A stretch of DNA of 49,179 bases from positions 1-49,179 of IMG/VR virus record IMGVR_UViG_3300003690_000014. One strand, written 5' to 3'. The notes under the pieces are model-generated. The model did no database searches. It was given only the letters and a program-made list of their open reading frames with translations, and had not been told where the DNA came from. Both the position numbers and the translations under genes were made by a program. Source of the DNA: a virus. Positions 1 through 49,179 of the stretch are shown here, piece after piece. Positions within the stretch are counted from its first letter, which is position 1, and the number at the start of each line of letters is the position of its first letter.

Positions 1-114
1 GAAATTGCTGAACGCATGAATTCGACGGCTTCCCGTCTCATCTGGTTGTTCGATTTGAACCGGCAGTCCTTGGAGCAGAAGGTATGCCATTTCCGGCATC
101 CTTCGAATTCCTTC
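1..114. repeat. Left copy of 114-bp terminal direct repeat
   Basis: Bases 1-114 match 49066-49179 in the same orientation with five mismatches (at 42, 45, 60, 75 and 99 of the left copy). The repeat lies wholly inside a zinc-finger gene. This is the expected overlap of a circular or circularly permuted genome assembled as a linear contig. The mismatches suggest strain variation in the source population rather than an exact terminal redundancy. Confidence 0.9.
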
Positions 115-260
115 TCGCAATGGAGACACTTACGCTTCTCCACTTTTGGTTTGAACTTCAGCAGCGAGTTGGTTTCCACGAGGGCCGGATCGTCGAGGTA
201 CTTGTTGCGCGTGCGCGGTTTCTTCTCGACGGGTTCCAAGTATTTATTTTTCTTTTTCAT
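1..260 (-). CDS. Small zinc-finger protein, N-terminal part (gene continues at the right end of the window)
   Basis: ATG at 260-258; the frame is open to base 1. Joined across the repeat to 49047-49065 it gives a 92-residue, very basic protein. Residues 45-48 (CLHC) and 62-66 (CSKDC) form a Cys4 zinc finger of the kind seen in small phage DNA-binding and MYM/FCS-like proteins; Cys55 lies between them. The N-terminus is Lys/Arg rich and the C-terminus ends in a KKKKI tail. No catalytic motif is visible, so a nucleic-acid or protein-binding role is inferred only. It lies at the end of the late operon, just after a second zinc-ribbon gene, and opposite the early promoter at 49006-49034. Confidence 0.75.
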   Translation of the reverse strand, partial: MKKKNKYLEPVEKKPRTRNKYLDDPALVETNSLLKFKPKVEKRKCLHCEKEFEGCRKWHTFCSKDCRFKSNNQMRREAVEFMRSAI

Positions 261-293
261 CGTCTTTTATATTGGGACTCCCCCCTGGATCTC

Positions 294-341
294 CCAAGGG
301 GAAGCCCCGAAAGGAAAGGGCTGTGTTAAATTTCCCCTTGG
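294..341 (-). terminator. Long inverted repeat at end of zinc-ribbon gene
   Basis: CCAAGGGGAA (294-303) is an exact inverted partner of TTCCCCTTGG (332-341), and inside it GCCC (304-307) can pair with GGGC (318-321). The structure covers the stop codon of the zinc-ribbon gene. No T-run follows on the minus strand, so this may be an mRNA-stabilising stem or a weak terminator rather than a classical intrinsic terminator. Confidence 0.4.
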
Positions 342-526
342 CATTTGGGGCAGAGATCCACGGGTTCGACCTCTGCATCGTCTTCACCAAAGCCGCCAAT
401 AGAGCCGTACTCATGGGAAGCGTCTTTTCGCTTCCCTCTCCAGCCACACTCACATTTGATTGGCTTGATGCAGTCTCGTCGACTGTTACCTGTGCATCCT
501 TTTGTTCCGCAAATATCATGTATCAT
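326..526 (-). CDS. Small zinc-ribbon protein
   Basis: 66 residues from the ATG at 526, preceded by AGGGTAGGGACC; an upstream Met in the same frame has no ribosome site. Seven Cys residues are present: Cys5, Cys10/11 region, Cys19, the CEC pair at 25-27, and CPKC at 59-62, with His3 and His38 nearby. The CEC and CPKC pairs resemble a zinc ribbon. The protein is short and unlinked to a known family. The promoter at 555-583 points at it. It sits between the lipoprotein gene and the terminal zinc-finger gene; a regulatory or nucleic-acid-binding role is a guess. Confidence 0.65.
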   Translation of the reverse strand: MIHDICGTKGCTGNSRRDCIKPIKCECGWRGKRKDASHEYGSIGGFGEDDAEVEPVDLCPKCQGEI

Positions 527-554
527 GGTCCCTACCCTTTCAATGCTGAAAGAA

Positions 555-583
555 AGGATATATAGAAGTGATATGAAAGTCAA
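555..583 (-). promoter_or_regulatory. Sigma70-type promoter for the zinc-ribbon gene
   Basis: On the minus strand, TTGACT (583-578) and TATCCT (560-555) are separated by 17 bp. The start site would fall about 20 bases before the zinc-ribbon ATG at 526. The -10 box is imperfect. Confidence 0.45.
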
Positions 584-596
584 GCATCCGTGTAAA

Positions 597-992
597 CTAT
601 TTGGCGTTCTTCTCTATAACTCGTTTGATAAGTTTTTCCGTCTTGTCCGCTTCCTGAACATCTCGAAGGATTTTGACGAGCCTCTCGTCCGTGAGATTGA
701 TTTCTCCAGTCTCAGAGCGAAGAGCGCGAACAGCAGAAACCCCACCGATAACAGACTTGAGAGCGTTTGCATATTTCTTTCGTCTGACCTGACTGTAGAG
801 AGTTCCGACTGCACCGAGGGCTGCTCCGGCCCATGGGATAAAACTGCCGAGGAGACTTCCACCGAGTCCGACTGGACTACCCGGACTGTACTCGCCTGTT
901 TCTGAATTGAGGAGTGCGGCATCGAGTGCGGAGCATCCGGCGATAATTGACACGAGCAGAAGTACACTACAAAGAATAAAGTACCGAGCCAT
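597..992 (-). CDS. Putative lipoprotein (lysis cluster or envelope protein)
   Basis: 131 residues from the ATG at 992, which has GGGAG just upstream; the longer frame starting at 1076 lacks a good site. Residues 1-20 form a lipoprotein signal: positive start (MARYF), a hydrophobic core (LLLVSIIAG) and a lipobox ending at Cys20. A Gly/Ala-rich second hydrophobic stretch follows (about residues 43-65, LLGSFIPWAGAALGAVG), then a basic and helical C-terminus. It directly follows two small genes, one with a membrane segment. An outer-membrane spanin-like lysis protein or a superinfection-exclusion lipoprotein are both possible; the sequence does not decide. Confidence 0.7.
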   Translation of the reverse strand: MARYFILCSVLLLVSIIAGCSALDAALLNSETGEYSPGSPVGLGGSLLGSFIPWAGAALGAVGTLYSQVRRKKYANALKSVIGGVSAVRALRSETGEINLTDERLVKILRDVQEADKTEKLIKRVIEKNAK

Positions 993-993
993 T

Positions 994-1224
994 TCATTCT
1001 CCCTTTTTTCCATTGCCTGAAACTTTCTTCGCCATCCTGAAAAACAATGAATCCTGTTGCTGTATCTTGTCGGCATGGTGAATGATATTTTGGAAGGTCT
1101 CCTTGATCTTGGCTCTCTCCTCTGCTGGACATTCCGGGTCTTCGAATCGAGCGATCAAGCTGCGGATTTGGCTGAGATTCTTCTCGTGCATCTCTTCGGC
1201 TTTTCTACTGGACTCGAGTTTCAT
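994..1224 (-). CDS. Small coiled-coil protein in probable lysis cluster
   Basis: 76 residues starting at the ATG at 1224, which has GGAGG five bases upstream. The protein is almost entirely charged alpha-helix with a coiled-coil look (Glu/Lys/Arg/Gln rich), no Cys and no membrane segment. It overlaps the end of the preceding membrane-protein gene by 20 bases and its stop lies one base before the start region of the lipoprotein gene, so the three are translated together. Function unknown. Confidence 0.65.
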   Translation of the reverse strand: MKLESSRKAEEMHEKNLSQIRSLIARFEDPECPAEERAKIKETFQNIIHHADKIQQQDSLFFRMAKKVSGNGKKGE

Positions 1225-1381
1225 CGCCGCCTCCAACAATTTTCGAAAGCGCTTGGGAGTCGTGTAAGCGGCCTTCCGATTCCTTCTTCCACCATAGAAG
1301 TACTTTCATAAAACTTCCTGCAAGTGCCACAACGGCGGTAGATAATCCAGCTACTATCAATTGACATGATCCGTGATCCAT
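1205..1381 (-). CDS. Small membrane protein, holin candidate
   Basis: 58 residues from the ATG at 1381 (GGAG six bases before; another in-frame ATG four codons upstream at 1393 has a poorer site). One clear membrane segment covers about residues 6-30 (LIVAGLSTAVVALAGSFMKV), followed by WWKKE and a polar tail. Size, single membrane span and position right after the fibre gene and next to a lipoprotein gene fit a holin or pinholin, but no family motif is recognised and no endolysin is found nearby. Confidence 0.6.
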   Translation of the reverse strand: MDHGSCQLIVAGLSTAVVALAGSFMKVLLWWKKESEGRLHDSQALSKIVGGGDETRVQ

Positions 1382-1408
1382 ACTGCACTCCATCTATTAT
1401 CATGCGCC

Positions 1409-4225
1409 TTATGCAGACGCTAGTGTCGTAACTGTCCCGGCACTTCCACGATACTTCAAAGCCCCGGCTTCCACGTACAGGATTCCACCCCCCGAGGGAT
1501 TGCTGATTGGCGCACGGTCTGCATTGGCGATAAACATAACAGCACCAAGTCCGCCACCAAATGATTCTCCTCCCACCCCTACGCTCCCATTCACAGAAAA
1601 CGTGACGCGATCCGTAGCCGTGGAGGAGGAGTTCGTCGCAAAGGTAAGTCCTCCCGATCCGTCCTCCCACCAGGAATATCCCCGCTCGATTCCACCACCG
1701 CTCAAGTCAGGCAGACCGGCGGCGAATCTCGCTCCCGGACCTACCGTCACATGCGAAGTACTGACTGGCTTGTCGGTCTGTTCTGGTTCGAGGGGAGTGG
1801 TGTTGTTGATCATCTCCATTCCCACTTCGGGAGGAAGATATATCATTCCACCATCGGAAGAGCCGCCGATGTATTTTCCCTTGTCAGGCTTGTCCGTGTA
1901 GGCAAAGAGGTTGCCTACCTGCTTGCTCCACACGTCGGCACGGAGGGTTATCGGGTGCTTCCTGTCGAGATATCCCAGACCAACACTTCCGGGATGATTC
2001 TCGTATCGATAATCTACTTGGTCAGAATTCCAGTTAATGGCACGGAAATTAGTTCCCACCATCCCAAACTCTTGATGCACAGCAGCGTAGGGAAGATTCT
2101 TATCGCTATTATCATGAACTTTTACTTGACGCAGAAGGTTTAGAGCAACCTGTCCTGAAAAGGTTGAGTTGCCACCTAAATTAGATTGAAGCCATCCCTT
2201 CCCCCACCAAGGTCCTTGGTAGTTTCTGTCAATCCATTCGTAATATTCCTTATCGGAAGGATATTCACCCCAAGGGGTGGGCTTATCCGGGTCCCAAGGT
2301 TTCTGCGGATCAAATTGTCCTCCTGGTCGGCGTCTCTTATCTTGAAGCCCAGCACCTCCCCCAAATGGACCCCCACTGCCCCACCAGTCCTGCCACAGTC
2401 GTTTCCAATCTGGAAAAGATGGAAGAGGTCCTACAGGAGGAAGGTTTCGGTTCCTTTCCCGTTGTTGTTCTTTCTCTATCTCTTTCCCATGTTCCTCTAT
2501 TTCGTCTTGAAATGTCTCTACATTCTTCTTTCGTGTAGCGGCTTTCTTCCGTTCTTCCCATTCCTCATAGAGTCTTTCCATCTCCTTCCATCGCTCTTCT
2601 GCTCTTTTCTTATCACGATGGGGGGCCTTGGGATTTGGAATAAAACCGGGAGGATCATGCTGGTGGCTATACTGTCTAGGATCACCATAAAAAGGTGGTG
2701 GGCCAACCCACGGCGGTAATGGATCAGGACCCTCCGGCTTGTATGGATCCGGATACCAACGCAAGGCATCACCTCCTGGTCCTCCATAAGGTGCATCATC
2801 CCACGGATCCCACGGAGTCTCCCACCAAGGTCTATTTTTTCCCTCACCCTCGTCCTGTCTAACCCCTTTGAGTCCTCTTAATCCGGGAGATCCCAACACT
2901 CCATCCACGATACTGGAAGGAAGAAATGGAATTATAAATGACTTAAAACCACCTCCAGCACCACCTCCTCTGCCTGGACTTCCGCCTTTATTGAGACCAC
3001 CCTCCATACCGCCGCCGCCGCCGCCTCCCCCGCCGCCGCCACCGCCCGGAGTGGGAACAGACGTATGCTGTCCTCCGGTAGGAGTATACACCTTACTAGT
3101 TGTCCACCATTTCCACTTACCGCTCCCACTACCACAAACAAAAGGATGGTAAGGTTCTGGGTCCCATCCAAAGTGGACAGGGACGGCAACATCTAGTTCC
3201 TTTCCTGGTTTATAGTATTCAACATGTAAAGGACCATCTTCTTTCGTACAGGGACGTTTGAAATATGCCTGTGTAGATATGTGAGTGGGATAGATCTTTG
3301 TTCCATCAGCATCTTCACCTATCTCATGCTGACATCCAATACCCCCATTATCGAGAATGCCGGATTGATTTTGACTGAACATTCCCAGTACGGGAATATC
3401 TAATCCCGCTTGCGTCGTCAGTTTAATACTGCCTGCACAAACATCTCTATCCCAGACAAGTCCTCCACGAACATCTGTCAGTCCAGAATCCCGGATACTC
3501 AATGCAATTGAATTTGCGCCGAAAAAGTCAACGCACCCTGTAGGTTTTTTAATCACCTTGAAATGGCTTTGAAGTCGGGCGTGACGGGAAGGATCTGCAA
3601 AGAAACCGGGACCCATGTCGCAGACAAGAGATCCCATAGCTGCATCCCCAATCATATTTACAGCTACCATCCGGGGATCAGCATTCAGGTAATAATCAGT
3701 TTGAGGGTATCCTTCGCTTCCGTCATCATCTCCTGTAAGGGAGATCCCGAAAAACCCTTTTGGAAATTTCGGCCACGGTTCAGGCTTATTTAATATCTTT
3801 TTTGTTTTGAAACGCTCGTCAGGATCGTATGGCTTCTGATGAAGGGGAATCATGTAATGAGTATCTAGCTCGGCACCTGATCCTGGCCCACCATTAAACG
3901 ATCCCAACGCTGCCAAATCAGGCAATGTTCCAGATATACTAGTACGGACTGTGGGAGTAGCAAACCTCCACATGGGAAGGGGGCGGGTCGTTGGACTGGA
4001 AGGGCCATAGTTGGCTTCCCACCACTGTCCCCCTACAACATCTCCTACAGTGGCTTCATCGTAAACCCAGTGACCAAGTTCGTTCTCAGCATCTCGCCGG
4101 TTTACCATTCTCATGGCGATCAAGGCTGGACGTTGATCTATATCCCAATTCTCTCCACTATACCGTTGAGCCTGGAGGGGAAGAAAGCCTGGACCCCCTT
4201 TTGTTCGGCTGTCACCAACTATCAT
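1409..4225 (-). CDS. Large tail-fibre-like virion protein with Gly-rich, Trp/Pro-rich and coiled-coil parts
   Basis: 938 residues; its ATG overlaps the stop of the upstream gene (ATGA). An N-terminal folded part (1-380) is followed by about 13 consecutive Gly (about 390-405) and more Gly-rich sequence. A Trp/Pro/Tyr-rich segment comes next (about 470-540), then a strongly charged helix (about 550-600, Glu/Arg/Lys) and another Trp-rich stretch. The C-terminus (about 860-938) has the repetitive Gly/Ala/Ser pattern and the ending ALKYRGSAGTVTTLASA commonly seen at the distal end of phage tail fibres. It is the last large gene of the tail region, which fits a receptor-binding or fibre role. The catalytic domain of a depolymerase is not evident. 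Confidence 0.7.
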   Translation of the reverse strand: MIVGDSRTKGGPGFLPLQAQRYSGENWDIDQRPALIAMRMVNRRDAENELGHWVYDEATVGDVVGGQWWEANYGPSSPTTRPLPMWRFATPTVRTSISGTLPDLAALGSFNGGPGSGAELDTHYMIPLHQKPYDPDERFKTKKILNKPEPWPKFPKGFFGISLTGDDDGSEGYPQTDYYLNADPRMVAVNMIGDAAMGSLVCDMGPGFFADPSRHARLQSHFKVIKKPTGCVDFFGANSIALSIRDSGLTDVRGGLVWDRDVCAGSIKLTTQAGLDIPVLGMFSQNQSGILDNGGIGCQHEIGEDADGTKIYPTHISTQAYFKRPCTKEDGPLHVEYYKPGKELDVAVPVHFGWDPEPYHPFVCGSGSGKWKWWTTSKVYTPTGGQHTSVPTPGGGGGGGGGGGGGMEGGLNKGGSPGRGGGAGGGFKSFIIPFLPSSIVDGVLGSPGLRGLKGVRQDEGEGKNRPWWETPWDPWDDAPYGGPGGDALRWYPDPYKPEGPDPLPPWVGPPPFYGDPRQYSHQHDPPGFIPNPKAPHRDKKRAEERWKEMERLYEEWEERKKAATRKKNVETFQDEIEEHGKEIEKEQQRERNRNLPPVGPLPSFPDWKRLWQDWWGSGGPFGGGAGLQDKRRRPGGQFDPQKPWDPDKPTPWGEYPSDKEYYEWIDRNYQGPWWGKGWLQSNLGGNSTFSGQVALNLLRQVKVHDNSDKNLPYAAVHQEFGMVGTNFRAINWNSDQVDYRYENHPGSVGLGYLDRKHPITLRADVWSKQVGNLFAYTDKPDKGKYIGGSSDGGMIYLPPEVGMEMINNTTPLEPEQTDKPVSTSHVTVGPGARFAAGLPDLSGGGIERGYSWWEDGSGGLTFATNSSSTATDRVTFSVNGSVGVGGESFGGGLGAVMFIANADRAPISNPSGGGILYVEAGALKYRGSAGTVTTLASA

Positions 4226-6564
4226 GAAACATCATCCGGCGTTGCGAGTCCCAATATCACGGCCCTCGTAGAAGAATCCAGAAAAGAAAACAGGTCGATA
4301 GGTTGAATGGACGTGGGCATCGTTATCGATGTAAATGCCTCTCCCTTTGTGGAGACTGACATCTCTACTTCCGAAATCCATCCCGCAGGGGCAATCGCGG
4401 GTGTGAGAGTGCCTGTCTTGGTTCCCACGTACCGATCTATCAGGGACGCATACACCCGAGTCGCAGCCCCAAGTGCAATTTCCCGCAACGATGCCCCCGC
4501 AATTGTCGTCTTTGAATAATTCAATACCAAGTCGTTATCAATTACCTTATCAGATTGATCTTTTCCATCGGTATTAAGAAATATCCCCTCTATTATCGTA
4601 GCATAATCATCATCCCATGCAATTCTGGCACATTCGGTTTTTGCTCCGATATAGATATCCATTTCTGGTCCCAGTGAAGTAAGGTCTGCACCACCCATTC
4701 CCAAACTGGGAAGACGAGCCACTACTTCATTGGGTTTCACTTCTACACGAAACAGACTTGCATTACTATTAGGCGCACCCGGAATCGCGGTGAAAATCAT
4801 GCTCATCTTATGGTTCTTTGTAAGTTTGGGTAATGAGTCCAGATGTGCCTTACCCAAAGCACCGAAACATATCGGACGGGCATTCTGCGTGGCTAATCCG
4901 TTGATGATGTTTTGACCTGCCTGACTATTCTGAAGGATCGTGGAGGCAGGGCCAGCAAAATTCGGTCTTCCAAACGCATCGATATCATTCTCTTTATTCG
5001 CGAGGGTGATCATACTGGGAAGAATCGCTTCGAACATTCGGTAAGGATCGAGAATGTAATCCAACCTCATGATTCCCTGGTCAGCATCAACCACCGTGAC
5101 ATGTCCAGGAACGGAGTGGGCAAGGTTGGGGGCACTGGAGATATTCTTGCTTGCCGGTTGATTCCCTATCGCCGGATGTCCCTTCACATTGATGCAATAA
5201 CTCATGCTCTTGGGTCCAGTTCCTCCCTTTGATTCATTAAAAAGCGCACGTTCTCCTGTTAAGTAAGAAAAGTCAGAATAGGCTGTTGCAGGAGCGCGTG
5301 TCCCCGTAGTGGGATTTACCAAGGCGGTTCGAAACCCGAGAATTTTGTGAACACGATCCACCCATTGCCGATTTATCCGGTAGGTTCGCCTGTAATTTGC
5401 CTGTAATGCAGCTATCCTGGCAGACCAGTCGGCATCCGGTTGAAAAGCACCCGCCAATTGAAGACCGGGAAACAGGCTCATGTAAGGAACCATTGCTTTT
5501 TGAACTATGTCGTGGCTCAGTTTTGTAGTGTTAATAAATCCCGGAGGAATTCCCCACGAATTGAATGCTTCATCGATTGTGATCCAAGTTCCCTGTGCCA
5601 GTACAATATCATTTCCATCTTCATCCGAAACATTGTTCCCACTGCTATCCTTCAAAGTAAGTTGATAATCAGGAACGGGAAGCACGTTTTCGGAAAATCG
5701 TTCATCAGTGGTGCGGGTGGTCCCTGGAGTTTCGTTCGCATCAAATCGTATCTCAGGCATGTACTGAAAGTAGACATTTACCTTGCTTGGTCGAAGAAGA
5801 TCATTTGCGACAAACTTGTAATCTCCTTCCCCTACAACTCTGGGACCAAGCTCTTCTATCATGAATTTTTCGCGATCTATGTCATTCTTGGAGTAAACAA
5901 TCACCGTTCCATCGTACTGCACATAAACATCTGTTCCGGGAAAGAACGACAAAGCACGGGAGAGAGCCATGTCCCCGTTTTCTTTCAACTGGAAATCTTC
6001 AATATCCAGCTTCTCCAGATTTTGTCCCGGCCCGAATACCCTGAAGGGAAATTTATTGCCAAAAGCCTTTTCTTCCGGTTTTTGAAGTTCCTTCAGGATG
6101 TCCTCAATTATTTCATCGGCAGTCCATTTTGCAGTCAATGGGTTGGCATCCACCTTCTGATCTTTGAGAGTCCAGCGTCGATACCAGACCTTCGGAACGA
6201 CGGGTTGAATTTCTGCTGCTGAAGCAGGATCGATCATTCGCTTAAACCCTACGTTTCGTCGCTTGTTATACATGCGATTGATGAACCTGTAACTCCACCA
6301 CACTCGCCTGTCAGCTACGCGCACTCTACGTATGTTTGGGTTTTCAGAGGGGCCATACCCGAGGGGATACAACGCCTTTACTTTAATCTTATTACCCAGA
6401 TGAAGTTCAAGTGATTTTTCACTGAGAACTGCCATAGCATCCAACGGGGTCATGTCAAATGTCTGTATGTTTGGACGAACTCCACTTGTCAGTTTCCAGG
6501 AAACAGAACTCGAGGCCAGTACTGGGTAACCACCCAAAAGTATTTTTGTAACGGCTTGACTCAT
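4222..6564 (-). CDS. Tail/baseplate-like structural protein
   Basis: 780 residues, starting in a TAATG overlap with the upstream gene. No catalytic motif is visible. The N-terminal 200 residues are compact (Trp/Arg-rich, with an RRVWWSYRF stretch), the middle has beta-rich sequence, and the last 150 residues are enriched in Thr/Ile/Ala. Size and order (after the putative tape-measure-like gene and a 461-residue virion protein, before the fibre) fit a tail hub or baseplate protein of the kind that joins tail tip and fibre. The family was not recognised from sequence alone. Confidence 0.6.
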   Translation of the reverse strand: MSQAVTKILLGGYPVLASSSVSWKLTSGVRPNIQTFDMTPLDAMAVLSEKSLELHLGNKIKVKALYPLGYGPSENPNIRRVRVADRRVWWSYRFINRMYNKRRNVGFKRMIDPASAAEIQPVVPKVWYRRWTLKDQKVDANPLTAKWTADEIIEDILKELQKPEEKAFGNKFPFRVFGPGQNLEKLDIEDFQLKENGDMALSRALSFFPGTDVYVQYDGTVIVYSKNDIDREKFMIEELGPRVVGEGDYKFVANDLLRPSKVNVYFQYMPEIRFDANETPGTTRTTDERFSENVLPVPDYQLTLKDSSGNNVSDEDGNDIVLAQGTWITIDEAFNSWGIPPGFINTTKLSHDIVQKAMVPYMSLFPGLQLAGAFQPDADWSARIAALQANYRRTYRINRQWVDRVHKILGFRTALVNPTTGTRAPATAYSDFSYLTGERALFNESKGGTGPKSMSYCINVKGHPAIGNQPASKNISSAPNLAHSVPGHVTVVDADQGIMRLDYILDPYRMFEAILPSMITLANKENDIDAFGRPNFAGPASTILQNSQAGQNIINGLATQNARPICFGALGKAHLDSLPKLTKNHKMSMIFTAIPGAPNSNASLFRVEVKPNEVVARLPSLGMGGADLTSLGPEMDIYIGAKTECARIAWDDDYATIIEGIFLNTDGKDQSDKVIDNDLVLNYSKTTIAGASLREIALGAATRVYASLIDRYVGTKTGTLTPAIAPAGWISEVEMSVSTKGEAFTSITMPTSIQPIDLFSFLDSSTRAVILGLATPDDVS

Positions 6565-7949
6565 TAGCTACCCGTTTCCGTCATAGAAGTGCCACCCACA
6601 TACGGCGTGTAAAATTCAAACACGTCTGTCGTGACGATATCCGTTACATCTATGAAATTGGATCCAAGTCCCATAAGTTTATGGATATATTGAGGTCTGC
6701 TGGATCGATGAATGGAACTCATACCGGCAGGCGGACTCAACCCAATAGCTCCGAGTCCTGCGCCATGATCGTTCAGTATTGATCGTCCCGCATCTTTCAT
6801 TTCAGTTGGTGATGTATACACGAATCCCCTCACAGTTTTTGTGTCTGTAATGGTTCTTCGGCGCATGATTGGACCCTGGTAACGATACCTGGTTGTCATG
6901 TCATCGACCCATATCGGAACCAAGACTGCTCCAGGCTGCAATTCATCTTCGATTTCGACGATTCTTGCGAAGACACTTCCGTCTAATGTTGCCTTGATCT
7001 CCATTACTACATGGATATGATTTACGTCTGGTCTGATTTGAGGTTCCTCTTTTATAAGTGCAATCGTTGAACCGGGAACAAACTTTTTGGTTTGCTGCAA
7101 CATGAAGGGACGAATCGTTCCTTGGTACAGACTTTTCAGATCAGTTGTTACCTCTCCATCCACGTCACAATCATATTCCACATCCAACGTAGCCAAGCGA
7201 TCTACTCCGGGAGTATCTCCAGGAGCCTCCGTTCTCCGGGTAATACTCAGTCGTTGATTGATGATCTTGGCATTGTCTTTTGATCCACCGGCCTGCCTGA
7301 AAATCAATTCACGCCAGACACGACGGAATGAGATGGTCTTGATATTGTAAGAACTGGTGGATTCCGGTTCGTCAATCACTTCACGATCAGAAACGGAAAT
7401 ATCCAGCGCATTGAAAACCGAGTTTTCAAGCGAACTGATCTGGGATTCGTACTGGTCCCGTGCGTTATTGCCTGACACAGCGGTAAAAACGCCTGAAATG
7501 GTTATGGTTCTCACGCGGTTGCTGGCATAGGTGACATCTACGGAATGCTCTCTCAGGCCACTGACCGTTTCAGCACCCGTGTTTGCAGGCAATCCAACGG
7601 TGATCATGGCCGTGTAACGCCTGCTCCGTCCCGTGGCATTGTCTTCCCTCTTGGTGATTTCGGGATCCGCATCCAGACCCGTATTGCCGGATTGACTGAA
7701 ACTATAGAGCGTGGAACTTCCCTGCGTAATGGTAAGACTTTGGAAAGGTTTACGAAACGCATCTTCCGTAGTAGTGATCTCTGTTGCGAATCCGGCCTCT
7801 GTTGTACTGCTTATATCCCATGTAAATTCGACGGTGGCTTCTTCGAATCGTTTCGTATTGATAATTATATTGGTCAGTTCACGATTATTCGCCGTAGAGA
7901 TTGTGTAACCACCGTAAGTTACTGTCAGTTCTCTCGTCGCTAATGCCAT
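6564..7949 (-). CDS. Virion structural protein, tail or baseplate region
   Basis: 461 residues, beta-rich and Thr/Ser-rich throughout, with no Walker, nuclease or hydrolase motif. It starts in a TAATG overlap with the preceding gene and ends in a TAATG overlap with the next, so production of neighbouring proteins is coupled. Position between the tape-measure-like gene and the 780-residue hub-like gene suggests a distal tail or baseplate component. No homologous family recognised. Confidence 0.6.
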   Translation of the reverse strand: MALATRELTVTYGGYTISTANNRELTNIIINTKRFEEATVEFTWDISSTTEAGFATEITTTEDAFRKPFQSLTITQGSSTLYSFSQSGNTGLDADPEITKREDNATGRSRRYTAMITVGLPANTGAETVSGLREHSVDVTYASNRVRTITISGVFTAVSGNNARDQYESQISSLENSVFNALDISVSDREVIDEPESTSSYNIKTISFRRVWRELIFRQAGGSKDNAKIINQRLSITRRTEAPGDTPGVDRLATLDVEYDCDVDGEVTTDLKSLYQGTIRPFMLQQTKKFVPGSTIALIKEEPQIRPDVNHIHVVMEIKATLDGSVFARIVEIEDELQPGAVLVPIWVDDMTTRYRYQGPIMRRRTITDTKTVRGFVYTSPTEMKDAGRSILNDHGAGLGAIGLSPPAGMSSIHRSSRPQYIHKLMGLGSNFIDVTDIVTTDVFEFYTPYVGGTSMTETGS

Positions 7950-8758
7950 TACTGCCTCACACCTTTCAGCATTTTCATCATAAGACCGCCCGTTACTTCG
8001 TGCATAACAGTTTCTTGATGCCGCTCTTTCATTTTCTGTGCCCGAATCGCATCAAAAATAACTCCGAAATCTCCCTGTACTTCACTCAACGGCATATCAC
8101 TCTCGCCGAGTAAGAATTTTGCTCTTTCCAACTGCTCTGTTTTCTTTACTGAAGGAACGATGGCAGCAATCCTGGAAGTAACTTCCTCTGTAATTGTCTG
8201 AGACAAATCCTCTAACTTATTATCGATGAATTCTCCAGCCTCTTCAAACAGGGTATCCTTGGTAGCTTCTCTTATCGCTTCTCCAACCATCGGTCCCAAC
8301 TGTTCTATGGCAACCGCCCCGGCATATGCCGCCCCTGCGGCAAGACCTATACCCCCCATGACCAAACCGGCAGTTCCTCCCATTGTCATCATCCCGCGTC
8401 CAGCAGCCCCCGCCATTCCCATTGCTCCACCCCGCGCAGCAGCCGCAGCGCGGGTGAATCCCCTTCTTTCTTTTCTCATGCGACGGCTGAGAATTTCTGC
8501 TCCTCCTTGCATGGAAGTTCTCCTTCGCGCTCTCTCAGCCGCTGGATTTCGGAATTGCTTTGTCCGGAATCGTAATCTTTGCGAGGGATCAATTACCCCC
8601 CCTTCTGTAGCTTCGCCTGTGGCAGTAGGTCCTCCCCCTCCTCCACCGCCAGGTCCTCCCATTCGGTCCACTTGATTACGAATGGAATCCAATTGAGCCT
8701 GAACTTTTTGCGTATCCAGTTCAACCGTGATTCTTGCAGGACCAAGCTGTGTAACCAT
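7949..8758 (-). CDS. Short tape-measure-like or internal virion protein
   Basis: 269 residues. A polar, helical N-terminus (1-35) leads to a run of seven Gly (about 37-44), a basic Arg-rich segment (60-105), and a Gly/Ala/Met-rich hydrophobic region (about 108-150) that looks like two membrane-inserting helices. A charged helical C-terminus follows. This architecture (hydrophobic centre, helices at both ends) resembles the membrane-active part of tape-measure proteins, but it is very short for a long-tailed phage. An injected internal protein is the main alternative. Confidence 0.5.
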   Translation of the reverse strand: MVTQLGPARITVELDTQKVQAQLDSIRNQVDRMGGPGGGGGGGPTATGEATEGGVIDPSQRLRFRTKQFRNPAAERARRRTSMQGGAEILSRRMRKERRGFTRAAAAARGGAMGMAGAAGRGMMTMGGTAGLVMGGIGLAAGAAYAGAVAIEQLGPMVGEAIREATKDTLFEEAGEFIDNKLEDLSQTITEEVTSRIAAIVPSVKKTEQLERAKFLLGESDMPLSEVQGDFGVIFDAIRAQKMKERHQETVMHEVTGGLMMKMLKGVRQ

Positions 8759-8761
8759 ATA

Positions 8762-9481
8762 TCAACTCACTGAAATAGACTGTCGGATTACGGCACTAGA
8801 GACACGCTCATCACTGGCGGGAGTTCCTCCGGGACGACCATCCTTTTCATCATACGTGGCGAAAATGGAATAGGAATAGGTTCCTGCAGCCAAGCCAGTG
8901 TCTGTCACGCTCGTTGCAAGGTTTGCTGAAAGGGTTACCCCGGTCCCATCACTGATCGTAGCGGGTGCGGTTCCCCCCGAAGCCCGTCGAAGAACTACAC
9001 GATAACGATCAAACCTGTCGGGAGGAAGACCCCACTCAAGGGCCACCTGTCCGCTTCCTCCCGTAGCTGTCAGATAACTTACGGGATGGTATTGACGGAT
9101 GACCGTACACCAGCATTTGAATGACAGATCCCGGAAAGCAATGTAACCGAAATTTGGATCGTAAGTGGGTTGCCGCATATTTGCCGTCTGGAAGGAAATG
9201 GTGATTCCGTTGTCCACCTGCAGACTTCCGATGGTGTTGAATACCTCCTCCTCTATTTCAAGGATACCTTTCCCCTCAGACTTTGTATTGTCCGGGACGT
9301 TTCCTCCGATGATCGTCTTTTCTCCCACCGCATCTCCCGGCACGGTGGTGACAACGGTGATATTGATCGTGGCCTGTATGAGTTGTGGCTGCTCTCCATG
9401 TTGAGGATCCGCAGAACTGTTGACGGGATAGACCAAAGCCACGGGGGTTCGAATGGTCTTCTTGGCATCTTCCGGCACCAT
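8762..9481 (-). CDS. Tail structural protein with fibronectin-III-like domain; probably longer at its N-terminus
   Basis: 239 residues from the ATG at 9481, but that ATG has no ribosome site. The frame stays open and coding-like upstream to 9631 without any ATG, GTG or TTG, overlapping the end of the preceding gene. The C-terminal half (about 135-235) has the pattern of a fibronectin type III or Ig-like domain: a GGSGQVALEWGLPPDRFDRY segment, then an LRRASGG turn and a GLAAGTYSYSIFATY strand. Such domains are common on phage tail tubes and fibres. See the separate entry on a possible -1 frameshift. Confidence 0.65.
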   Translation of the reverse strand: MVPEDAKKTIRTPVALVYPVNSSADPQHGEQPQLIQATINITVVTTVPGDAVGEKTIIGGNVPDNTKSEGKGILEIEEEVFNTIGSLQVDNGITISFQTANMRQPTYDPNFGYIAFRDLSFKCWCTVIRQYHPVSYLTATGGSGQVALEWGLPPDRFDRYRVVLRRASGGTAPATISDGTGVTLSANLATSVTDTGLAAGTYSYSIFATYDEKDGRPGGTPASDERVSSAVIRQSISVS

Positions 9482-9631
9482 TGCAGAAGCCAGTGTGGAT
9501 CCGGTTCCAAAGACACGATTGCTCGATCCCGTCCACTGGGAAGCGTCCAGGAGATAAACAATCTGCCGAATTATCTGTTGCTGGTTGATTTCTCTTTCTC
9601 CAACTTTCCGATATTTTTCCGTACCATAAAA
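9482..9631 (-). other. Start-less upstream extension in the -1 frame (possible programmed frameshift)
   Basis: The reading frame of the 239-residue tail protein is open from 9631 to 9482 with no usual start codon. It encodes plausible protein (for example INQQQIIRQIVYLLDASQWT). It lies in the -1 frame relative to the upstream 119-residue gene, which ends at 9571. The overlap contains CGGAAAG (9610-9604), one base different from the lambda G/T slippery site GGGAAAG and in the correct phase for a -1 slip. Confidence 0.45.
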
Positions 9632-9930
9632 TTAACGACTTCCTGTGCCATGAGATCGTCACCCTCCTCCTTGTTTCGTATGTAAGCGGCGGCAACCAAC
9701 GATTGGGACGCTTCTCCTGTAAGGGAACATCTTTCCCGCCACATCTTATCATTCGCTTCAAGAAACGCTGCCTGCTCGACTTCGCTCATGGAAGTCCACT
9801 CTCCCACGGTGGGAGTCACGCCTGCGTAGACGGCATCCTGAACGGCCTCGCAGATGGCATCGACGGCTTCCTGGGGGACCTCCTTTATCTCCGCGATCCC
9901 AAGTGCCAGCATGAAGGGTCCGACTTTCAT
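9571..9930 (-). CDS. Tail-region protein, tail assembly chaperone candidate
   Basis: 119 residues, mostly alpha-helical and acidic in the N-terminal half with a basic C-terminus. ATG at 9930 follows the preceding stop by one base. The length, helical composition, position before the tape-measure-like gene and overlap with a start-less -1 frame are typical of a tail assembly chaperone (gpG-like). The sequence itself carries no diagnostic motif. A plain structural protein is the alternative. Confidence 0.5.
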   Translation of the reverse strand: MKVGPFMLALGIAEIKEVPQEAVDAICEAVQDAVYAGVTPTVGEWTSMSEVEQAAFLEANDKMWRERCSLTGEASQSLVAAAYIRNKEEGDDLMAQEVVNFMVRKNIGKLEKEKSTSNR

Positions 9931-9931
9931 T

Positions 9932-10501
9932 CTACAGAAGCGCGTTCAGATCACGCGCCCTCCCTTTACGATAGGTTCTTCCACTGGAATCCACCGCTGC
10001 CCAGAAAGTGATGGGAATTCCTATTTCCTCGTCGTAAGAAAGCATCAAAGCTGCTTCTTCATCAATACTTGGAAGTGCTGAATAGATGATGATAAAGGGA
10101 TCCCGTTCCGGAGAAAGCGGAGAGAAAACGAGTTTGATCTCCAGATTGGCAAGATCATAACCAGGACGGTTACCGGATCCACCGGGAAGGTAATTGATGG
10201 TCACGTCTTCCGTGACAGAGCCGATCTGTGTGTTGGGAAATACCTTTGTCAGTGCATCCCTGTCGAATTCCCGCAGGACGCACGCTAGGAAGGGGGCTTC
10301 CCCGCTGTACCACGCACGGGTAACGACCCCCCCCCATTCCTCGCCCGTCGTGAGAGTGGTCTTCGCGCCGAAACTAAAAACCATATCCCTTATAACTCCA
10401 AGGGCCGCTCCCCCATGCGGATAGTCAAGGGTAAGATCCGTGGGGTTGTAGCAAAGTCTTCCCGGAATACGGATTATATTTTGTACATTCGGAGTTGCCA
10501 T
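9932..10501 (-). CDS. Virion protein, possible tail tube or tail terminator
   Basis: 189 residues, beta-rich, without recognisable catalytic residues. It starts immediately after the stop of the tail-completion gene (the ATG and stop are adjacent). In phages with Mu-like head modules the genes just after the virion-morphogenesis protein usually encode tail tube or terminator proteins, so this order supports a tail assignment. No family is recognised from the sequence. Confidence 0.5.
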   Translation of the reverse strand: MATPNVQNIIRIPGRLCYNPTDLTLDYPHGGAALGVIRDMVFSFGAKTTLTTGEEWGGVVTRAWYSGEAPFLACVLREFDRDALTKVFPNTQIGSVTEDVTINYLPGGSGNRPGYDLANLEIKLVFSPLSPERDPFIIIYSALPSIDEEAALMLSYDEEIGIPITFWAAVDSSGRTYRKGRARDLNALL

Positions 10502-11530
10502 TTACGCCTGTGCCTTTCGGAAAAAATCTTCAACTGCTTTTATCATATCCACTTCGGTCTCATCCGTGATACCCAAAAAGGGACGCGCTCCGATTCCGTG
10601 GGACCACCCCTTTACTTCTGGATTAATGGCCCATTTCAGTTTCGAGATAAGATCTTTCCGGCTATATCCTTTTGCATCCTTCTTTTTTGTAACTTTGGAG
10701 GAAAAAGTGGAAACCCGCTTCTTATTTTTCTTGGCGGAAGCCTTGTTGTAGGCAGCGTCTTGTATATTGGTGGAATCTCCGTATCGTGCGAACAATTTAT
10801 CAATTCGTTCATGACCTACTCCTACCCGTTTCTTCCACTTCCCATATTTTTTAGGTGTTGTAGTAAATCTTTTTTTGAGGCGTTCTTTCCCAAATTTATT
10901 TATCTTTTTTTGAAACCATTCTATTTCCTTTTTTATCTCTTTCTGGGTTGGTGCCCTCCAGTCAGCGTCCGTGCGACTTACCTGTATAGTCGCTTTCTTT
11001 TCCATGCGAGTAACAGAACTCTTTTCTCTCGATTTCTCTATGGATCTTTTGCTTTCAGCAGCTTTTTCTGTAAAAAGACCTGTGTATAAATATTCTTGGA
11101 TTCTTTCCTTGGCTCCTTCAGTTATATCCTGATCCATTACGCCCCCTTCCTGCATCAGGGTAGCGTACTCCTTGTTGCTTCCCCACCCTACAACATCGTC
11201 ACTGGTTGTAATGGTAAGGCTTCCCCACAATCCTCCGCGTGTTCCCTCATCTACGTTGGCAGGCCGATCTTGGAAGCGATTTGGTTTGGGTTGTTTCCGA
11301 CCTGCGTTAAAATCCTTGATCGCACCTGCGATATTGAGAACGGGAGGAGTCATTCCGGGATACCGCTCTGACCATGCAAAGTCACCCAGAGCCTGATCTT
11401 TGAATGCCTTCTCAGCAGACGTGAGTCCAATAGCGGATAGTTGCTTGATGAGTTTGGAGGGATCCTTGGCGGCAGCTTCGAGTTTATCGAGCCTCGCCAG
11501 AATATGTTGTTTCAGGCGATAAAGCGACAC
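10502..11530 (-). CDS. Virion morphogenesis / tail completion protein
   Basis: 342 residues. The N-terminal helices, the central Trp-Gly segment (GGLWGSLTITTSDD, about 99-112), the NKEYATLMQEGG segment around 118-130, and the C-terminal GIGARPFLGITDETEVDM segment (about 310-330) match the layout of the phage virion morphogenesis family (Mu gpG / P2 gpS type, PF05069). That family helps finish and join the tail to the head. The long, very basic insert (about 150-290, Lys/Arg rich) makes it larger than usual members (about 150-200 residues). Confidence 0.7.
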   Translation of the reverse strand: MSLYRLKQHILARLDKLEAAAKDPSKLIKQLSAIGLTSAEKAFKDQALGDFAWSERYPGMTPPVLNIAGAIKDFNAGRKQPKPNRFQDRPANVDEGTRGGLWGSLTITTSDDVVGWGSNKEYATLMQEGGVMDQDITEGAKERIQEYLYTGLFTEKAAESKRSIEKSREKSSVTRMEKKATIQVSRTDADWRAPTQKEIKKEIEWFQKKINKFGKERLKKRFTTTPKKYGKWKKRVGVGHERIDKLFARYGDSTNIQDAAYNKASAKKNKKRVSTFSSKVTKKKDAKGYSRKDLISKLKWAINPEVKGWSHGIGARPFLGITDETEVDMIKAVEDFFRKAQA

Positions 11531-11550
11531 CCGATTTCCTCCACCCTCGT

Positions 11551-12018
11551 TTAATCTGTTGTAACAGGACCACTGTTATTATTTGTATCCACAGGAGCAT
11601 TACCCACATACCGTTCTGTAAATACAGAACTGTCGAAGCTTGGTTTCGTTCCTACTCGATCCCTTGTGGGAGACAACGTGCTGTCGGTGAACATCTTGAT
11701 CCGATCGCGCCCGGTAATCAATCCAAGATCCCGCAAACGATTGATCCAGGAGTCCCAATGAGTCAGATCTGACTGTCCGGTAAAGACTAATCCTCGAATA
11801 AGAACTCCTTCACATGCAATCATTTTATGAGTAGATTTTGTATTGTCATACGTCACGCCAGCATAGATTTCAAATCCTGCCTCTACGTCTGTGATTGCTA
11901 GAGCGAATTTGGAATCTGTGCCGGTGCTGAGAGTCGTAGCTGTAGAATCCTGGGGATTGAAAGCGTTAATCAGGATCTGAGATGACCATCTGTTTTGTAC
12001 TTCATCCGCTAATGCCAT
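11551..12018 (-). CDS. Head-tail connector region virion protein
   Basis: 155 residues with AGGAG just before the ATG at 12018. Mixed alpha/beta sequence with no known motif; the last 40 residues are Thr/Asn/Asp rich and probably disordered. Its place between capsid-associated surface proteins and the tail-completion gene suggests a neck or connector protein, but the family was not recognised. Confidence 0.5.
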   Translation of the reverse strand: MALADEVQNRWSSQILINAFNPQDSTATTLSTGTDSKFALAITDVEAGFEIYAGVTYDNTKSTHKMIACEGVLIRGLVFTGQSDLTHWDSWINRLRDLGLITGRDRIKMFTDSTLSPTRDRVGTKPSFDSSVFTERYVGNAPVDTNNNSGPVTTD

Positions 12019-12029
12019 AACCTACTCCT

Positions 12030-12197
12030 TTACTGCGTCTGATATCTGACCGTCATGGTGGTCGCTGTCTCGCCGCCTACGGATTCCCACCTCACCGGCT
12101 GGTATCCCAAAGGACCACCCGGAGCCGTCTCGAAGTCTGGCTGAATCGGGTCTTCTTCAGTCCCGACCCCCTTCTTTTGAAAAGTTCCCGTTTCCAT
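12030..12197 (-). CDS. Small virion-region protein
   Basis: 55 residues. The ATG at 12197 directly follows the TGA of the upstream surface-protein gene, and the stop lies 12 bases before the next gene with its AGGAG site, so it is tightly packed in the operon. It is polar with Pro/Gly turns and no Cys, and ends in a beta-like MTVRYQTQ. Function unknown. Confidence 0.5.
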   Translation of the reverse strand: METGTFQKKGVGTEEDPIQPDFETAPGGPLGYQPVRWESVGGETATTMTVRYQTQ

Positions 12198-12836
12198 TCA
12201 GGACCCCCAGACGAACATGGGACAAATGAAACGGGCATTCAGACCATTTTGCCGGAAATAAACCTGATGAAATGAAGTGAGCGTTGCAGCCGAGGCTGTC
12301 AAAATCTGGAACCATTGTCCAGTTCCTGATTTTACAAACATCTTTAGATCAGTCCCATCCGCAAAGAGTCCGAGTCCCATCACCGGTTGATCTGCACTAT
12401 TTTCTTGAAAAAACGTCGTATCAGTTCCCAAGAGCGTAAATCCGCCCGAAGCATTATAACTACCGAAGTGCATATTATTGCCGCCGGGGTGATGAATCCC
12501 CTGATAGGAATCTTTTATAGTCGCGACTAGCGCGGCTGTTGTTGAGTCGTGGATTCCCCAACCAATATAACCGGTGGTGGATGGCTGCATATACGTCACA
12601 GCCAAAATCTTGCTTTTTGCCGATGGTAAATCGAAAGCGGTCCAACTCACCGCTTGTACCGCCCCCGCTTTTCCGACTGAATTAGTCACTGTAATAGCCG
12701 TCCCAGAGTTGGAATCAGGAGTCGGGAATGTATATCGTGCAGAGATCAGTGGGGCCATGCCATCCACCAGGATGCCTTCCTTGCGGAAGAAATCTTCCCC
12801 GGTTCCCGCGTGGAATGTGGCTGGTGCGTATGACAT
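12198..12836 (-). CDS. Virion surface protein, paralogue of the gene just upstream
   Basis: 212 residues from the ATG at 12836, in a TAATG overlap with the preceding gene; a longer TTG-start frame is not supported. It is a clear paralogue of the 219-residue protein encoded at 12836-13495. The two share GED[YF] near residue 20, GMAPLIS / GMVPLIS about 15 residues later, SW-T-x-x-L-x-x-[SA]K in the middle and an ARFI-P-x-x-x-WG ending. The fold is beta-rich, like a jelly-roll or lectin-type decoration protein. Function as a head or tail spike accessory is inferred from neighbours. Confidence 0.6.
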   Translation of the reverse strand: MSYAPATFHAGTGEDFFRKEGILVDGMAPLISARYTFPTPDSNSGTAITVTNSVGKAGAVQAVSWTAFDLPSAKSKILAVTYMQPSTTGYIGWGIHDSTTAALVATIKDSYQGIHHPGGNNMHFGSYNASGGFTLLGTDTTFFQENSADQPVMGLGLFADGTDLKMFVKSGTGQWFQILTASAATLTSFHQVYFRQNGLNARFICPMFVWGS

Positions 12837-13495
12837 TATGCACCCCAACAATAAATAGGCGCAATAAACCGAGCGGATTCCCCATAATGTCTCAGATAAA
12901 AACTCTGGAAAGTTGCACTCGTATGAGCAGTATCGGTATCAGCAAGAACTTGTACCCATTGTCCAGATGACCCCTTGAAAAACGATTTCTGGATATCATT
13001 ATCCACATCCACATAAAGACCGATCCCCCAAACCGCTGAATATGCGAGGTCATTTTGGTAGATCGTGGCATCTGTCTCGATAGCAGTGTAGGTAGTACTT
13101 CCATTTGTTTTAACATATTTGCCTAATTCGCTGTGCCCTCCCGCCCCATCAAAGGTTGCCTCATAAGCATTTTCTAACGTGGAGGAGGGCAGCGTGGAAG
13201 TATGGAAGCCCAAGCCAATATAATTGCTGGTACTTGAATGAACGTAGGCAATTGCCAAGAGCTTAGTCTTGGACGCCGCAAGGTTGTAGCCCGTCCATGA
13301 CGCCGCTGCCGCTGTTCCAGCAAGGGCAACCGAGTCTGTGATCACAACCGCAGTTCCGTCTGAATCATCAAATGCCGGGATCGTTGTATGTGACGATATT
13401 AAGGGAACCATCCCCGTCGATGCACCGAGGATGCCAAGTGAAATCCAATAATCTTCCCCGGTCATGAAGCTCGCTTGCGCGGGTGAATATGTCAT
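12836..13495 (-). CDS. Virion surface protein, first of a tandem paralogous pair
   Basis: 219 residues; ATG one base after the stop of the preceding fibre-like gene. It is beta-rich and shares its whole length and several blocks (GEDYW near 14-18, GMVPLIS, ARFIAPIYCWGA at the end) with the downstream gene at 12198-12836, so the pair arose by duplication. Ser/Thr/Gly/Tyr rich and probably exposed on the virion. No enzymatic motif is seen. Confidence 0.6.
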   Translation of the reverse strand: MTYSPAQASFMTGEDYWISLGILGASTGMVPLISSHTTIPAFDDSDGTAVVITDSVALAGTAAAASWTGYNLAASKTKLLAIAYVHSSTSNYIGLGFHTSTLPSSTLENAYEATFDGAGGHSELGKYVKTNGSTTYTAIETDATIYQNDLAYSAVWGIGLYVDVDNDIQKSFFKGSSGQWVQVLADTDTAHTSATFQSFYLRHYGESARFIAPIYCWGA

Positions 13496-13496
13496 C

Positions 13497-14438
13497 TTAC
13501 AAAATCGCCCAATCAGGCGTGGCTCCCGTGCAACAAAGCGTGAGCGTTTCGTACTTGGTCGTGATGAACTTATTCAGGTCACCGTCGATGGTTTCGGTTC
13601 CATCCGCATCCACTGTTATGGTCCCTGTGTTAATCGACTTTATATAGAAAACTTGACCCGTATTTCCAGAAATGGCGGGAAGGGTAATCGTAAACGCTCC
13701 TGTCGTATTACAAAGGATGACGTCATCTGTCCCGGCTACGGCGGTGTAGTTGGCGGTCTTGGTGACGACGGTGGAGATTCCCCCGCCGCCTCCTGCAGAA
13801 ATGTCCGTGCCGTTCCAAGTCAGGGCTCCAGCCACGTTGTAGAGCTTGTCGGTGGTCGTTCCAGGAGCGGCGATCTGTCCCATGTGGAGACGGCCCGTTA
13901 TTTCAAGCTGTTCGTCAGGGTCCGTGACTCCTAGACCGACTGACCCCCCCACAGTCATGTCAGTGGTGACTTGGGCGTTACCTGTAACATCCAAAGTATA
14001 GGCAGGATTGGTCTGAAGGATGCCAACCCGCTGGCCCCTCATTGTGATGTGGAGACTATCATCGAGAGTCAGATCAGCTCGTGGACTTCCCGCAGGGCAT
14101 TGGATTTTCAAATTTGCCGAGTTCGTTACGTTGTTGTCGATCTCAAGTGTGAGATCACCTGACGATCCCTCGATCTCAAAGGTAGACGATGGAGTTTGCG
14201 TTCCGAGACCAAGCGATCCCCCCGTGACGTATAGGGAGTCAGGGAATATGTTGTACATCCCACTGCCACTTGTTACTTGGATGACATTCCCTGATTCATC
14301 CTCCAGGTAAAATTCATCTCCGCTTCCTGTATCCTTCCAATACGCCTGCCCTGTATTCGCAATTGCCGCAGGATCACTGGAAAGCTCAACCTGTTTCAGC
14401 GGATTTAGACCCGCTCCCTGTGCTGCTCCAAACCCCAT
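13497..14438 (-). CDS. Fibre-like virion protein with repeated LG-x-x-x-P motifs
   Basis: 313 residues. The N-terminal part resembles head-fibre or tail-fibre starts (a QAYWKDTGSGDEFYLEDESG turn near 30-50). The centre has repeated short beta units (LGLGTQTP, VGILQTNP, VGLGVTDP) spaced about 45-50 residues, a pattern common in the trimeric shafts of phage fibres. Five Gly follow (about 213-217), then a C-terminal domain with typical ITLPAISGNTGQVFYI sequence. Such proteins decorate heads or tails and bind cell surfaces. Confidence 0.65.
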   Translation of the reverse strand: MGFGAAQGAGLNPLKQVELSSDPAAIANTGQAYWKDTGSGDEFYLEDESGNVIQVTSGSGMYNIFPDSLYVTGGSLGLGTQTPSSTFEIEGSSGDLTLEIDNNVTNSANLKIQCPAGSPRADLTLDDSLHITMRGQRVGILQTNPAYTLDVTGNAQVTTDMTVGGSVGLGVTDPDEQLEITGRLHMGQIAAPGTTTDKLYNVAGALTWNGTDISAGGGGGISTVVTKTANYTAVAGTDDVILCNTTGAFTITLPAISGNTGQVFYIKSINTGTITVDADGTETIDGDLNKFITTKYETLTLCCTGATPDWAIL

Positions 14439-14439
14439 C

Positions 14440-14799
14440 TTACGCAGTCCCTAACTGTACTTCCTCGATAACCAAAAGTTCGATGATGCTGTCCGTTTCT
14501 ACCTGGAAGTTGATTGACAACGTATTGGTACTTCCACTACTTGTTTCTATAGGAGAGCCGCCAAAAGCGAAGGTGTAAAGATCCCCGGCGAGTAATGACA
14601 CGCTGGAATTTAATCCGAATGCGTGCGTGGTTGTCCCGTCCGTGTAGGTGACATTGAAAACACTGGCTGTCGTCAGAGCCACGGTTACGCGCCATGCACC
14701 GCCCTCTTTGAGGGTAAGGCTGCTGGAAAGGATATCAGTGTTCGCTCCAGGAGCAGCCAAGTTAAAAATGGATGCATGAGTAATCAATCCCTTGTTCAT
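14440..14799 (-). CDS. Small beta-rich virion protein
   Basis: 119 residues, Thr/Ser rich, with alternating hydrophobic residues that indicate beta-strands and no Cys or catalytic motif. It ends one base before the next gene's ATG. In this block of surface proteins it is likely an accessory head or fibre component; no family recognised. Confidence 0.5.
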   Translation of the reverse strand: MNKGLITHASIFNLAAPGANTDILSSSLTLKEGGAWRVTVALTTASVFNVTYTDGTTTHAFGLNSSVSLLAGDLYTFAFGGSPIETSSGSTNTLSINFQVETDSIIELLVIEEVQLGTA

Positions 14800-14814
14800 A
14801 TCTAATCGCTCCTT

Positions 14815-16131
14815 TTACGAACCAGACCAACCGATGGAAGAACCGTTTGAATGGGGGAAATAATAATTCCACGCCCGTACCACCCACTTTTGAATAATGC
14901 TGGTATCCGCATCAGTATCCAAAAGAGTGAATTGGTCATCAATTTCTGCGGGAATGTAGGCGGCATCTCCACTGGAAGGCAACATCCAATACCAAAGATT
15001 GTCAAAGGGAGTTGCCGAAATAAAGAGAGCTTCTGCAAGAAGAACGGAACCACTCGATATTCCAGTAAGATCAATATCTATCTGGAGATCGTCCTCTTGG
15101 AATACCTTGTACCAGTTTGCCCAATTCGCCGTGCCGGGAACCAACAATACTTTCCATCCCGTCTGACCCGTCACGGTAACAGTCGCGCTGGAGACCCCTC
15201 CCATCCGGACCACCAAGGTTCCCTCTCCGCTGAAGGTTTCACTGTTATAAATGAGAACCATCGCATACGGAAGACTTCGCGAGAGATTGTTTCCCGAGAC
15301 AGTCAGTTTCTGTGTCAGGTTACATGCCGTATTTACTTTCAGGGAATAAGTGGTATCCCCATCTGAAGGGCCTTTCCGAAAGGTGTTCGTGCTGTCGAAA
15401 ATGAAATTGGTGTCATTCACCGTAATCGTGGAAGTCCAATCCGTGATGCTGGTAGGAACCGCTGCAGTGCCTCCGAAACTCTGGAAGCTTGGATTGGAAA
15501 GAAGAGAATCATCGGAAACAGATCCGGCCAGACTCCCCATGAATCCGGAACCGGATCTTTTCAGTTCATCTTTAAGACGGGCTTGACCTTCAATACTCCA
15601 GAGTTCATTTCCAATATCCCGTCCTGTATTGTGATCCAGGATACATTTGATCAGTTTCTGATCGATCCAGACCGCTTCAATATCGAAGTTGTCCTTGTCT
15701 TTTACAAGGCGATGGATCTGGTTCGTTCCGATATTACTGGTGCCAGCTAAAGGTGCCCCATACGTGATCACGCGGGACTGTACGAAATGTGCATTATCCC
15801 GCATGTAATCGATCATCGTACTGAGCATCAGGGTATCACCGGCTGCTGCTACATTCAGCAGACCGATAACATCCTTACAGTACATTCTCAAGTAAGGACG
15901 CTGAAGGGCCTGTGCAAATCCCGGTGTGACCATTCCTGCGAGGGATCCACGAATAGCCTGAACCGCAGCTTCCGATTCTCCTATGTAGTCACCTTCATAG
16001 GATTGCTCGAGAGTATCGATCAGGTTGATAAGGTTGGTGGCGTTTTCTGATCCTGCATCGACGATCAGTTCCAGGCATTTCGCCGCATTAACCCATTGTG
16101 CCTCAACCTCTGCCCTTGTAGGGGTAGCCAT
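14815..16131 (-). CDS. Virion structural protein with C-terminal jelly-roll-like domain
   Basis: 438 residues. The first 200 residues are alpha-helical. The remainder (about 215-400) is beta-rich and Ser/Thr/Trp rich, with a pattern similar to carbohydrate-binding jelly-rolls (an SITDWTSTITVNDTNF segment, then a YSLKVNTACNLTQKL segment and a GWKVLLVPGTANWANWYKVF block). No glycosidase residues can be assigned. It may anchor to the capsid by its helical part and bind glycans with the rest. The role is inferred from domain style and from the position two genes after the major capsid protein. Confidence 0.55.
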   Translation of the reverse strand: MATPTRAEVEAQWVNAAKCLELIVDAGSENATNLINLIDTLEQSYEGDYIGESEAAVQAIRGSLAGMVTPGFAQALQRPYLRMYCKDVIGLLNVAAAGDTLMLSTMIDYMRDNAHFVQSRVITYGAPLAGTSNIGTNQIHRLVKDKDNFDIEAVWIDQKLIKCILDHNTGRDIGNELWSIEGQARLKDELKRSGSGFMGSLAGSVSDDSLLSNPSFQSFGGTAAVPTSITDWTSTITVNDTNFIFDSTNTFRKGPSDGDTTYSLKVNTACNLTQKLTVSGNNLSRSLPYAMVLIYNSETFSGEGTLVVRMGGVSSATVTVTGQTGWKVLLVPGTANWANWYKVFQEDDLQIDIDLTGISSGSVLLAEALFISATPFDNLWYWMLPSSGDAAYIPAEIDDQFTLLDTDADTSIIQKWVVRAWNYYFPHSNGSSIGWSGS

Positions 16132-16158
16132 CCGTCATCTCCTTGCCCCCCTACTCCG

Positions 16159-16989
16159 TTAGGATTTCAGTAATTCCGAAAGGGCAGGAGGCGGGTTATC
16201 AAAGAAAGAATGGAACGCCGGAACCAGACTGAAGTAATCCATCGGGGTTGACCCTGGATCCGCGTCCAAGGGAATCAGGTATACAAATTCCGCAATGGGA
16301 ATATCATACCGTCTCCGATACTCTTGTTCCACAACCGCCTGACCGCGAAGAACCGCGTCCCGGTATTCTTCCTGTGACATCCCTTCAGGGCAATTCCCAT
16401 GCGCCAGATCAATGATCTTGGCATTACGAGGATGAATGGTATGCCATTCACTTCTGGGAATATCAACATGCCCCTCGTTTATACGGATAACGAATCGATC
16501 CATTTCCTTCAGGATCTTTTCGAGTTGAATTGGGGTGAGAAGGGATACCTGTCCGGGATAAGGACGACGGTTGTCGTTGGAATTGCCCACTTGGACACTG
16601 ATTTCATCGGTGAAGGCCGGGAAGTGCAGGGTGGATACATCCAGTTGCTGGAACCATCTGCATCTTCCTATCCACTGCGGCCCATCTTCAGGATCAGGAG
16701 GGGCAAGCCACAAAGACTTCGTTGTCATGCCATCGAGGTACTTGAAGTACTCCATCGTGACATTGCTGACAGACTCTGTGGGAGTATTGCATGTCCGTTT
16801 GATCTTGAATGGATCCGTTTCCGGAAGCGCACCATGCCAGAACAGGGTTGGTAATGTAATGTTACGAAGATTGATCTCCTTCGTAATATTCTGGGCATTA
16901 TCTTTTACAGCTTCTTCTTCCATAATTTGCGCTACAGAAGACTTCTCCTGGACCTGCGCTACAGCTTTCTTAGGTCTACCCCGTGGCAT
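16159..16989 (-). CDS. Head-region protein with AT-hook-like N-terminus
   Basis: 276 residues from the ATG at 16989, preceded by GGAGGA; a longer frame from 17055 overlaps the capsid gene and is rejected. The N-terminus MPRGRPKKA resembles an AT-hook (RGRP) that could contact DNA or RNA. The rest is mixed alpha/beta with many Trp and Pro and no known catalytic motif. It directly follows the major capsid gene, so a connector or capsid-associated role is likely. Confidence 0.55.
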   Translation of the reverse strand: MPRGRPKKAVAQVQEKSSVAQIMEEEAVKDNAQNITKEINLRNITLPTLFWHGALPETDPFKIKRTCNTPTESVSNVTMEYFKYLDGMTTKSLWLAPPDPEDGPQWIGRCRWFQQLDVSTLHFPAFTDEISVQVGNSNDNRRPYPGQVSLLTPIQLEKILKEMDRFVIRINEGHVDIPRSEWHTIHPRNAKIIDLAHGNCPEGMSQEEYRDAVLRGQAVVEQEYRRRYDIPIAEFVYLIPLDADPGSTPMDYFSLVPAFHSFFDNPPPALSELLKS

Positions 16990-17012
16990 GGTGTCCTCCT
17001 TCAAAATACAAT

Positions 17013-17987
17013 TTATGAAACACGGATCGTCGAACGAGCGTTGATCGATCCCCAACCTTCTCTGGAATCAAACTGGACATAAGGCTGTCCCGTGTCACGA
17101 GTGTGATCACTCGTGGCCCAGTTACCCTGTGCCTCGTTCATCCCTTTACGAACCTGTCGGAGTAACGGACGCTGGTCGCCCGGAATTCCGCGCAGGAAGT
17201 AATAGAGACGGGTATTGGTAATACGTTGGTTACTTGTCCATGCGAATTCCATTCCCGCATCTTCAAGAGCGATATTCGTGACCGCCGCACCTGTTGTAGA
17301 AACAACTGAATGGGGACGGGTCTGGTATCGCGCCTGTCGGACAATCAGTTCAAGAGATGGACCGTAGAAGACACGCATACTTTCCACATCTGCGGAATCG
17401 AAGAAGGGCTGAGATTCCGTATCCTGGAATTCGAGGAATCTACGTCGAACCGAGTATGCGTCCGTGATGATCTGCTGCACGGTCGTAGAGCCGGTCTGCG
17501 TGACTACGTTTCCGGAAGCACTCCCGTACCTCGTGGTCGTGAGGTAGAGCGAATTGCCATCTATAGAATTTGGGATAGCAGGCAAAAGATCTGGGTCAGT
17601 GCTTGCCTGGATGAACTGGAAGAAGATCCGCTCACTCAGGGTAGCCCAGCGTTGTCCAAGCTGCCGTGCAACATTGAACACCTGACCTGTCTGATCATCT
17701 TCCCAGTTACGCGGCAGATAGACACGACGACCAAAGTCACGGTTCTGCACGGTCAACTGCGAAGAACTGAATCCCTTCGACGGGATGGTGTTACCTGCAC
17801 CCCAACGCACCGGATAGGTGGCAGAGTCCAGAACACCATAGACTTCCTGAAGTTTGTCCGAGGTTGTTTCCCAGATAACTTCATTTACGATTCCCATGAT
17901 AGCGCGATAACGTGGCTGGAAGGCAAGCGCGAATTCCGCACGGATGCCTTGGGTGGTTAGCGCACCAATGTTTGCAACTCCGGGCAT
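17013..17987 (-). CDS. Major capsid protein, Mu gpT-like
   Basis: 324 residues with a strong ribosome site (GAGGTAAGC) before the ATG at 17987. The N-terminus (TTQGIRAEFALAFQ) and the segments around 43-60 (TTSDKLQEVYGVLDSA, then YPVRWG) match the start of the Mu-like major head subunit family (gpT, PF10124). So do an ERIFFQFIQAS-type helix and a YGPSLELIVRQ segment in the second half. The length is close to Mu gpT (about 305). It forms the capsid shell, preceded by the decoration protein and protease/scaffold genes in the usual order. Confidence 0.8.
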   Translation of the reverse strand: MPGVANIGALTTQGIRAEFALAFQPRYRAIMGIVNEVIWETTSDKLQEVYGVLDSATYPVRWGAGNTIPSKGFSSSQLTVQNRDFGRRVYLPRNWEDDQTGQVFNVARQLGQRWATLSERIFFQFIQASTDPDLLPAIPNSIDGNSLYLTTTRYGSASGNVVTQTGSTTVQQIITDAYSVRRRFLEFQDTESQPFFDSADVESMRVFYGPSLELIVRQARYQTRPHSVVSTTGAAVTNIALEDAGMEFAWTSNQRITNTRLYYFLRGIPGDQRPLLRQVRKGMNEAQGNWATSDHTRDTGQPYVQFDSREGWGSINARSTIRVS

Positions 17988-18002
17988 TGCTTACCTCCTC
18001 AA

Positions 18003-18506
18003 TTAAAGCAGCGATCCAAGCTGAGTCTGGAATCCGAAAATAAACACGTCAGCAGTCGTTCCCGAGTGCCAGTACAATACGTGACCAATGGCATTTGCAT
18101 ACGTACTTGCCGTAGTGGTCATGTCATTATCATTGGAGGCATACACGGCGGTGCGCCCCACATCTGTCTGGGCACTAACACCCGTCACGGATACCTGCTC
18201 CAGGACGAAAGGTCCGCATTCTACGGAGACTTCCGGAACCGGAGCCGCACTCGTATCACCCACCACCGCGTTGGAAGTGGAGAGACTGTTCGTCGCTGAC
18301 TGGGCAATTGCCATTCCAGTCCAGATGATCGTTGACTGATCCTGCCACAGGAGGAGATATCCACGATTGGATGTCAGGGCGTTCGCACCAGGAAGTCCCG
18401 TAAAGGCTCCTGAATAAATCGTGACACCGTTTGCGACACGATAGTTTTGAATCCACGAGTACACGCCATGCGTGCGTCGAGGAGTAGCTTCAGTAAGTGC
18501 AGCCAT
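18003..18506 (-). CDS. Capsid decoration protein (head stabilising)
   Basis: 167 residues, Thr/Ser/Ala rich and mostly beta-strand, directly between the protease/scaffold and the major capsid gene, where phages encode decoration or stabilisation proteins. Ribosome site GAGGTAACG lies before the ATG at 18506. No Cys-based or catalytic motif; the family is inferred from position and composition. Confidence 0.65.
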   Translation of the reverse strand: MAALTEATPRRTHGVYSWIQNYRVANGVTIYSGAFTGLPGANALTSNRGYLLLWQDQSTIIWTGMAIAQSATNSLSTSNAVVGDTSAAPVPEVSVECGPFVLEQVSVTGVSAQTDVGRTAVYASNDNDMTTTASTYANAIGHVLYWHSGTTADVFIFGFQTQLGSLL

Positions 18507-18508
18507 CG

Positions 18509-20047
18509 TTACCTCCCCTCCTTCGTTTCGTTAGAGAGGGCAAGTTGCTGGGTAATGTACTTTTCCTCTCGTTCCTCATCAGTCGAACCCCAGCTATCAC
18601 CGAAATTGGCAAACTTCGATTTCATAGTGCGGAACTCGAGAGCGTATTGGGTTGCCTTCTGAGCCTTCTCCGGATCCCCCTGGTATTTCGCCAGAGAACT
18701 GTCCGTAGCTTCCACGCTTACCCCGGATGCCGCGAAGTCGCTGAAGTTAGCGGAAGGAACTTCCCGTAGAGAAGGTTTCAAGGCATCGAGATATTTCTTG
18801 AACCATTCGGAAGCACCTTTCTGACCGGCCTTTTCAGCGGCAAACGTAGCGATCTGTTCTCGTAGTTCATCTGTCATTACTTTTCCCATGAGAGAAACTT
18901 CCGCTTCTTTCACTAGGGAAGTGGCGATCTTCTCGTTTTCCTGGTCCTTACGCCAATTCTTCAGATCTGCGTTGTCGTTTTCCAACGCGCTGAACTTGGC
19001 AGCAAGTTCGGGAGTCATTTCCATTTTCGTTCTTCCCTCTGCCCCATCCGGTTCAATCGGAGTATTCTCCGGTTTCCCCTCGATGGGATCAATGTTCTTA
19101 CGACCTTCCAACTTGTCACTGATCTCGCTCACCTTACTACCGAGATCCTTCACAACGGTTTCCAAGGCAGCAAAGCGTGCAGTGATGTCGGAAGACTCCG
19201 TATTGACTTCTTCCGATACTTCGGCTCCGCTCCCTTCTGTGGGAGACTTTTGTTCTTCCATGTTGAATTTCCCCCTATCATCAGGGCCTAAAGACGCTGC
19301 AAACTGGGCAGCATGATCTACTTTAACTTCACCAATAGTGTTATTCGCAAACTCAAAATGAGGGGGTTTCGTGGAAAGAAAAGCCAGTCCCGTAATCCTT
19401 CCTTTCTTGTAGGAAAGTTCAGGACTATGTGCGGGAAGTTCTCCACGCTGTAGCTTTTTGAAGGTATCTCCATTTACCTTCACATCCCCAAATACCGTCC
19501 ATTTTTCATCTTCGCCAAAATTGTATTTCCCGACACGGTTCGGGAGAACGTAGCCGGAGAAGTCAGGTTCAGTACCCAAATCCGTATCGGGATTATGTCG
19601 GATAAAAGCGGGGGCGCATCGATGGTTCGGTCCTTCATGGTATTGCGTTAAGGAGTTTCGGACGCAGTCCTCGAGTTTTTCCTTGTCGTAAGCTTCCGGG
19701 GCGTTTTTCACTCCCTTTGCTACTTCCGACAGGATCGGTACATCCTTTAGGGTGAAGTAACCGTCTCCGGTATCGAATGCTTCGTAATTCGCCCCCTTGA
19801 TCTTAATTTTTATCCCGTCCCCACCCGCGTCGAAACTGGCAGCAAAATTCTTTTTAGCTTTGCTGGGGGCGCAATGGGAAATGGCAATCGCTACTTTCTG
19901 ATCCTGGGGTTTATTCTCGTCCTTCATCTTTTTCAGCTTTGCGCTGATGCAGGCTTGTTCCTTTGGTGAGAAATCAAAAGAAGCAAAATCCCATCCTGCC
20001 TCTTCAAATTCTGCGGAAAGATCTACTGATGAATTTTTGTTCCCCAT
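18509..20047 (-). CDS. Prohead protease fused to scaffold (Mu gpI-like)
   Basis: 512 residues. The N-terminal 260 residues form a globular, mixed domain with a GGDGIKIKIKGANYEAF segment and a later VLPNRVGKYNFGEDEKW region. The C-terminal half (about 265-512) is a charged helical scaffold rich in Glu/Lys/Ala/Ser, with a long coiled coil (about 285-320, SSDITARFAALETVVKDL). Mu-like phages make a protease whose gene carries the scaffold in its 3' half, and this gene lies directly before the decoration and capsid genes. The catalytic Ser/His could not be assigned with certainty, so the protease activity is inferred from context. Confidence 0.65.
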   Translation of the reverse strand: MGNKNSSVDLSAEFEEAGWDFASFDFSPKEQACISAKLKKMKDENKPQDQKVAIAISHCAPSKAKKNFAASFDAGGDGIKIKIKGANYEAFDTGDGYFTLKDVPILSEVAKGVKNAPEAYDKEKLEDCVRNSLTQYHEGPNHRCAPAFIRHNPDTDLGTEPDFSGYVLPNRVGKYNFGEDEKWTVFGDVKVNGDTFKKLQRGELPAHSPELSYKKGRITGLAFLSTKPPHFEFANNTIGEVKVDHAAQFAASLGPDDRGKFNMEEQKSPTEGSGAEVSEEVNTESSDITARFAALETVVKDLGSKVSEISDKLEGRKNIDPIEGKPENTPIEPDGAEGRTKMEMTPELAAKFSALENDNADLKNWRKDQENEKIATSLVKEAEVSLMGKVMTDELREQIATFAAEKAGQKGASEWFKKYLDALKPSLREVPSANFSDFAASGVSVEATDSSLAKYQGDPEKAQKATQYALEFRTMKSKFANFGDSWGSTDEEREEKYITQQLALSNETKEGR

Positions 20048-20089
20048 TGATCATAAATATGCACATGTTAACAGGATAAAAGAATGGAT

Positions 20090-20338
20090 TTATTGATAGG
20101 ATGATTTTCTATGGGCGGAAGTCTTCCCCTTCTCATTACCATTTAAGGCTGTTTTATATCTCTTTTCTTCCTTGATTGATTGAATTAACAAGCTACGAAT
20201 TACTTCGCTTTCGCTCAGTCCTGTCGGGAAAACAATCAATTCACGGAACTCTATGAGAAGTTGACGAGGAAGACAGAATACTTTCCTTGTCATTTCGTGG
20301 GAATAACTTACTTCTGCTGGCGATCTAAGACGTTTCAT
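20090..20338 (-). CDS. Small ribbon-helix-helix-like protein
   Basis: 82 residues; its ATG sits in a TGATG overlap with the stop of the minor-head gene. The segment about 17-55 (KVFCLPRQLLIEFRELIV, then LSESEVIRSLLIQSI) has the strand-helix-helix pattern of MetJ/Arc/CopG DNA-binding proteins, followed by a basic tail. It may regulate late transcription or act in packaging. An unrelated head accessory is possible. Confidence 0.55.
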   Translation of the reverse strand: MKRLRSPAEVSYSHEMTRKVFCLPRQLLIEFRELIVFPTGLSESEVIRSLLIQSIKEEKRYKTALNGNEKGKTSAHRKSSYQ

Positions 20339-21321
20339 CAGAAAACCCCCGGCTTGAATCCCGGATCGGGATGGGCCTCGTGGAAATTCGGTGGTACGTA
20401 GGGGATTACCTGTCCGTCCTTGAACAGTCCCCGCCGTTCCAAGTCACCTTTTGAAATCAAGTTTACCCCGTGTCGGCAATTGTATCCGAGGGGAGGTCGC
20501 ACGATTGACCACCGGGGATCTTTTGGGGTTGCCGTGAATCCCATTGCGGCGGCATGGTTGGGCCGTTCCCGATCGTCGGATATTCCCACCAGTTCAAGAG
20601 CGGGTGCCACTTCCTGCACATCTTCATCAAGAGCCTGGGCAAAGCGGCCATTCGAAACCGCGTTCGAGATATTAGTCCGATAGAGTACATCTGCGTACCA
20701 TCGGCTCCAGGGACCGATCTCCCGCATCATCTCTCCGAATTCATCTATTCCCTTTCCTTCCTTTTCCACTTCCACAAGGGCTTTCTGTACTTCCTTGGTA
20801 CGCCACATCGCCAACTTGTCATCGACGTTCCCTTCCGCAGCACGGGCAAGTGCGAAGACATGACCCTCATTGTAAAGGCGTGTGACTTCCCGGTATCCTT
20901 CCGCAAGCTTGGGATCCCGGCTCAGAATATCATCAATAGCTTCCTTAAAGGAAAGACTACTCAAAGGTGTCTTGTCTCCCGTAGGTTGGAGGGGGGGAGT
21001 CTTCTCACCAAACTTCGCGCTGCGATCCAGTGCGTTCATCTCCATCAATACCCGTTTCCGTCCGCGCATGTCAGCAAGGATCATCGTATGCTGAATAAGA
21101 GTAGCCATGTTCTTCCGCTCTCTCATCCTGTCTTCCCACGTTCCTTGGAAACGCGCCCATGCCATTCGTTTCACCGCATCCTCGAAAAGACGGCTGTGCT
21201 TTTCAAGCCACCTTTCCAGTTCTTCCTTCCCCGTAATCACAAATGAAACCTGTTTCGATCGTTCTGGGTTGGAAGTTGGATTGTCCTTGCCTTTCCATTT
21301 ACAGGATCCCCGTCTTCCCAT
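20338..21321 (-). CDS. Phage minor head protein (Mu gpF / SPP1 gp7 family)
   Basis: 327 residues. The C-terminal 130 residues carry the hallmark of PF04233: a YRTNISNAVSNGRFAQ helix (about 213-228), a conserved D-D-x-x-x-R-P-x-H-A-A segment (about 248-258), a P-x-x-x-W step and a PPLGYNCRHGVN motif (about 277-288). These proteins sit inside or at the portal vertex and help ejection or head assembly. The N-terminal 85 bases overlap the end of the upstream gene in another frame, so the true start may lie at a later Met. Confidence 0.8.
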   Translation of the reverse strand: MGRRGSCKWKGKDNPTSNPERSKQVSFVITGKEELERWLEKHSRLFEDAVKRMAWARFQGTWEDRMRERKNMATLIQHTMILADMRGRKRVLMEMNALDRSAKFGEKTPPLQPTGDKTPLSSLSFKEAIDDILSRDPKLAEGYREVTRLYNEGHVFALARAAEGNVDDKLAMWRTKEVQKALVEVEKEGKGIDEFGEMMREIGPWSRWYADVLYRTNISNAVSNGRFAQALDEDVQEVAPALELVGISDDRERPNHAAAMGFTATPKDPRWSIVRPPLGYNCRHGVNLISKGDLERRGLFKDGQVIPYVPPNFHEAHPDPGFKPGVF

Positions 21322-21578
21322 GCACGGGAAAGAGTGGTCACCATCTCTTCGGAAGCAGGATAAATCATGCCGATCCCAGCGAAACGAACGAATGCTTTCT
21401 TCGCTAACGGCCTCATCCCTACCCCTTGAGGCGTAATAAGAAGGTGAGTGGGATTCTCTACAACAACAGAAGCAAGTGGAGGGTGTATATCTATCTCATC
21501 AAATGCACTTTCTGCAGCCCAGACCGCAACCTCTCCTACTCCTGAAATTGCTATAACATGCCACATCTTTTCGTCCAT
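21237..21578 (-). CDS. Small protein between GroES-like and minor head genes
   Basis: 113 residues from the ATG at 21578, which overlaps the GroES-like stop (TGATG) and is preceded by GGAGAAGG. A longer upstream start is not needed. It is mixed alpha/beta, with a hydrophobic N-terminal beta-strand (WHVIAISGVGEVAVWAA) and a C-terminus rich in Asn/Gln/Arg. It overlaps the minor-head gene by 85 bases. Function unknown; it probably assists head assembly, as the operon position suggests. Confidence 0.55.
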   Translation of the reverse strand: MDEKMWHVIAISGVGEVAVWAAESAFDEIDIHPPLASVVVENPTHLLITPQGVGMRPLAKKAFVRFAGIGMIYPASEEMVTTLSRAWEDGDPVNGKARTIQLPTQNDRNRFHL

Positions 21579-22246
21579 CACACCTTCTCCGTAATCATAT
21601 GTACATCCTGTTCCTGACACAGCCTGTATTCAATACCGCCTACTTTTACAACCGCACCGGCATATCGTTGAAACACCACCTGATCTCCAGGAGTCAGTTC
21701 CACGGGGAGTCTTTTTAATGACGGTAAGTGCCATCCCCCTGGTCCTACTTTTACCACGGTTGCCCGTCGAACACCACTCTGGGCGTTCTGTTCATTGGGC
21801 AAATAAATATTACCACTTTCCGTAGTCTCTTCCTTTTCCGGTTCAATCAGAATGCTGTTAAACCGTGGATGAACATCCTTTATGTCCCACGTCTTTACAT
21901 CATTGAATTCCACGGTTGCCCACACCCCGTGTTCCTTGATGAATTTATAATCCTCTCCCCCCAGCAGCATGTCTTCACCCATGTACTGGATCGTCAGTGC
22001 GTAATCTCCCTCACGAATATCGTCAATCGGAATCCGGTGAGCGCTTCGCGTATTGGGAACCGATCGGCCTACGTCCATCACCTCACCGATGGCAAGTTCC
22101 GTTCCCTGATTGGACTTCTTTAGAAGATGAATCCCCCCCGCAGTTTTCTCCCTGTGAAGCATCCGTATCAGAACGTAATCCGCAATACAGGAAATAGTCT
22201 TCGGATCTATCTTTCCCGAAGACTCTTCGATAACCGTTCTACTCAT
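21578..22246 (-). CDS. Double-domain GroES-like co-chaperonin
   Basis: 222 residues made of two Cpn10 (GroES) domains in tandem. Domain 1 (about 20-110) has ADYVLIRMLHREKTAGGIHL. Domain 2 (about 128-222) has FNSILIEPEKEETTESGNIY, then RRATVVKVGPGG, LTPGDQVVF and a C-terminal strand (VVKVGGIEYRLCQEQDV), all characteristic of GroES. A normal GroES is about 97 residues; two fused domains are known from chloroplast Cpn20. Such a protein would cap GroEL and help fold capsid proteins, like T4 gp31. The GGI/GNI mobile-loop motif is visible in both halves. It directly precedes the head genes. Ribosome site GGGAG is 8 bases upstream. Confidence 0.8.
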   Translation of the reverse strand: MSRTVIEESSGKIDPKTISCIADYVLIRMLHREKTAGGIHLLKKSNQGTELAIGEVMDVGRSVPNTRSAHRIPIDDIREGDYALTIQYMGEDMLLGGEDYKFIKEHGVWATVEFNDVKTWDIKDVHPRFNSILIEPEKEETTESGNIYLPNEQNAQSGVRRATVVKVGPGGWHLPSLKRLPVELTPGDQVVFQRYAGAVVKVGGIEYRLCQEQDVHMITEKV

Positions 22247-22257
22247 TCTTTTCTCCC

Positions 22258-23187
22258 TTAAAATCCATGAAGTTCCAGACCCGCAAACTTTTCCTTTCCA
22301 TGTTCCTTGAGGAGTTTCCTGATCTCAAAGTAGTACCAAGACTTTCCTTCCAGAACGATTCTCTCCTTCCGGTATCCCTCCCACCACTTTTCAGGGCATG
22401 CCATAAGTTTTATCCCGTTTTCATCCAAAGCCTGCTCGTACATCGAATTGATTTCTGGAATGGATTTCCGACCGGGCCAGCGGAGAATCTCCGATAACTT
22501 GTAATGAACGTGCTTTTCCGTAAGTCTACGTCGATTAGCGAATTGCAAATGCATGACGCCTCCCGAAGAAACTCCTTCCTTTTCCACCCTGGAAATTCCG
22601 TAGGGAAGCCTGTGATGATGATGGTAGCCATCACCAGAAGGCTTCCATGTAAGGGAAGATTCATCTGCAAAGGCGAGGGATAGATAGGATCGAGACCATA
22701 CACAATCGTCCGCCCGGTACTGATCAATATCTCCCCAGACAGGAACCATCGGATATTCAAGAGCGGCTCCGGGTTCAAGAGATAGAATCCGTTCCCGCAC
22801 GGTGGGGATAAGGTTTGCCGTAATCGCCTCGTCAGCATCGATAATGGCTACGTGCGTGGCTCCGTGCTTCCGGGCGAGAAGAAGGGAATGTTGGCGCACA
22901 TCCATCTCGTTCCACCACGGGTCACTGTTGTCGGGAACCTGTTTCATGAACTTCTCTCCCGGCTTGTACCGGCTTTCAGTCTCGACCTCCTTCATTGGTT
23001 GCCAATAGGAGTAATGGAGACGGTATGGATTCTCTCCCGTGATCTCCTGTATGATCGACAGGCTCTGATCCCAAGAGCGATCATCCACCACTACCAGTTC
23101 GTCCACCCACTTGAGAGCCGCTCTCATGGACATCCCGAGAATCCAGTCCTCGTTCTTTACCAGCATCACACCGATCAGTTTCTTCAT
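22258..23187 (-). CDS. Glycosyltransferase family 2-like
   Basis: 309 residues, with the ATG in an ATGA overlap with the Nudix stop. The N-terminal GT-A fold reads KKLIGVMLVKNEDWILG, then DELVVVDDRSWD (about 29-40) and the Asp-rich AIIDADEAIT (about 114-123), the usual sugar-nucleotide and metal-binding sites. The downstream part has HHHH (about 188-191), Trp and Tyr rich sequence typical of acceptor-binding regions. Substrate unknown. It is the last gene of the glycan cassette. Confidence 0.75.
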   Translation of the reverse strand: MKKLIGVMLVKNEDWILGMSMRAALKWVDELVVVDDRSWDQSLSIIQEITGENPYRLHYSYWQPMKEVETESRYKPGEKFMKQVPDNSDPWWNEMDVRQHSLLLARKHGATHVAIIDADEAITANLIPTVRERILSLEPGAALEYPMVPVWGDIDQYRADDCVWSRSYLSLAFADESSLTWKPSGDGYHHHHRLPYGISRVEKEGVSSGGVMHLQFANRRRLTEKHVHYKLSEILRWPGRKSIPEINSMYEQALDENGIKLMACPEKWWEGYRKERIVLEGKSWYYFEIRKLLKEHGKEKFAGLELHGF

Positions 23188-23693
23188 GCCATCCTCAAAA
23201 TCTTTTTCACTCTTTCAGGAATATCGTCCGAAAACTCTACAACACTCTTCTCCACCCACTTCGCGTGGGAATGTTGGTCACATCCAGCGGGATCCTTTGG
23301 ATAGCGAATGACCATAAGGAAAATGGCGTTTACCGTATGGGTTCCCTTTCCATGTCCGAAAGGATCCGTATCAAAGCAAGTCGTATCCCATCCCAGATGC
23401 CGGATATGAAGTGCCTTCATACCTACCTCTTCCAGAAGGATTCTGATGGCCGCCTCCGGCAATTCTTCTCCTTTATGGAGTCTCCCTCCCGGGACATACC
23501 ATTTTCCGGCTTCCGGCTCGTACTTCCGTAAACACAACAATATGCGGGACCCTTCCATGACAAGCAGATCCACACACGGGATCGTCATGAATTCGTGGAT
23601 CAGGCGGAAGTCGTCACCTCCAATCCAAGCCTTTCCCTGTACCATTGGATTGTCATCTTTAATCCTTCCGCCAATGATGTCTTCGGTTTCCAT
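23184..23693 (-). CDS. Nudix hydrolase, GDP-mannose mannosyl hydrolase-like
   Basis: 169 residues. The Nudix box region (PGGRLHKGEELPEAA then IRILLEEVGM, about 67-92) has the Gly, two Glu and the closing E-E-x-G but lacks the canonical Arg-Glu. That agrees with the GDP-mannose hydrolase (Gmm/NudD) branch, which hydrolyses GDP-mannose to mannose and GDP. The start at 23693 has GGGAG about 10 bases upstream but overlaps the epimerase gene by 94 bases; a Met at 23645 (153 residues) is the alternative. Its ATGA coupling to the next gene is clear. Confidence 0.7.
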   Translation of the reverse strand: METEDIIGGRIKDDNPMVQGKAWIGGDDFRLIHEFMTIPCVDLLVMEGSRILLCLRKYEPEAGKWYVPGGRLHKGEELPEAAIRILLEEVGMKALHIRHLGWDTTCFDTDPFGHGKGTHTVNAIFLMVIRYPKDPAGCDQHSHAKWVEKSVVEFSDDIPERVKKILRMA

Positions 23694-24526
23694 CCCAATA
23701 CTTCTCCCGCTTTCGTATTCGATCCAACCATTTTCATGATCTCGTTATTTCGGTAGGGAATGGAGAAATCAATCTCCGACTTGGAACCTGTTTCCTGCTG
23801 AATCATTCCAAGAAGATCTTTTATCGATGTCTCTTCGGAAGTGCATAGATTAAGCGGTCCTTCGTAGGACTTCTCCATTGCCAAGATAAGACCATCCACC
23901 ACATCTTCCACGTAGTTGAATTCCCGCGTCTGTTCCCCTTTCGTGGTGCGTACCTTTTGTTCCGAAAGAAAACGCAGGATGAATTCACCAACAACCGCAC
24001 GCATGGTTTGTCCGGGTCCGTAAATGTTGAAAGGTCGTACCACCCGGATATCGGCTCCCAGTTTCTGATACATCAACGCCTGCAGTTCTCCCCCGTACTT
24101 GCTTACGCCATAGGGGGATACCGGATTCGGTTTCATATCCTCGTGCCAGGGAGTCTCTTCCTGTATCCCGTAGACTTCGGAAGTTGACATGTAAAGCATC
24201 TTTATCTTCCGGTTCCAGCATGATTGCACCACGTTTGCCGTTCCCTTGGTATTCACATCCACGCATTCTTCCTGGTGATCCCATGACTTTCCAACGTGAT
24301 GGAATGCAGCGAGATGGTAAACCTCGTCACATCCTTCCAGTACTTGGAACACGTCTACTAGATATCGGATATCTCCCTCCAAGGGTACTACATGGGCAGG
24401 AAGCATCGCTTTCATGGGCGTTCTCGTGAATACCCCCACTTGATTGCCTTCTACCTGGGATAACTTCCAGACAAGGTGCGTTCCGACAAATCCCGTCCCT
24501 CCAAAGACAACTATCTTTTTACTCAT
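23600..24526 (-). CDS. NAD-dependent sugar-nucleotide 4,6-dehydratase/epimerase (extended SDR)
   Basis: 308 residues. N-terminal GGTGFVGTH (about 9-17) is the Rossmann NAD-binding loop; HLAAF (about 72-76), STSEVYG (about 114-120, Ser/Glu as in 4,6-dehydratases), and the Y-x-x-x-K pair in SPYGVSKYGGE (about 137-147) are catalytic. RPFNIYGPGQ and REFNYVEDVVDG follow. It could make a 4-keto-6-deoxy sugar nucleotide, the substrate for the Fcl-like enzyme encoded six kilobases upstream. GDP-mannose or a UDP/dTDP sugar are possible substrates. ATGA overlap with the next gene. Confidence 0.8.
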   Translation of the reverse strand: MSKKIVVFGGTGFVGTHLVWKLSQVEGNQVGVFTRTPMKAMLPAHVVPLEGDIRYLVDVFQVLEGCDEVYHLAAFHHVGKSWDHQEECVDVNTKGTANVVQSCWNRKIKMLYMSTSEVYGIQEETPWHEDMKPNPVSPYGVSKYGGELQALMYQKLGADIRVVRPFNIYGPGQTMRAVVGEFILRFLSEQKVRTTKGEQTREFNYVEDVVDGLILAMEKSYEGPLNLCTSEETSIKDLLGMIQQETGSKSEIDFSIPYRNNEIMKMVGSNTKAGEVLGWKPKTSLAEGLKMTIQWYRERLGLEVTTSA

Positions 24527-25047
24527 GCATTCTTCTCCTTTTCATCCAATCCGAAAGGTTCTTCATTCGATAAAATCAACGTCACGGGACGGGTAAACCG
24601 ATAAAACTCTGAATACTTGAACTTGGGAATGATCGTTTCGTACTGGTAGTTTCCTCCTCCCAGCGGGGGATCACAGAGGGCATCATGCAGGATAATAAAC
24701 TTTACCTTGTCCCGAAGAGACAACGCCACGTCCTTTCGGGTTTCTCCGGGTGCGAAGTCAATGAATGCGAGATCGTATTCCTGACCTGTCCATCCCGGCC
24801 ATTCCCCTTCCTCCACATTTATTTCCTTGACCAGTTCAAATTTATGCAGGTCACTTGCCAAGCCGGTAAACTTGCTTATCCATTCCGGATCGGTATCCAC
24901 ACTCATGAGCGGTCGTTCCATTACCTTCGCCATTCCGTGCAGCATCGGGGTGGATCCCCATCCGCACCCCAACTCCAGGATTCCCTTTCCCGTCTTTGCA
25001 ATCGCTGCCGCAAGTACGGGAAAATGACTCAGGTATCCCAAGTCCAT
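24523..25047 (-). CDS. Class I SAM-dependent methyltransferase
   Basis: 174 residues; ATG in a TAATG overlap with the upstream gene. Motif I GILELGCGWGSTP (about 22-34) binds AdoMet, then an acidic strand end SVDTD (about 49-53) and YDLAFIDFAPGETRKD (about 90-105) contain motifs II to IV. The protein is a short, compact methyltransferase, with no DNA-recognition domain. In this glycan cassette an O-methyl sugar transferase is the most likely role, though protein or small-molecule methylation is possible. Confidence 0.75.
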   Translation of the reverse strand: MDLGYLSHFPVLAAAIAKTGKGILELGCGWGSTPMLHGMAKVMERPLMSVDTDPEWISKFTGLASDLHKFELVKEINVEEGEWPGWTGQEYDLAFIDFAPGETRKDVALSLRDKVKFIILHDALCDPPLGGGNYQYETIIPKFKYSEFYRFTRPVTLILSNEEPFGLDEKEKNA

Positions 25048-25925
25048 TAAAGCCTCATTTCTTTCTTGAACTGCAGTCGGAAATCATCTGCCCACGCAAG
25101 ATGATGGGGAATCGTCTGCTCAATCAGAGGTCGAAGCATAGACCAATTCTCGTCGTCCCATGCAGGCCGTACCGTATGGGCATCCACATAGTTGTTCACA
25201 TTTGCATTCTTCCAAGAGGGTCTGTGCGCCCTGTCTAGTCGGTCTTTCGGAGGATGCCCTTCCCGTGCGATCCGGTGAATCCCGTTGGGATAGAATCGGC
25301 TTTCCTTGATCTTCCGACTCGAGTAATGCTCGTCGAAAAACCATTCCGCTTCCCAATCCTTCGGATCCGCTGCGCGTGCTTTTGCCAGTTCCCGAATATT
25401 ACTCTCCTCCAAGGTTTTCAATAGATTGTCTCGCACGCTCTTGCTGGGATCCAATCCCATCATCTCTCGCCATACCTTTACGCTCGCACTCTGGTGACAT
25501 GTCGGCCAATGAGTCTCCTCTTCTCCGGGATACCCGTTGTAGTAATAGAGCGTTATGTCCTTCTGATGCTGGTAGTAAAACTTCTTCCTCAACGGAAATA
25601 GATCCGCATCTGAAGGGATAATAATATCCTCTTCCGGAAAGTCCATCGCGGCTGCATGATGACGCACGCATTGCGAGAGGGTCGCTCCCTGGATTCCCTT
25701 TACGCCGTCTATCAGTTCGTATTGGAATCCAAACTTACGAATAGCGTTGTAAACCAATCCGCTTGTAGGCGCACCCCACGAAAGATTCGCCGCCTCATCC
25801 TCATCTCCGATGAGGAAGAGGATGGGTTCGTATCCAATCCACTCGCGCCACAACAACGCCGCGAAGATCAAGAGCGACGAGTAATCATGTCTCGTCGTGC
25901 AGCCGATTGATACTCTGTACGTCAT
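25047..25925 (-). CDS. Glycosyltransferase-like protein with Asp-x-Asp motif
   Basis: 292 residues. The segment IIIPSDADLFPL (about 99-110) carries the Asp-Ala-Asp typical of GT-A glycosyltransferases, on a beta-strand following a helical N-terminal half that starts with YRVSIGCTTRHDYSS. The second half is Trp/His/Tyr rich with a WFFDEHYSS segment (about 201-209). It resembles no common family that I can name. Role: transfer of a sugar in the cassette. Confidence 0.65.
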   Translation of the reverse strand: MTYRVSIGCTTRHDYSSLLIFAALLWREWIGYEPILFLIGDEDEAANLSWGAPTSGLVYNAIRKFGFQYELIDGVKGIQGATLSQCVRHHAAAMDFPEEDIIIPSDADLFPLRKKFYYQHQKDITLYYYNGYPGEEETHWPTCHQSASVKVWREMMGLDPSKSVRDNLLKTLEESNIRELAKARAADPKDWEAEWFFDEHYSSRKIKESRFYPNGIHRIAREGHPPKDRLDRAHRPSWKNANVNNYVDAHTVRPAWDDENWSMLRPLIEQTIPHHLAWADDFRLQFKKEMRL

Positions 25926-25952
25926 CCCGATACCTCTCCTAATGTTCGTCTT

Positions 25953-26672
25953 TTATGGCAATATCGCCTTCGCCTTCTCTACATCGAAGGCCGCTCCTAT
26001 GTGGCGGATGATCTTGTCAAGATCCGTCTCTTGTGGGTGAACCTCCATTGTCATCATCGCATCAGGATAGTTCACCACTTTCTTCCGCTGGTGAATGAAT
26101 GCCCATTTCCGCATGGCAGGCCAGAGAATGCGGTTCAGGTGAATCTGGTCCGATCCGTGACGGTTATAGTCAATGTCTCCCAGCAGGGATAGAACCTCCC
26201 GGCACTTCGTCCTCACCGCAGGCGCATTCATGGCGATCATTCCACCCATGAGAGGGCCGCAATGGGACTCACTGTCGAGGATTGCATGAAGCTCCGCTCC
26301 GCTTTCCATCGCCTCTTCCACCATGTTCCGGTCCCGATGCATCGGTAGACTGTCTACGTCTCGACAGACCATCCATCCAACCTCCTCGTCCAAGAGGGGC
26401 TGCATCCTCCATAGCATCGCCGCACACAGTTCCCGCGCCTCTCCCATGTTGATCAGCTTCACTTCCGGAGGGAGATCCTGAAAGGCGGGGAATTCCAGTA
26501 CGCGATCGTCATGGTGTATCCATACCTCGTAATCAGGGAACGCTTCCTTCGCCGCACGGATGATCGTGGGGATGAAATTGATGAAGAACTTTCCCCGGGC
26601 TACTCCCGCATTCGCACTTTCGTAGCCGCTCGAGGCGTTCCTGAAAAAAGACAGACTGTATACCTTCTTCAT
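25953..26672 (-). CDS. Glycosyltransferase-like protein
   Basis: 239 residues, ATGA overlap with the methyltransferase stop. An N-terminal FFINFIPTIIRAAKEAFP helix follows a strand (VYSLSFF). The sequence CRDVDSLPMHRD (about 107-118) has a D-x-D motif, and later HGSDQIHLNRILWP (about 170-183) looks like acceptor-site sequence of capsular/LPS-type glycosyltransferases. It probably transfers a sugar from a nucleotide donor. Confidence 0.7.
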   Translation of the reverse strand: MKKVYSLSFFRNASSGYESANAGVARGKFFINFIPTIIRAAKEAFPDYEVWIHHDDRVLEFPAFQDLPPEVKLINMGEARELCAAMLWRMQPLLDEEVGWMVCRDVDSLPMHRDRNMVEEAMESGAELHAILDSESHCGPLMGGMIAMNAPAVRTKCREVLSLLGDIDYNRHGSDQIHLNRILWPAMRKWAFIHQRKKVVNYPDAMMTMEVHPQETDLDKIIRHIGAAFDVEKAKAILP

Positions 26673-27193
26673 TCTTCCCTCGCCATAACAAGAATGCCTT
26701 CCACAAGGAAAGCCTCGTATCCCTTGTTGGCTGTAATCCGGATCATCTGCTCGTTGTGTCCGTCTTCGGACAGAACATATACCATCGGATCGTGATTCAG
26801 GACGTTCTCGTGGATAAAGATGTCCCGATCCATGTCACTCCCTACGGCGGCGATCACGTCGTAAGGTCCGGGATATTGGTTGAAGATCTCTCCCACTGTC
26901 AGGGTCCGTACGTAATATCCATCCAGAATCCGTGAAATACGTGGATCCGCAGACATGTACGCAAGGATGTACTTCTCGTTTTCAAACAGCTCTTCGGGGA
27001 GTTCCGTTCCCACACGAATGCCGTTCCATCCCCGTGCCGCCAGGATCTCGCAGATATCACCTGTGCCGTCTCCGATGGCGAGATAACTTCCCTTTCCGCC
27101 GTCTTTCCTGGCACGCCTGCGTATGAACTCTCCGGCCAGTTCGTTTTGCACTACAGATACAGGCACTTTTATATTTGTGTACAGGATACTCAT
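26669..27193 (-). CDS. SAM-binding methyltransferase-like protein
   Basis: 174 residues from the ATG at 27193 (GAAAGGG upstream); a longer frame from 27385 overlaps the preceding gene and is rejected. The segment YLAIGDGTGDICEILAARGW (about 36-55) has the G-x-G-x-G shape of a Rossmann/AdoMet loop, followed by an acidic GTELPEELF. Near the end, YDVIAAVGSD resembles motif IV. Substrate unknown; placed among sugar genes, so sugar methylation is likely. An NAD-binding role is a weaker alternative. Confidence 0.6.
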   Translation of the reverse strand: MSILYTNIKVPVSVVQNELAGEFIRRRARKDGGKGSYLAIGDGTGDICEILAARGWNGIRVGTELPEELFENEKYILAYMSADPRISRILDGYYVRTLTVGEIFNQYPGPYDVIAAVGSDMDRDIFIHENVLNHDPMVYVLSEDGHNEQMIRITANKGYEAFLVEGILVMAREE

Positions 27194-27206
27194 AAAGTGT
27201 GCCCTT

Positions 27207-27920
27207 TCAGTAAGAGTCCTGCGGCTTTTTGAACTTCTCAAGGTAATCTTCAAATCCATCCTTCTGGGAAGCCATGAATCGGTTCTTGTCTTCCTGCCAG
27301 TGAGTCCGACTATTGTCTTCCTGGTATCCCTCTTTCCTCTGTCTTCCAAATGCCCAATGATGATGATCCTGAACAAGATCATCACGCATCCAGAGGACTC
27401 CCAACTTTTCCGCGACTTCCTTCAGGATCTCATCTCCGTAGAAGTGGAAGAATTCCGTGGGCACCACGTACTCTCCGCCGAAAGCCTTTTCCAGCCATCC
27501 TTTGCCAAACCAGGGTGAACCGCAGATCCTAGCCGCCGCAGGCTTTCCCGTTGCGTCCATTCCCTGCCGGTCTCCGCAGGGTTGCATCACTCCAAAGCCG
27601 TCTGGGAATCTTTCAAGGTATTCCGCTGCGATCTCCTGTGCCGTATGGTTTGGATCGGGATCCATGTCATCCGCTGCGAGAATGAATATCTCCGCTCCCC
27701 GATCCGCTACCGCCCGGACAATCCGGTCACATGCCCACCAGTATCCCTGATAACCCATGCCTACACCCACCCAGTCGATATCCGACTCTATGAATGCGCT
27801 GTCCTGCACGTATACCCCTACCCGATAGCCCTTTTCACGCCATCGCGAGGCCGCTTTTATCCCCTTTTCTGGCATAAGCGAGGGGAAACATACCCAGACC
27901 TTATCTTCAAGTTCGTTCAT
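27207..27920 (-). CDS. Glycosyltransferase-like protein
   Basis: 237 residues, starting in an ATGA overlap with a short upstream frame. FILAADDMDPDPNH (about 79-92) contains the Asp cluster typical of GT-A donor sites, after an N-terminal WVCFPSLMPEKG. The C-terminal half has acceptor-like FFHFYGDEIL and a Trp/His-rich DDLVQDHHHWAFG stretch. Partner of the other transferases in the cassette. Confidence 0.7.
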   Translation of the reverse strand: MNELEDKVWVCFPSLMPEKGIKAASRWREKGYRVGVYVQDSAFIESDIDWVGVGMGYQGYWWACDRIVRAVADRGAEIFILAADDMDPDPNHTAQEIAAEYLERFPDGFGVMQPCGDRQGMDATGKPAAARICGSPWFGKGWLEKAFGGEYVVPTEFFHFYGDEILKEVAEKLGVLWMRDDLVQDHHHWAFGRQRKEGYQEDNSRTHWQEDKNRFMASQKDGFEDYLEKFKKPQDSY

Positions 27921-28060
27921 GTTTTGAAATCCCAGAAGGGAGTCGATGGATCGGGAAGACGCTGGATGAGAGACGACTTCCTCTTCTTCTTCTTCGCTCT
28001 TTGAGGGAGGTAGATCGACTCCCTCTGGGACATGTTATGTTGATTATCCGCGCCTCTCAT
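27917..28060 (-). CDS. Short basic open frame before a glycosyltransferase gene
   Basis: 47 residues from the ATG at 28060. The stop overlaps the next gene's ATG (ATGA), which supports coupled translation. The middle is very basic (about 23-28, five Lys and one Arg). No good Shine-Dalgarno site is seen, only GGAG about 16 bases upstream and AGG directly before the ATG. Could be a real leader peptide or spurious. Confidence 0.35.
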   Translation of the reverse strand: MRGADNQHNMSQRESIYLPQRAKKKKRKSSLIQRLPDPSTPFWDFKT

Positions 28061-28069
28061 CCTGATCGG

Positions 28070-28099
28070 ACTTTACTCCGCAGAGGAAACTCGTGTCAA
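28070..28099 (-). promoter_or_regulatory. Possible internal promoter in the glycan cassette
   Basis: Minus-strand TTGACA (28099-28094) and TAAAGT (28075-28070), spaced 18 bp, lie just after the stop of the upstream glycosyltransferase gene. A perfect -35 with a moderate -10 could raise expression of the second half of the cassette. Confidence 0.4.
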
Positions 28100-28714
28100 C
28101 TACTTTTTCGGTACGCGGTTCTTTAACCTTCGACTCGCCTGGTAATGCTTCACCACGATGTCGTCTGGATTCCGATGGCCGTATCGACGCGGGAAGTCAT
28201 CATAAATCCATACCCATTCGGGAGGTAACGGCTTTGCCGTGAGTTTATCTTTCCACTTTCCCCAGATGGACTTCCACGCGCATTGCTCCGGCGTGTCCGT
28301 GTTTCTCCACTTCTGCGTTTCCATTGTCCATTCCTCGAGGAATTCCTTTACCAACGGGGTGTTGGCAAAGTACAGCGTTCCTGTCAATACCTCCACGGGA
28401 TGATGCGGCCCTCTCTTGAATTCATGGAACGATATGTGGCAATCCTTGAATATCTCGAAATCCGGCTTGTTCATGAACTCCGCATCGGCATCCACGTAGA
28501 GGATTCCGTCCATGGATTCGAAATGCTCCAGGGAATTGAGAATGAATTCCGGCTTCCAACATACCGCATCTTGCCATTCCACCAAGCTTATCTTCTGAAC
28601 CGCGTGGTCAATACTATACTTCTCTAAAGATGCGGATAATCTTTTTACTTCCTTCTCGTAGCCATCTCCATCTTCCGTATAAAAAACGATGGTGAGGATA
28701 TTCAATGCAGCCAT
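28100..28714 (-). CDS. Nucleotide-diphospho-sugar transferase-like protein
   Basis: 204 residues with GGTGAG before the ATG. The N-terminus (LNILTIVFYTEDGDGYEKEV) and the DGILYVDADAEF segment (about 68-79) resemble the GT-A donor site of small nucleotide-diphospho-sugar transferases. Further on, LTGTLYFANTPLVKEFLEEW (about 109-128) is a conserved acceptor-side helix of that fold. It lies between two other cassette genes and is followed by the promoter-like sequence at 28070-28099. Confidence 0.7.
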   Translation of the reverse strand: MAALNILTIVFYTEDGDGYEKEVKRLSASLEKYSIDHAVQKISLVEWQDAVCWKPEFILNSLEHFESMDGILYVDADAEFMNKPDFEIFKDCHISFHEFKRGPHHPVEVLTGTLYFANTPLVKEFLEEWTMETQKWRNTDTPEQCAWKSIWGKWKDKLTAKPLPPEWVWIYDDFPRRYGHRNPDDIVVKHYQASRRLKNRVPKK

Positions 28715-28727
28715 ATCTCACCATCGC

Positions 28728-29423
28728 TCACGCCGAAGCGTGTAGAGAGGAAGTTAGATAGGTAATCGGATCCTCTTTCGGCCAGCACGTTACCGCACTG
28801 GCGGGATTCAAATTGATTACTTCCCTTCCACGGAGATGCCATGCAGCCCAGTTCTCGAAGTCGCTTTTGAAACTACGGTACTGTGCGTCTCCCGCACGGG
28901 GCTTCCCTCTTTTATCGTAATCTTCGTGATAGTTCACTTCTCTTTCTCCCCGCTCCTGACAGTCTACTCCCAGGAGACATATCGGATCAGCTTCCATGAT
29001 ATCAACCAGATTCAACGCGCCGATCATGGAATTCGATGAGTAACTTAATCCTTGATCAAAGTCTTTTGCCCAGAACTTCCCCTCTCTTACCGTTCTCAGG
29101 AAATGTACTCCCGGATCAACTTCTTCCACCAGTCTCTCAAACTTCCTGTCCAGCGCATGTAATACCTTTACTCCCTTGAATCCCGTCCATTCCGGTGTGG
29201 TTCCCCATAGGCGCGTGATCACATCGAAATCTTCACTGAACCATACCGCAGCCGTGGGAACGTCTTTGAATGCCCTGTTGATCACCACTACACGGGGATG
29301 GTCTGCGAGGAGACTCCAGTCGAAGTCCTGAAGGGAAGGTCCCCCTCCCACCAGGATGGCCTCCCTGTCTTTCCATTGCCCTCTGGTCAGTGGGAAGGAC
29401 ACGCTCCGTCCTCCCTCAAACAT
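28728..29423 (-). CDS. MptE/DUF115-like glycan-associated protein
   Basis: 231 residues with an excellent ribosome site (GGAGGAAGGGG). The N-terminal EAILVGGGPSLQDFDW (about 20-35) is the Gly-rich loop of the DUF115/MptE-like family (6-hydroxymethylpterin pyrophosphokinase fold). That family is often found next to sugar transferases, for example those that modify flagella or capsules. The GLSYSSNSMIGALNLVDIM stretch and LLGVDCQERGER fit the same fold. It overlaps the Fcl-like gene by 37 bases. Exact reaction unknown. Confidence 0.65.
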   Translation of the reverse strand: MFEGGRSVSFPLTRGQWKDREAILVGGGPSLQDFDWSLLADHPRVVVINRAFKDVPTAAVWFSEDFDVITRLWGTTPEWTGFKGVKVLHALDRKFERLVEEVDPGVHFLRTVREGKFWAKDFDQGLSYSSNSMIGALNLVDIMEADPICLLGVDCQERGEREVNYHEDYDKRGKPRAGDAQYRSFKSDFENWAAWHLRGREVINLNPASAVTCWPKEDPITYLTSSLHASA

Positions 29424-30313
29424 TCCACTACCCCTTCCTCCAAGCTTGTCGTGGCTTCCCAGTCGAGGAATGCCTTCGCCTTCCTCGTATCCAACAGCCT
29501 TCGCTTCTGGCCGTCTGGCTTCGTTCTATCCCATTCCACATCGAAATCCGTTCCCATCGTGTCCTGTATGATTTCAATCAGCTCCCGGATGGAAACTTCC
29601 CTTCCACTACCTAAATTTACCGCTTCCGTTCCTTCTATCGTCTGGACTCGATCTACGGCCCGGACTACCGCTTCCGCTGCGTCTCCTGCGTATAACAAGT
29701 CCCGCGTGGGCGTCCCTGTTCCCCATAGAGTGATCGAGTTGCCTTCCGCTTCCTTTACCTTTCGGATCATCGCTGGCAGAACGTGACTCGTTTCCAAATC
29801 ATAGTGATCGTACTTGCCATATAGATTCGTCGGTAGGAGGGTGATCGAGTTTAACTTGTATTGCCTGTGGTACGCTTCCAGACATTCCATCAACGCTCTC
29901 TTCGCTATTCCGTAGGGCGCGTTGGTGGGTTCCGGATAGCCGTTCCACAGAGTCGTCTCTTCGTAGGGGATTCTTCCTTCCGATGGGTACGAGCAGGTCG
30001 TCCCAAGGAAGACTATGCTGGTCACACCTTCCTGCACGCATGCGTCGAAGACGTTCAAACCCATTCGCATGTTGTCCTGAAAAAAGTCTCCCGGTTGGGC
30101 ACGGTTTGCCCCGATTCCTCCGCACCTTGCTGCCGCGTGAATCACTACGTCCGGAGCTATATCCCGCAGGATATATCCGAATTCATGCTTGCCCGTCCGC
30201 AGGTCAGCGTCTGCGCTTCCCAGTGCGGTCAGCTCTCTTCCCTGCTTTTTAAACTCTGCCTGGATGTTCTTTCCGAAAAAGCCCGTTCCTCCCGTAAGCA
30301 ATACCTTGCTCAC
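29387..30313 (-). CDS. fcl: GDP-L-fucose synthase-like epimerase/reductase
   Basis: 308 residues. The GTG start (30313) overlaps the portal stop (GTGA), coupling the cassette to the late operon. Rossmann loop GGTGFFGKN (8-16); active-site segments FLGTTCSYP (Cys109-type residue kept, the usual Ser is Thr), EPTNAPYGIAK (Tyr and Lys of the SDR triad) and TSHVLPA (the catalytic His). The match to E. coli Fcl extends through TLWGTGTPTRDLLY. Known reaction: GDP-4-keto-6-deoxy-mannose to GDP-L-fucose using NADPH. Its partner dehydratase is likely the epimerase-like gene at 23600-24526. Confidence 0.85.
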   Translation of the reverse strand: MSKVLLTGGTGFFGKNIQAEFKKQGRELTALGSADADLRTGKHEFGYILRDIAPDVVIHAAARCGGIGANRAQPGDFFQDNMRMGLNVFDACVQEGVTSIVFLGTTCSYPSEGRIPYEETTLWNGYPEPTNAPYGIAKRALMECLEAYHRQYKLNSITLLPTNLYGKYDHYDLETSHVLPAMIRKVKEAEGNSITLWGTGTPTRDLLYAGDAAEAVVRAVDRVQTIEGTEAVNLGSGREVSIRELIEIIQDTMGTDFDVEWDRTKPDGQKRRLLDTRKAKAFLDWEATTSLEEGVVECLREDGACPSH

Positions 30314-31836
30314 ACCCCTCTCGCTTCCTTCTCTTTCGTTCTGCGATCTTTACGCCGCTTCTGTCCTACGTCACGGCTTTCCCCCTGCCTCTCCATCTTC
30401 CTGCGTTCCTGCTTCTTTCCTTCCTTCTTGTCTTCCTTCTCTTCTGATCGGAGAGAATTTTTGTCATCCTCGCGGATCACGTCCTTGGACGCTTGCATCT
30501 CTATTTCCATCCTTTGGATGTCTTCCAGCGAGATTACCTCTTCGTCTTCGTCCGGTGGGGTGCGGTTGATCGTTTCATACCATTCGCTCTTCATGATCGG
30601 TGCGCCTGCCATCACGGACTCTTTGTTGATCTGCAATTCCGTAAGCGCGTCTTGTCGCTTGATCTGGTCACTCGTGAAATGCGGAGGCTTTGCCTCGTCT
30701 AGTCCTAACTTCACAATGTTGTGCCAGTTATGGTACAGGAAAGCATGAACGAGATCCCGCTCGAGAATCTCATCGAGATGCCTGCGGTCATCCTGATAGT
30801 ACGCTTCACTCGTATCCGCTTGTGTCTCCGCTTCCGCTCTCGCTCCCGATTTTCCTCCTCCATGCCCTGATGGCCGCACACTGCCGTTGAACAGCCGCGC
30901 TATCGTCTCGTCCCAATACCGGATGTACTCCATCGAGAATTTCAACGCTCCTGCCGGGGCGTCCTGGATCTCAACGTCGTCCGCTTCCTCCATTACCATG
31001 TAGTGTTCAGATCTATAGTTTTCCGCCAGCTTCTTTGCCGCTGCCAGAAGATCCTCGTTCGTCTTCGTCGTACTCCCCTGCCTTAAACCATCGAGCTTGA
31101 TCTTCATGATCCCGTTCGCGTACCGGTCCATGCCTTCACTCATCTTCTTGACGCCAACCGTCTTACAGTAATGCGCGAAGTACAACGCCTGTATCACACC
31201 ACGGCCATAGCCAACTCTGTCCTCTTCATTGGTGAAGACGTATTCCACCAGGTTTCGTCGCATGTCGTCCGTTATGCGGAACCAGCCGTACTTGTTGGAA
31301 TCAAACATCTCAAGGTGGACACCTATCTTTTCAATAAAGCCACCCTTCGACCAGTCGGTTACCCAGTGGATTCTTCGACGGTCTACGTTGGTCATCCTCT
31401 CCGGGATGTACCATTCCATCTTCGGTAAGCCGTCGAGCGCAATACCCCTCTTGTCCCAATGAATGAACTCGTAGGTACGCCCTATCGTGAACGCATCCGC
31501 CAGTCTTCGCCGCGCTGCGTTGAACTCCGCTATGTACCCGATACCTTCCCCTACAATCCCTGCCAATTTCTTGGAGTCATCCTTCATCCCTTTGGAAATG
31601 TTCTTCGACTTCGTAGCGTGTCGGTTTGCGATCACACGCCAAGGGCGAACTACGTTGCGGTTTCGCCTCTCCAACTCCGCCAGTACCACCGGCTCGTTCC
31701 GGATGATCTCCCAGATGTCTGGCTCACTTCTTAACGCCAGATCCGGGTCGAATACCCACGGACTCCTATATGCCGCACTTAACTGATATGCGTATAGCAG
31801 ATCATTTTGGCTTCTGATTACGAGTGGTATGCCCAT
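30310..31836 (-). CDS. Portal protein (Mu gp29 / DUF935-like)
   Basis: 508 residues, directly after the large terminase. Features of the DUF935 portal family: an N-terminal helical part, a RHATKSKNISKG region, the GYIAEFNAARRRLADAF helix, the WYIPERMTNVDRRRIHWVTD core, and later GYGRGVIQALYFAHYCKTVG. The C-terminal 60 residues are extremely charged (Lys/Arg/Glu) and probably disordered. The portal dodecamer forms the DNA entrance at one capsid vertex. Confidence 0.85.
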   Translation of the reverse strand: MGIPLVIRSQNDLLYAYQLSAAYRSPWVFDPDLALRSEPDIWEIIRNEPVVLAELERRNRNVVRPWRVIANRHATKSKNISKGMKDDSKKLAGIVGEGIGYIAEFNAARRRLADAFTIGRTYEFIHWDKRGIALDGLPKMEWYIPERMTNVDRRRIHWVTDWSKGGFIEKIGVHLEMFDSNKYGWFRITDDMRRNLVEYVFTNEEDRVGYGRGVIQALYFAHYCKTVGVKKMSEGMDRYANGIMKIKLDGLRQGSTTKTNEDLLAAAKKLAENYRSEHYMVMEEADDVEIQDAPAGALKFSMEYIRYWDETIARLFNGSVRPSGHGGGKSGARAEAETQADTSEAYYQDDRRHLDEILERDLVHAFLYHNWHNIVKLGLDEAKPPHFTSDQIKRQDALTELQINKESVMAGAPIMKSEWYETINRTPPDEDEEVISLEDIQRMEIEMQASKDVIREDDKNSLRSEEKEDKKEGKKQERRKMERQGESRDVGQKRRKDRRTKEKEARGV

Positions 31837-31872
31837 TGTCTGATCCCCTTCTTTTTCCTAGTTGATCGTACC

Positions 31873-33531
31873 TTACCACCCCGGAGGTCGTTTTACCTCT
31901 ATAAAATCCCACGCCGTTGGCGGGCCACTCCTTCGCCTCTCTTCCCTCCGCTCATCCTCCTCCGGTGTGGAGGATGAGGCCGTTGTGGGGATCGCCGTTC
32001 CTCCTCTTCCCCTTATCCTTTCCGCTATCGCTACTCCATATGCCACTACGTCACACATGTCGTCGTGCGCTGCATTCGGAAATGTACATAACTCGCTTTC
32101 AAATGCGTCCAGCCAGGAAGTGTACGACGGGATCCAAAACCTGCCGTCTGCCAACAGGTTCGTCGCTCTCATCATTCGTCCCATCTTGTCCGTGTCGATC
32201 CTGTAGAGAACGTCTCCTCCTCGCCTCGTCGAGATCTCCCTTACCGGAAGCCCCTCCCTCCTGGCAAACTGGAATAGACTCAGTTGAAACGCCACGGTCT
32301 CCATTCCAATAACTGAGAAATCCCATCGCCTGTGAAACGCTTTCAGCTTCTTTAGAATGTCCGGGCCTTCCATCCGCTCTCTTATCAAGTCTAAAAGCGT
32401 CAGAATCGGTAAGCCTTGCGCCGTTATAAATACACTCCATGCCGCGAAGACCGTGTAGTCGGGATCCGTCTTCTGTCCTCTGCCCGGTCCTCCCAGTTCT
32501 TTCTCCCTAGCCGCCAAGTCTGCCGTGCAGAATCGAAAATGACTCATCGCGTCATACTGGTATAACCCGTCCATTACGCTGATTCGCCCGTCCCTTAACA
32601 CATCATAATGCTTCAGCCATTCCCGCTTGATGATCCCCCCCTCCATCGGTGCGGGTCTCTGCTGTAACTGGCCTGCCACTCCATACGGACCGAGCCTTCG
32701 CTTCAAATCCTCCAGAAAGTCCTTCGGGAATCTTACCTCATCCAGGATCTCTCCCAAGTTCCTTCGCGGATCCTTTACCTCCGGAGCGCATTCTGAATCC
32801 CCTTCCCATTCCATCGGCACTTTCAGATGCGTCCATCCTCCCTGCTTCAAATACAAGCCTGTAGCGTCACTCTCGTGTAGTCTCTGCTGGATCAATACCT
32901 CCGCCGCTTCCGGTGAATCTTTACGTGAGGGCCATGTCCTGCATAACCATTCCGTGACACTCTCCCTTACCACCTCGCTCTCCGCTCCTGTCGGATCTTG
33001 CGGATCATCCAGAACCAACCTCAATCCACCAAAACCGAGAATGTTGCTCGATCCCAAGGAACTCGCAAACATGCTCCCCTGCGCCGTGTTCCGGAAGTAC
33101 GCCTTCTCCCGCTGCTCTCCCGCAAATCCCACGATGCTTCCAAACCTGTCCTGGTAAAACTTGGACTCCACTACCTGCCTTCTCCGCAGGTTGTCCCGCA
33201 ACGCCAGCCTCAACGCATAACTGGCAAACATGAATGGCATAGACGGCATTCTCGTCCATTCCCAGCACGGCCACAGCACACTCACAATCGAACTCTTGCC
33301 CGTTCTTGGCGGTACGTTGATGATCAGCCGCTTCAGCTTCCCTTCCGTTACCGCTTGAAGATGTTCGCAGATCATCTTCAGGTGCCAGTTATCCTTGAAT
33401 TGGACTCCAGGCTCGATGACGTGCCAGCACGCTTTGACGAACTCATGCAGCGACTGGGGGAGCAGTACCTTGTCGATCTCTATGAGATCTAAAAATTCTT
33501 TTGGAATGTCTATAGGGGACCCGTCACTCAT
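31873..33531 (-). CDS. terL: Terminase large subunit
   Basis: 552 residues. ATPase: Walker A PPRTGKSS (about 74-81) and Walker B LRLVLDDPQD (about 169-178), with coupling residues after it. Nuclease: Asp in FCTADLAA, then IGMETVAF and the Asp-rich AAHDDMCDVVAYG near the end, matching the RNase H-like triad of terminases. It cuts and translocates phage DNA into the prohead. The ATG has no Shine-Dalgarno site and lies inside a set of 18-bp repeats; translation may rely on coupling to the short frame ending at 33524. Confidence 0.95.
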   Translation of the reverse strand: MSDGSPIDIPKEFLDLIEIDKVLLPQSLHEFVKACWHVIEPGVQFKDNWHLKMICEHLQAVTEGKLKRLIINVPPRTGKSSIVSVLWPCWEWTRMPSMPFMFASYALRLALRDNLRRRQVVESKFYQDRFGSIVGFAGEQREKAYFRNTAQGSMFASSLGSSNILGFGGLRLVLDDPQDPTGAESEVVRESVTEWLCRTWPSRKDSPEAAEVLIQQRLHESDATGLYLKQGGWTHLKVPMEWEGDSECAPEVKDPRRNLGEILDEVRFPKDFLEDLKRRLGPYGVAGQLQQRPAPMEGGIIKREWLKHYDVLRDGRISVMDGLYQYDAMSHFRFCTADLAAREKELGGPGRGQKTDPDYTVFAAWSVFITAQGLPILTLLDLIRERMEGPDILKKLKAFHRRWDFSVIGMETVAFQLSLFQFARREGLPVREISTRRGGDVLYRIDTDKMGRMMRATNLLADGRFWIPSYTSWLDAFESELCTFPNAAHDDMCDVVAYGVAIAERIRGRGGTAIPTTASSSTPEEDERREERRRSGPPTAWDFIEVKRPPGW

Positions 33532-33594
33532 AGGGGACCCATATGAAATAGGGGACCCATGTAGAATAGGGGACCCGTAATCGATAGGGGACCC
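33512..33594. repeat. Five 18-bp tandem repeats across the terL start
   Basis: The core ATAGGGGACCC starts at 33512, 33530, 33548, 33566 and 33584, exactly 18 bp apart, each followed by a variable 7-bp spacer. The array covers the first codons of terL and the region just before it. The 18-bp period is a multiple of three, so in the terL frame it reads as GSPI plus two variable residues. Ordered repeats next to the terminase genes are typical of terminase-binding (cos/pac) sites. Confidence 0.85.
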
Positions 33595-33730
33595 AGTGTT
33601 CCCTTACGGGCTTTAGGATTAAGGGGTCCGGTACGGACCCTTTCTGTAACCCCCTCCCCCTCAAGGGTTTGCGTTCACTCCCCAACTCCCTGCCCTCCAA
33701 CCCCTTGCAATGGTATCCGTGTACACTCAT
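33524..33730 (-). CDS. Short frame with Trp-Val-Pro-Tyr repeats between terS and terL
   Basis: 68 residues from an ATG at 33730; the 3' end is made of the 18-bp repeats read as WVPY. The stop overlaps the terL ATG by eight bases, which could couple terL translation. The N-terminal half is basic (Lys/Arg rich). No strong ribosome site and repetitive composition, so it may be only a by-product of the repeats. Confidence 0.35.
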   Translation of the reverse strand: MSVHGYHCKGLEGRELGSERKPLRGRGLQKGSVPDPLILKPVREHWVPYRLRVPYSTWVPYFIWVPYE

Positions 33731-33791
33731 AACCTGTTGCGCCTCAAGGGGTTACGCCGGAGGGGCTCCAGGTTGACGATGGATAAAAATT
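33595..33791. other. Structured intergenic segment between terS and terL (possible packaging site)
   Basis: This segment holds only the low-confidence short frame. It contains an inverted repeat GGGTCCG-GTA-CGGACCC (33624-33640), C-rich runs, and the inverted pair AACCCCTTG / CAAGGGGTT (around 33697 and 33747). GTGTACACTC (33717-33726) matches the element seen in the early promoter at 49006-49034. Together with the adjacent 18-bp repeats it is the best candidate for the packaging start. Confidence 0.5.
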
Positions 33792-34259
33792 TCACTTCTT
33801 ACCCTCCCCCTCATCATGCGGAGCATGATGAGGGAGTATGGGAGCAGGCGTTGACCGTATACGATACACGGCTTCCCGTATTGTGGCAAGCTCGGCCGTG
33901 TTCAATTTCTTTAGTTCACTCGAGACGTTGACGACAGGGGCAATATTGGTAATGAATTTCGGATTATCCCGATAGGACGGGTCGAATTTTTTGATTAGAA
34001 ACATTAGAAGGTTGTCGCTTGATTTCATCGCCCGCTTCCGTGCCTCCCGGATCAGAGCTTCCCCTGCATCTTGGCGCGCAATCTCCAGAGCTTCGCGGAA
34101 TTCCGCGTCTGCCTGTATCCATGCATACGGGGTGGACGTGTTAACGCCCGCACGTTCCGCCGCTTCCCGCATCGTCCCCGCATCCCGGTAAATTTCGAGG
34201 AATAATTTCTTTTTTTGTTCGGTCAAAGATGGAAGTTTTTTTATTTCTTGTTCCTGCAT
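33792..34259 (-). CDS. terS: Putative terminase small subunit
   Basis: 155 residues from the ATG at 34259 (a longer TTG start at 34286 is not needed). The first 60 residues hold a helix-turn-helix like segment (REAAERAGVNTSTPYAWIQA, about 32-51), as in terS DNA-binding domains, followed by helices for oligomerisation and a short acidic/basic tail. It is the first gene of the late minus-strand operon and precedes terL, where terS is normally found. It would recognise the packaging site and load the large subunit. Confidence 0.7.
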   Translation of the reverse strand: MQEQEIKKLPSLTEQKKKLFLEIYRDAGTMREAAERAGVNTSTPYAWIQADAEFREALEIARQDAGEALIREARKRAMKSSDNLLMFLIKKFDPSYRDNPKFITNIAPVVNVSSELKKLNTAELATIREAVYRIRSTPAPILPHHAPHDEGEGKK

Positions 34260-34328
34260 GCCACCAGACTGTCCCCAAACGGCCAAAAAAGCAAGGTCGA
34301 TTTATTTTCTATATTATATTAAATAGAC

Positions 34329-34357
34329 TAGACAAACCAGTTTACACGCGATACAAT
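34329..34357 (+). promoter_or_regulatory. Sigma70-type promoter of the plus-strand accessory operon
   Basis: TAGACA (34329-34334), 17 bp, TACAAT (34352-34357). The start site would be near 34364, so the ATG there would be leaderless; the SymE-like gene therefore starts at 34400 with its own ribosome site. The spacer contains TTTACAC at the same position as TGTACAC in the promoter at 49006-49034. Confidence 0.75.
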
Positions 34358-34399
34358 TGAGGCATGGAAAGAAACGATTTCACTTTGGAAAGGGAAAAC

Positions 34400-34723
34400 A
34401 TGCAAATCATCGAACGGAAAATCGGACAGAATCGTGGACGCGCACGCGTTTGGCTGGAGGGTAAATTTTTGACGGCTGCAGGGTGGACACGCGGAACACG
34501 GTACGATGTATGCACAACAGCCGGTCAAATCGTATTGAGCCGCTCCCCCAATGGTGCGCGCAAGGTGTGCGGAAAGACTGGAAAACACCCTATAATTGAC
34601 GTCTGCAATCAACAGCTTGCCGAAATCCTAGCACCATCGGGACGCGTTATTGTCGACGTTCTCTACGATCATATCGTCATCACCCTGAAGCAGGAAGCAG
34701 GGGAAATCCGGGTATCCGCGTGA
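34400..34723 (+). CDS. SymE/AbrB-like small protein
   Basis: 107 residues from the ATG at 34400, preceded by GAAAGGGA. Segment RVWLEGKFLTAAGWTRGTRY (about 16-35), followed by a D-V strand and GQIVLSRS, parallels the SymE-type swapped-hairpin beta-barrel (LKGQWLEAAGFATGTVVDV and IVLT in E. coli SymE). A second similar beta unit (IIDVCNQQLAEILAPSGRVI) follows. Such folds bind DNA (AbrB) or RNA (SymE toxin). First gene of the plus-strand operon, placed opposite terS, so a role as regulator is plausible. Confidence 0.6.
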   Translation: MQIIERKIGQNRGRARVWLEGKFLTAAGWTRGTRYDVCTTAGQIVLSRSPNGARKVCGKTGKHPIIDVCNQQLAEILAPSGRVIVDVLYDHIVITLKQEAGEIRVSA

Positions 34724-34908
34724 ATACGGAAACGAAAACAGTAGAGGAACGATCCCGGGAATTGTGGGAATTAGAACGCCACCAACCCACAAAAACAGAA
34801 CCGGAATTCCTCCACGTTGAAATCAAAGGGCACGTCGTGACAAGTCTGGACGCGTGCATTTTTGGGGCGGGGTTTGTTTTCGCGTTCCTCTTGATGATCA
34901 TTTTCTAG
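34720..34908 (+). CDS. Small membrane-anchored protein
   Basis: 62 residues; the GTG start overlaps the upstream stop (GTGA). The first 40 residues are charged, then a membrane segment fills the C-terminus (about 41-62, SLDACIFGAGFVFAFLLMII). Such a C-terminal anchor protein could act on the host membrane. Function unknown. Confidence 0.6.
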   Translation: MNTETKTVEERSRELWELERHQPTKTEPEFLHVEIKGHVVTSLDACIFGAGFVFAFLLMIIF

Positions 34909-34921
34909 AAAGGATAAACCG

Positions 34922-35119
34922 ATGAAATTTACACTCGAAATAGAAACCAATAATTCTGTTTTTGATGGACCGGACACTTTACAGGCGGTTTCTGCAATTC
35001 TCAATAGCATTGCATATGATTTTGAAATATCAGGACCTTTGCAGGATATCCCGGAGGGGAAATTGCGCGTCAAAGATGAAAACGGAAATTCGATCGGCCA
35101 TTTTGTTTTCGAAGAATAG
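34922..35119 (+). CDS. Small conserved-type phage protein
   Basis: 65 residues with GAAAGGATAAACCG before the ATG at 34922. Acidic, with strand-helix-strand pattern (FTLEIET, a central helix around residues 21-31, then a KLRVKDENGNSIGHF ending). Typical of tiny early phage proteins of unknown role. Confidence 0.6.
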   Translation: MKFTLEIETNNSVFDGPDTLQAVSAILNSIAYDFEISGPLQDIPEGKLRVKDENGNSIGHFVFEE

Positions 35120-35141
35120 GAAGGAAAGAGAGTAGCTGGAC

Positions 35142-35167
35142 ATTTTTTCGGGTCAAAATTTTTGAAG
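35142..35167 (+). repeat. Repeated gene-leader sequence, copy 1
   Basis: A 26-base stretch before the gene at 35178. From its second base it is identical to 35451-35475 before the gene at 35495. The centre TCAAAATTTTTGA can form a short stem with a T-rich flank. A weaker relative (AAAATTTTTGAA) occurs at about 36220 before the gene at 36260. Confidence 0.7.
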
Positions 35168-35177
35168 GGAAAAGACC

Positions 35178-35432
35178 ATGAGAATCACAATTTCCGACGT
35201 TCGCACCACGATTGACAGGATAAACAGAACCGCGGGATTTTCCGATGATCAGATTAAAAACGGGTGCTATGCGACGTCCGGAATGTATCACCTGCAAGGG
35301 GCGTATGGGGGGTGGACGTTGCACAAGAATTGCAAGGGGGGCGGGGTTGATTCTGTTTTCCCGGGATACCATACCAAGCGGGAATTATACGACAAAATGC
35401 AAGCGCTCTTGACGGGGGCGCGTGGATTGTAA
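35178..35432 (+). CDS. Small phage protein of unknown function
   Basis: 84 residues with GGGAAAAGACC before the ATG. Contains NGCYATSGMYHLQGAYGGW (about 36-54) and a basic, Gly-rich HKNCKGGG segment. Cys at two positions, helical ends. Similar to common accessory phage proteins; role unknown. Confidence 0.6.
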   Translation: MRITISDVRTTIDRINRTAGFSDDQIKNGCYATSGMYHLQGAYGGWTLHKNCKGGGVDSVFPGYHTKRELYDKMQALLTGARGL

Positions 35433-35450
35433 ACCGGTATCGCTTGGATT

Positions 35451-35475
35451 TTTTTTCGGGTCAAAATTTTTGAAG
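35451..35475 (+). repeat. Repeated gene-leader sequence, copy 2
   Basis: Identical over 25 bases to 35143-35167. Both copies lie a few bases upstream of the ribosome site of the following gene, which suggests a shared translation or RNA-stability leader. Confidence 0.7.
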
Positions 35476-35494
35476 AATAGGAAAGGAAAGAGAA

Positions 35495-35719
35495 ATGAAA
35501 AAGGAAGGAAAGGCATTCAAAAAGATTGACGGTGGGTTTGCAATCCAAACCAAAACTCAGAAGTGGTTCATGATGCGCGTGCGGAAAACATGGTGTGCGT
35601 ATCGTTTCCGGCCCAACGAAGCACTTCCGCACGCGTACGGTATCGGCTCGACGTGGGTCGATGCTGTTTACAATGCAAACTGGCGTCCCGCTCCCGTACT
35701 CGCGAGGGGGAAAAGATGA
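35495..35719 (+). CDS. Small basic phage protein
   Basis: 74 residues with GGAAAGGAAAGAGAA before the ATG. Basic, with a Trp-rich centre (a TQKWFMMRVRKTWCAYRF segment) and a YGIGSTWVDAVYNANWRP segment. Its stop overlaps the next ATG (ATGA). No family recognised. Confidence 0.6.
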   Translation: MKKEGKAFKKIDGGFAIQTKTQKWFMMRVRKTWCAYRFRPNEALPHAYGIGSTWVDAVYNANWRPAPVLARGKR

Positions 35720-36195
35720 GCAAAGAAAAGGGAAAATTGATTTCTTTCGGTCTGGGGGGTCATTCAATCGAATTTGCCCCACAAGGGGATACAACGAGTT
35801 CCCTTTCCGGATATGAGACTCCGGAATCATTCGAGGAACGATTCAAAAAAGGGGATTATGCGGAATACGATCTGGAAGGCGCGTACGTTATCGACAAGCG
35901 GGAAATCCTCCAAAGAAATCCCGCCCTTGCCTATACGGTTCCCATGGTTTCCACGTCAATCAATCCGGGAGCCGTTGACAAGCTTTCCCACAAGACAAAG
36001 AAACAAGCCGCATTCATGGAACCGGCTTTGCAAGGGTCGTTCGGCACGCTCGCACGTTTGGCACAGGAACCAGAATATTCCGGTTTAGACTTTGTCGGTC
36101 TGAATATCTATCGGGGAATCTGGCGCGCCTATGGCGCGAAAATCGGAACCGTCAAAAACGGTTCCATCGTATGGGAAAAGAAACAAAAAAAATAA
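35716..36195 (+). CDS. Phage accessory protein of unknown function
   Basis: 159 residues from the ATG at 35716 in an ATGA overlap with the upstream gene; a longer frame from 35563 overlaps that gene in another phase and is rejected. Mixed alpha/beta with an acidic N-terminal third and basic C-terminus (ending WEKKQKK). No motif recognised. Confidence 0.55.
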   Translation: MSKEKGKLISFGLGGHSIEFAPQGDTTSSLSGYETPESFEERFKKGDYAEYDLEGAYVIDKREILQRNPALAYTVPMVSTSINPGAVDKLSHKTKKQAAFMEPALQGSFGTLARLAQEPEYSGLDFVGLNIYRGIWRAYGAKIGTVKNGSIVWEKKQKK

Positions 36196-36259
36196 TTTCG
36201 GCTAACCTGGAATCGCGAAAAAATTTTTGAAAAAGGAAAAGGAAGGAAAGGGAAGGAAA

Positions 36260-36961
36260 ATGAGAAGAGGGTATATCTTGCACCAAACCAAAAAAATCGT
36301 GTGCATTGCCACCACGAAAACCACCAATCGAAAAACCGGGAACATGATTCAATTATGGTTTTTGGAAAAGGGGAAGACTCCAGTCGAGTCTGTCAAGAAC
36401 GGCTCTGATGCAACAACAGTCTGCAAGGGTTGCGTTTTCGCTAGTGGCGAGGGTTGCTATGTCAACGTCGGGCAAGCTCCCCAACAAATTTGGAAAGCGT
36501 ACCATAGGGGCGTCTACGAATTCCTTCCCGTCAAAGAATACTCGAAAGTGTTCTCCGATCGGAAAGTACGTTTCGGAGCCTATGGCAACCCTTCAATTCT
36601 TCCCGTGTCGATCGTCAAGAGAATATCGGAAGTGTCTTCAGGATGGACCGGATACTTTCACGATTGGAAGGCGATGGAACCGAAACGCGCGAAACAATAC
36701 GCACAATATTTAATGGTATCGACAGAAACGGAAAAGAGCCGGAAGAAAGCGGAAAAAATGGGGTTCCGATACTTTCATGTTTCACCCGTGCAACCCAAAA
36801 ATACGCGAGAATGTCTCGCGACGTCTCGAGGGTTGACGTGCGAAGAATGTCTATTGTGCGTTGGCAATTCCAAACCAAACCAGAAATCAATCTGGATCGA
36901 TCCGCACGGATCGACAAAAAAGAAAGCAGTGAAACAAGCTTTAGAGGAATTCGCAGTATGA
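36260..36961 (+). CDS. DUF7227-like Cys-rich protein
   Basis: 233 residues from the ATG at 36260 (GGAAGGAAA upstream; a TTG at 36227 is not needed). A beta-rich N-terminus with TTKTTNRKTGNMIQLWFL (about 18-35) leads to CKGCVFASGEGCYVNVGQAP (about 55-74), then RFGAYGNPSILP, and a C-terminal CEECLLC pair (about 194-200). The Cys pattern and order match a family of phage proteins often labelled DUF7227, likely binding a metal or Fe-S cluster. Function unknown. Confidence 0.65.
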   Translation: MRRGYILHQTKKIVCIATTKTTNRKTGNMIQLWFLEKGKTPVESVKNGSDATTVCKGCVFASGEGCYVNVGQAPQQIWKAYHRGVYEFLPVKEYSKVFSDRKVRFGAYGNPSILPVSIVKRISEVSSGWTGYFHDWKAMEPKRAKQYAQYLMVSTETEKSRKKAEKMGFRYFHVSPVQPKNTRECLATSRGLTCEECLLCVGNSKPNQKSIWIDPHGSTKKKAVKQALEEFAV

Positions 36962-36989
36962 ACGCGGAAAGCTTTCCCCTTTCCATTCT

Positions 36990-37019
36990 AACCCCTGCAG
37001 GGGGGTCCCTGCAGGGGTT
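36990..37019 (+). terminator. Intrinsic terminator-like hairpin after the first plus-strand block
   Basis: AACCCCTGCAGGG (36990-37002) pairs fully with CCCTGCAGGGGTT (37007-37019) around a four-base loop, followed by TTTCC. It lies 29 bases after the DUF7227-like stop and closes the first plus-strand gene block. Confidence 0.75.
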
Positions 37020-37337
37020 TCCTTTGTTCCCGATAGAATCCCTCCAGAATCAAATAAAATCCCCGTGTGGGGGAAGTCTGGACGTTCTAGGGTATTGCAT
37101 ATTTGATGCACGTTTATGCATGGGAGATGCATAATTATGAAATGTGAATTTTTCAGGGAAAATGAAAACCCAAAAATCGGAAAAATTTGCGGCGAAAAAT
37201 CCTGGTTCCTGGGCCAGGATCCCAGGCTGCAGTCCCACCCACCACGAGCCACACCCACACCACACCCACACCCCACCTGTACAGGGAGCGAACCCCTGCA
37301 GGTCGAGGGGAAGAGACAACCAAACCGAAAGGGGTAA
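37020..37337 (+). other. Gene-poor spacer with C-rich tract
   Basis: Contains TGCAT repeats (37096-37132, including TTGCATA and ATGCATAA), an inverted region around 37201-37227 (CCTGG/CCAGG), and a C/A-rich run (37233-37280). A 66-residue frame (37138-37337; GGGAG ten bases before its ATG) is open through it, but the composition of its second half (His/Pro/Thr repeats) makes it doubtful. No clear promoter seen. Confidence 0.5.
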
Positions 37338-37340
37338 TAC

Positions 37341-37751
37341 ATGAGCGGTCAAGCTGACAATATGAGCGGTCAAGCTAATGAGATGGATGGGGTGAGCGGT
37401 CAAGCTGACCCTCCCAAGAGAGGGCGAGGGAGACCAATCGATCCAGACAAACCGGATTGGAAAACACTGTGCCTCTTGGTCGAGGACTGGCACGTCGAGG
37501 TGATCCGTAGGCTCTGCATCATCCACGATTACAAGTCGGTCAGTGAATGCATCCGGGAGATCGTAGGCGCAAACAAAGACGTACTGAGAATCCGTCGATG
37601 GGAATTCGATCAGCTTGAGCAGTCACGGGGTCACAAAAATAGAGAAACACCCACCTATGGACTGTGGGCCAGTGTCGAGAAGAAAAAGAGAAAAAATCCA
37701 GATGGCTGGACCGATGATGACAAAATAATGGTGGACACGGATAAAGAATGA
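37341..37751 (+). CDS. Putative DNA-binding regulator with N-terminal repeats
   Basis: 136 residues with AAAGGGGTAATAC before the ATG. The N-terminus has three copies of SGQA (coded by TGAGCGGTCAAGCT repeats), then an AT-hook-like KRGRGRPID (about 26-34). A helical stretch resembling a ribbon-helix-helix core follows (HVEVIRRLCIIHDYKSVSEC, about 51-70, then IREIV). The C-terminal part is basic. The same nucleotide repeat occurs at the promoter at 39159-39187, so autogenous or operon control is possible. Confidence 0.6.
   Translation: MSGQADNMSGQANEMDGVSGQADPPKRGRGRPIDPDKPDWKTLCLLVEDWHVEVIRRLCIIHDYKSVSECIREIVGANKDVLRIRRWEFDQLEQSRGHKNRETPTYGLWASVEKKKRKNPDGWTDDDKIMVDTDKE
37342..37406 (+). repeat. 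Three TGAGCGGTCAAGCT repeats inside the regulator gene
   Basis: Exact 14-base copies at 37342-37355, 37363-37376 and 37393-37406. A 13/14 copy is at 39177-39190 over the -35 box of the antisense gene, with degenerate relatives at 39795-39807 and 40259-40269. Confidence 0.8.
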
Positions 37752-37760
37752 GTGTATACT
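37732..37760 (+). promoter_or_regulatory. Sigma70-type promoter of the second plus-strand block
   Basis: TGGACA (37732-37737), 17 bp, TATACT (37755-37760). The start site falls near 37767, just before the ribosome site (GAAAGGAAAGG) of the gene at 37791. The -10 box lies in GAGTGTATACT, similar to GAGTGTACAC at other promoters. Confidence 0.7.
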
Positions 37761-37790
37761 GATTTACAGATTTGAAAGGAAAGGTAACTG

Positions 37791-38063
37791 ATGACATTGA
37801 CGCAAGCGAAAACATTTATGCGGAAGGCTAAAAACCGGGAACTATGGTTCATGGAAGCTACGGGATCCTTTGACCATCCCCTCCAGACCGCCTATCAGGA
37901 ACCGCACCTATATGTACAGGAAGAATCCTTTCCCAAAGAGATTGATTTCTACGATGTACGCAACATCTGTGGAGAGTGCGAGGATGACATTACTCTTGCA
38001 GAGGCAATCAAAAAATTCCCACACACAAAATGGTCTGGGAAAGAAAGGAAAGGTGACGTATGA
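37791..38063 (+). CDS. Small phage protein
   Basis: 90 residues, preceded by the 20-base start cassette GAAAGGAAAGGTAACTGATG. Helical N-terminus, aromatic acidic middle, and a CGEC pair near residue 60. Its stop overlaps the next ATG. Function unknown. Confidence 0.6.
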   Translation: MTLTQAKTFMRKAKNRELWFMEATGSFDHPLQTAYQEPHLYVQEESFPKEIDFYDVRNICGECEDDITLAEAIKKFPHTKWSGKERKGDV

Positions 38064-38263
38064 AATATAAAAAGCATACGATCACCAAAACAAAATGGAG
38101 TACGGGCGTTCGACGCGAGGCTTTCGGACATCCATACGAAAACACCGAATCCATTTACATCATTGACGGGCCTATCGTTCAGGCCGGAATCACCGCAAAA
38201 CTGACGAGAATCACAGACTGCAAAGAGGTCATCACAGGAGCAATTGAAAGAAAGGAAAGGTGA
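38060..38263 (+). CDS. Small basic phage protein
   Basis: 67 residues in an ATGA overlap with the upstream gene and with the same start cassette (GAAAGGAAAGGTGACGTATG). Beta-rich and basic, with a hydrophobic YIIDGPIVQAGITAKLTRIT segment. Function unknown. Confidence 0.6.
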   Translation: MKYKKHTITKTKWSTGVRREAFGHPYENTESIYIIDGPIVQAGITAKLTRITDCKEVITGAIERKER

Positions 38264-38266
38264 CTG

Positions 38267-38809
38267 ATGAACTTCAAACCAAAAGATGTGATCGTTCCAA
38301 TGGGCCGAACTTACCCGGACGGTGCTTTGCGTGTCGAATCGTGGGACGGGGAGATCTTGACCGCTTATCCTGATGGGGGAGGCTTCCAGTATCGATTTCC
38401 CCGTGACAAGGTCAAAGAATTTGATTTCCAGGTTATTAACCTTGGCAAGACAGAGCCGGTCTGGAGCAAGGCACTCTTCCAAATCGATGACGGCCCCGCA
38501 TTCGAAGGCTATCACTGGGGAAAAACATGGAACGGCTGGGCGTGCCCACTCTTCCCCATCGAATCAGTACGTAAAATCGTTGAATCCCATCACTATGGCG
38601 GCGAAGACCTCAAGCTTGAAGGTGACTGTCTGACTTTTACTGAAGAAGAGTACGATCCTGTCAAAGATTCTGGAACAGAACGCAAACGCAACGGCATTCC
38701 TCTCCTGAAACTCTATTCTGTCGGAAACGGTTGGTGCTGGGATGTGACTGAACCGGGAGACGAAGACCTCCACGAACGTGACGAACGATCAGACGAAGGA
38801 GGCTCGTGA
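38267..38809 (+). CDS. Phage protein of unknown function
   Basis: 180 residues with the start cassette GAAAGGAAAGGTGACTGATG. Acidic overall. N-terminal beta-rich part (KPKDVIVPMGRTYPDGALRV) and a central Trp/His block (EGYHWGKTWNGWACPLFP, about 85-102). C-terminus very acidic (Asp/Glu/Arg). No family recognised. Confidence 0.6.
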   Translation: MNFKPKDVIVPMGRTYPDGALRVESWDGEILTAYPDGGGFQYRFPRDKVKEFDFQVINLGKTEPVWSKALFQIDDGPAFEGYHWGKTWNGWACPLFPIESVRKIVESHHYGGEDLKLEGDCLTFTEEEYDPVKDSGTERKRNGIPLLKLYSVGNGWCWDVTEPGDEDLHERDERSDEGGS

Positions 38810-38812
38810 CTA

Positions 38813-38959
38813 ATGAAAATCGACGTACGAAGTGAACAATCCGTCTACATCGAGATCGACGGCTGGACGTTCTACATCGACAATTCGACGGGAGAAGCGA
38901 TCATTGAAAAGTGGGTAACTGACCATCCGTACAAACCGTCAAAGGAGTACTGTGAGTAA
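38813..38959 (+). CDS. Small acidic phage protein
   Basis: 48 residues from the ATG at 38813, preceded by AGGAGG (spacing 10). Contains SVYIEIDGWTFYIDNSTGEA (about 10-29), a short beta-hairpin pattern frequently seen in tiny phage proteins. Ends in a CE dipeptide before TAA. Confidence 0.6.
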   Translation: MKIDVRSEQSVYIEIDGWTFYIDNSTGEAIIEKWVTDHPYKPSKEYCE

Positions 38960-38968
38960 CGGGAGTAA

Positions 38969-39139
38969 TTACCCCTTCCCCTTCTGTTTCTGTCGAGCCT
39001 TCCCGCCTTGACGCGCAATGGCGGTACGCTTGGCTGGAGACAGGGCCTTCGCCCGTGCAGGACCGCCCTTTTTACCACCACGGGCACCCAGAACGATAGC
39101 AGCTTGGTGAACTTTGCCACCGGCAGACTGTTTAGGCAT
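38969..39139 (-). CDS. Short, highly basic antisense gene product
   Basis: 56 residues from the ATG at 39139 with AGGAGG seven bases upstream. Almost a quarter Lys/Arg and a fifth Gly, with Gly-Gly-Lys repeats (ARGGKKGGPARAKALSPAKR, about 20-39, then RQGGKARQ). It resembles histone-like or RNA-binding small phage proteins. It is the only minus-strand gene inside the plus-strand cluster and has its own promoter at 39159-39187; a regulatory nucleic-acid-binding role is likely. Confidence 0.65.
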   Translation of the reverse strand: MPKQSAGGKVHQAAIVLGARGGKKGGPARAKALSPAKRTAIARQGGKARQKQKGKG

Positions 39140-39158
39140 AGCGTGTACCTCCTGTGGG

Positions 39159-39187
39159 AGTGTACACCGAGATAGTTGAGCGGTCAA
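39159..39187 (-). promoter_or_regulatory. Promoter of the antisense basic gene
   Basis: Minus-strand TTGACC (39187-39182), 17 bp, TACACT (39164-39159). The -35 box lies in a TGAGCGGTCAAG repeat and the -10 box in GAGTGTACACC, matching elements at other promoters. The start site would be within about 15 bases of the gene's AGGAGG. Confidence 0.7.
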
Positions 39188-39203
39188 GTTAGGAGGAAGG
39201 ACG

Positions 39204-39740
39204 ATGACACAGAAGCAGAAGTTCATCAAAACACCGGGAAAGCTAGAAAAGTACGAAGGGAAAATTGTGGGGTACGAATGTTACCCACACATGGAATATG
39301 CGAGGGGAATCATAGTATGGAGTGATCTGGAGAAAGGCTGGATCATTCAGACTATGGGTAAATTCCGAAAGTATTTCATCGAGCAGGGGATCTCCACGTA
39401 TGCAGTAGCAAAGGAGATGTGTATGTGGGAAGCGTCTGGATTTCGGATGGTAACCGGCCAATACTACGACACGAGGCAGTTTTTCTTCGAAGGTGATGAT
39501 AACAAACACATCATAGCATCTCCAGAAGAACTCCCTGGATGGGAAAAGGTTCATATGAAACAGGTCGTTGATCGATTTCTGGCAGAATGTAAAAACCAGA
39601 CGGGAGTCAGCTTGGAGGTGACTTCACAGCCAGAGAGTCGCTGGTGGACGATCAACATGGACACATGGCCCGAAGGCGAGGCGTTTGGAGACTGGTTCAA
39701 TGATCTTATGGAATGGCACTCTGTTAGGGTAATAGACTGA
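39204..39740 (+). CDS. Phage protein of unknown function
   Basis: 178 residues with AGGAGGAAGGACG before the ATG. Mixed alpha/beta with Trp/Tyr and a WWTINMDTWPEGEAFGDWF segment near the end. It starts divergently from the antisense basic gene and is the last plus-strand gene before the origin-like region. Confidence 0.6.
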   Translation: MTQKQKFIKTPGKLEKYEGKIVGYECYPHMEYARGIIVWSDLEKGWIIQTMGKFRKYFIEQGISTYAVAKEMCMWEASGFRMVTGQYYDTRQFFFEGDDNKHIIASPEELPGWEKVHMKQVVDRFLAECKNQTGVSLEVTSQPESRWWTINMDTWPEGEAFGDWFNDLMEWHSVRVID

Positions 39741-39854
39741 TGAAGGAAGCATAACCATGCAGAGAACACGCATAACTTATCACTCCAGGATAATCAGCGA
39801 TCAAGCTGGGGAACCTGCGTTTTTAACCCAGAACAGCAGTTTTCGCCCAGTTTC

Positions 39855-40245
39855 GTTCGCATTTGTTCGCACGCTCATTCACACGTTCGCAAAAGCACAT
39901 ATCGGCGTACAAGGCCCCTACCCTGAGAATTCGGCACTTCCGCAAAAGTTCGCAAAGTTCGCAAAGTTCGCAGGGGTCTCCAGATCACACACATATTTAC
40001 AGAAAAGGTAGTGCATAAATATGAAACTGCGATTTTAGGCTAAAAACGAAGAAAGCACAAATTTGAGCGACCACCCATGTAAACATGCGAACATACACAT
40101 ACACACACAGGTATATAGAACTATATATATTAGTAATATATTGATTAGTAAGTACTTATATCTCTAACAACATAAAATACAAATTATAAAAAAGACTCAT
40201 TTTCGTTCGCAAACAGGGTGCGAACATTTGCGAACAAACGCGAAC
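39855..40245. repeat. Inverted clusters of GTTCGC/GCGAAC iterons around an AT-rich core
   Basis: GTTCGC at 39855, 39865, 39885, 39948, 39957, 39966 and 40205. GCGAAC (its complement) at 40087, 40220, 40230 and 40240. Three of the left-hand copies form a tandem of nine-base units (GTTCGCAAA). The right-hand ones repeat every ten bases. The AT-rich core lies between them. This arrangement (initiator-binding iterons next to a melting region) is typical of replication origins. Confidence 0.75.
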
Positions 40246-40260
40246 AAACACCCTATCTTG

Positions 40261-40290
40261 AGCGGTAAGTCTATTAGCGGTAAGTCTATT
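40261..40290. repeat. Perfect 15-bp tandem duplication
   Basis: AGCGGTAAGTCTATT occurs twice without a gap (40261-40275 and 40276-40290), followed by AGTAGTAA. Its first bases match the TGAGCGGTCAAG repeat family. Confidence 0.85.
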
Positions 40291-40362
40291 AGTAGTAACC
40301 AGGAGTACATATCCTCTCTAGCGAGAGTTTATCGCCAGATGGCTACCACCACTCCTGCGCCT

Positions 40363-40379
40363 CCTGAACTACGTTCAGG
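40363..40379 (-). terminator. Hairpin at end of replication operon
   Basis: CCTGAAC-TAC-GTTCAGG, overlapping the stop of the last replication-operon gene. No T-run follows on the minus strand; likely a weak terminator or mRNA 3' stem that separates the operon from the origin-like region. Confidence 0.4.
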
Positions 40380-40563
40380 AAGGCTTCTTGAGAGTCTCTG
40401 GAGCATATGAGGAAGCTTCGATCATGGCATCTGCGAACTTATAAGCTTCCTTGGCTGTGGTGAGGTAGGTGGAGTGATTAGATCGGATGAGGGCGATCAG
40501 GGCCTGAGCGGCGACGTAGTCGCGTAGGGAAAGGAATTCAGGGTTTTGGTTAGTTGACGCCAT
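40375..40563 (-). CDS. Small phage protein after the primase
   Basis: 62 residues; its ATG (40563) lies 14 bases inside the 3' end of the primase gene. The core LSLRDYVAAQALIALIRSNH (about 10-29) and AKEAYKFADAMIEASSYAPE (about 35-54) matches a common small phage protein family of two amphipathic helices with an RDY start. Function unknown. Confidence 0.65.
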   Translation of the reverse strand: MASTNQNPEFLSLRDYVAAQALIALIRSNHSTYLTTAKEAYKFADAMIEASSYAPETLKKPS

Positions 40564-42643
40564 AGATCTTTTTCCGTGACTTACCGTCAGTGGCCTCCAT
40601 GAGGTTGATTTCACCGGATATGAGCATGGTATCGATGATACGTTGGAATTCTCGTGCGTCCATGTGCATACGACGAAGGAGATCGGAATGAGACATTTGT
40701 TTCTGAGGGTTTTTCTCGATCTTCTCGCGCACGCGCTTCGCCGCTTGCGCGAAGGGGGAGGGAGCGACGTGTTTATGAGCCATGAAGAGCATTCTTCTGA
40801 CTTGATGGAGAGTGAACTCGACTGCCCATTGTGCGCCCTCTTCGGTGATCTCTGGATTCTCGTGATCGACACTGGCGGCATAGCACAGGGCGAGTTTGCG
40901 GATATGTTCACCGGAACGGCTCCAGACGGTGGTTGCGACGGCATCTCCGTCCTTATCCGCCTTGGAATATTCAGCATCGCAGAAGGTACGGACTTCGGCG
41001 AGGAGCTTGTTAGCCCCGTCCGTTCTAGGAATCATTCGTGGTTCAGGGTGGATGTCAGCCATGTTCCCCCCTCGACCGGGCCGGTAATCGATCCACCACC
41101 GGGCCACGGTGAGGATTTCCTGCGGGATCTGCTTGAAGTCTCCGGCGTCCTTGCCGGTGGATCGGAGGGTATTCTCCAGAACCATAGTCCTGGCGAAGAA
41201 CCCGTTGGTCAACATTCGTTCGGAAAGACTGTTGTAATAGTGGTTTGGAATGGCGGTTCCGAATATGGTCAGGTGAGGCTGGTCGATGGTACGACCCCCT
41301 TCCTCGCCTGCTTTACGGCGCATGTTAAAGGTGGAATTGGAGGCGGAGTACATTTTCAGGAGGGAGTTGAGAATGGATTCATACCGGATGTCTCTGGAAT
41401 TGATCTGGAGTATGAGAGAGTCGAGTTCGTCGGTCTGGAAGAGCATGGATTCGTTGAGGAAGAGCGCGTCTTCCAGTCCTTCCCCGCTGGCGAATCGTTC
41501 CCCGATGGCATCGCCAGCACCTACTCGATTGAGGATTTCGGAGTTGATCTTACGCGGCCATTCCTTTCCGCTGCCGGAGTGCGCCAAGCCGAGAAGGTAG
41601 AGGTTCGTCCGGTTATGTTCCGGATCGGTAATCTTTCTTCCGGCGAGGAAGGATTGCAGGGCGAGTGCGCCTGCGAATGCCATGATCCTGTTTTCGTAGG
41701 GCGCGGTCTTCATACAGAAGTTCATCACATCACCCACGAAGCCGGGGATATGAAGAAGCCGATCGGGTGTGAGACCAGGATTCTTGGCAGGACTCGTCTG
41801 CGGAAGGTCTGCCTTGTCCTGCTCGAAATGAGACTCCGCGACGGCTACGGATACCTGATCCGGTTCGTACCGGCAGATGGAACGGACGATTCTCTGCACC
41901 TCTGTATCCGGCAGAGGAGGTTTACACCGTCGTTCATTCGTCTGCGTGATAGCAGCGTATATCTCAGCAGGACCCATACCCACTCGACGCATGTTGCCAG
42001 CGAGGGAAGCGAGAGAAGAATCTCTCTGACCTTCTGGAATATCGTTCTCCGGTATAGCAATCCCCTCTTTATGAGGCTCATGCGGCTGCGCCTTCCCCTG
42101 CTCCACTTCGTCGAGCAGGGTGGTAAGCCATTCGGGAGGTTCGGAGAGGTCTTTAGCGGAGGATTCGAGAGCGAGAGTTTCTGCCCATCGATACTTAGTC
42201 GTCTTGACGTTCGAGGGAGGAACGACGATGTATCCACCTTCCGCACGGGTATCCACGCGGGGCGCGATCTTGGAAGTAGTACAACTCCACGTCTTGTCCT
42301 TTGGTTGACGGAAGATAAGGTGACGACCTCCACGAGGCGTAACGCTGATAGCCGAAACGGTATCGGAAAGAGCGAGAGACTTGTTTACGTCATCCGGCCA
42401 GGAGTTATCCGCGCCGTCGATATCGATAACGAGAAGACCGGAAGTAGGCACGCCGATATTAGCCCCCGGATTATCATGCCACCACCGCCGGATAAGATCC
42501 TCATCCAAAGAGGCGTTATGAAAGCCGTGTTTCGTCAAAGGCTTCTTAGCGTCTGGAACGCACGGGAATACCGGGTATCCCAGATCTGCGTAGTAAAGTG
42601 CGGCATCGAGTCGTTCGTTCGTGTGCTGTGTCGAGTTCTGCAT
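40550..42643 (-). CDS. Bifunctional primase/polymerase with DUF3987 helicase-like domain
   Basis: 697 residues. N-terminal PrimPol domain (about 10-180): GYPVFPC, then VIDIDG (acidic pair near 72-74) and PRGGRHLIF with the catalytic His. A PriCT_1-like helical segment (about 205-265) contains IPEGQRDSSLASLAGNMRRV. The C-terminal DUF3987 domain (about 290-640) has the P-loop AHSGSGKE and MLFQTDELDSLI, then FGTAIPNHYY and RMLTNGFFARTMVLE. It would prime and unwind phage DNA. The P-loop has Glu in place of the usual Ser/Thr. The ATG follows AGAGGGAACG. Confidence 0.85.
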   Translation of the reverse strand: MQNSTQHTNERLDAALYYADLGYPVFPCVPDAKKPLTKHGFHNASLDEDLIRRWWHDNPGANIGVPTSGLLVIDIDGADNSWPDDVNKSLALSDTVSAISVTPRGGRHLIFRQPKDKTWSCTTSKIAPRVDTRAEGGYIVVPPSNVKTTKYRWAETLALESSAKDLSEPPEWLTTLLDEVEQGKAQPHEPHKEGIAIPENDIPEGQRDSSLASLAGNMRRVGMGPAEIYAAITQTNERRCKPPLPDTEVQRIVRSICRYEPDQVSVAVAESHFEQDKADLPQTSPAKNPGLTPDRLLHIPGFVGDVMNFCMKTAPYENRIMAFAGALALQSFLAGRKITDPEHNRTNLYLLGLAHSGSGKEWPRKINSEILNRVGAGDAIGERFASGEGLEDALFLNESMLFQTDELDSLILQINSRDIRYESILNSLLKMYSASNSTFNMRRKAGEEGGRTIDQPHLTIFGTAIPNHYYNSLSERMLTNGFFARTMVLENTLRSTGKDAGDFKQIPQEILTVARWWIDYRPGRGGNMADIHPEPRMIPRTDGANKLLAEVRTFCDAEYSKADKDGDAVATTVWSRSGEHIRKLALCYAASVDHENPEITEEGAQWAVEFTLHQVRRMLFMAHKHVAPSPFAQAAKRVREKIEKNPQKQMSHSDLLRRMHMDAREFQRIIDTMLISGEINLMEATDGKSRKKIYGVN

Positions 42644-42658
42644 CGTTCCCTCTATTTA

Positions 42659-43126
42659 TTATCTATCTGTTTCCCATTCAGCATATCCGTTTGCCGTTTC
42701 TGCTACTCTGACTCGGACGCAAGAGGGATACAACCTTCCAAGGACGATGGCGATGTTCTCCGCAGAGGGTTGGATCTGGTCGAAGGGTGGGATATCGTTG
42801 AGCATCTGGTGATCGTATTTCATCAAGGCATTTTTGAAATCGTCAAAGTCTACTCCTGCAAATCCCCGAGCATCCGGTTTGTCTGTCTCGAATACCGCCT
42901 CGATCTCGAAGTTGTGACCGTGGGGCCGGGAGCATTTCCCTTTGTATGGAGGACGCAGAAAGTGCCCAGCAACGAGGGTACATTTCACCACGGCACGGAT
43001 TCTGGATTTCTTTTCCTCCTTGACGGTGCAATCAGAATTGATGATATGCTGTCGCTCTCCGTTGATAAACGACCAAGGGGTTGCTTCGGTTATGGTTTTC
43101 AAGCAAAGCTCGCAGATCATGCCCAT
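42659..43126 (-). CDS. queD: QueD, 6-carboxy-5,6,7,8-tetrahydropterin synthase
   Basis: 155 residues. After a 40-residue Cys-rich N-terminal extension, the PTPS/QueD fold shows the zinc site His55 (in VAGHFL), His69 and His71 (PHGHNF). The catalytic Cys65 (GKCSRP), the DHQMLND motif (105-111) and catalytic Glu143 (VAET) are present. Known role: first committed enzyme towards 7-deazaguanines (preQ0), made from dihydroneopterin triphosphate. It overlaps the DpdA-like gene by 10 bases. FolE, QueE and QueC are not seen in the window, so the host must supply the rest. Confidence 0.85.
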   Translation of the reverse strand: MGMICELCLKTITEATPWSFINGERQHIINSDCTVKEEKKSRIRAVVKCTLVAGHFLRPPYKGKCSRPHGHNFEIEAVFETDKPDARGFAGVDFDDFKNALMKYDHQMLNDIPPFDQIQPSAENIAIVLGRLYPSCVRVRVAETANGYAEWETDR

Positions 43127-43791
43127 AAATCACCCTCCTGTTTCTGTTGGATTGCTTCGATTGTTGATTGTCTTTGGTATCTCTTTACCACAATTTCTAG
43201 ACATTCGGCAGGGGTCAACCAAGGGAAATCCTTTGCCATTCCTATTGAATCTCTAAACCAGTTAGTCGAATCAACGGAATCGAGTCCAGGGAGATGAGTA
43301 TAGGCTCGTAAAGCCCAACCGTGTACATGGAGATCATCTGGAATCTGTTCGAGAAAATCTCGAATGACTCTTTCTTTCCCTTGTCTGGGAGGATCAAGCC
43401 CGATTGCAATCCATGTTTTTCTTTCTCTTGCTAATGATACCAAATCGGGGATGAGTTCGGGAGGATCAGTATCGTGCCATGTAGGAAATGACCAAGGGAC
43501 TGCCTCGTAATTTTTCAATCCTTTCTTCCAGTTACCGGAAATGTCATCCAACCCTGCGACTGCTTCCGCTACAGGTTCAAACCGTTCTGACCACTCTCGA
43601 AACTCTCCTATATCTATCTGAGTCCCTGAGTTTAGTACCGAATAGGCTCCTGAATCTATTAGGAGTTTTCCATAACTGGGAACATATCGGTCCATCCAAT
43701 TTGAATAACATCCATAGGACATGAGGACGGGCATACCCTTGACTTTATCAGCTTGGATTTGACTCCGGGGAGAGGCAAGGTAAACCTCCAT
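43117..43791 (-). CDS. dpdA: DpdA-like DNA/tRNA guanine transglycosylase
   Basis: 224 residues from the ATG at 43791 (TGATG overlap with the upstream stop). Motifs of the TGT/DpdA TIM-barrel: LLIDSGAYSV (43-52), AGLDDISGN (79-87), WIAIGL (127-132), DLHVHGWALRAYTH (153-166) and LDSVDSTNWF (170-179) with the candidate catalytic Asp. These correspond to the base-exchange site of tRNA-guanine transglycosylases and phage DpdA. With QueD next to it, the likely role is to insert a 7-deazaguanine into phage DNA. A tRNA target is the main alternative. Confidence 0.7.
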   Translation of the reverse strand: MEVYLASPRSQIQADKVKGMPVLMSYGCYSNWMDRYVPSYGKLLIDSGAYSVLNSGTQIDIGEFREWSERFEPVAEAVAGLDDISGNWKKGLKNYEAVPWSFPTWHDTDPPELIPDLVSLARERKTWIAIGLDPPRQGKERVIRDFLEQIPDDLHVHGWALRAYTHLPGLDSVDSTNWFRDSIGMAKDFPWLTPAECLEIVVKRYQRQSTIEAIQQKQEGDLWA

Positions 43792-44021
43792 CACCTGACC
43801 TTCCGTTTGTAGGTAGCTTTCTTCCGTTCCTTTTTCCGGGTGAAGTTCTCTTCAGATGATTCAATGACGGAGAGGGCGTAATCCTCCTGATTCTTTTTTC
43901 CACTTTTAATCCACTGTTTCATATCCTTGAGGTTTGCCTGTTGAACGATTTCGGGAATCTTGTTTTTAGTCATCGCTTGAAGATATCTCTCCAATAGATA
44001 GGTCTGCTCTTCCTTTAGCAT
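43791..44021 (-). CDS. Small basic protein of the deazaguanine operon
   Basis: 76 residues from the ATG at 44021 (GGAGGAAGG upstream); a TTG at 44036 is not needed. Mostly helical with a basic tail (FTRKKERKKATYKRKVR) that could touch nucleic acid. It directly follows the structured leader and is coupled by TGATG to the DpdA-like gene. Function unknown; an accessory to the modification enzyme is possible. Confidence 0.6.
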   Translation of the reverse strand: MLKEEQTYLLERYLQAMTKNKIPEIVQQANLKDMKQWIKSGKKNQEDYALSVIESSEENFTRKKERKKATYKRKVR

Positions 44022-44040
44022 ATTTCCTTCCTCCAAGAAT

Positions 44041-44112
44041 GCCCCGTTTCCTCCCGCCTACAGGGCGGGAGGATTCATCCGTCCATATTCCTGAAACAAA
44101 CAGGAACGGGGC
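44041..44112 (-). promoter_or_regulatory. Structured RNA leader before the dpdA-queD genes
   Basis: A closed three-way structure can be drawn: outer stem GCCCCGTT (44041-44048) with AACGGGGC (44105-44112), a 10-bp stem TCCTCCCGCC (44049-44058) with GGCGGGAGGA (44064-44073), and a small stem CCTG/CAGG (44090-44104). In the minus-strand RNA the ribosome site GGAGGAAGG of the following gene comes immediately after the outer stem. A cis-regulatory leader, possibly ligand-sensing, is inferred. Confidence 0.55.
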
Positions 44113-44122
44113 AAGATTGTTA

Positions 44123-45796
44123 TTAAGCAGAGAGTTGTTTATCAATTTCTTCCTGAGTAGGGAAACCGCCAAAGAGATAGGAGAGAATTCGAGGATACTC
44201 TTCCCGCTCGTCTACGATGATACCCACAGTCTTTTTGATCGCGCCAAAGCGGCACAGTTCGATAGCCTCTTCGATAGTGGATGGGACAGGCTCGTTCGAC
44301 CTGACCTTCCACCACCCTTCGGCTTTCTTTCGAGCGTATCCTTCATGCTCGAAACAGATCCATTCGCTGACATAAGTATTCCAACCGATCTCGTATTCTA
44401 CCTTCATACTTGTGGAGTAGATATACGCTCCATTTTCATCCACTCCCTTTTTCTTACTGTGTGGACGGAAGCGGATTCCCTCCACCTCGTAGTCCACAGA
44501 AGATACATCCTCCGTGGAGAGAACAGCCTCGTCGGATGCCTGAGAGGAGTGATTCGGACTCCGTTCCTGCCGGGGGAATTCATTACCGCACTCCGGACAG
44601 GAGGTGTAGTGGATAGCGACGAGGGAACGACACTCCGCGCACTCCTTAGCTGGAGCGTCCTCTTTCGACAAGTCGGACTTCTTTCGTTTCTTCTCAGCCC
44701 GGACACGGATCGCATCGATAGGACCGTGACGAAGGATGTTGTTCCCGTAATCGAGAACGAGACAATCTTCCTTACCCTCATTAATACGGAAACCGCGTCC
44801 AACCATCTGATAGAGCAGACCCGGAGAGGCGGTAGGACGGAGCAGGATGACTCCGTCGATGTTAGGCGCGTCGAAGCCGGTCGTGAGTACGTTCACGTTC
44901 ACGAGGTATTTGATCGCCCCCTCTTTGAAAGAGGAGAGGATATTTGCGCGTGCTTCGGAAGAAGTATCACCGAAGACCGCCGCAACAGACTGTTCCAGTC
45001 CGTTGAGGACTTCCATAACATGCTGACCGTGCTTCACGGAAGAGCAGAAGACCAGAACACTCTTACGATCTGCCGTCATCTCGACGATCTCCTGGCACGC
45101 AGCCTCGACCAGTTCGTCTGTGTCCATCAGAGCGTCTACTTCCTGCTCGATGAATTCGCCCATGCGGATGTGAAGGTTATCGGTATTAGGTTTTTTCAAT
45201 CCCGCTTTCGATTTGAGTGGGGAGAGGTATCCAGCGATCATGAGTTCCTTGACACCAACCTCGTAGCAGATCTCATTGAGGAGGTTTTCGGGAGCGCAGA
45301 TCAGTCCGCTCTTCATGCGGAATGGCGTAGCGGTAAGTCCAACCAGACGCACGCGGGGATTGATCTCCTTTATAGCCGTGAGGAAGGTCTGGTACATACC
45401 TTCGCCATCGGGAGGAATCAGATGGGCCTCATCGATCATGATGATGTCGATATGGCCCAGTTCTGCGGCACGCTTATAGACAGACTGGATCCCTGCGACG
45501 ATAACGTCGTGGGTGGTGTCCCGGCTTTTCAGACCGGCGGAGTAGACTCCGATCCGTTCCTTCAGTTCCGGGCAGAGTTTCTCAAGGTGAGTCACGGACT
45601 GCTGTAGAAGTTCTTTAACGTGGGAAAGGATAAGGGTACGACCGTTCCAGGACTTGCATACGTCCATAGCGATCTTGGCAATGACGGGAGTCTTTCCCCC
45701 TGCAGTAGGGATGACTACGCAGGGGTTGTTCTCCTTGGTGCGGAGATGATTATATACGGCCTGCACCGCCTGTTTCTGATAGTACCTGAGTTCCAT
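44123..45796 (-). CDS. DEAD/DEAH-box superfamily 2 helicase with zinc finger
   Basis: 557 residues. Motif I PTAGGKTPV (30-38), motif II IDEAH (121-125), motif III GLTATPFRMK, and C-terminal helicase motifs with MVGRGFRINEG. A Cys4 zinc finger follows (CAECRSLVAIHYTSCPEC, about 387-404). This arrangement matches UvsW/type I restriction-like phage helicases that remodel forks or branched DNA. Good ribosome site AGGAAGG. A promoter (45817-45845) lies just upstream. Confidence 0.85.
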   Translation of the reverse strand: MELRYYQKQAVQAVYNHLRTKENNPCVVIPTAGGKTPVIAKIAMDVCKSWNGRTLILSHVKELLQQSVTHLEKLCPELKERIGVYSAGLKSRDTTHDVIVAGIQSVYKRAAELGHIDIIMIDEAHLIPPDGEGMYQTFLTAIKEINPRVRLVGLTATPFRMKSGLICAPENLLNEICYEVGVKELMIAGYLSPLKSKAGLKKPNTDNLHIRMGEFIEQEVDALMDTDELVEAACQEIVEMTADRKSVLVFCSSVKHGQHVMEVLNGLEQSVAAVFGDTSSEARANILSSFKEGAIKYLVNVNVLTTGFDAPNIDGVILLRPTASPGLLYQMVGRGFRINEGKEDCLVLDYGNNILRHGPIDAIRVRAEKKRKKSDLSKEDAPAKECAECRSLVAIHYTSCPECGNEFPRQERSPNHSSQASDEAVLSTEDVSSVDYEVEGIRFRPHSKKKGVDENGAYIYSTSMKVEYEIGWNTYVSEWICFEHEGYARKKAEGWWKVRSNEPVPSTIEEAIELCRFGAIKKTVGIIVDEREEYPRILSYLFGGFPTQEEIDKQLSA

Positions 45797-45816
45797 ATGC
45801 CCTTCCTTTCACCCGT

Positions 45817-45845
45817 ATTCTAAAACAAGTGTAAACGGATGTCAA
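45817..45845 (-). promoter_or_regulatory. Sigma70-type promoter for helicase and deazaguanine genes
   Basis: Minus-strand TTGACA (45845-45840), 17 bp, TAGAAT (45822-45817). It sits at the 3' end of the methyltransferase gene, so the start site falls about 15 bases before the helicase ATG. The spacer has TTTACAC, like the other strong promoters. Confidence 0.8.
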
Positions 45846-46404
45846 GACTCTTTTTATTTCCCCATTGATCCGCCATCGCATCCGCGATTCCCTGCGGCGT
45901 GAGGCTTCTCAGTTTCCATCTGTCAGGGGATGGACCCATCTTCCATACCTTTGGTTCCCGGCCCTCCACGATATCGGTTGGCTTCAGAAGGGGGAGAGAA
46001 ATTAGCCAGATACAATATGCCTTTACCTCTCCCGTCCCGAATTGCCACGGCTGGATGATCTGGTCTGGTTTGCGGATCCGGGAGGAGATGATACTGATCG
46101 GGTTTTCCAGAGCGATATGAGGAATGGGAGCATCCAGAAGAAGACGTACAAAGTCAAGAGCCTCCTTCTGTTCTTTCTGTTTGTCCTTGAACCATCTCGC
46201 TCCGCTCACGGCAAGATGAGTGCAGGGAGGATGGGCAATCATGAGATCCCATCCATCATTCAGGATGTCCCGAACGTCTCCCTGATAATGAGGACCGGGG
46301 GATTCCGTAGGGAGGAGATCGCATGACAGGGCATCATGCCCCCGTTTGATGAACGCATCCCGGACGATACCGCTGAATTCGCACGCCACCAAAACCTTAG
46401 CCAT
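45820..46404 (-). CDS. DNA (cytosine-5) methyltransferase-like
   Basis: 194 residues, very short for a C5-methyltransferase. N-terminal VLVACEFSGIVRDAF (AdoMet loop) and the IAHPPCTHLAVSGARW motif with the Pro-Cys nucleophile (about 57-72) are present; ALENPIS (about 97-103) fits motif VI (ENV-like). The target-recognition domain is missing, as in many short phage enzymes. It overlaps RusA by eight bases. Role: methylates phage DNA, perhaps for protection or timing. Confidence 0.75.
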   Translation of the reverse strand: MAKVLVACEFSGIVRDAFIKRGHDALSCDLLPTESPGPHYQGDVRDILNDGWDLMIAHPPCTHLAVSGARWFKDKQKEQKEALDFVRLLLDAPIPHIALENPISIISSRIRKPDQIIQPWQFGTGEVKAYCIWLISLPLLKPTDIVEGREPKVWKMGPSPDRWKLRSLTPQGIADAMADQWGNKKSLDIRLHLF

Positions 46405-46765
46405 TACTCTTCTCGAGGATCTCGACGATCAGCCGTCCCTTTTTGTCTATTGGTTCGAATTTTTCCATCGTCAGTTTGTGGATCTGTGAATCATTGCGAT
46501 AGGCGTGTCCCTGCATGGAATCGCACAGACACTTCAACAGGTTATCGAGATCGCGTTTACGTTTATCGGGAGGGAACACCTCGACGTTCAGTTCGACGGG
46601 ATGATCGGAGGGAGCCATATGGCGCATGATGTGCGCTATCATCTCCTTGTACGCCCTGCCTTTCCGGGAGATCAGTACCCGTCCGTTGACGTAACGGTAG
46701 TAGGTATTCAGCGACGGCGGATACGGCAGCGTAATCCTCCGCAGTGATTCCGTATGGATAACCAT
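46397..46765 (-). CDS. rusA: RusA-like Holliday-junction resolvase
   Basis: 122 residues from the ATG at 46765 (GGAGAGAGAGT upstream). The family pattern is clear: LPYPPSLNTYYRYVNGRVLI then SRKGRAYKE near the start, and PPDKRKRDLDNLLKCLCDSM (about 65-84), with the Asp triad that binds Mg2+, then a NDSQIHKL segment. It cuts four-way junctions that form during recombination and replication, which must be cleared before packaging. Confidence 0.85.
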   Translation of the reverse strand: MVIHTESLRRITLPYPPSLNTYYRYVNGRVLISRKGRAYKEMIAHIMRHMAPSDHPVELNVEVFPPDKRKRDLDNLLKCLCDSMQGHAYRNDSQIHKLTMEKFEPIDKKGRLIVEILEKSNG

Positions 46766-46784
46766 ACTCTCTCTCCAAAATAAA

Positions 46785-46812
46785 CGGGTCAGGAGTTGGC
46801 ACCCCTGACCCG
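46785..46812 (-). terminator. Intrinsic terminator-like hairpin between DUF669 and RusA genes
   Basis: CGGGTCAGG (46785-46793) pairs with CCTGACCCG (46804-46812) in a nine-bp stem, followed on the minus strand by TTTATTTT. A second stem CCGGAT/ATCCGG is at 46817-46833. It lies before the RusA gene and would reduce read-through from the recombination genes, a possible attenuator. Confidence 0.7.
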
Positions 46813-46857
46813 CAAGCCGGATGAGAGATCCGGTAGGATCCCTCACTAGTATGGTTA

Positions 46858-47325
46858 CTACTTGTTCTGCATCCAGGGAGCGGTATCCGCCGTTACCTGA
46901 ACGGCCCCGTCCGACTGGTCTTCGACGACCGGCTTCGTAGACTTGTACGAAGTGATCTTTTCCTTTGTCTTTCCCTCGTATGCTTCATGATCAATCTTGA
47001 TCATGACGGGAAGATCGTGAAGGTCATGAGAGTCCTTCGGCTTGAGGATTCCTACCGCACGGCAGATGGAGGAAAGCTGTCCCTTTCCAATGTTAACCGC
47101 TTTTTCGGATGGATTAGTCCTCGTAAGGTTGGAGAAGACACGCCGGTTCTCGTATTTTCCCTCGACGATCTGCCACTGTAATGCGAGATAGGTTCCGGTT
47201 CCGGCTTTTGTGTCCTTTTCCTCGCTTTGGACAATGATGGCCTTGTACGATCCCTTCGGGATCGTCTCAAAATCACCAGAAAAGGGTTCTACTGTAGACG
47301 CATCGAATCCACCTAGATCAACCAT
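46858..47325 (-). CDS. DUF669 family protein, ssDNA-binding-like
   Basis: 155 residues with GGAGG before the ATG; overlaps the upstream ATPase gene by eight bases. The core ETIPKGSYKAIIVQSEEK (about 20-37), YLALQWQIVEGKYENRRVFS (about 46-65), and an acidic C-terminus ending APWMQNK resemble the DUF669 family (PF05037). That family is found beside Sak4-like ATPases and exonucleases in phage recombination modules and is thought to bind single-stranded DNA. An SSB-like acidic tail is visible. Confidence 0.75.
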   Translation of the reverse strand: MVDLGGFDASTVEPFSGDFETIPKGSYKAIIVQSEEKDTKAGTGTYLALQWQIVEGKYENRRVFSNLTRTNPSEKAVNIGKGQLSSICRAVGILKPKDSHDLHDLPVMIKIDHEAYEGKTKEKITSYKSTKPVVEDQSDGAVQVTADTAPWMQNK

Positions 47326-48124
47326 TGGTCACCTCCGCAGTTTGGGGTTTAGAAGAAGAAGAAACTTTATTCACTGCTTTTTTTTTACCCTTGTTTTCGG
47401 GAAGATACTTCGCATACTCCCGCCAGTCCAAGGGCATTTCATCGGGAAGACCAAGCCGGTTCTTAGCAATGTGCGCTGGCCGTTCCGTAGTCCGCATGAT
47501 CCGCTCTCCGGTTCCGACACCTCGATTCTTTTTCTTGTTGAATCCTTCGTCCGACTGCTTGGTATGAACCTTGAACGAGCAGAAGAGAAGTTCGTCCACC
47601 CATTCCGATATGAGTGCAGCGGCATGTTTGTGGAGTTTCGGAGCGTACCTGTCATAGGTTTCCGTCTCCGGATTTTCGAATTTCTCGATCTTGCAATGGG
47701 CCACGAGGATGACGCCCATGTTACGGTGAGTCCGAAGCGCGTCGAAAGCGGTGATCAATTCTCGCCAATTTGTCAGGCTGAACGAAAATCCTTTCGCAAA
47801 ACCAATGTCCTCGATATTTTCGACATTTCGTTTGCGGCACACTTCAGCCCAAATTAGCCGTTCCGTCCAGTCGAGCGAATCGAGAATCACCCACTTAAAA
47901 TCGTGCTTCTCTGTGTAGAGATCGGCCAAGTTCTTCATCACATCCTGGAAGGTGGTTGCCAGTGGAAAGCGGGTGCAATCAATGTCGTTCAGTCCGTCTT
48001 CCGTCTGGATAAAGATGCCATTCGGCTTTGATGCAATGGTCGATTTGCCAAGTCCGTGAGGGCCGTAAAAACAGACCCTCCGTGGGGCAACACTAACCCC
48101 CGTAGTCAAATTGTCCAGTCCCAT
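47318..48124 (-). CDS. Sak4-like RecA-fold ATPase (AAA_24)
   Basis: 268 residues from the ATG at 48124 (AAAGGAG upstream; a frame from 48199 is too long). Walker A GPHGLGKST (about 20-28), Walker B WVILDSLD (about 76-83), and QTEDGLNDID follow the AAA_24 (PF13479) pattern of phage single-strand annealing or exchange ATPases. Together with the flanking RecE-like exonuclease and DUF669 protein it forms a recombination set. C-terminal tail basic (GKKKAVNKVSSSSKP). Confidence 0.8.
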   Translation of the reverse strand: MGLDNLTTGVSVAPRRVCFYGPHGLGKSTIASKPNGIFIQTEDGLNDIDCTRFPLATTFQDVMKNLADLYTEKHDFKWVILDSLDWTERLIWAEVCRKRNVENIEDIGFAKGFSFSLTNWRELITAFDALRTHRNMGVILVAHCKIEKFENPETETYDRYAPKLHKHAAALISEWVDELLFCSFKVHTKQSDEGFNKKKNRGVGTGERIMRTTERPAHIAKNRLGLPDEMPLDWREYAKYLPENKGKKKAVNKVSSSSKPQTAEVTNG

Positions 48125-48137
48125 ACTAGTCTCCTTT

Positions 48138-48971
48138 CTAGAGATGATCAAAACTACGAACTTCTTCGTATCCGGTATCCCAGATTCCGGTATCTTCACA
48201 ACGCTTTAAGTCATCCATTGCCTTCTCATTCTCAGCCTGTGCCAGTCCGAGAATGTCTTCTCCGACGCGCCATACGCCAGCGCGGAAAGGCTCTTCCTTT
48301 TCGACGCTGACCATGTACACGGGCATCCGTTCACCGATGGCGGCTTCCAAGACGGAACGGTAGAAGGCGAACTGGTAGATATAGCCATACCGTCGAGCGT
48401 CTGACTCCATCCACTGGAGAGAGTTGCAGGTTTTCAAGTCGATGATGCCTATTTCTGGATTGAACCAGTCCATACGGATCTGGCATGGCCGTCCATGATA
48501 GGAGTGCCGGACTACCCCTTCGGGTAGCCCGACACCGAGAAGAGAGGGAAATTGCGGGTGGGCACGCACCGACTCGTTCATCTTTGTGATCATGTCAAAC
48601 TGCGCGTCCGTCAACGGCTGGGCGGGTTTGTTCTCCTCCACCCAATCTTGATATTTCTGTGACGTAGGTCCGAATGGCTTTTCTGTTTTGGGATTGATCG
48701 GACCACCGATGATGTACTCCTTCCCGAAAGTTTCGGCTCCTTCCAGGATCAGGGTGTGGGCCGCACGACCAACAAGATAAGCCGGACGGTCCACATCCGT
48801 GATTAGCCCCGCCACTTTCTTTTGATAAAGCGCGTGGCATTTCCTGAAATCCCCCAGTTGGTGAGACGACAGGAACCTGTCGTTACGGGAGTGGTAGAGT
48901 TCCGCTCCCTCAGAAATAACCGATTCATTAACGAACAACTGTTTCCCCTGCTCTGTTATTCTCTCATCCAT
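48138..48971 (-). CDS. RecE-like PD-(D/E)XK exonuclease
   Basis: 277 residues from the ATG at 48971 with AAGGAAGGG upstream; the longer frame from 49034 covers the promoter and is rejected. PD-(D/E)XK motif: GRAAH near 70 residues in, then acidic IRMDW (about 165) and IGIIDLKTC (about 172-180, Asp and Lys), followed by a QFAFYRS helix. It resembles the DUF3799/RecE-type 5'-3' exonucleases. It degrades one strand to make ssDNA for annealing. Confidence 0.8.
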   Translation of the reverse strand: MDERITEQGKQLFVNESVISEGAELYHSRNDRFLSSHQLGDFRKCHALYQKKVAGLITDVDRPAYLVGRAAHTLILEGAETFGKEYIIGGPINPKTEKPFGPTSQKYQDWVEENKPAQPLTDAQFDMITKMNESVRAHPQFPSLLGVGLPEGVVRHSYHGRPCQIRMDWFNPEIGIIDLKTCNSLQWMESDARRYGYIYQFAFYRSVLEAAIGERMPVYMVSVEKEEPFRAGVWRVGEDILGLAQAENEKAMDDLKRCEDTGIWDTGYEEVRSFDHL

Positions 48972-49005
48972 TGGACACCCTTCCTTTCGCTGATTTCTAG
49001 AGTTG

Positions 49006-49034
49006 ATTCTAACGAGTGTACACCGGTCTGTCAA
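49006..49034 (-). promoter_or_regulatory. Strong early promoter of the recombination operon
   Basis: Minus-strand TTGACA (49034-49029), 17 bp, TAGAAT (49011-49006). The start site would be near 49000, before the exonuclease ATG at 48971. The spacer has GGTGTACACTC, shared with the promoter at 39159-39187 and the terS-terL gap. Confidence 0.85.
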
Positions 49035-49046
49035 GTGTGAAGTGAC

Positions 49047-49179
49047 TTAGATTTTCTTTTTCTTGGAAATTGCTGAACGCATGAATTCGACGGCTTCCCG
49101 TCTCATTTGATTGTTCGATTTGAATCGGCAGTCCTTGGAACAGAAGGTATGCCATTTCCGGCACCCTTCGAATTCCTTC
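49047..49179 (-). CDS. Small zinc-finger protein, C-terminal part
   Basis: Stop at 49049-49047. Continues the gene whose N-terminal part is at 1-260 once the 114-bp repeat is joined. Sequence ends SAISKKKKI. The bases overlapping the left copy differ at five places, all silent in this frame, which supports the reading frame as truly coding. Confidence 0.75.
   Translation of the reverse strand, partial: KEFEGCRKWHTFCSKDCRFKSNNQMRREAVEFMRSAISKKKKI
49066..49179. repeat. Right copy of 114-bp terminal direct repeat
   Basis: Matches 1-114 with five mismatches. See the left copy for interpretation. Confidence 0.9.

Follow-up and report, generated by a model that had tools for sequence, protein, structure and literature searches.

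A conserved glycan gene cassette in the head operon of a tailed-phage group and its possible role in virion glycosylation

Introduction

To our knowledge, virion glycosylation has been experimentally established in few phages. In the chlorovirus PBCV-1, the capsid is glycosylated in the cytoplasm by soluble transferases together with a GDP-L-fucose pathway (PMC5408694). Capsid-protein glycans have been reported for the cluster F1 mycobacteriophages Che8 and Rita, as cited in PMC11256854 and PMC12619734, and the glycosyltransferase genes of Maravista, also of cluster F1, lie near the 3' end of the genome (PMC11256854). The large T4-like cyanophages P-SSM2 (PSSM2_257-271) and S-SCSM1 carry adjacent genes for epimerases, for several transferases and for a methyltransferase, in S-SCSM1 also with GMD, Fcl and GDPMH (PMC9602691); these clusters lie among metabolic genes, have no portal/GroES synteny and are read as host cell-wall genes. 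Glycosyltransferases are also located in the structural region of pelagimyophages, in a host recognition cluster (PMC7029224) that is hypervariable, non-syntenic and accompanied by tail fibres.

Here we describe an 11-gene cassette between the portal and GroES/MuF genes of a 49,179-base virus record, the whole of which was analysed and is called the window below. Like PBCV-1, it encodes putative soluble GT-A transferases, a GDP-L-fucose-pathway enzyme and a methyltransferase-like protein. However, PBCV-1 is a virus of eukaryotic algae whose genes are not in one head operon, and its product and acceptor are known, whereas the cassette is known from genes alone and no GMD was identified in it. 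As in Che8 and Rita, a tailed phage has its own glycosyltransferases, but unlike in the mycobacteriophages these belong to a set of 11 genes that includes sugar-nucleotide enzymes and is placed between portal and GroES/MuF. The cassette resembles the cyanophage clusters in having epimerase, transferase and methyltransferase-like genes in a row, and, in contrast to the pelagimyophage cluster, it has a syntenic core. No description of such a block was found in the open literature, a coverage that took in few subscription papers. Virion glycosylation as a kind is known from mycobacteriophages and chloroviruses; what is new here is how large the cassette is, where it lies in the head operon and that it is conserved across lineages.

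Location and layout of the cassette

Eleven consecutive and tightly packed ORFs, genes a-k, occupy the minus strand of the window from 30313 to 22258, and all coordinates given below are on this strand. Upstream the block is bounded by a Mu-type portal gene (30310..31836; PF06074, 3.7e-28), which is preceded by TerL (phrog_38, 8e-73). Downstream it is bounded by a head block that begins with a tandem GroES gene (21578..22246; PF00166, 2.3e-26, in two stretches corresponding to two Cpn10 domains), followed by genes for a 127-aa protein, a MuF-like minor head protein (20338..21321; PF04233, 1.8e-12), an 82-aa protein, a 512-aa scaffold-like protein, a 167-aa protein and a Mu gpT-like major head protein. 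The earlier note, which had proposed a glycan cassette between portal and head genes, was thus right in coordinates, content and location.

It had also described the genes as coupled, the first of them to the portal stop, and the junctions bear this out. The portal stop overlaps the start of a by 4 nt (GTGA), and overlaps make up most cassette junctions: a/b -37, b/c +13, c/d +179, e/f -4, f/g +27, g/h -1, h/i -4, i/j -94, j/k -4 and k/GroES +11, the 179 nt between c and d being the sole large gap. For gene e, ATG 27193 was preferred as the start because GTG 27385 would overlap d by 179 nt. Given this place in the operon, the cassette would probably be expressed late.

Gene content of the cassette

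Six genes are glycosyltransferase candidates, four of them (b, d, g and k) backed by profile or fold and two (c and f) by motif only; the earlier count of at least five glycosyltransferases was a good guess that now has independent support for the first four. Gene b (28728..29423) is a GT42/DUF115-like transferase candidate, the earlier note having listed a DUF115-like protein in the block, and matches phrog_4603 (sialyltransferase-like, 5e-15; 7 of 7 lineage members). Its profile reached the CstII-type sialyltransferases (GT42) at E 4e-4, only in an N-terminal motif of 34 positions. Genes c, d, f and g have almost no sequence matches in family libraries, and each has invariant aspartates across lineages. 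In c (28100..28714), the DxD residues D75 and D77 do not vary among 7 sequences from 6 lineages, and in f (25953..26672), R104, D105 and D107 of a CRDxDxL motif are invariant across lineages. The AlphaFold model of d (27207..27920; pLDDT 79) matched chondroitin polymerase, cellulose synthase and a PBCV-1 capsid transferase in foldseek, the last being one of many GT-A matches, along with sugar nucleotidyltransferases of related fold, which suggests that d is a GT-A-like glycosyltransferase. The weaker model of g (25047..25925; pLDDT 55.5) matched glycogenin and GT8, pointing to a GT8/glycogenin-like GT-A fold. Profile comparison gave no detectable sign that c, f and g share an ancestor. Gene k (22258..23187) contains an IIDADE motif and is GT2-like (PF13704, 2e-5), at 25.5 bits just below the Pfam cut-off of 27.5, and a profile built from five k sequences touches GmaR.

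Genes a, i and j probably act on nucleotide sugars. Gene a (29387..30313) is a GDP-L-fucose-synthase-type epimerase/reductase, as had been supposed: it aligns with solved GDP-L-fucose synthases in the PDB (E 2.6e-57), including the conserved cysteine, YxxxK and SHV positions, though its 252.6 bits against the NCBIfam Fcl model are below the equivalog cut-off of 500. By these matches, a would correspond to the Fcl/GMER enzyme of a PBCV-1-type GDP-L-fucose pathway. The dehydratase expected to feed it, GMD, is not clearly gene i (23600..24526). This extended SDR, called 4,6-dehydratase-like before, carries a 4,6-dehydratase-like STSEVYG motif (PF16363, 1.6e-45) and is of the 4,6-dehydratase/epimerase class; its sequence does not reveal the substrate. 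The best matches are LegB and UXS, with gmd weaker at 60 bits against a cut-off of 415. Gene j (23184..23693) is a Nudix hydrolase (PF00293, 1.5e-14) whose nearest families are GDP-mannose mannosyl hydrolase (GDPMH) and AraR. GDPMH, the kind of enzyme named in the earlier note, is its best-scoring family, though at 39.6 bits it is below the curated NCBIfam cut-off of 146.

The two methyltransferases proposed before were likewise a good guess, and the block contains one or two methyltransferase-like genes. Gene h (24523..25047) is weakly methyltransferase-like (Methyltransf_24, 14.2 bits) and its profile had zero genome matches. Gene e (26669..27193) is Rossmann-like and possibly a methyltransferase; it had no family match in Pfam/NCBIfam-type library searches and is kept in L010 and L013, two of the relatives described below.

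Soluble enzymes and the alternative of host-surface remodelling

None of the 11 cassette products has a membrane segment (highest 19-residue hydropathy mean, 1.49), as would be expected of a virion glycosylation system working without a membrane anchor. Neither lipid-carrier, flippase nor ligase genes were found among the proteins scanned, and the block has no Pfam family of a gtr-type serotype-conversion or Wzx/Wzy module, in which membrane proteins would be expected. These features, together with the synteny with structural genes, strengthen the virion glycosylation that the earlier note had listed as one of three options.

The same features bear on host-surface remodelling, in which the cassette would alter the LPS, capsule or other surface polysaccharide of the host, for example as a superinfection block. 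Pyruvyltransferases, which occur in some relatives, and O-methylation are frequent features of surface polysaccharides and count for this explanation. So do the cyanophages S-SCSM1 and P-SSM2, whose similar sets (Fcl, GMD, GDPMH, transferases and methyltransferases) are usually read as cell-wall/LPS genes (PMC9602691), the P-SSM2 cluster including a distant homologue (25%) of k. However, such remodelling fits poorly with products that have no membrane segment and with window proteins among which, in the subset scanned, no initiating transferase, flippase or polymerase was found. Moreover, several lineages have the cassette at a fixed place in the head operon, but the P-SSM2 set sits among metabolic genes. 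Host-surface remodelling, also among the earlier options, gained no positive evidence from this analysis, and we regard it as possible but rather unlikely.

Conservation across phage lineages

The comparison with related phages that the earlier note had asked for found the block in the contigs L010, L013, L014, L098, L099 and L100. In the sister contig L010 (~84-88% DNA identity), the cassette is at the same place; it has no gene a, so that the portal GTGA joins b directly, and has a second g-like gene between f and g, 34% identical to g. Two contigs from other metagenomes, L009 and L011, contain the 3' part of the cassette, then GroES and MuF, and GroES follows k in L009, L010, L011 and L098. 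Between the window and L010, dN/dS was 0.03-0.16 for nine cassette genes and 0.25 for e (the dS of i being saturated), and 0.04-0.11 for structural genes; the ten cassette genes common to both are under purifying selection. In codon usage and GC, the cassette matches the structural genes.

Five further phage lineages, represented by the IMG/VR contigs L013, L014, L098, L099 and L100, have the same transferases in the same order. A TerL-profile scan gave 80 loci, the two closest of which, L013 and L014 (TerL ~50%), have a portal of the window type and the cassette; the other 78 showed no cassette homologue in the flanking sequence covered. The d profile found L098, L099 and L100. Searches with a alone, or with window-clade alignments of g and b (two or three rows), found only the sister contig, and rows from other lineages were needed. 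A portal-profile scan gave five loci, four with the cassette downstream and the fifth, L003, ending inside the portal; every portal relative with enough downstream sequence thus has the cassette. In four of the five lineages, L013, L014, L098 and L100, the portal flank is visible, and in all four the block directly follows the portal.

L098 is the most complete (portal-b-c-a-d-pyruvyltransferase-FkbM-f-g-...-h-...-SDR-k-GroES-114 aa-MuF). L013 reads portal-b-c-a-d-e-130 aa-f-g'-g''-h-...-SDR-k, and L099, whose contig starts inside the block, b-GT-c-d-pyruvyltransferase-(f+g fused)-...-h-...-GT10-like-...-k-MuF. L014 (portal-126 aa-b-c) and L100 (portal-b-c'-c-d-GT-f) then reach their contig ends. 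The core order b-c-d-f-g-h-k is found in other lineages; after it come GroES-MuF in L098 and, in L099, MuF. The best-kept members across lineages are d, f and h, the last being kept in L010, L013, L098 and L099. Window proteins are 34-43% (portal), 41-51% (TerL), 31-47% (b), 25-38% (c), 42-48% (d), 37-51% (f), 29-32% (g), 35-59% (h) and 42-45% (k) identical to those of the relatives, while i shares only 27-29% identity with the SDR at the corresponding position in L013 and L098. Genes of the pyruvyltransferase, FkbM and GT10-like kinds are present in some relatives and absent from others, and Fcl is lost or moved. The transferase core has diverged along with the portal; by contrast, the SDR slot (i) and Fcl (a) look as if they had been exchanged or moved.

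A recent insertion of the cassette is ruled out by the conserved synteny and the codon usage, which is like that of the structural genes. The word inserted in the earlier note was misleading in this respect, since the block is a conserved resident beside the same portal in every relative with a visible portal flank. The absence of a and the extra transferase in L010, and the extra genes in L098 and L099, could also mean loosely kept cargo, that is, mixed sugar genes at a hotspot that are useful in some hosts only and yield no single product. However, the transferase core is fixed in position and order across lineages and is under purifying selection, and we consider cargo of this kind improbable. 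Indeed, carrying the same set at the same place in distant relatives suggests that these phages sugar-coat their own particles, and that these are not stray sugar genes.

The relatives also bear on the remaining one of the earlier options, in which the transferases would attach sugars to a modified base, perhaps 7-deazaguanine, in the phage DNA. Phage DNA glycosylation is well known, the window has QueD-like and TGT/DpdA-like genes, and a DNA acceptor would be compatible with soluble transferases. However, these DNA-modification genes lie ~13 kb away in the replication region, outside the block. QueD/TGT-like matches were absent from the contigs of five relatives, the longest being the 48-kb contig L098 with its cassette; this comparison used contigs that may be incomplete and a TGT query that had no positive control. 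The option thereby loses some support, and we think it quite unlikely that DNA is the acceptor.

Near-identity DNA search of phage records gave no match, tblastn of portal, g and d found no isolate phage, and the phage collection held no record matching d, the window portal or the L098 portal at E 1e-5. MAG contigs of Phycisphaerae, planctomycetes, deltaproteobacteria and Thermoplasmata carry homologues of d, and two of these contigs, L101 and L109, look phage-like; the mixture is too broad for a host to be named.

Proposed working of the cassette

Taken with the alternatives above, we give a probability of roughly 55% to the reading that the cassette is a conserved resident assembly line in the head-morphogenesis operon, which places a decorated oligosaccharide on a virion protein in a manner like chlorovirus capsid glycosylation. 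In this assembly line, i and a would supply or adjust nucleotide sugars and j would trim GDP-sugar pools, the sugar of the window phage probably being a GDP-deoxyhexose such as GDP-L-fucose. Soluble enzymes for nucleotide-sugar supply, transfer and decoration, with no membrane or lipid step, suggest that the chain is built step by step on an acceptor in the cytoplasm: b, c, d, f, g and k would add sugars one after another during head assembly, f and g perhaps in consecutive steps as their fusion in L099 suggests, and h (perhaps also e) would methylate the chain. The virion would in the end carry a decorated oligosaccharide whose synthesis involves no lipid carrier, flippase or ligase. The acceptor would be a head or neck protein, which the fixed site between portal and GroES/MuF makes the most economical choice; no serine/threonine-rich domain was prominent enough to name it. 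The glycan might serve adhesion, stability or hiding of the particle.

Sugar-supply genes shuffled around a fixed transferase core would alter the glycan between strains. We hold more tentatively, at somewhat less than even odds, that a tailed-phage group synthesizes a complex oligosaccharide of its own and assembles it directly on a head protein inside the bacterial cytoplasm, this being a fixed head-assembly step tied to the tandem GroES. With a kept transferase core and swappable sugar-supply genes, the glycan would be fucosylated in some members and methylated or pyruvylated in others, a counterpart of chlorovirus capsid glycosylation. If true, syntenic cassettes of 11 or more genes in head operons would make dedicated multi-enzyme particle glycosylation a stable phage trait. 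The cassette consists of expressible, testable genes, and relatives differing by single sugar genes provide a natural experiment.

Noncoding features

Promoter and terminator scans gave results at or below chance. The noncoding spacer between c and d (27921..28099) was tested as a remnant of an Fcl gene and had no real similarity to one. It is ~92-93% identical between the window and L010, and a potential long stem is common to both (z -2.15).

Genes c and d of the cassette are separated by a noncoding spacer of 179 nt (27921-28099, minus strand), which is ~92-93% identical to its counterpart in L010, the sister contig lacking gene a, a higher identity than that of the flanking genes. The spacer contains a 17-bp stem common to the window and L010 (z -2.15; 4 of 200 shuffles were equally good), and its comparison with Rfam gave no match. 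In L013 and L098, cassette-bearing contigs of other phage lineages, the Fcl gene occupies the exact position of this spacer.

In L099, a further cassette-bearing lineage, homologues of f and g form a single 507-aa fusion protein (L099:3608-5128). Parts of the cassette also occur in two phage-like contigs from MAG bins, d-FkbM-pyruvyltransferase-k in L101 (Deltaproteobacteria) and c-d-f in L109 (Thermoplasmata), with no recognised portal near either part. Phycisphaerae MAG contigs (L103-L108 and L110) carry d homologues, in places two in tandem and in several contigs close to an SDR gene, and are perhaps the cellular source of the family.

The head operon encodes a tandem GroES, a single 222-aa protein with two Cpn10 domains (21578-22246, minus strand), which is retained in L009 and L011 (contigs with the 3' part of the cassette), L010 and L098 (34% identical in L098); the k-MuF interval of L099 lacks it. 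Roseobacter phage CRP-901 likewise carries GroES in its late region.

The adjoining of QueD-like and TGT/DpdA-like genes (42662-43794, minus strand) suggests 7-deazaguanine in the phage DNA, and a DNA-methyltransferase-like gene is located at 45823-46404. Close upstream of TerL, short repeated segments (33524-33600) are overlapped by an ORF whose translation reads IGDPYEIGDPCRIGDP.
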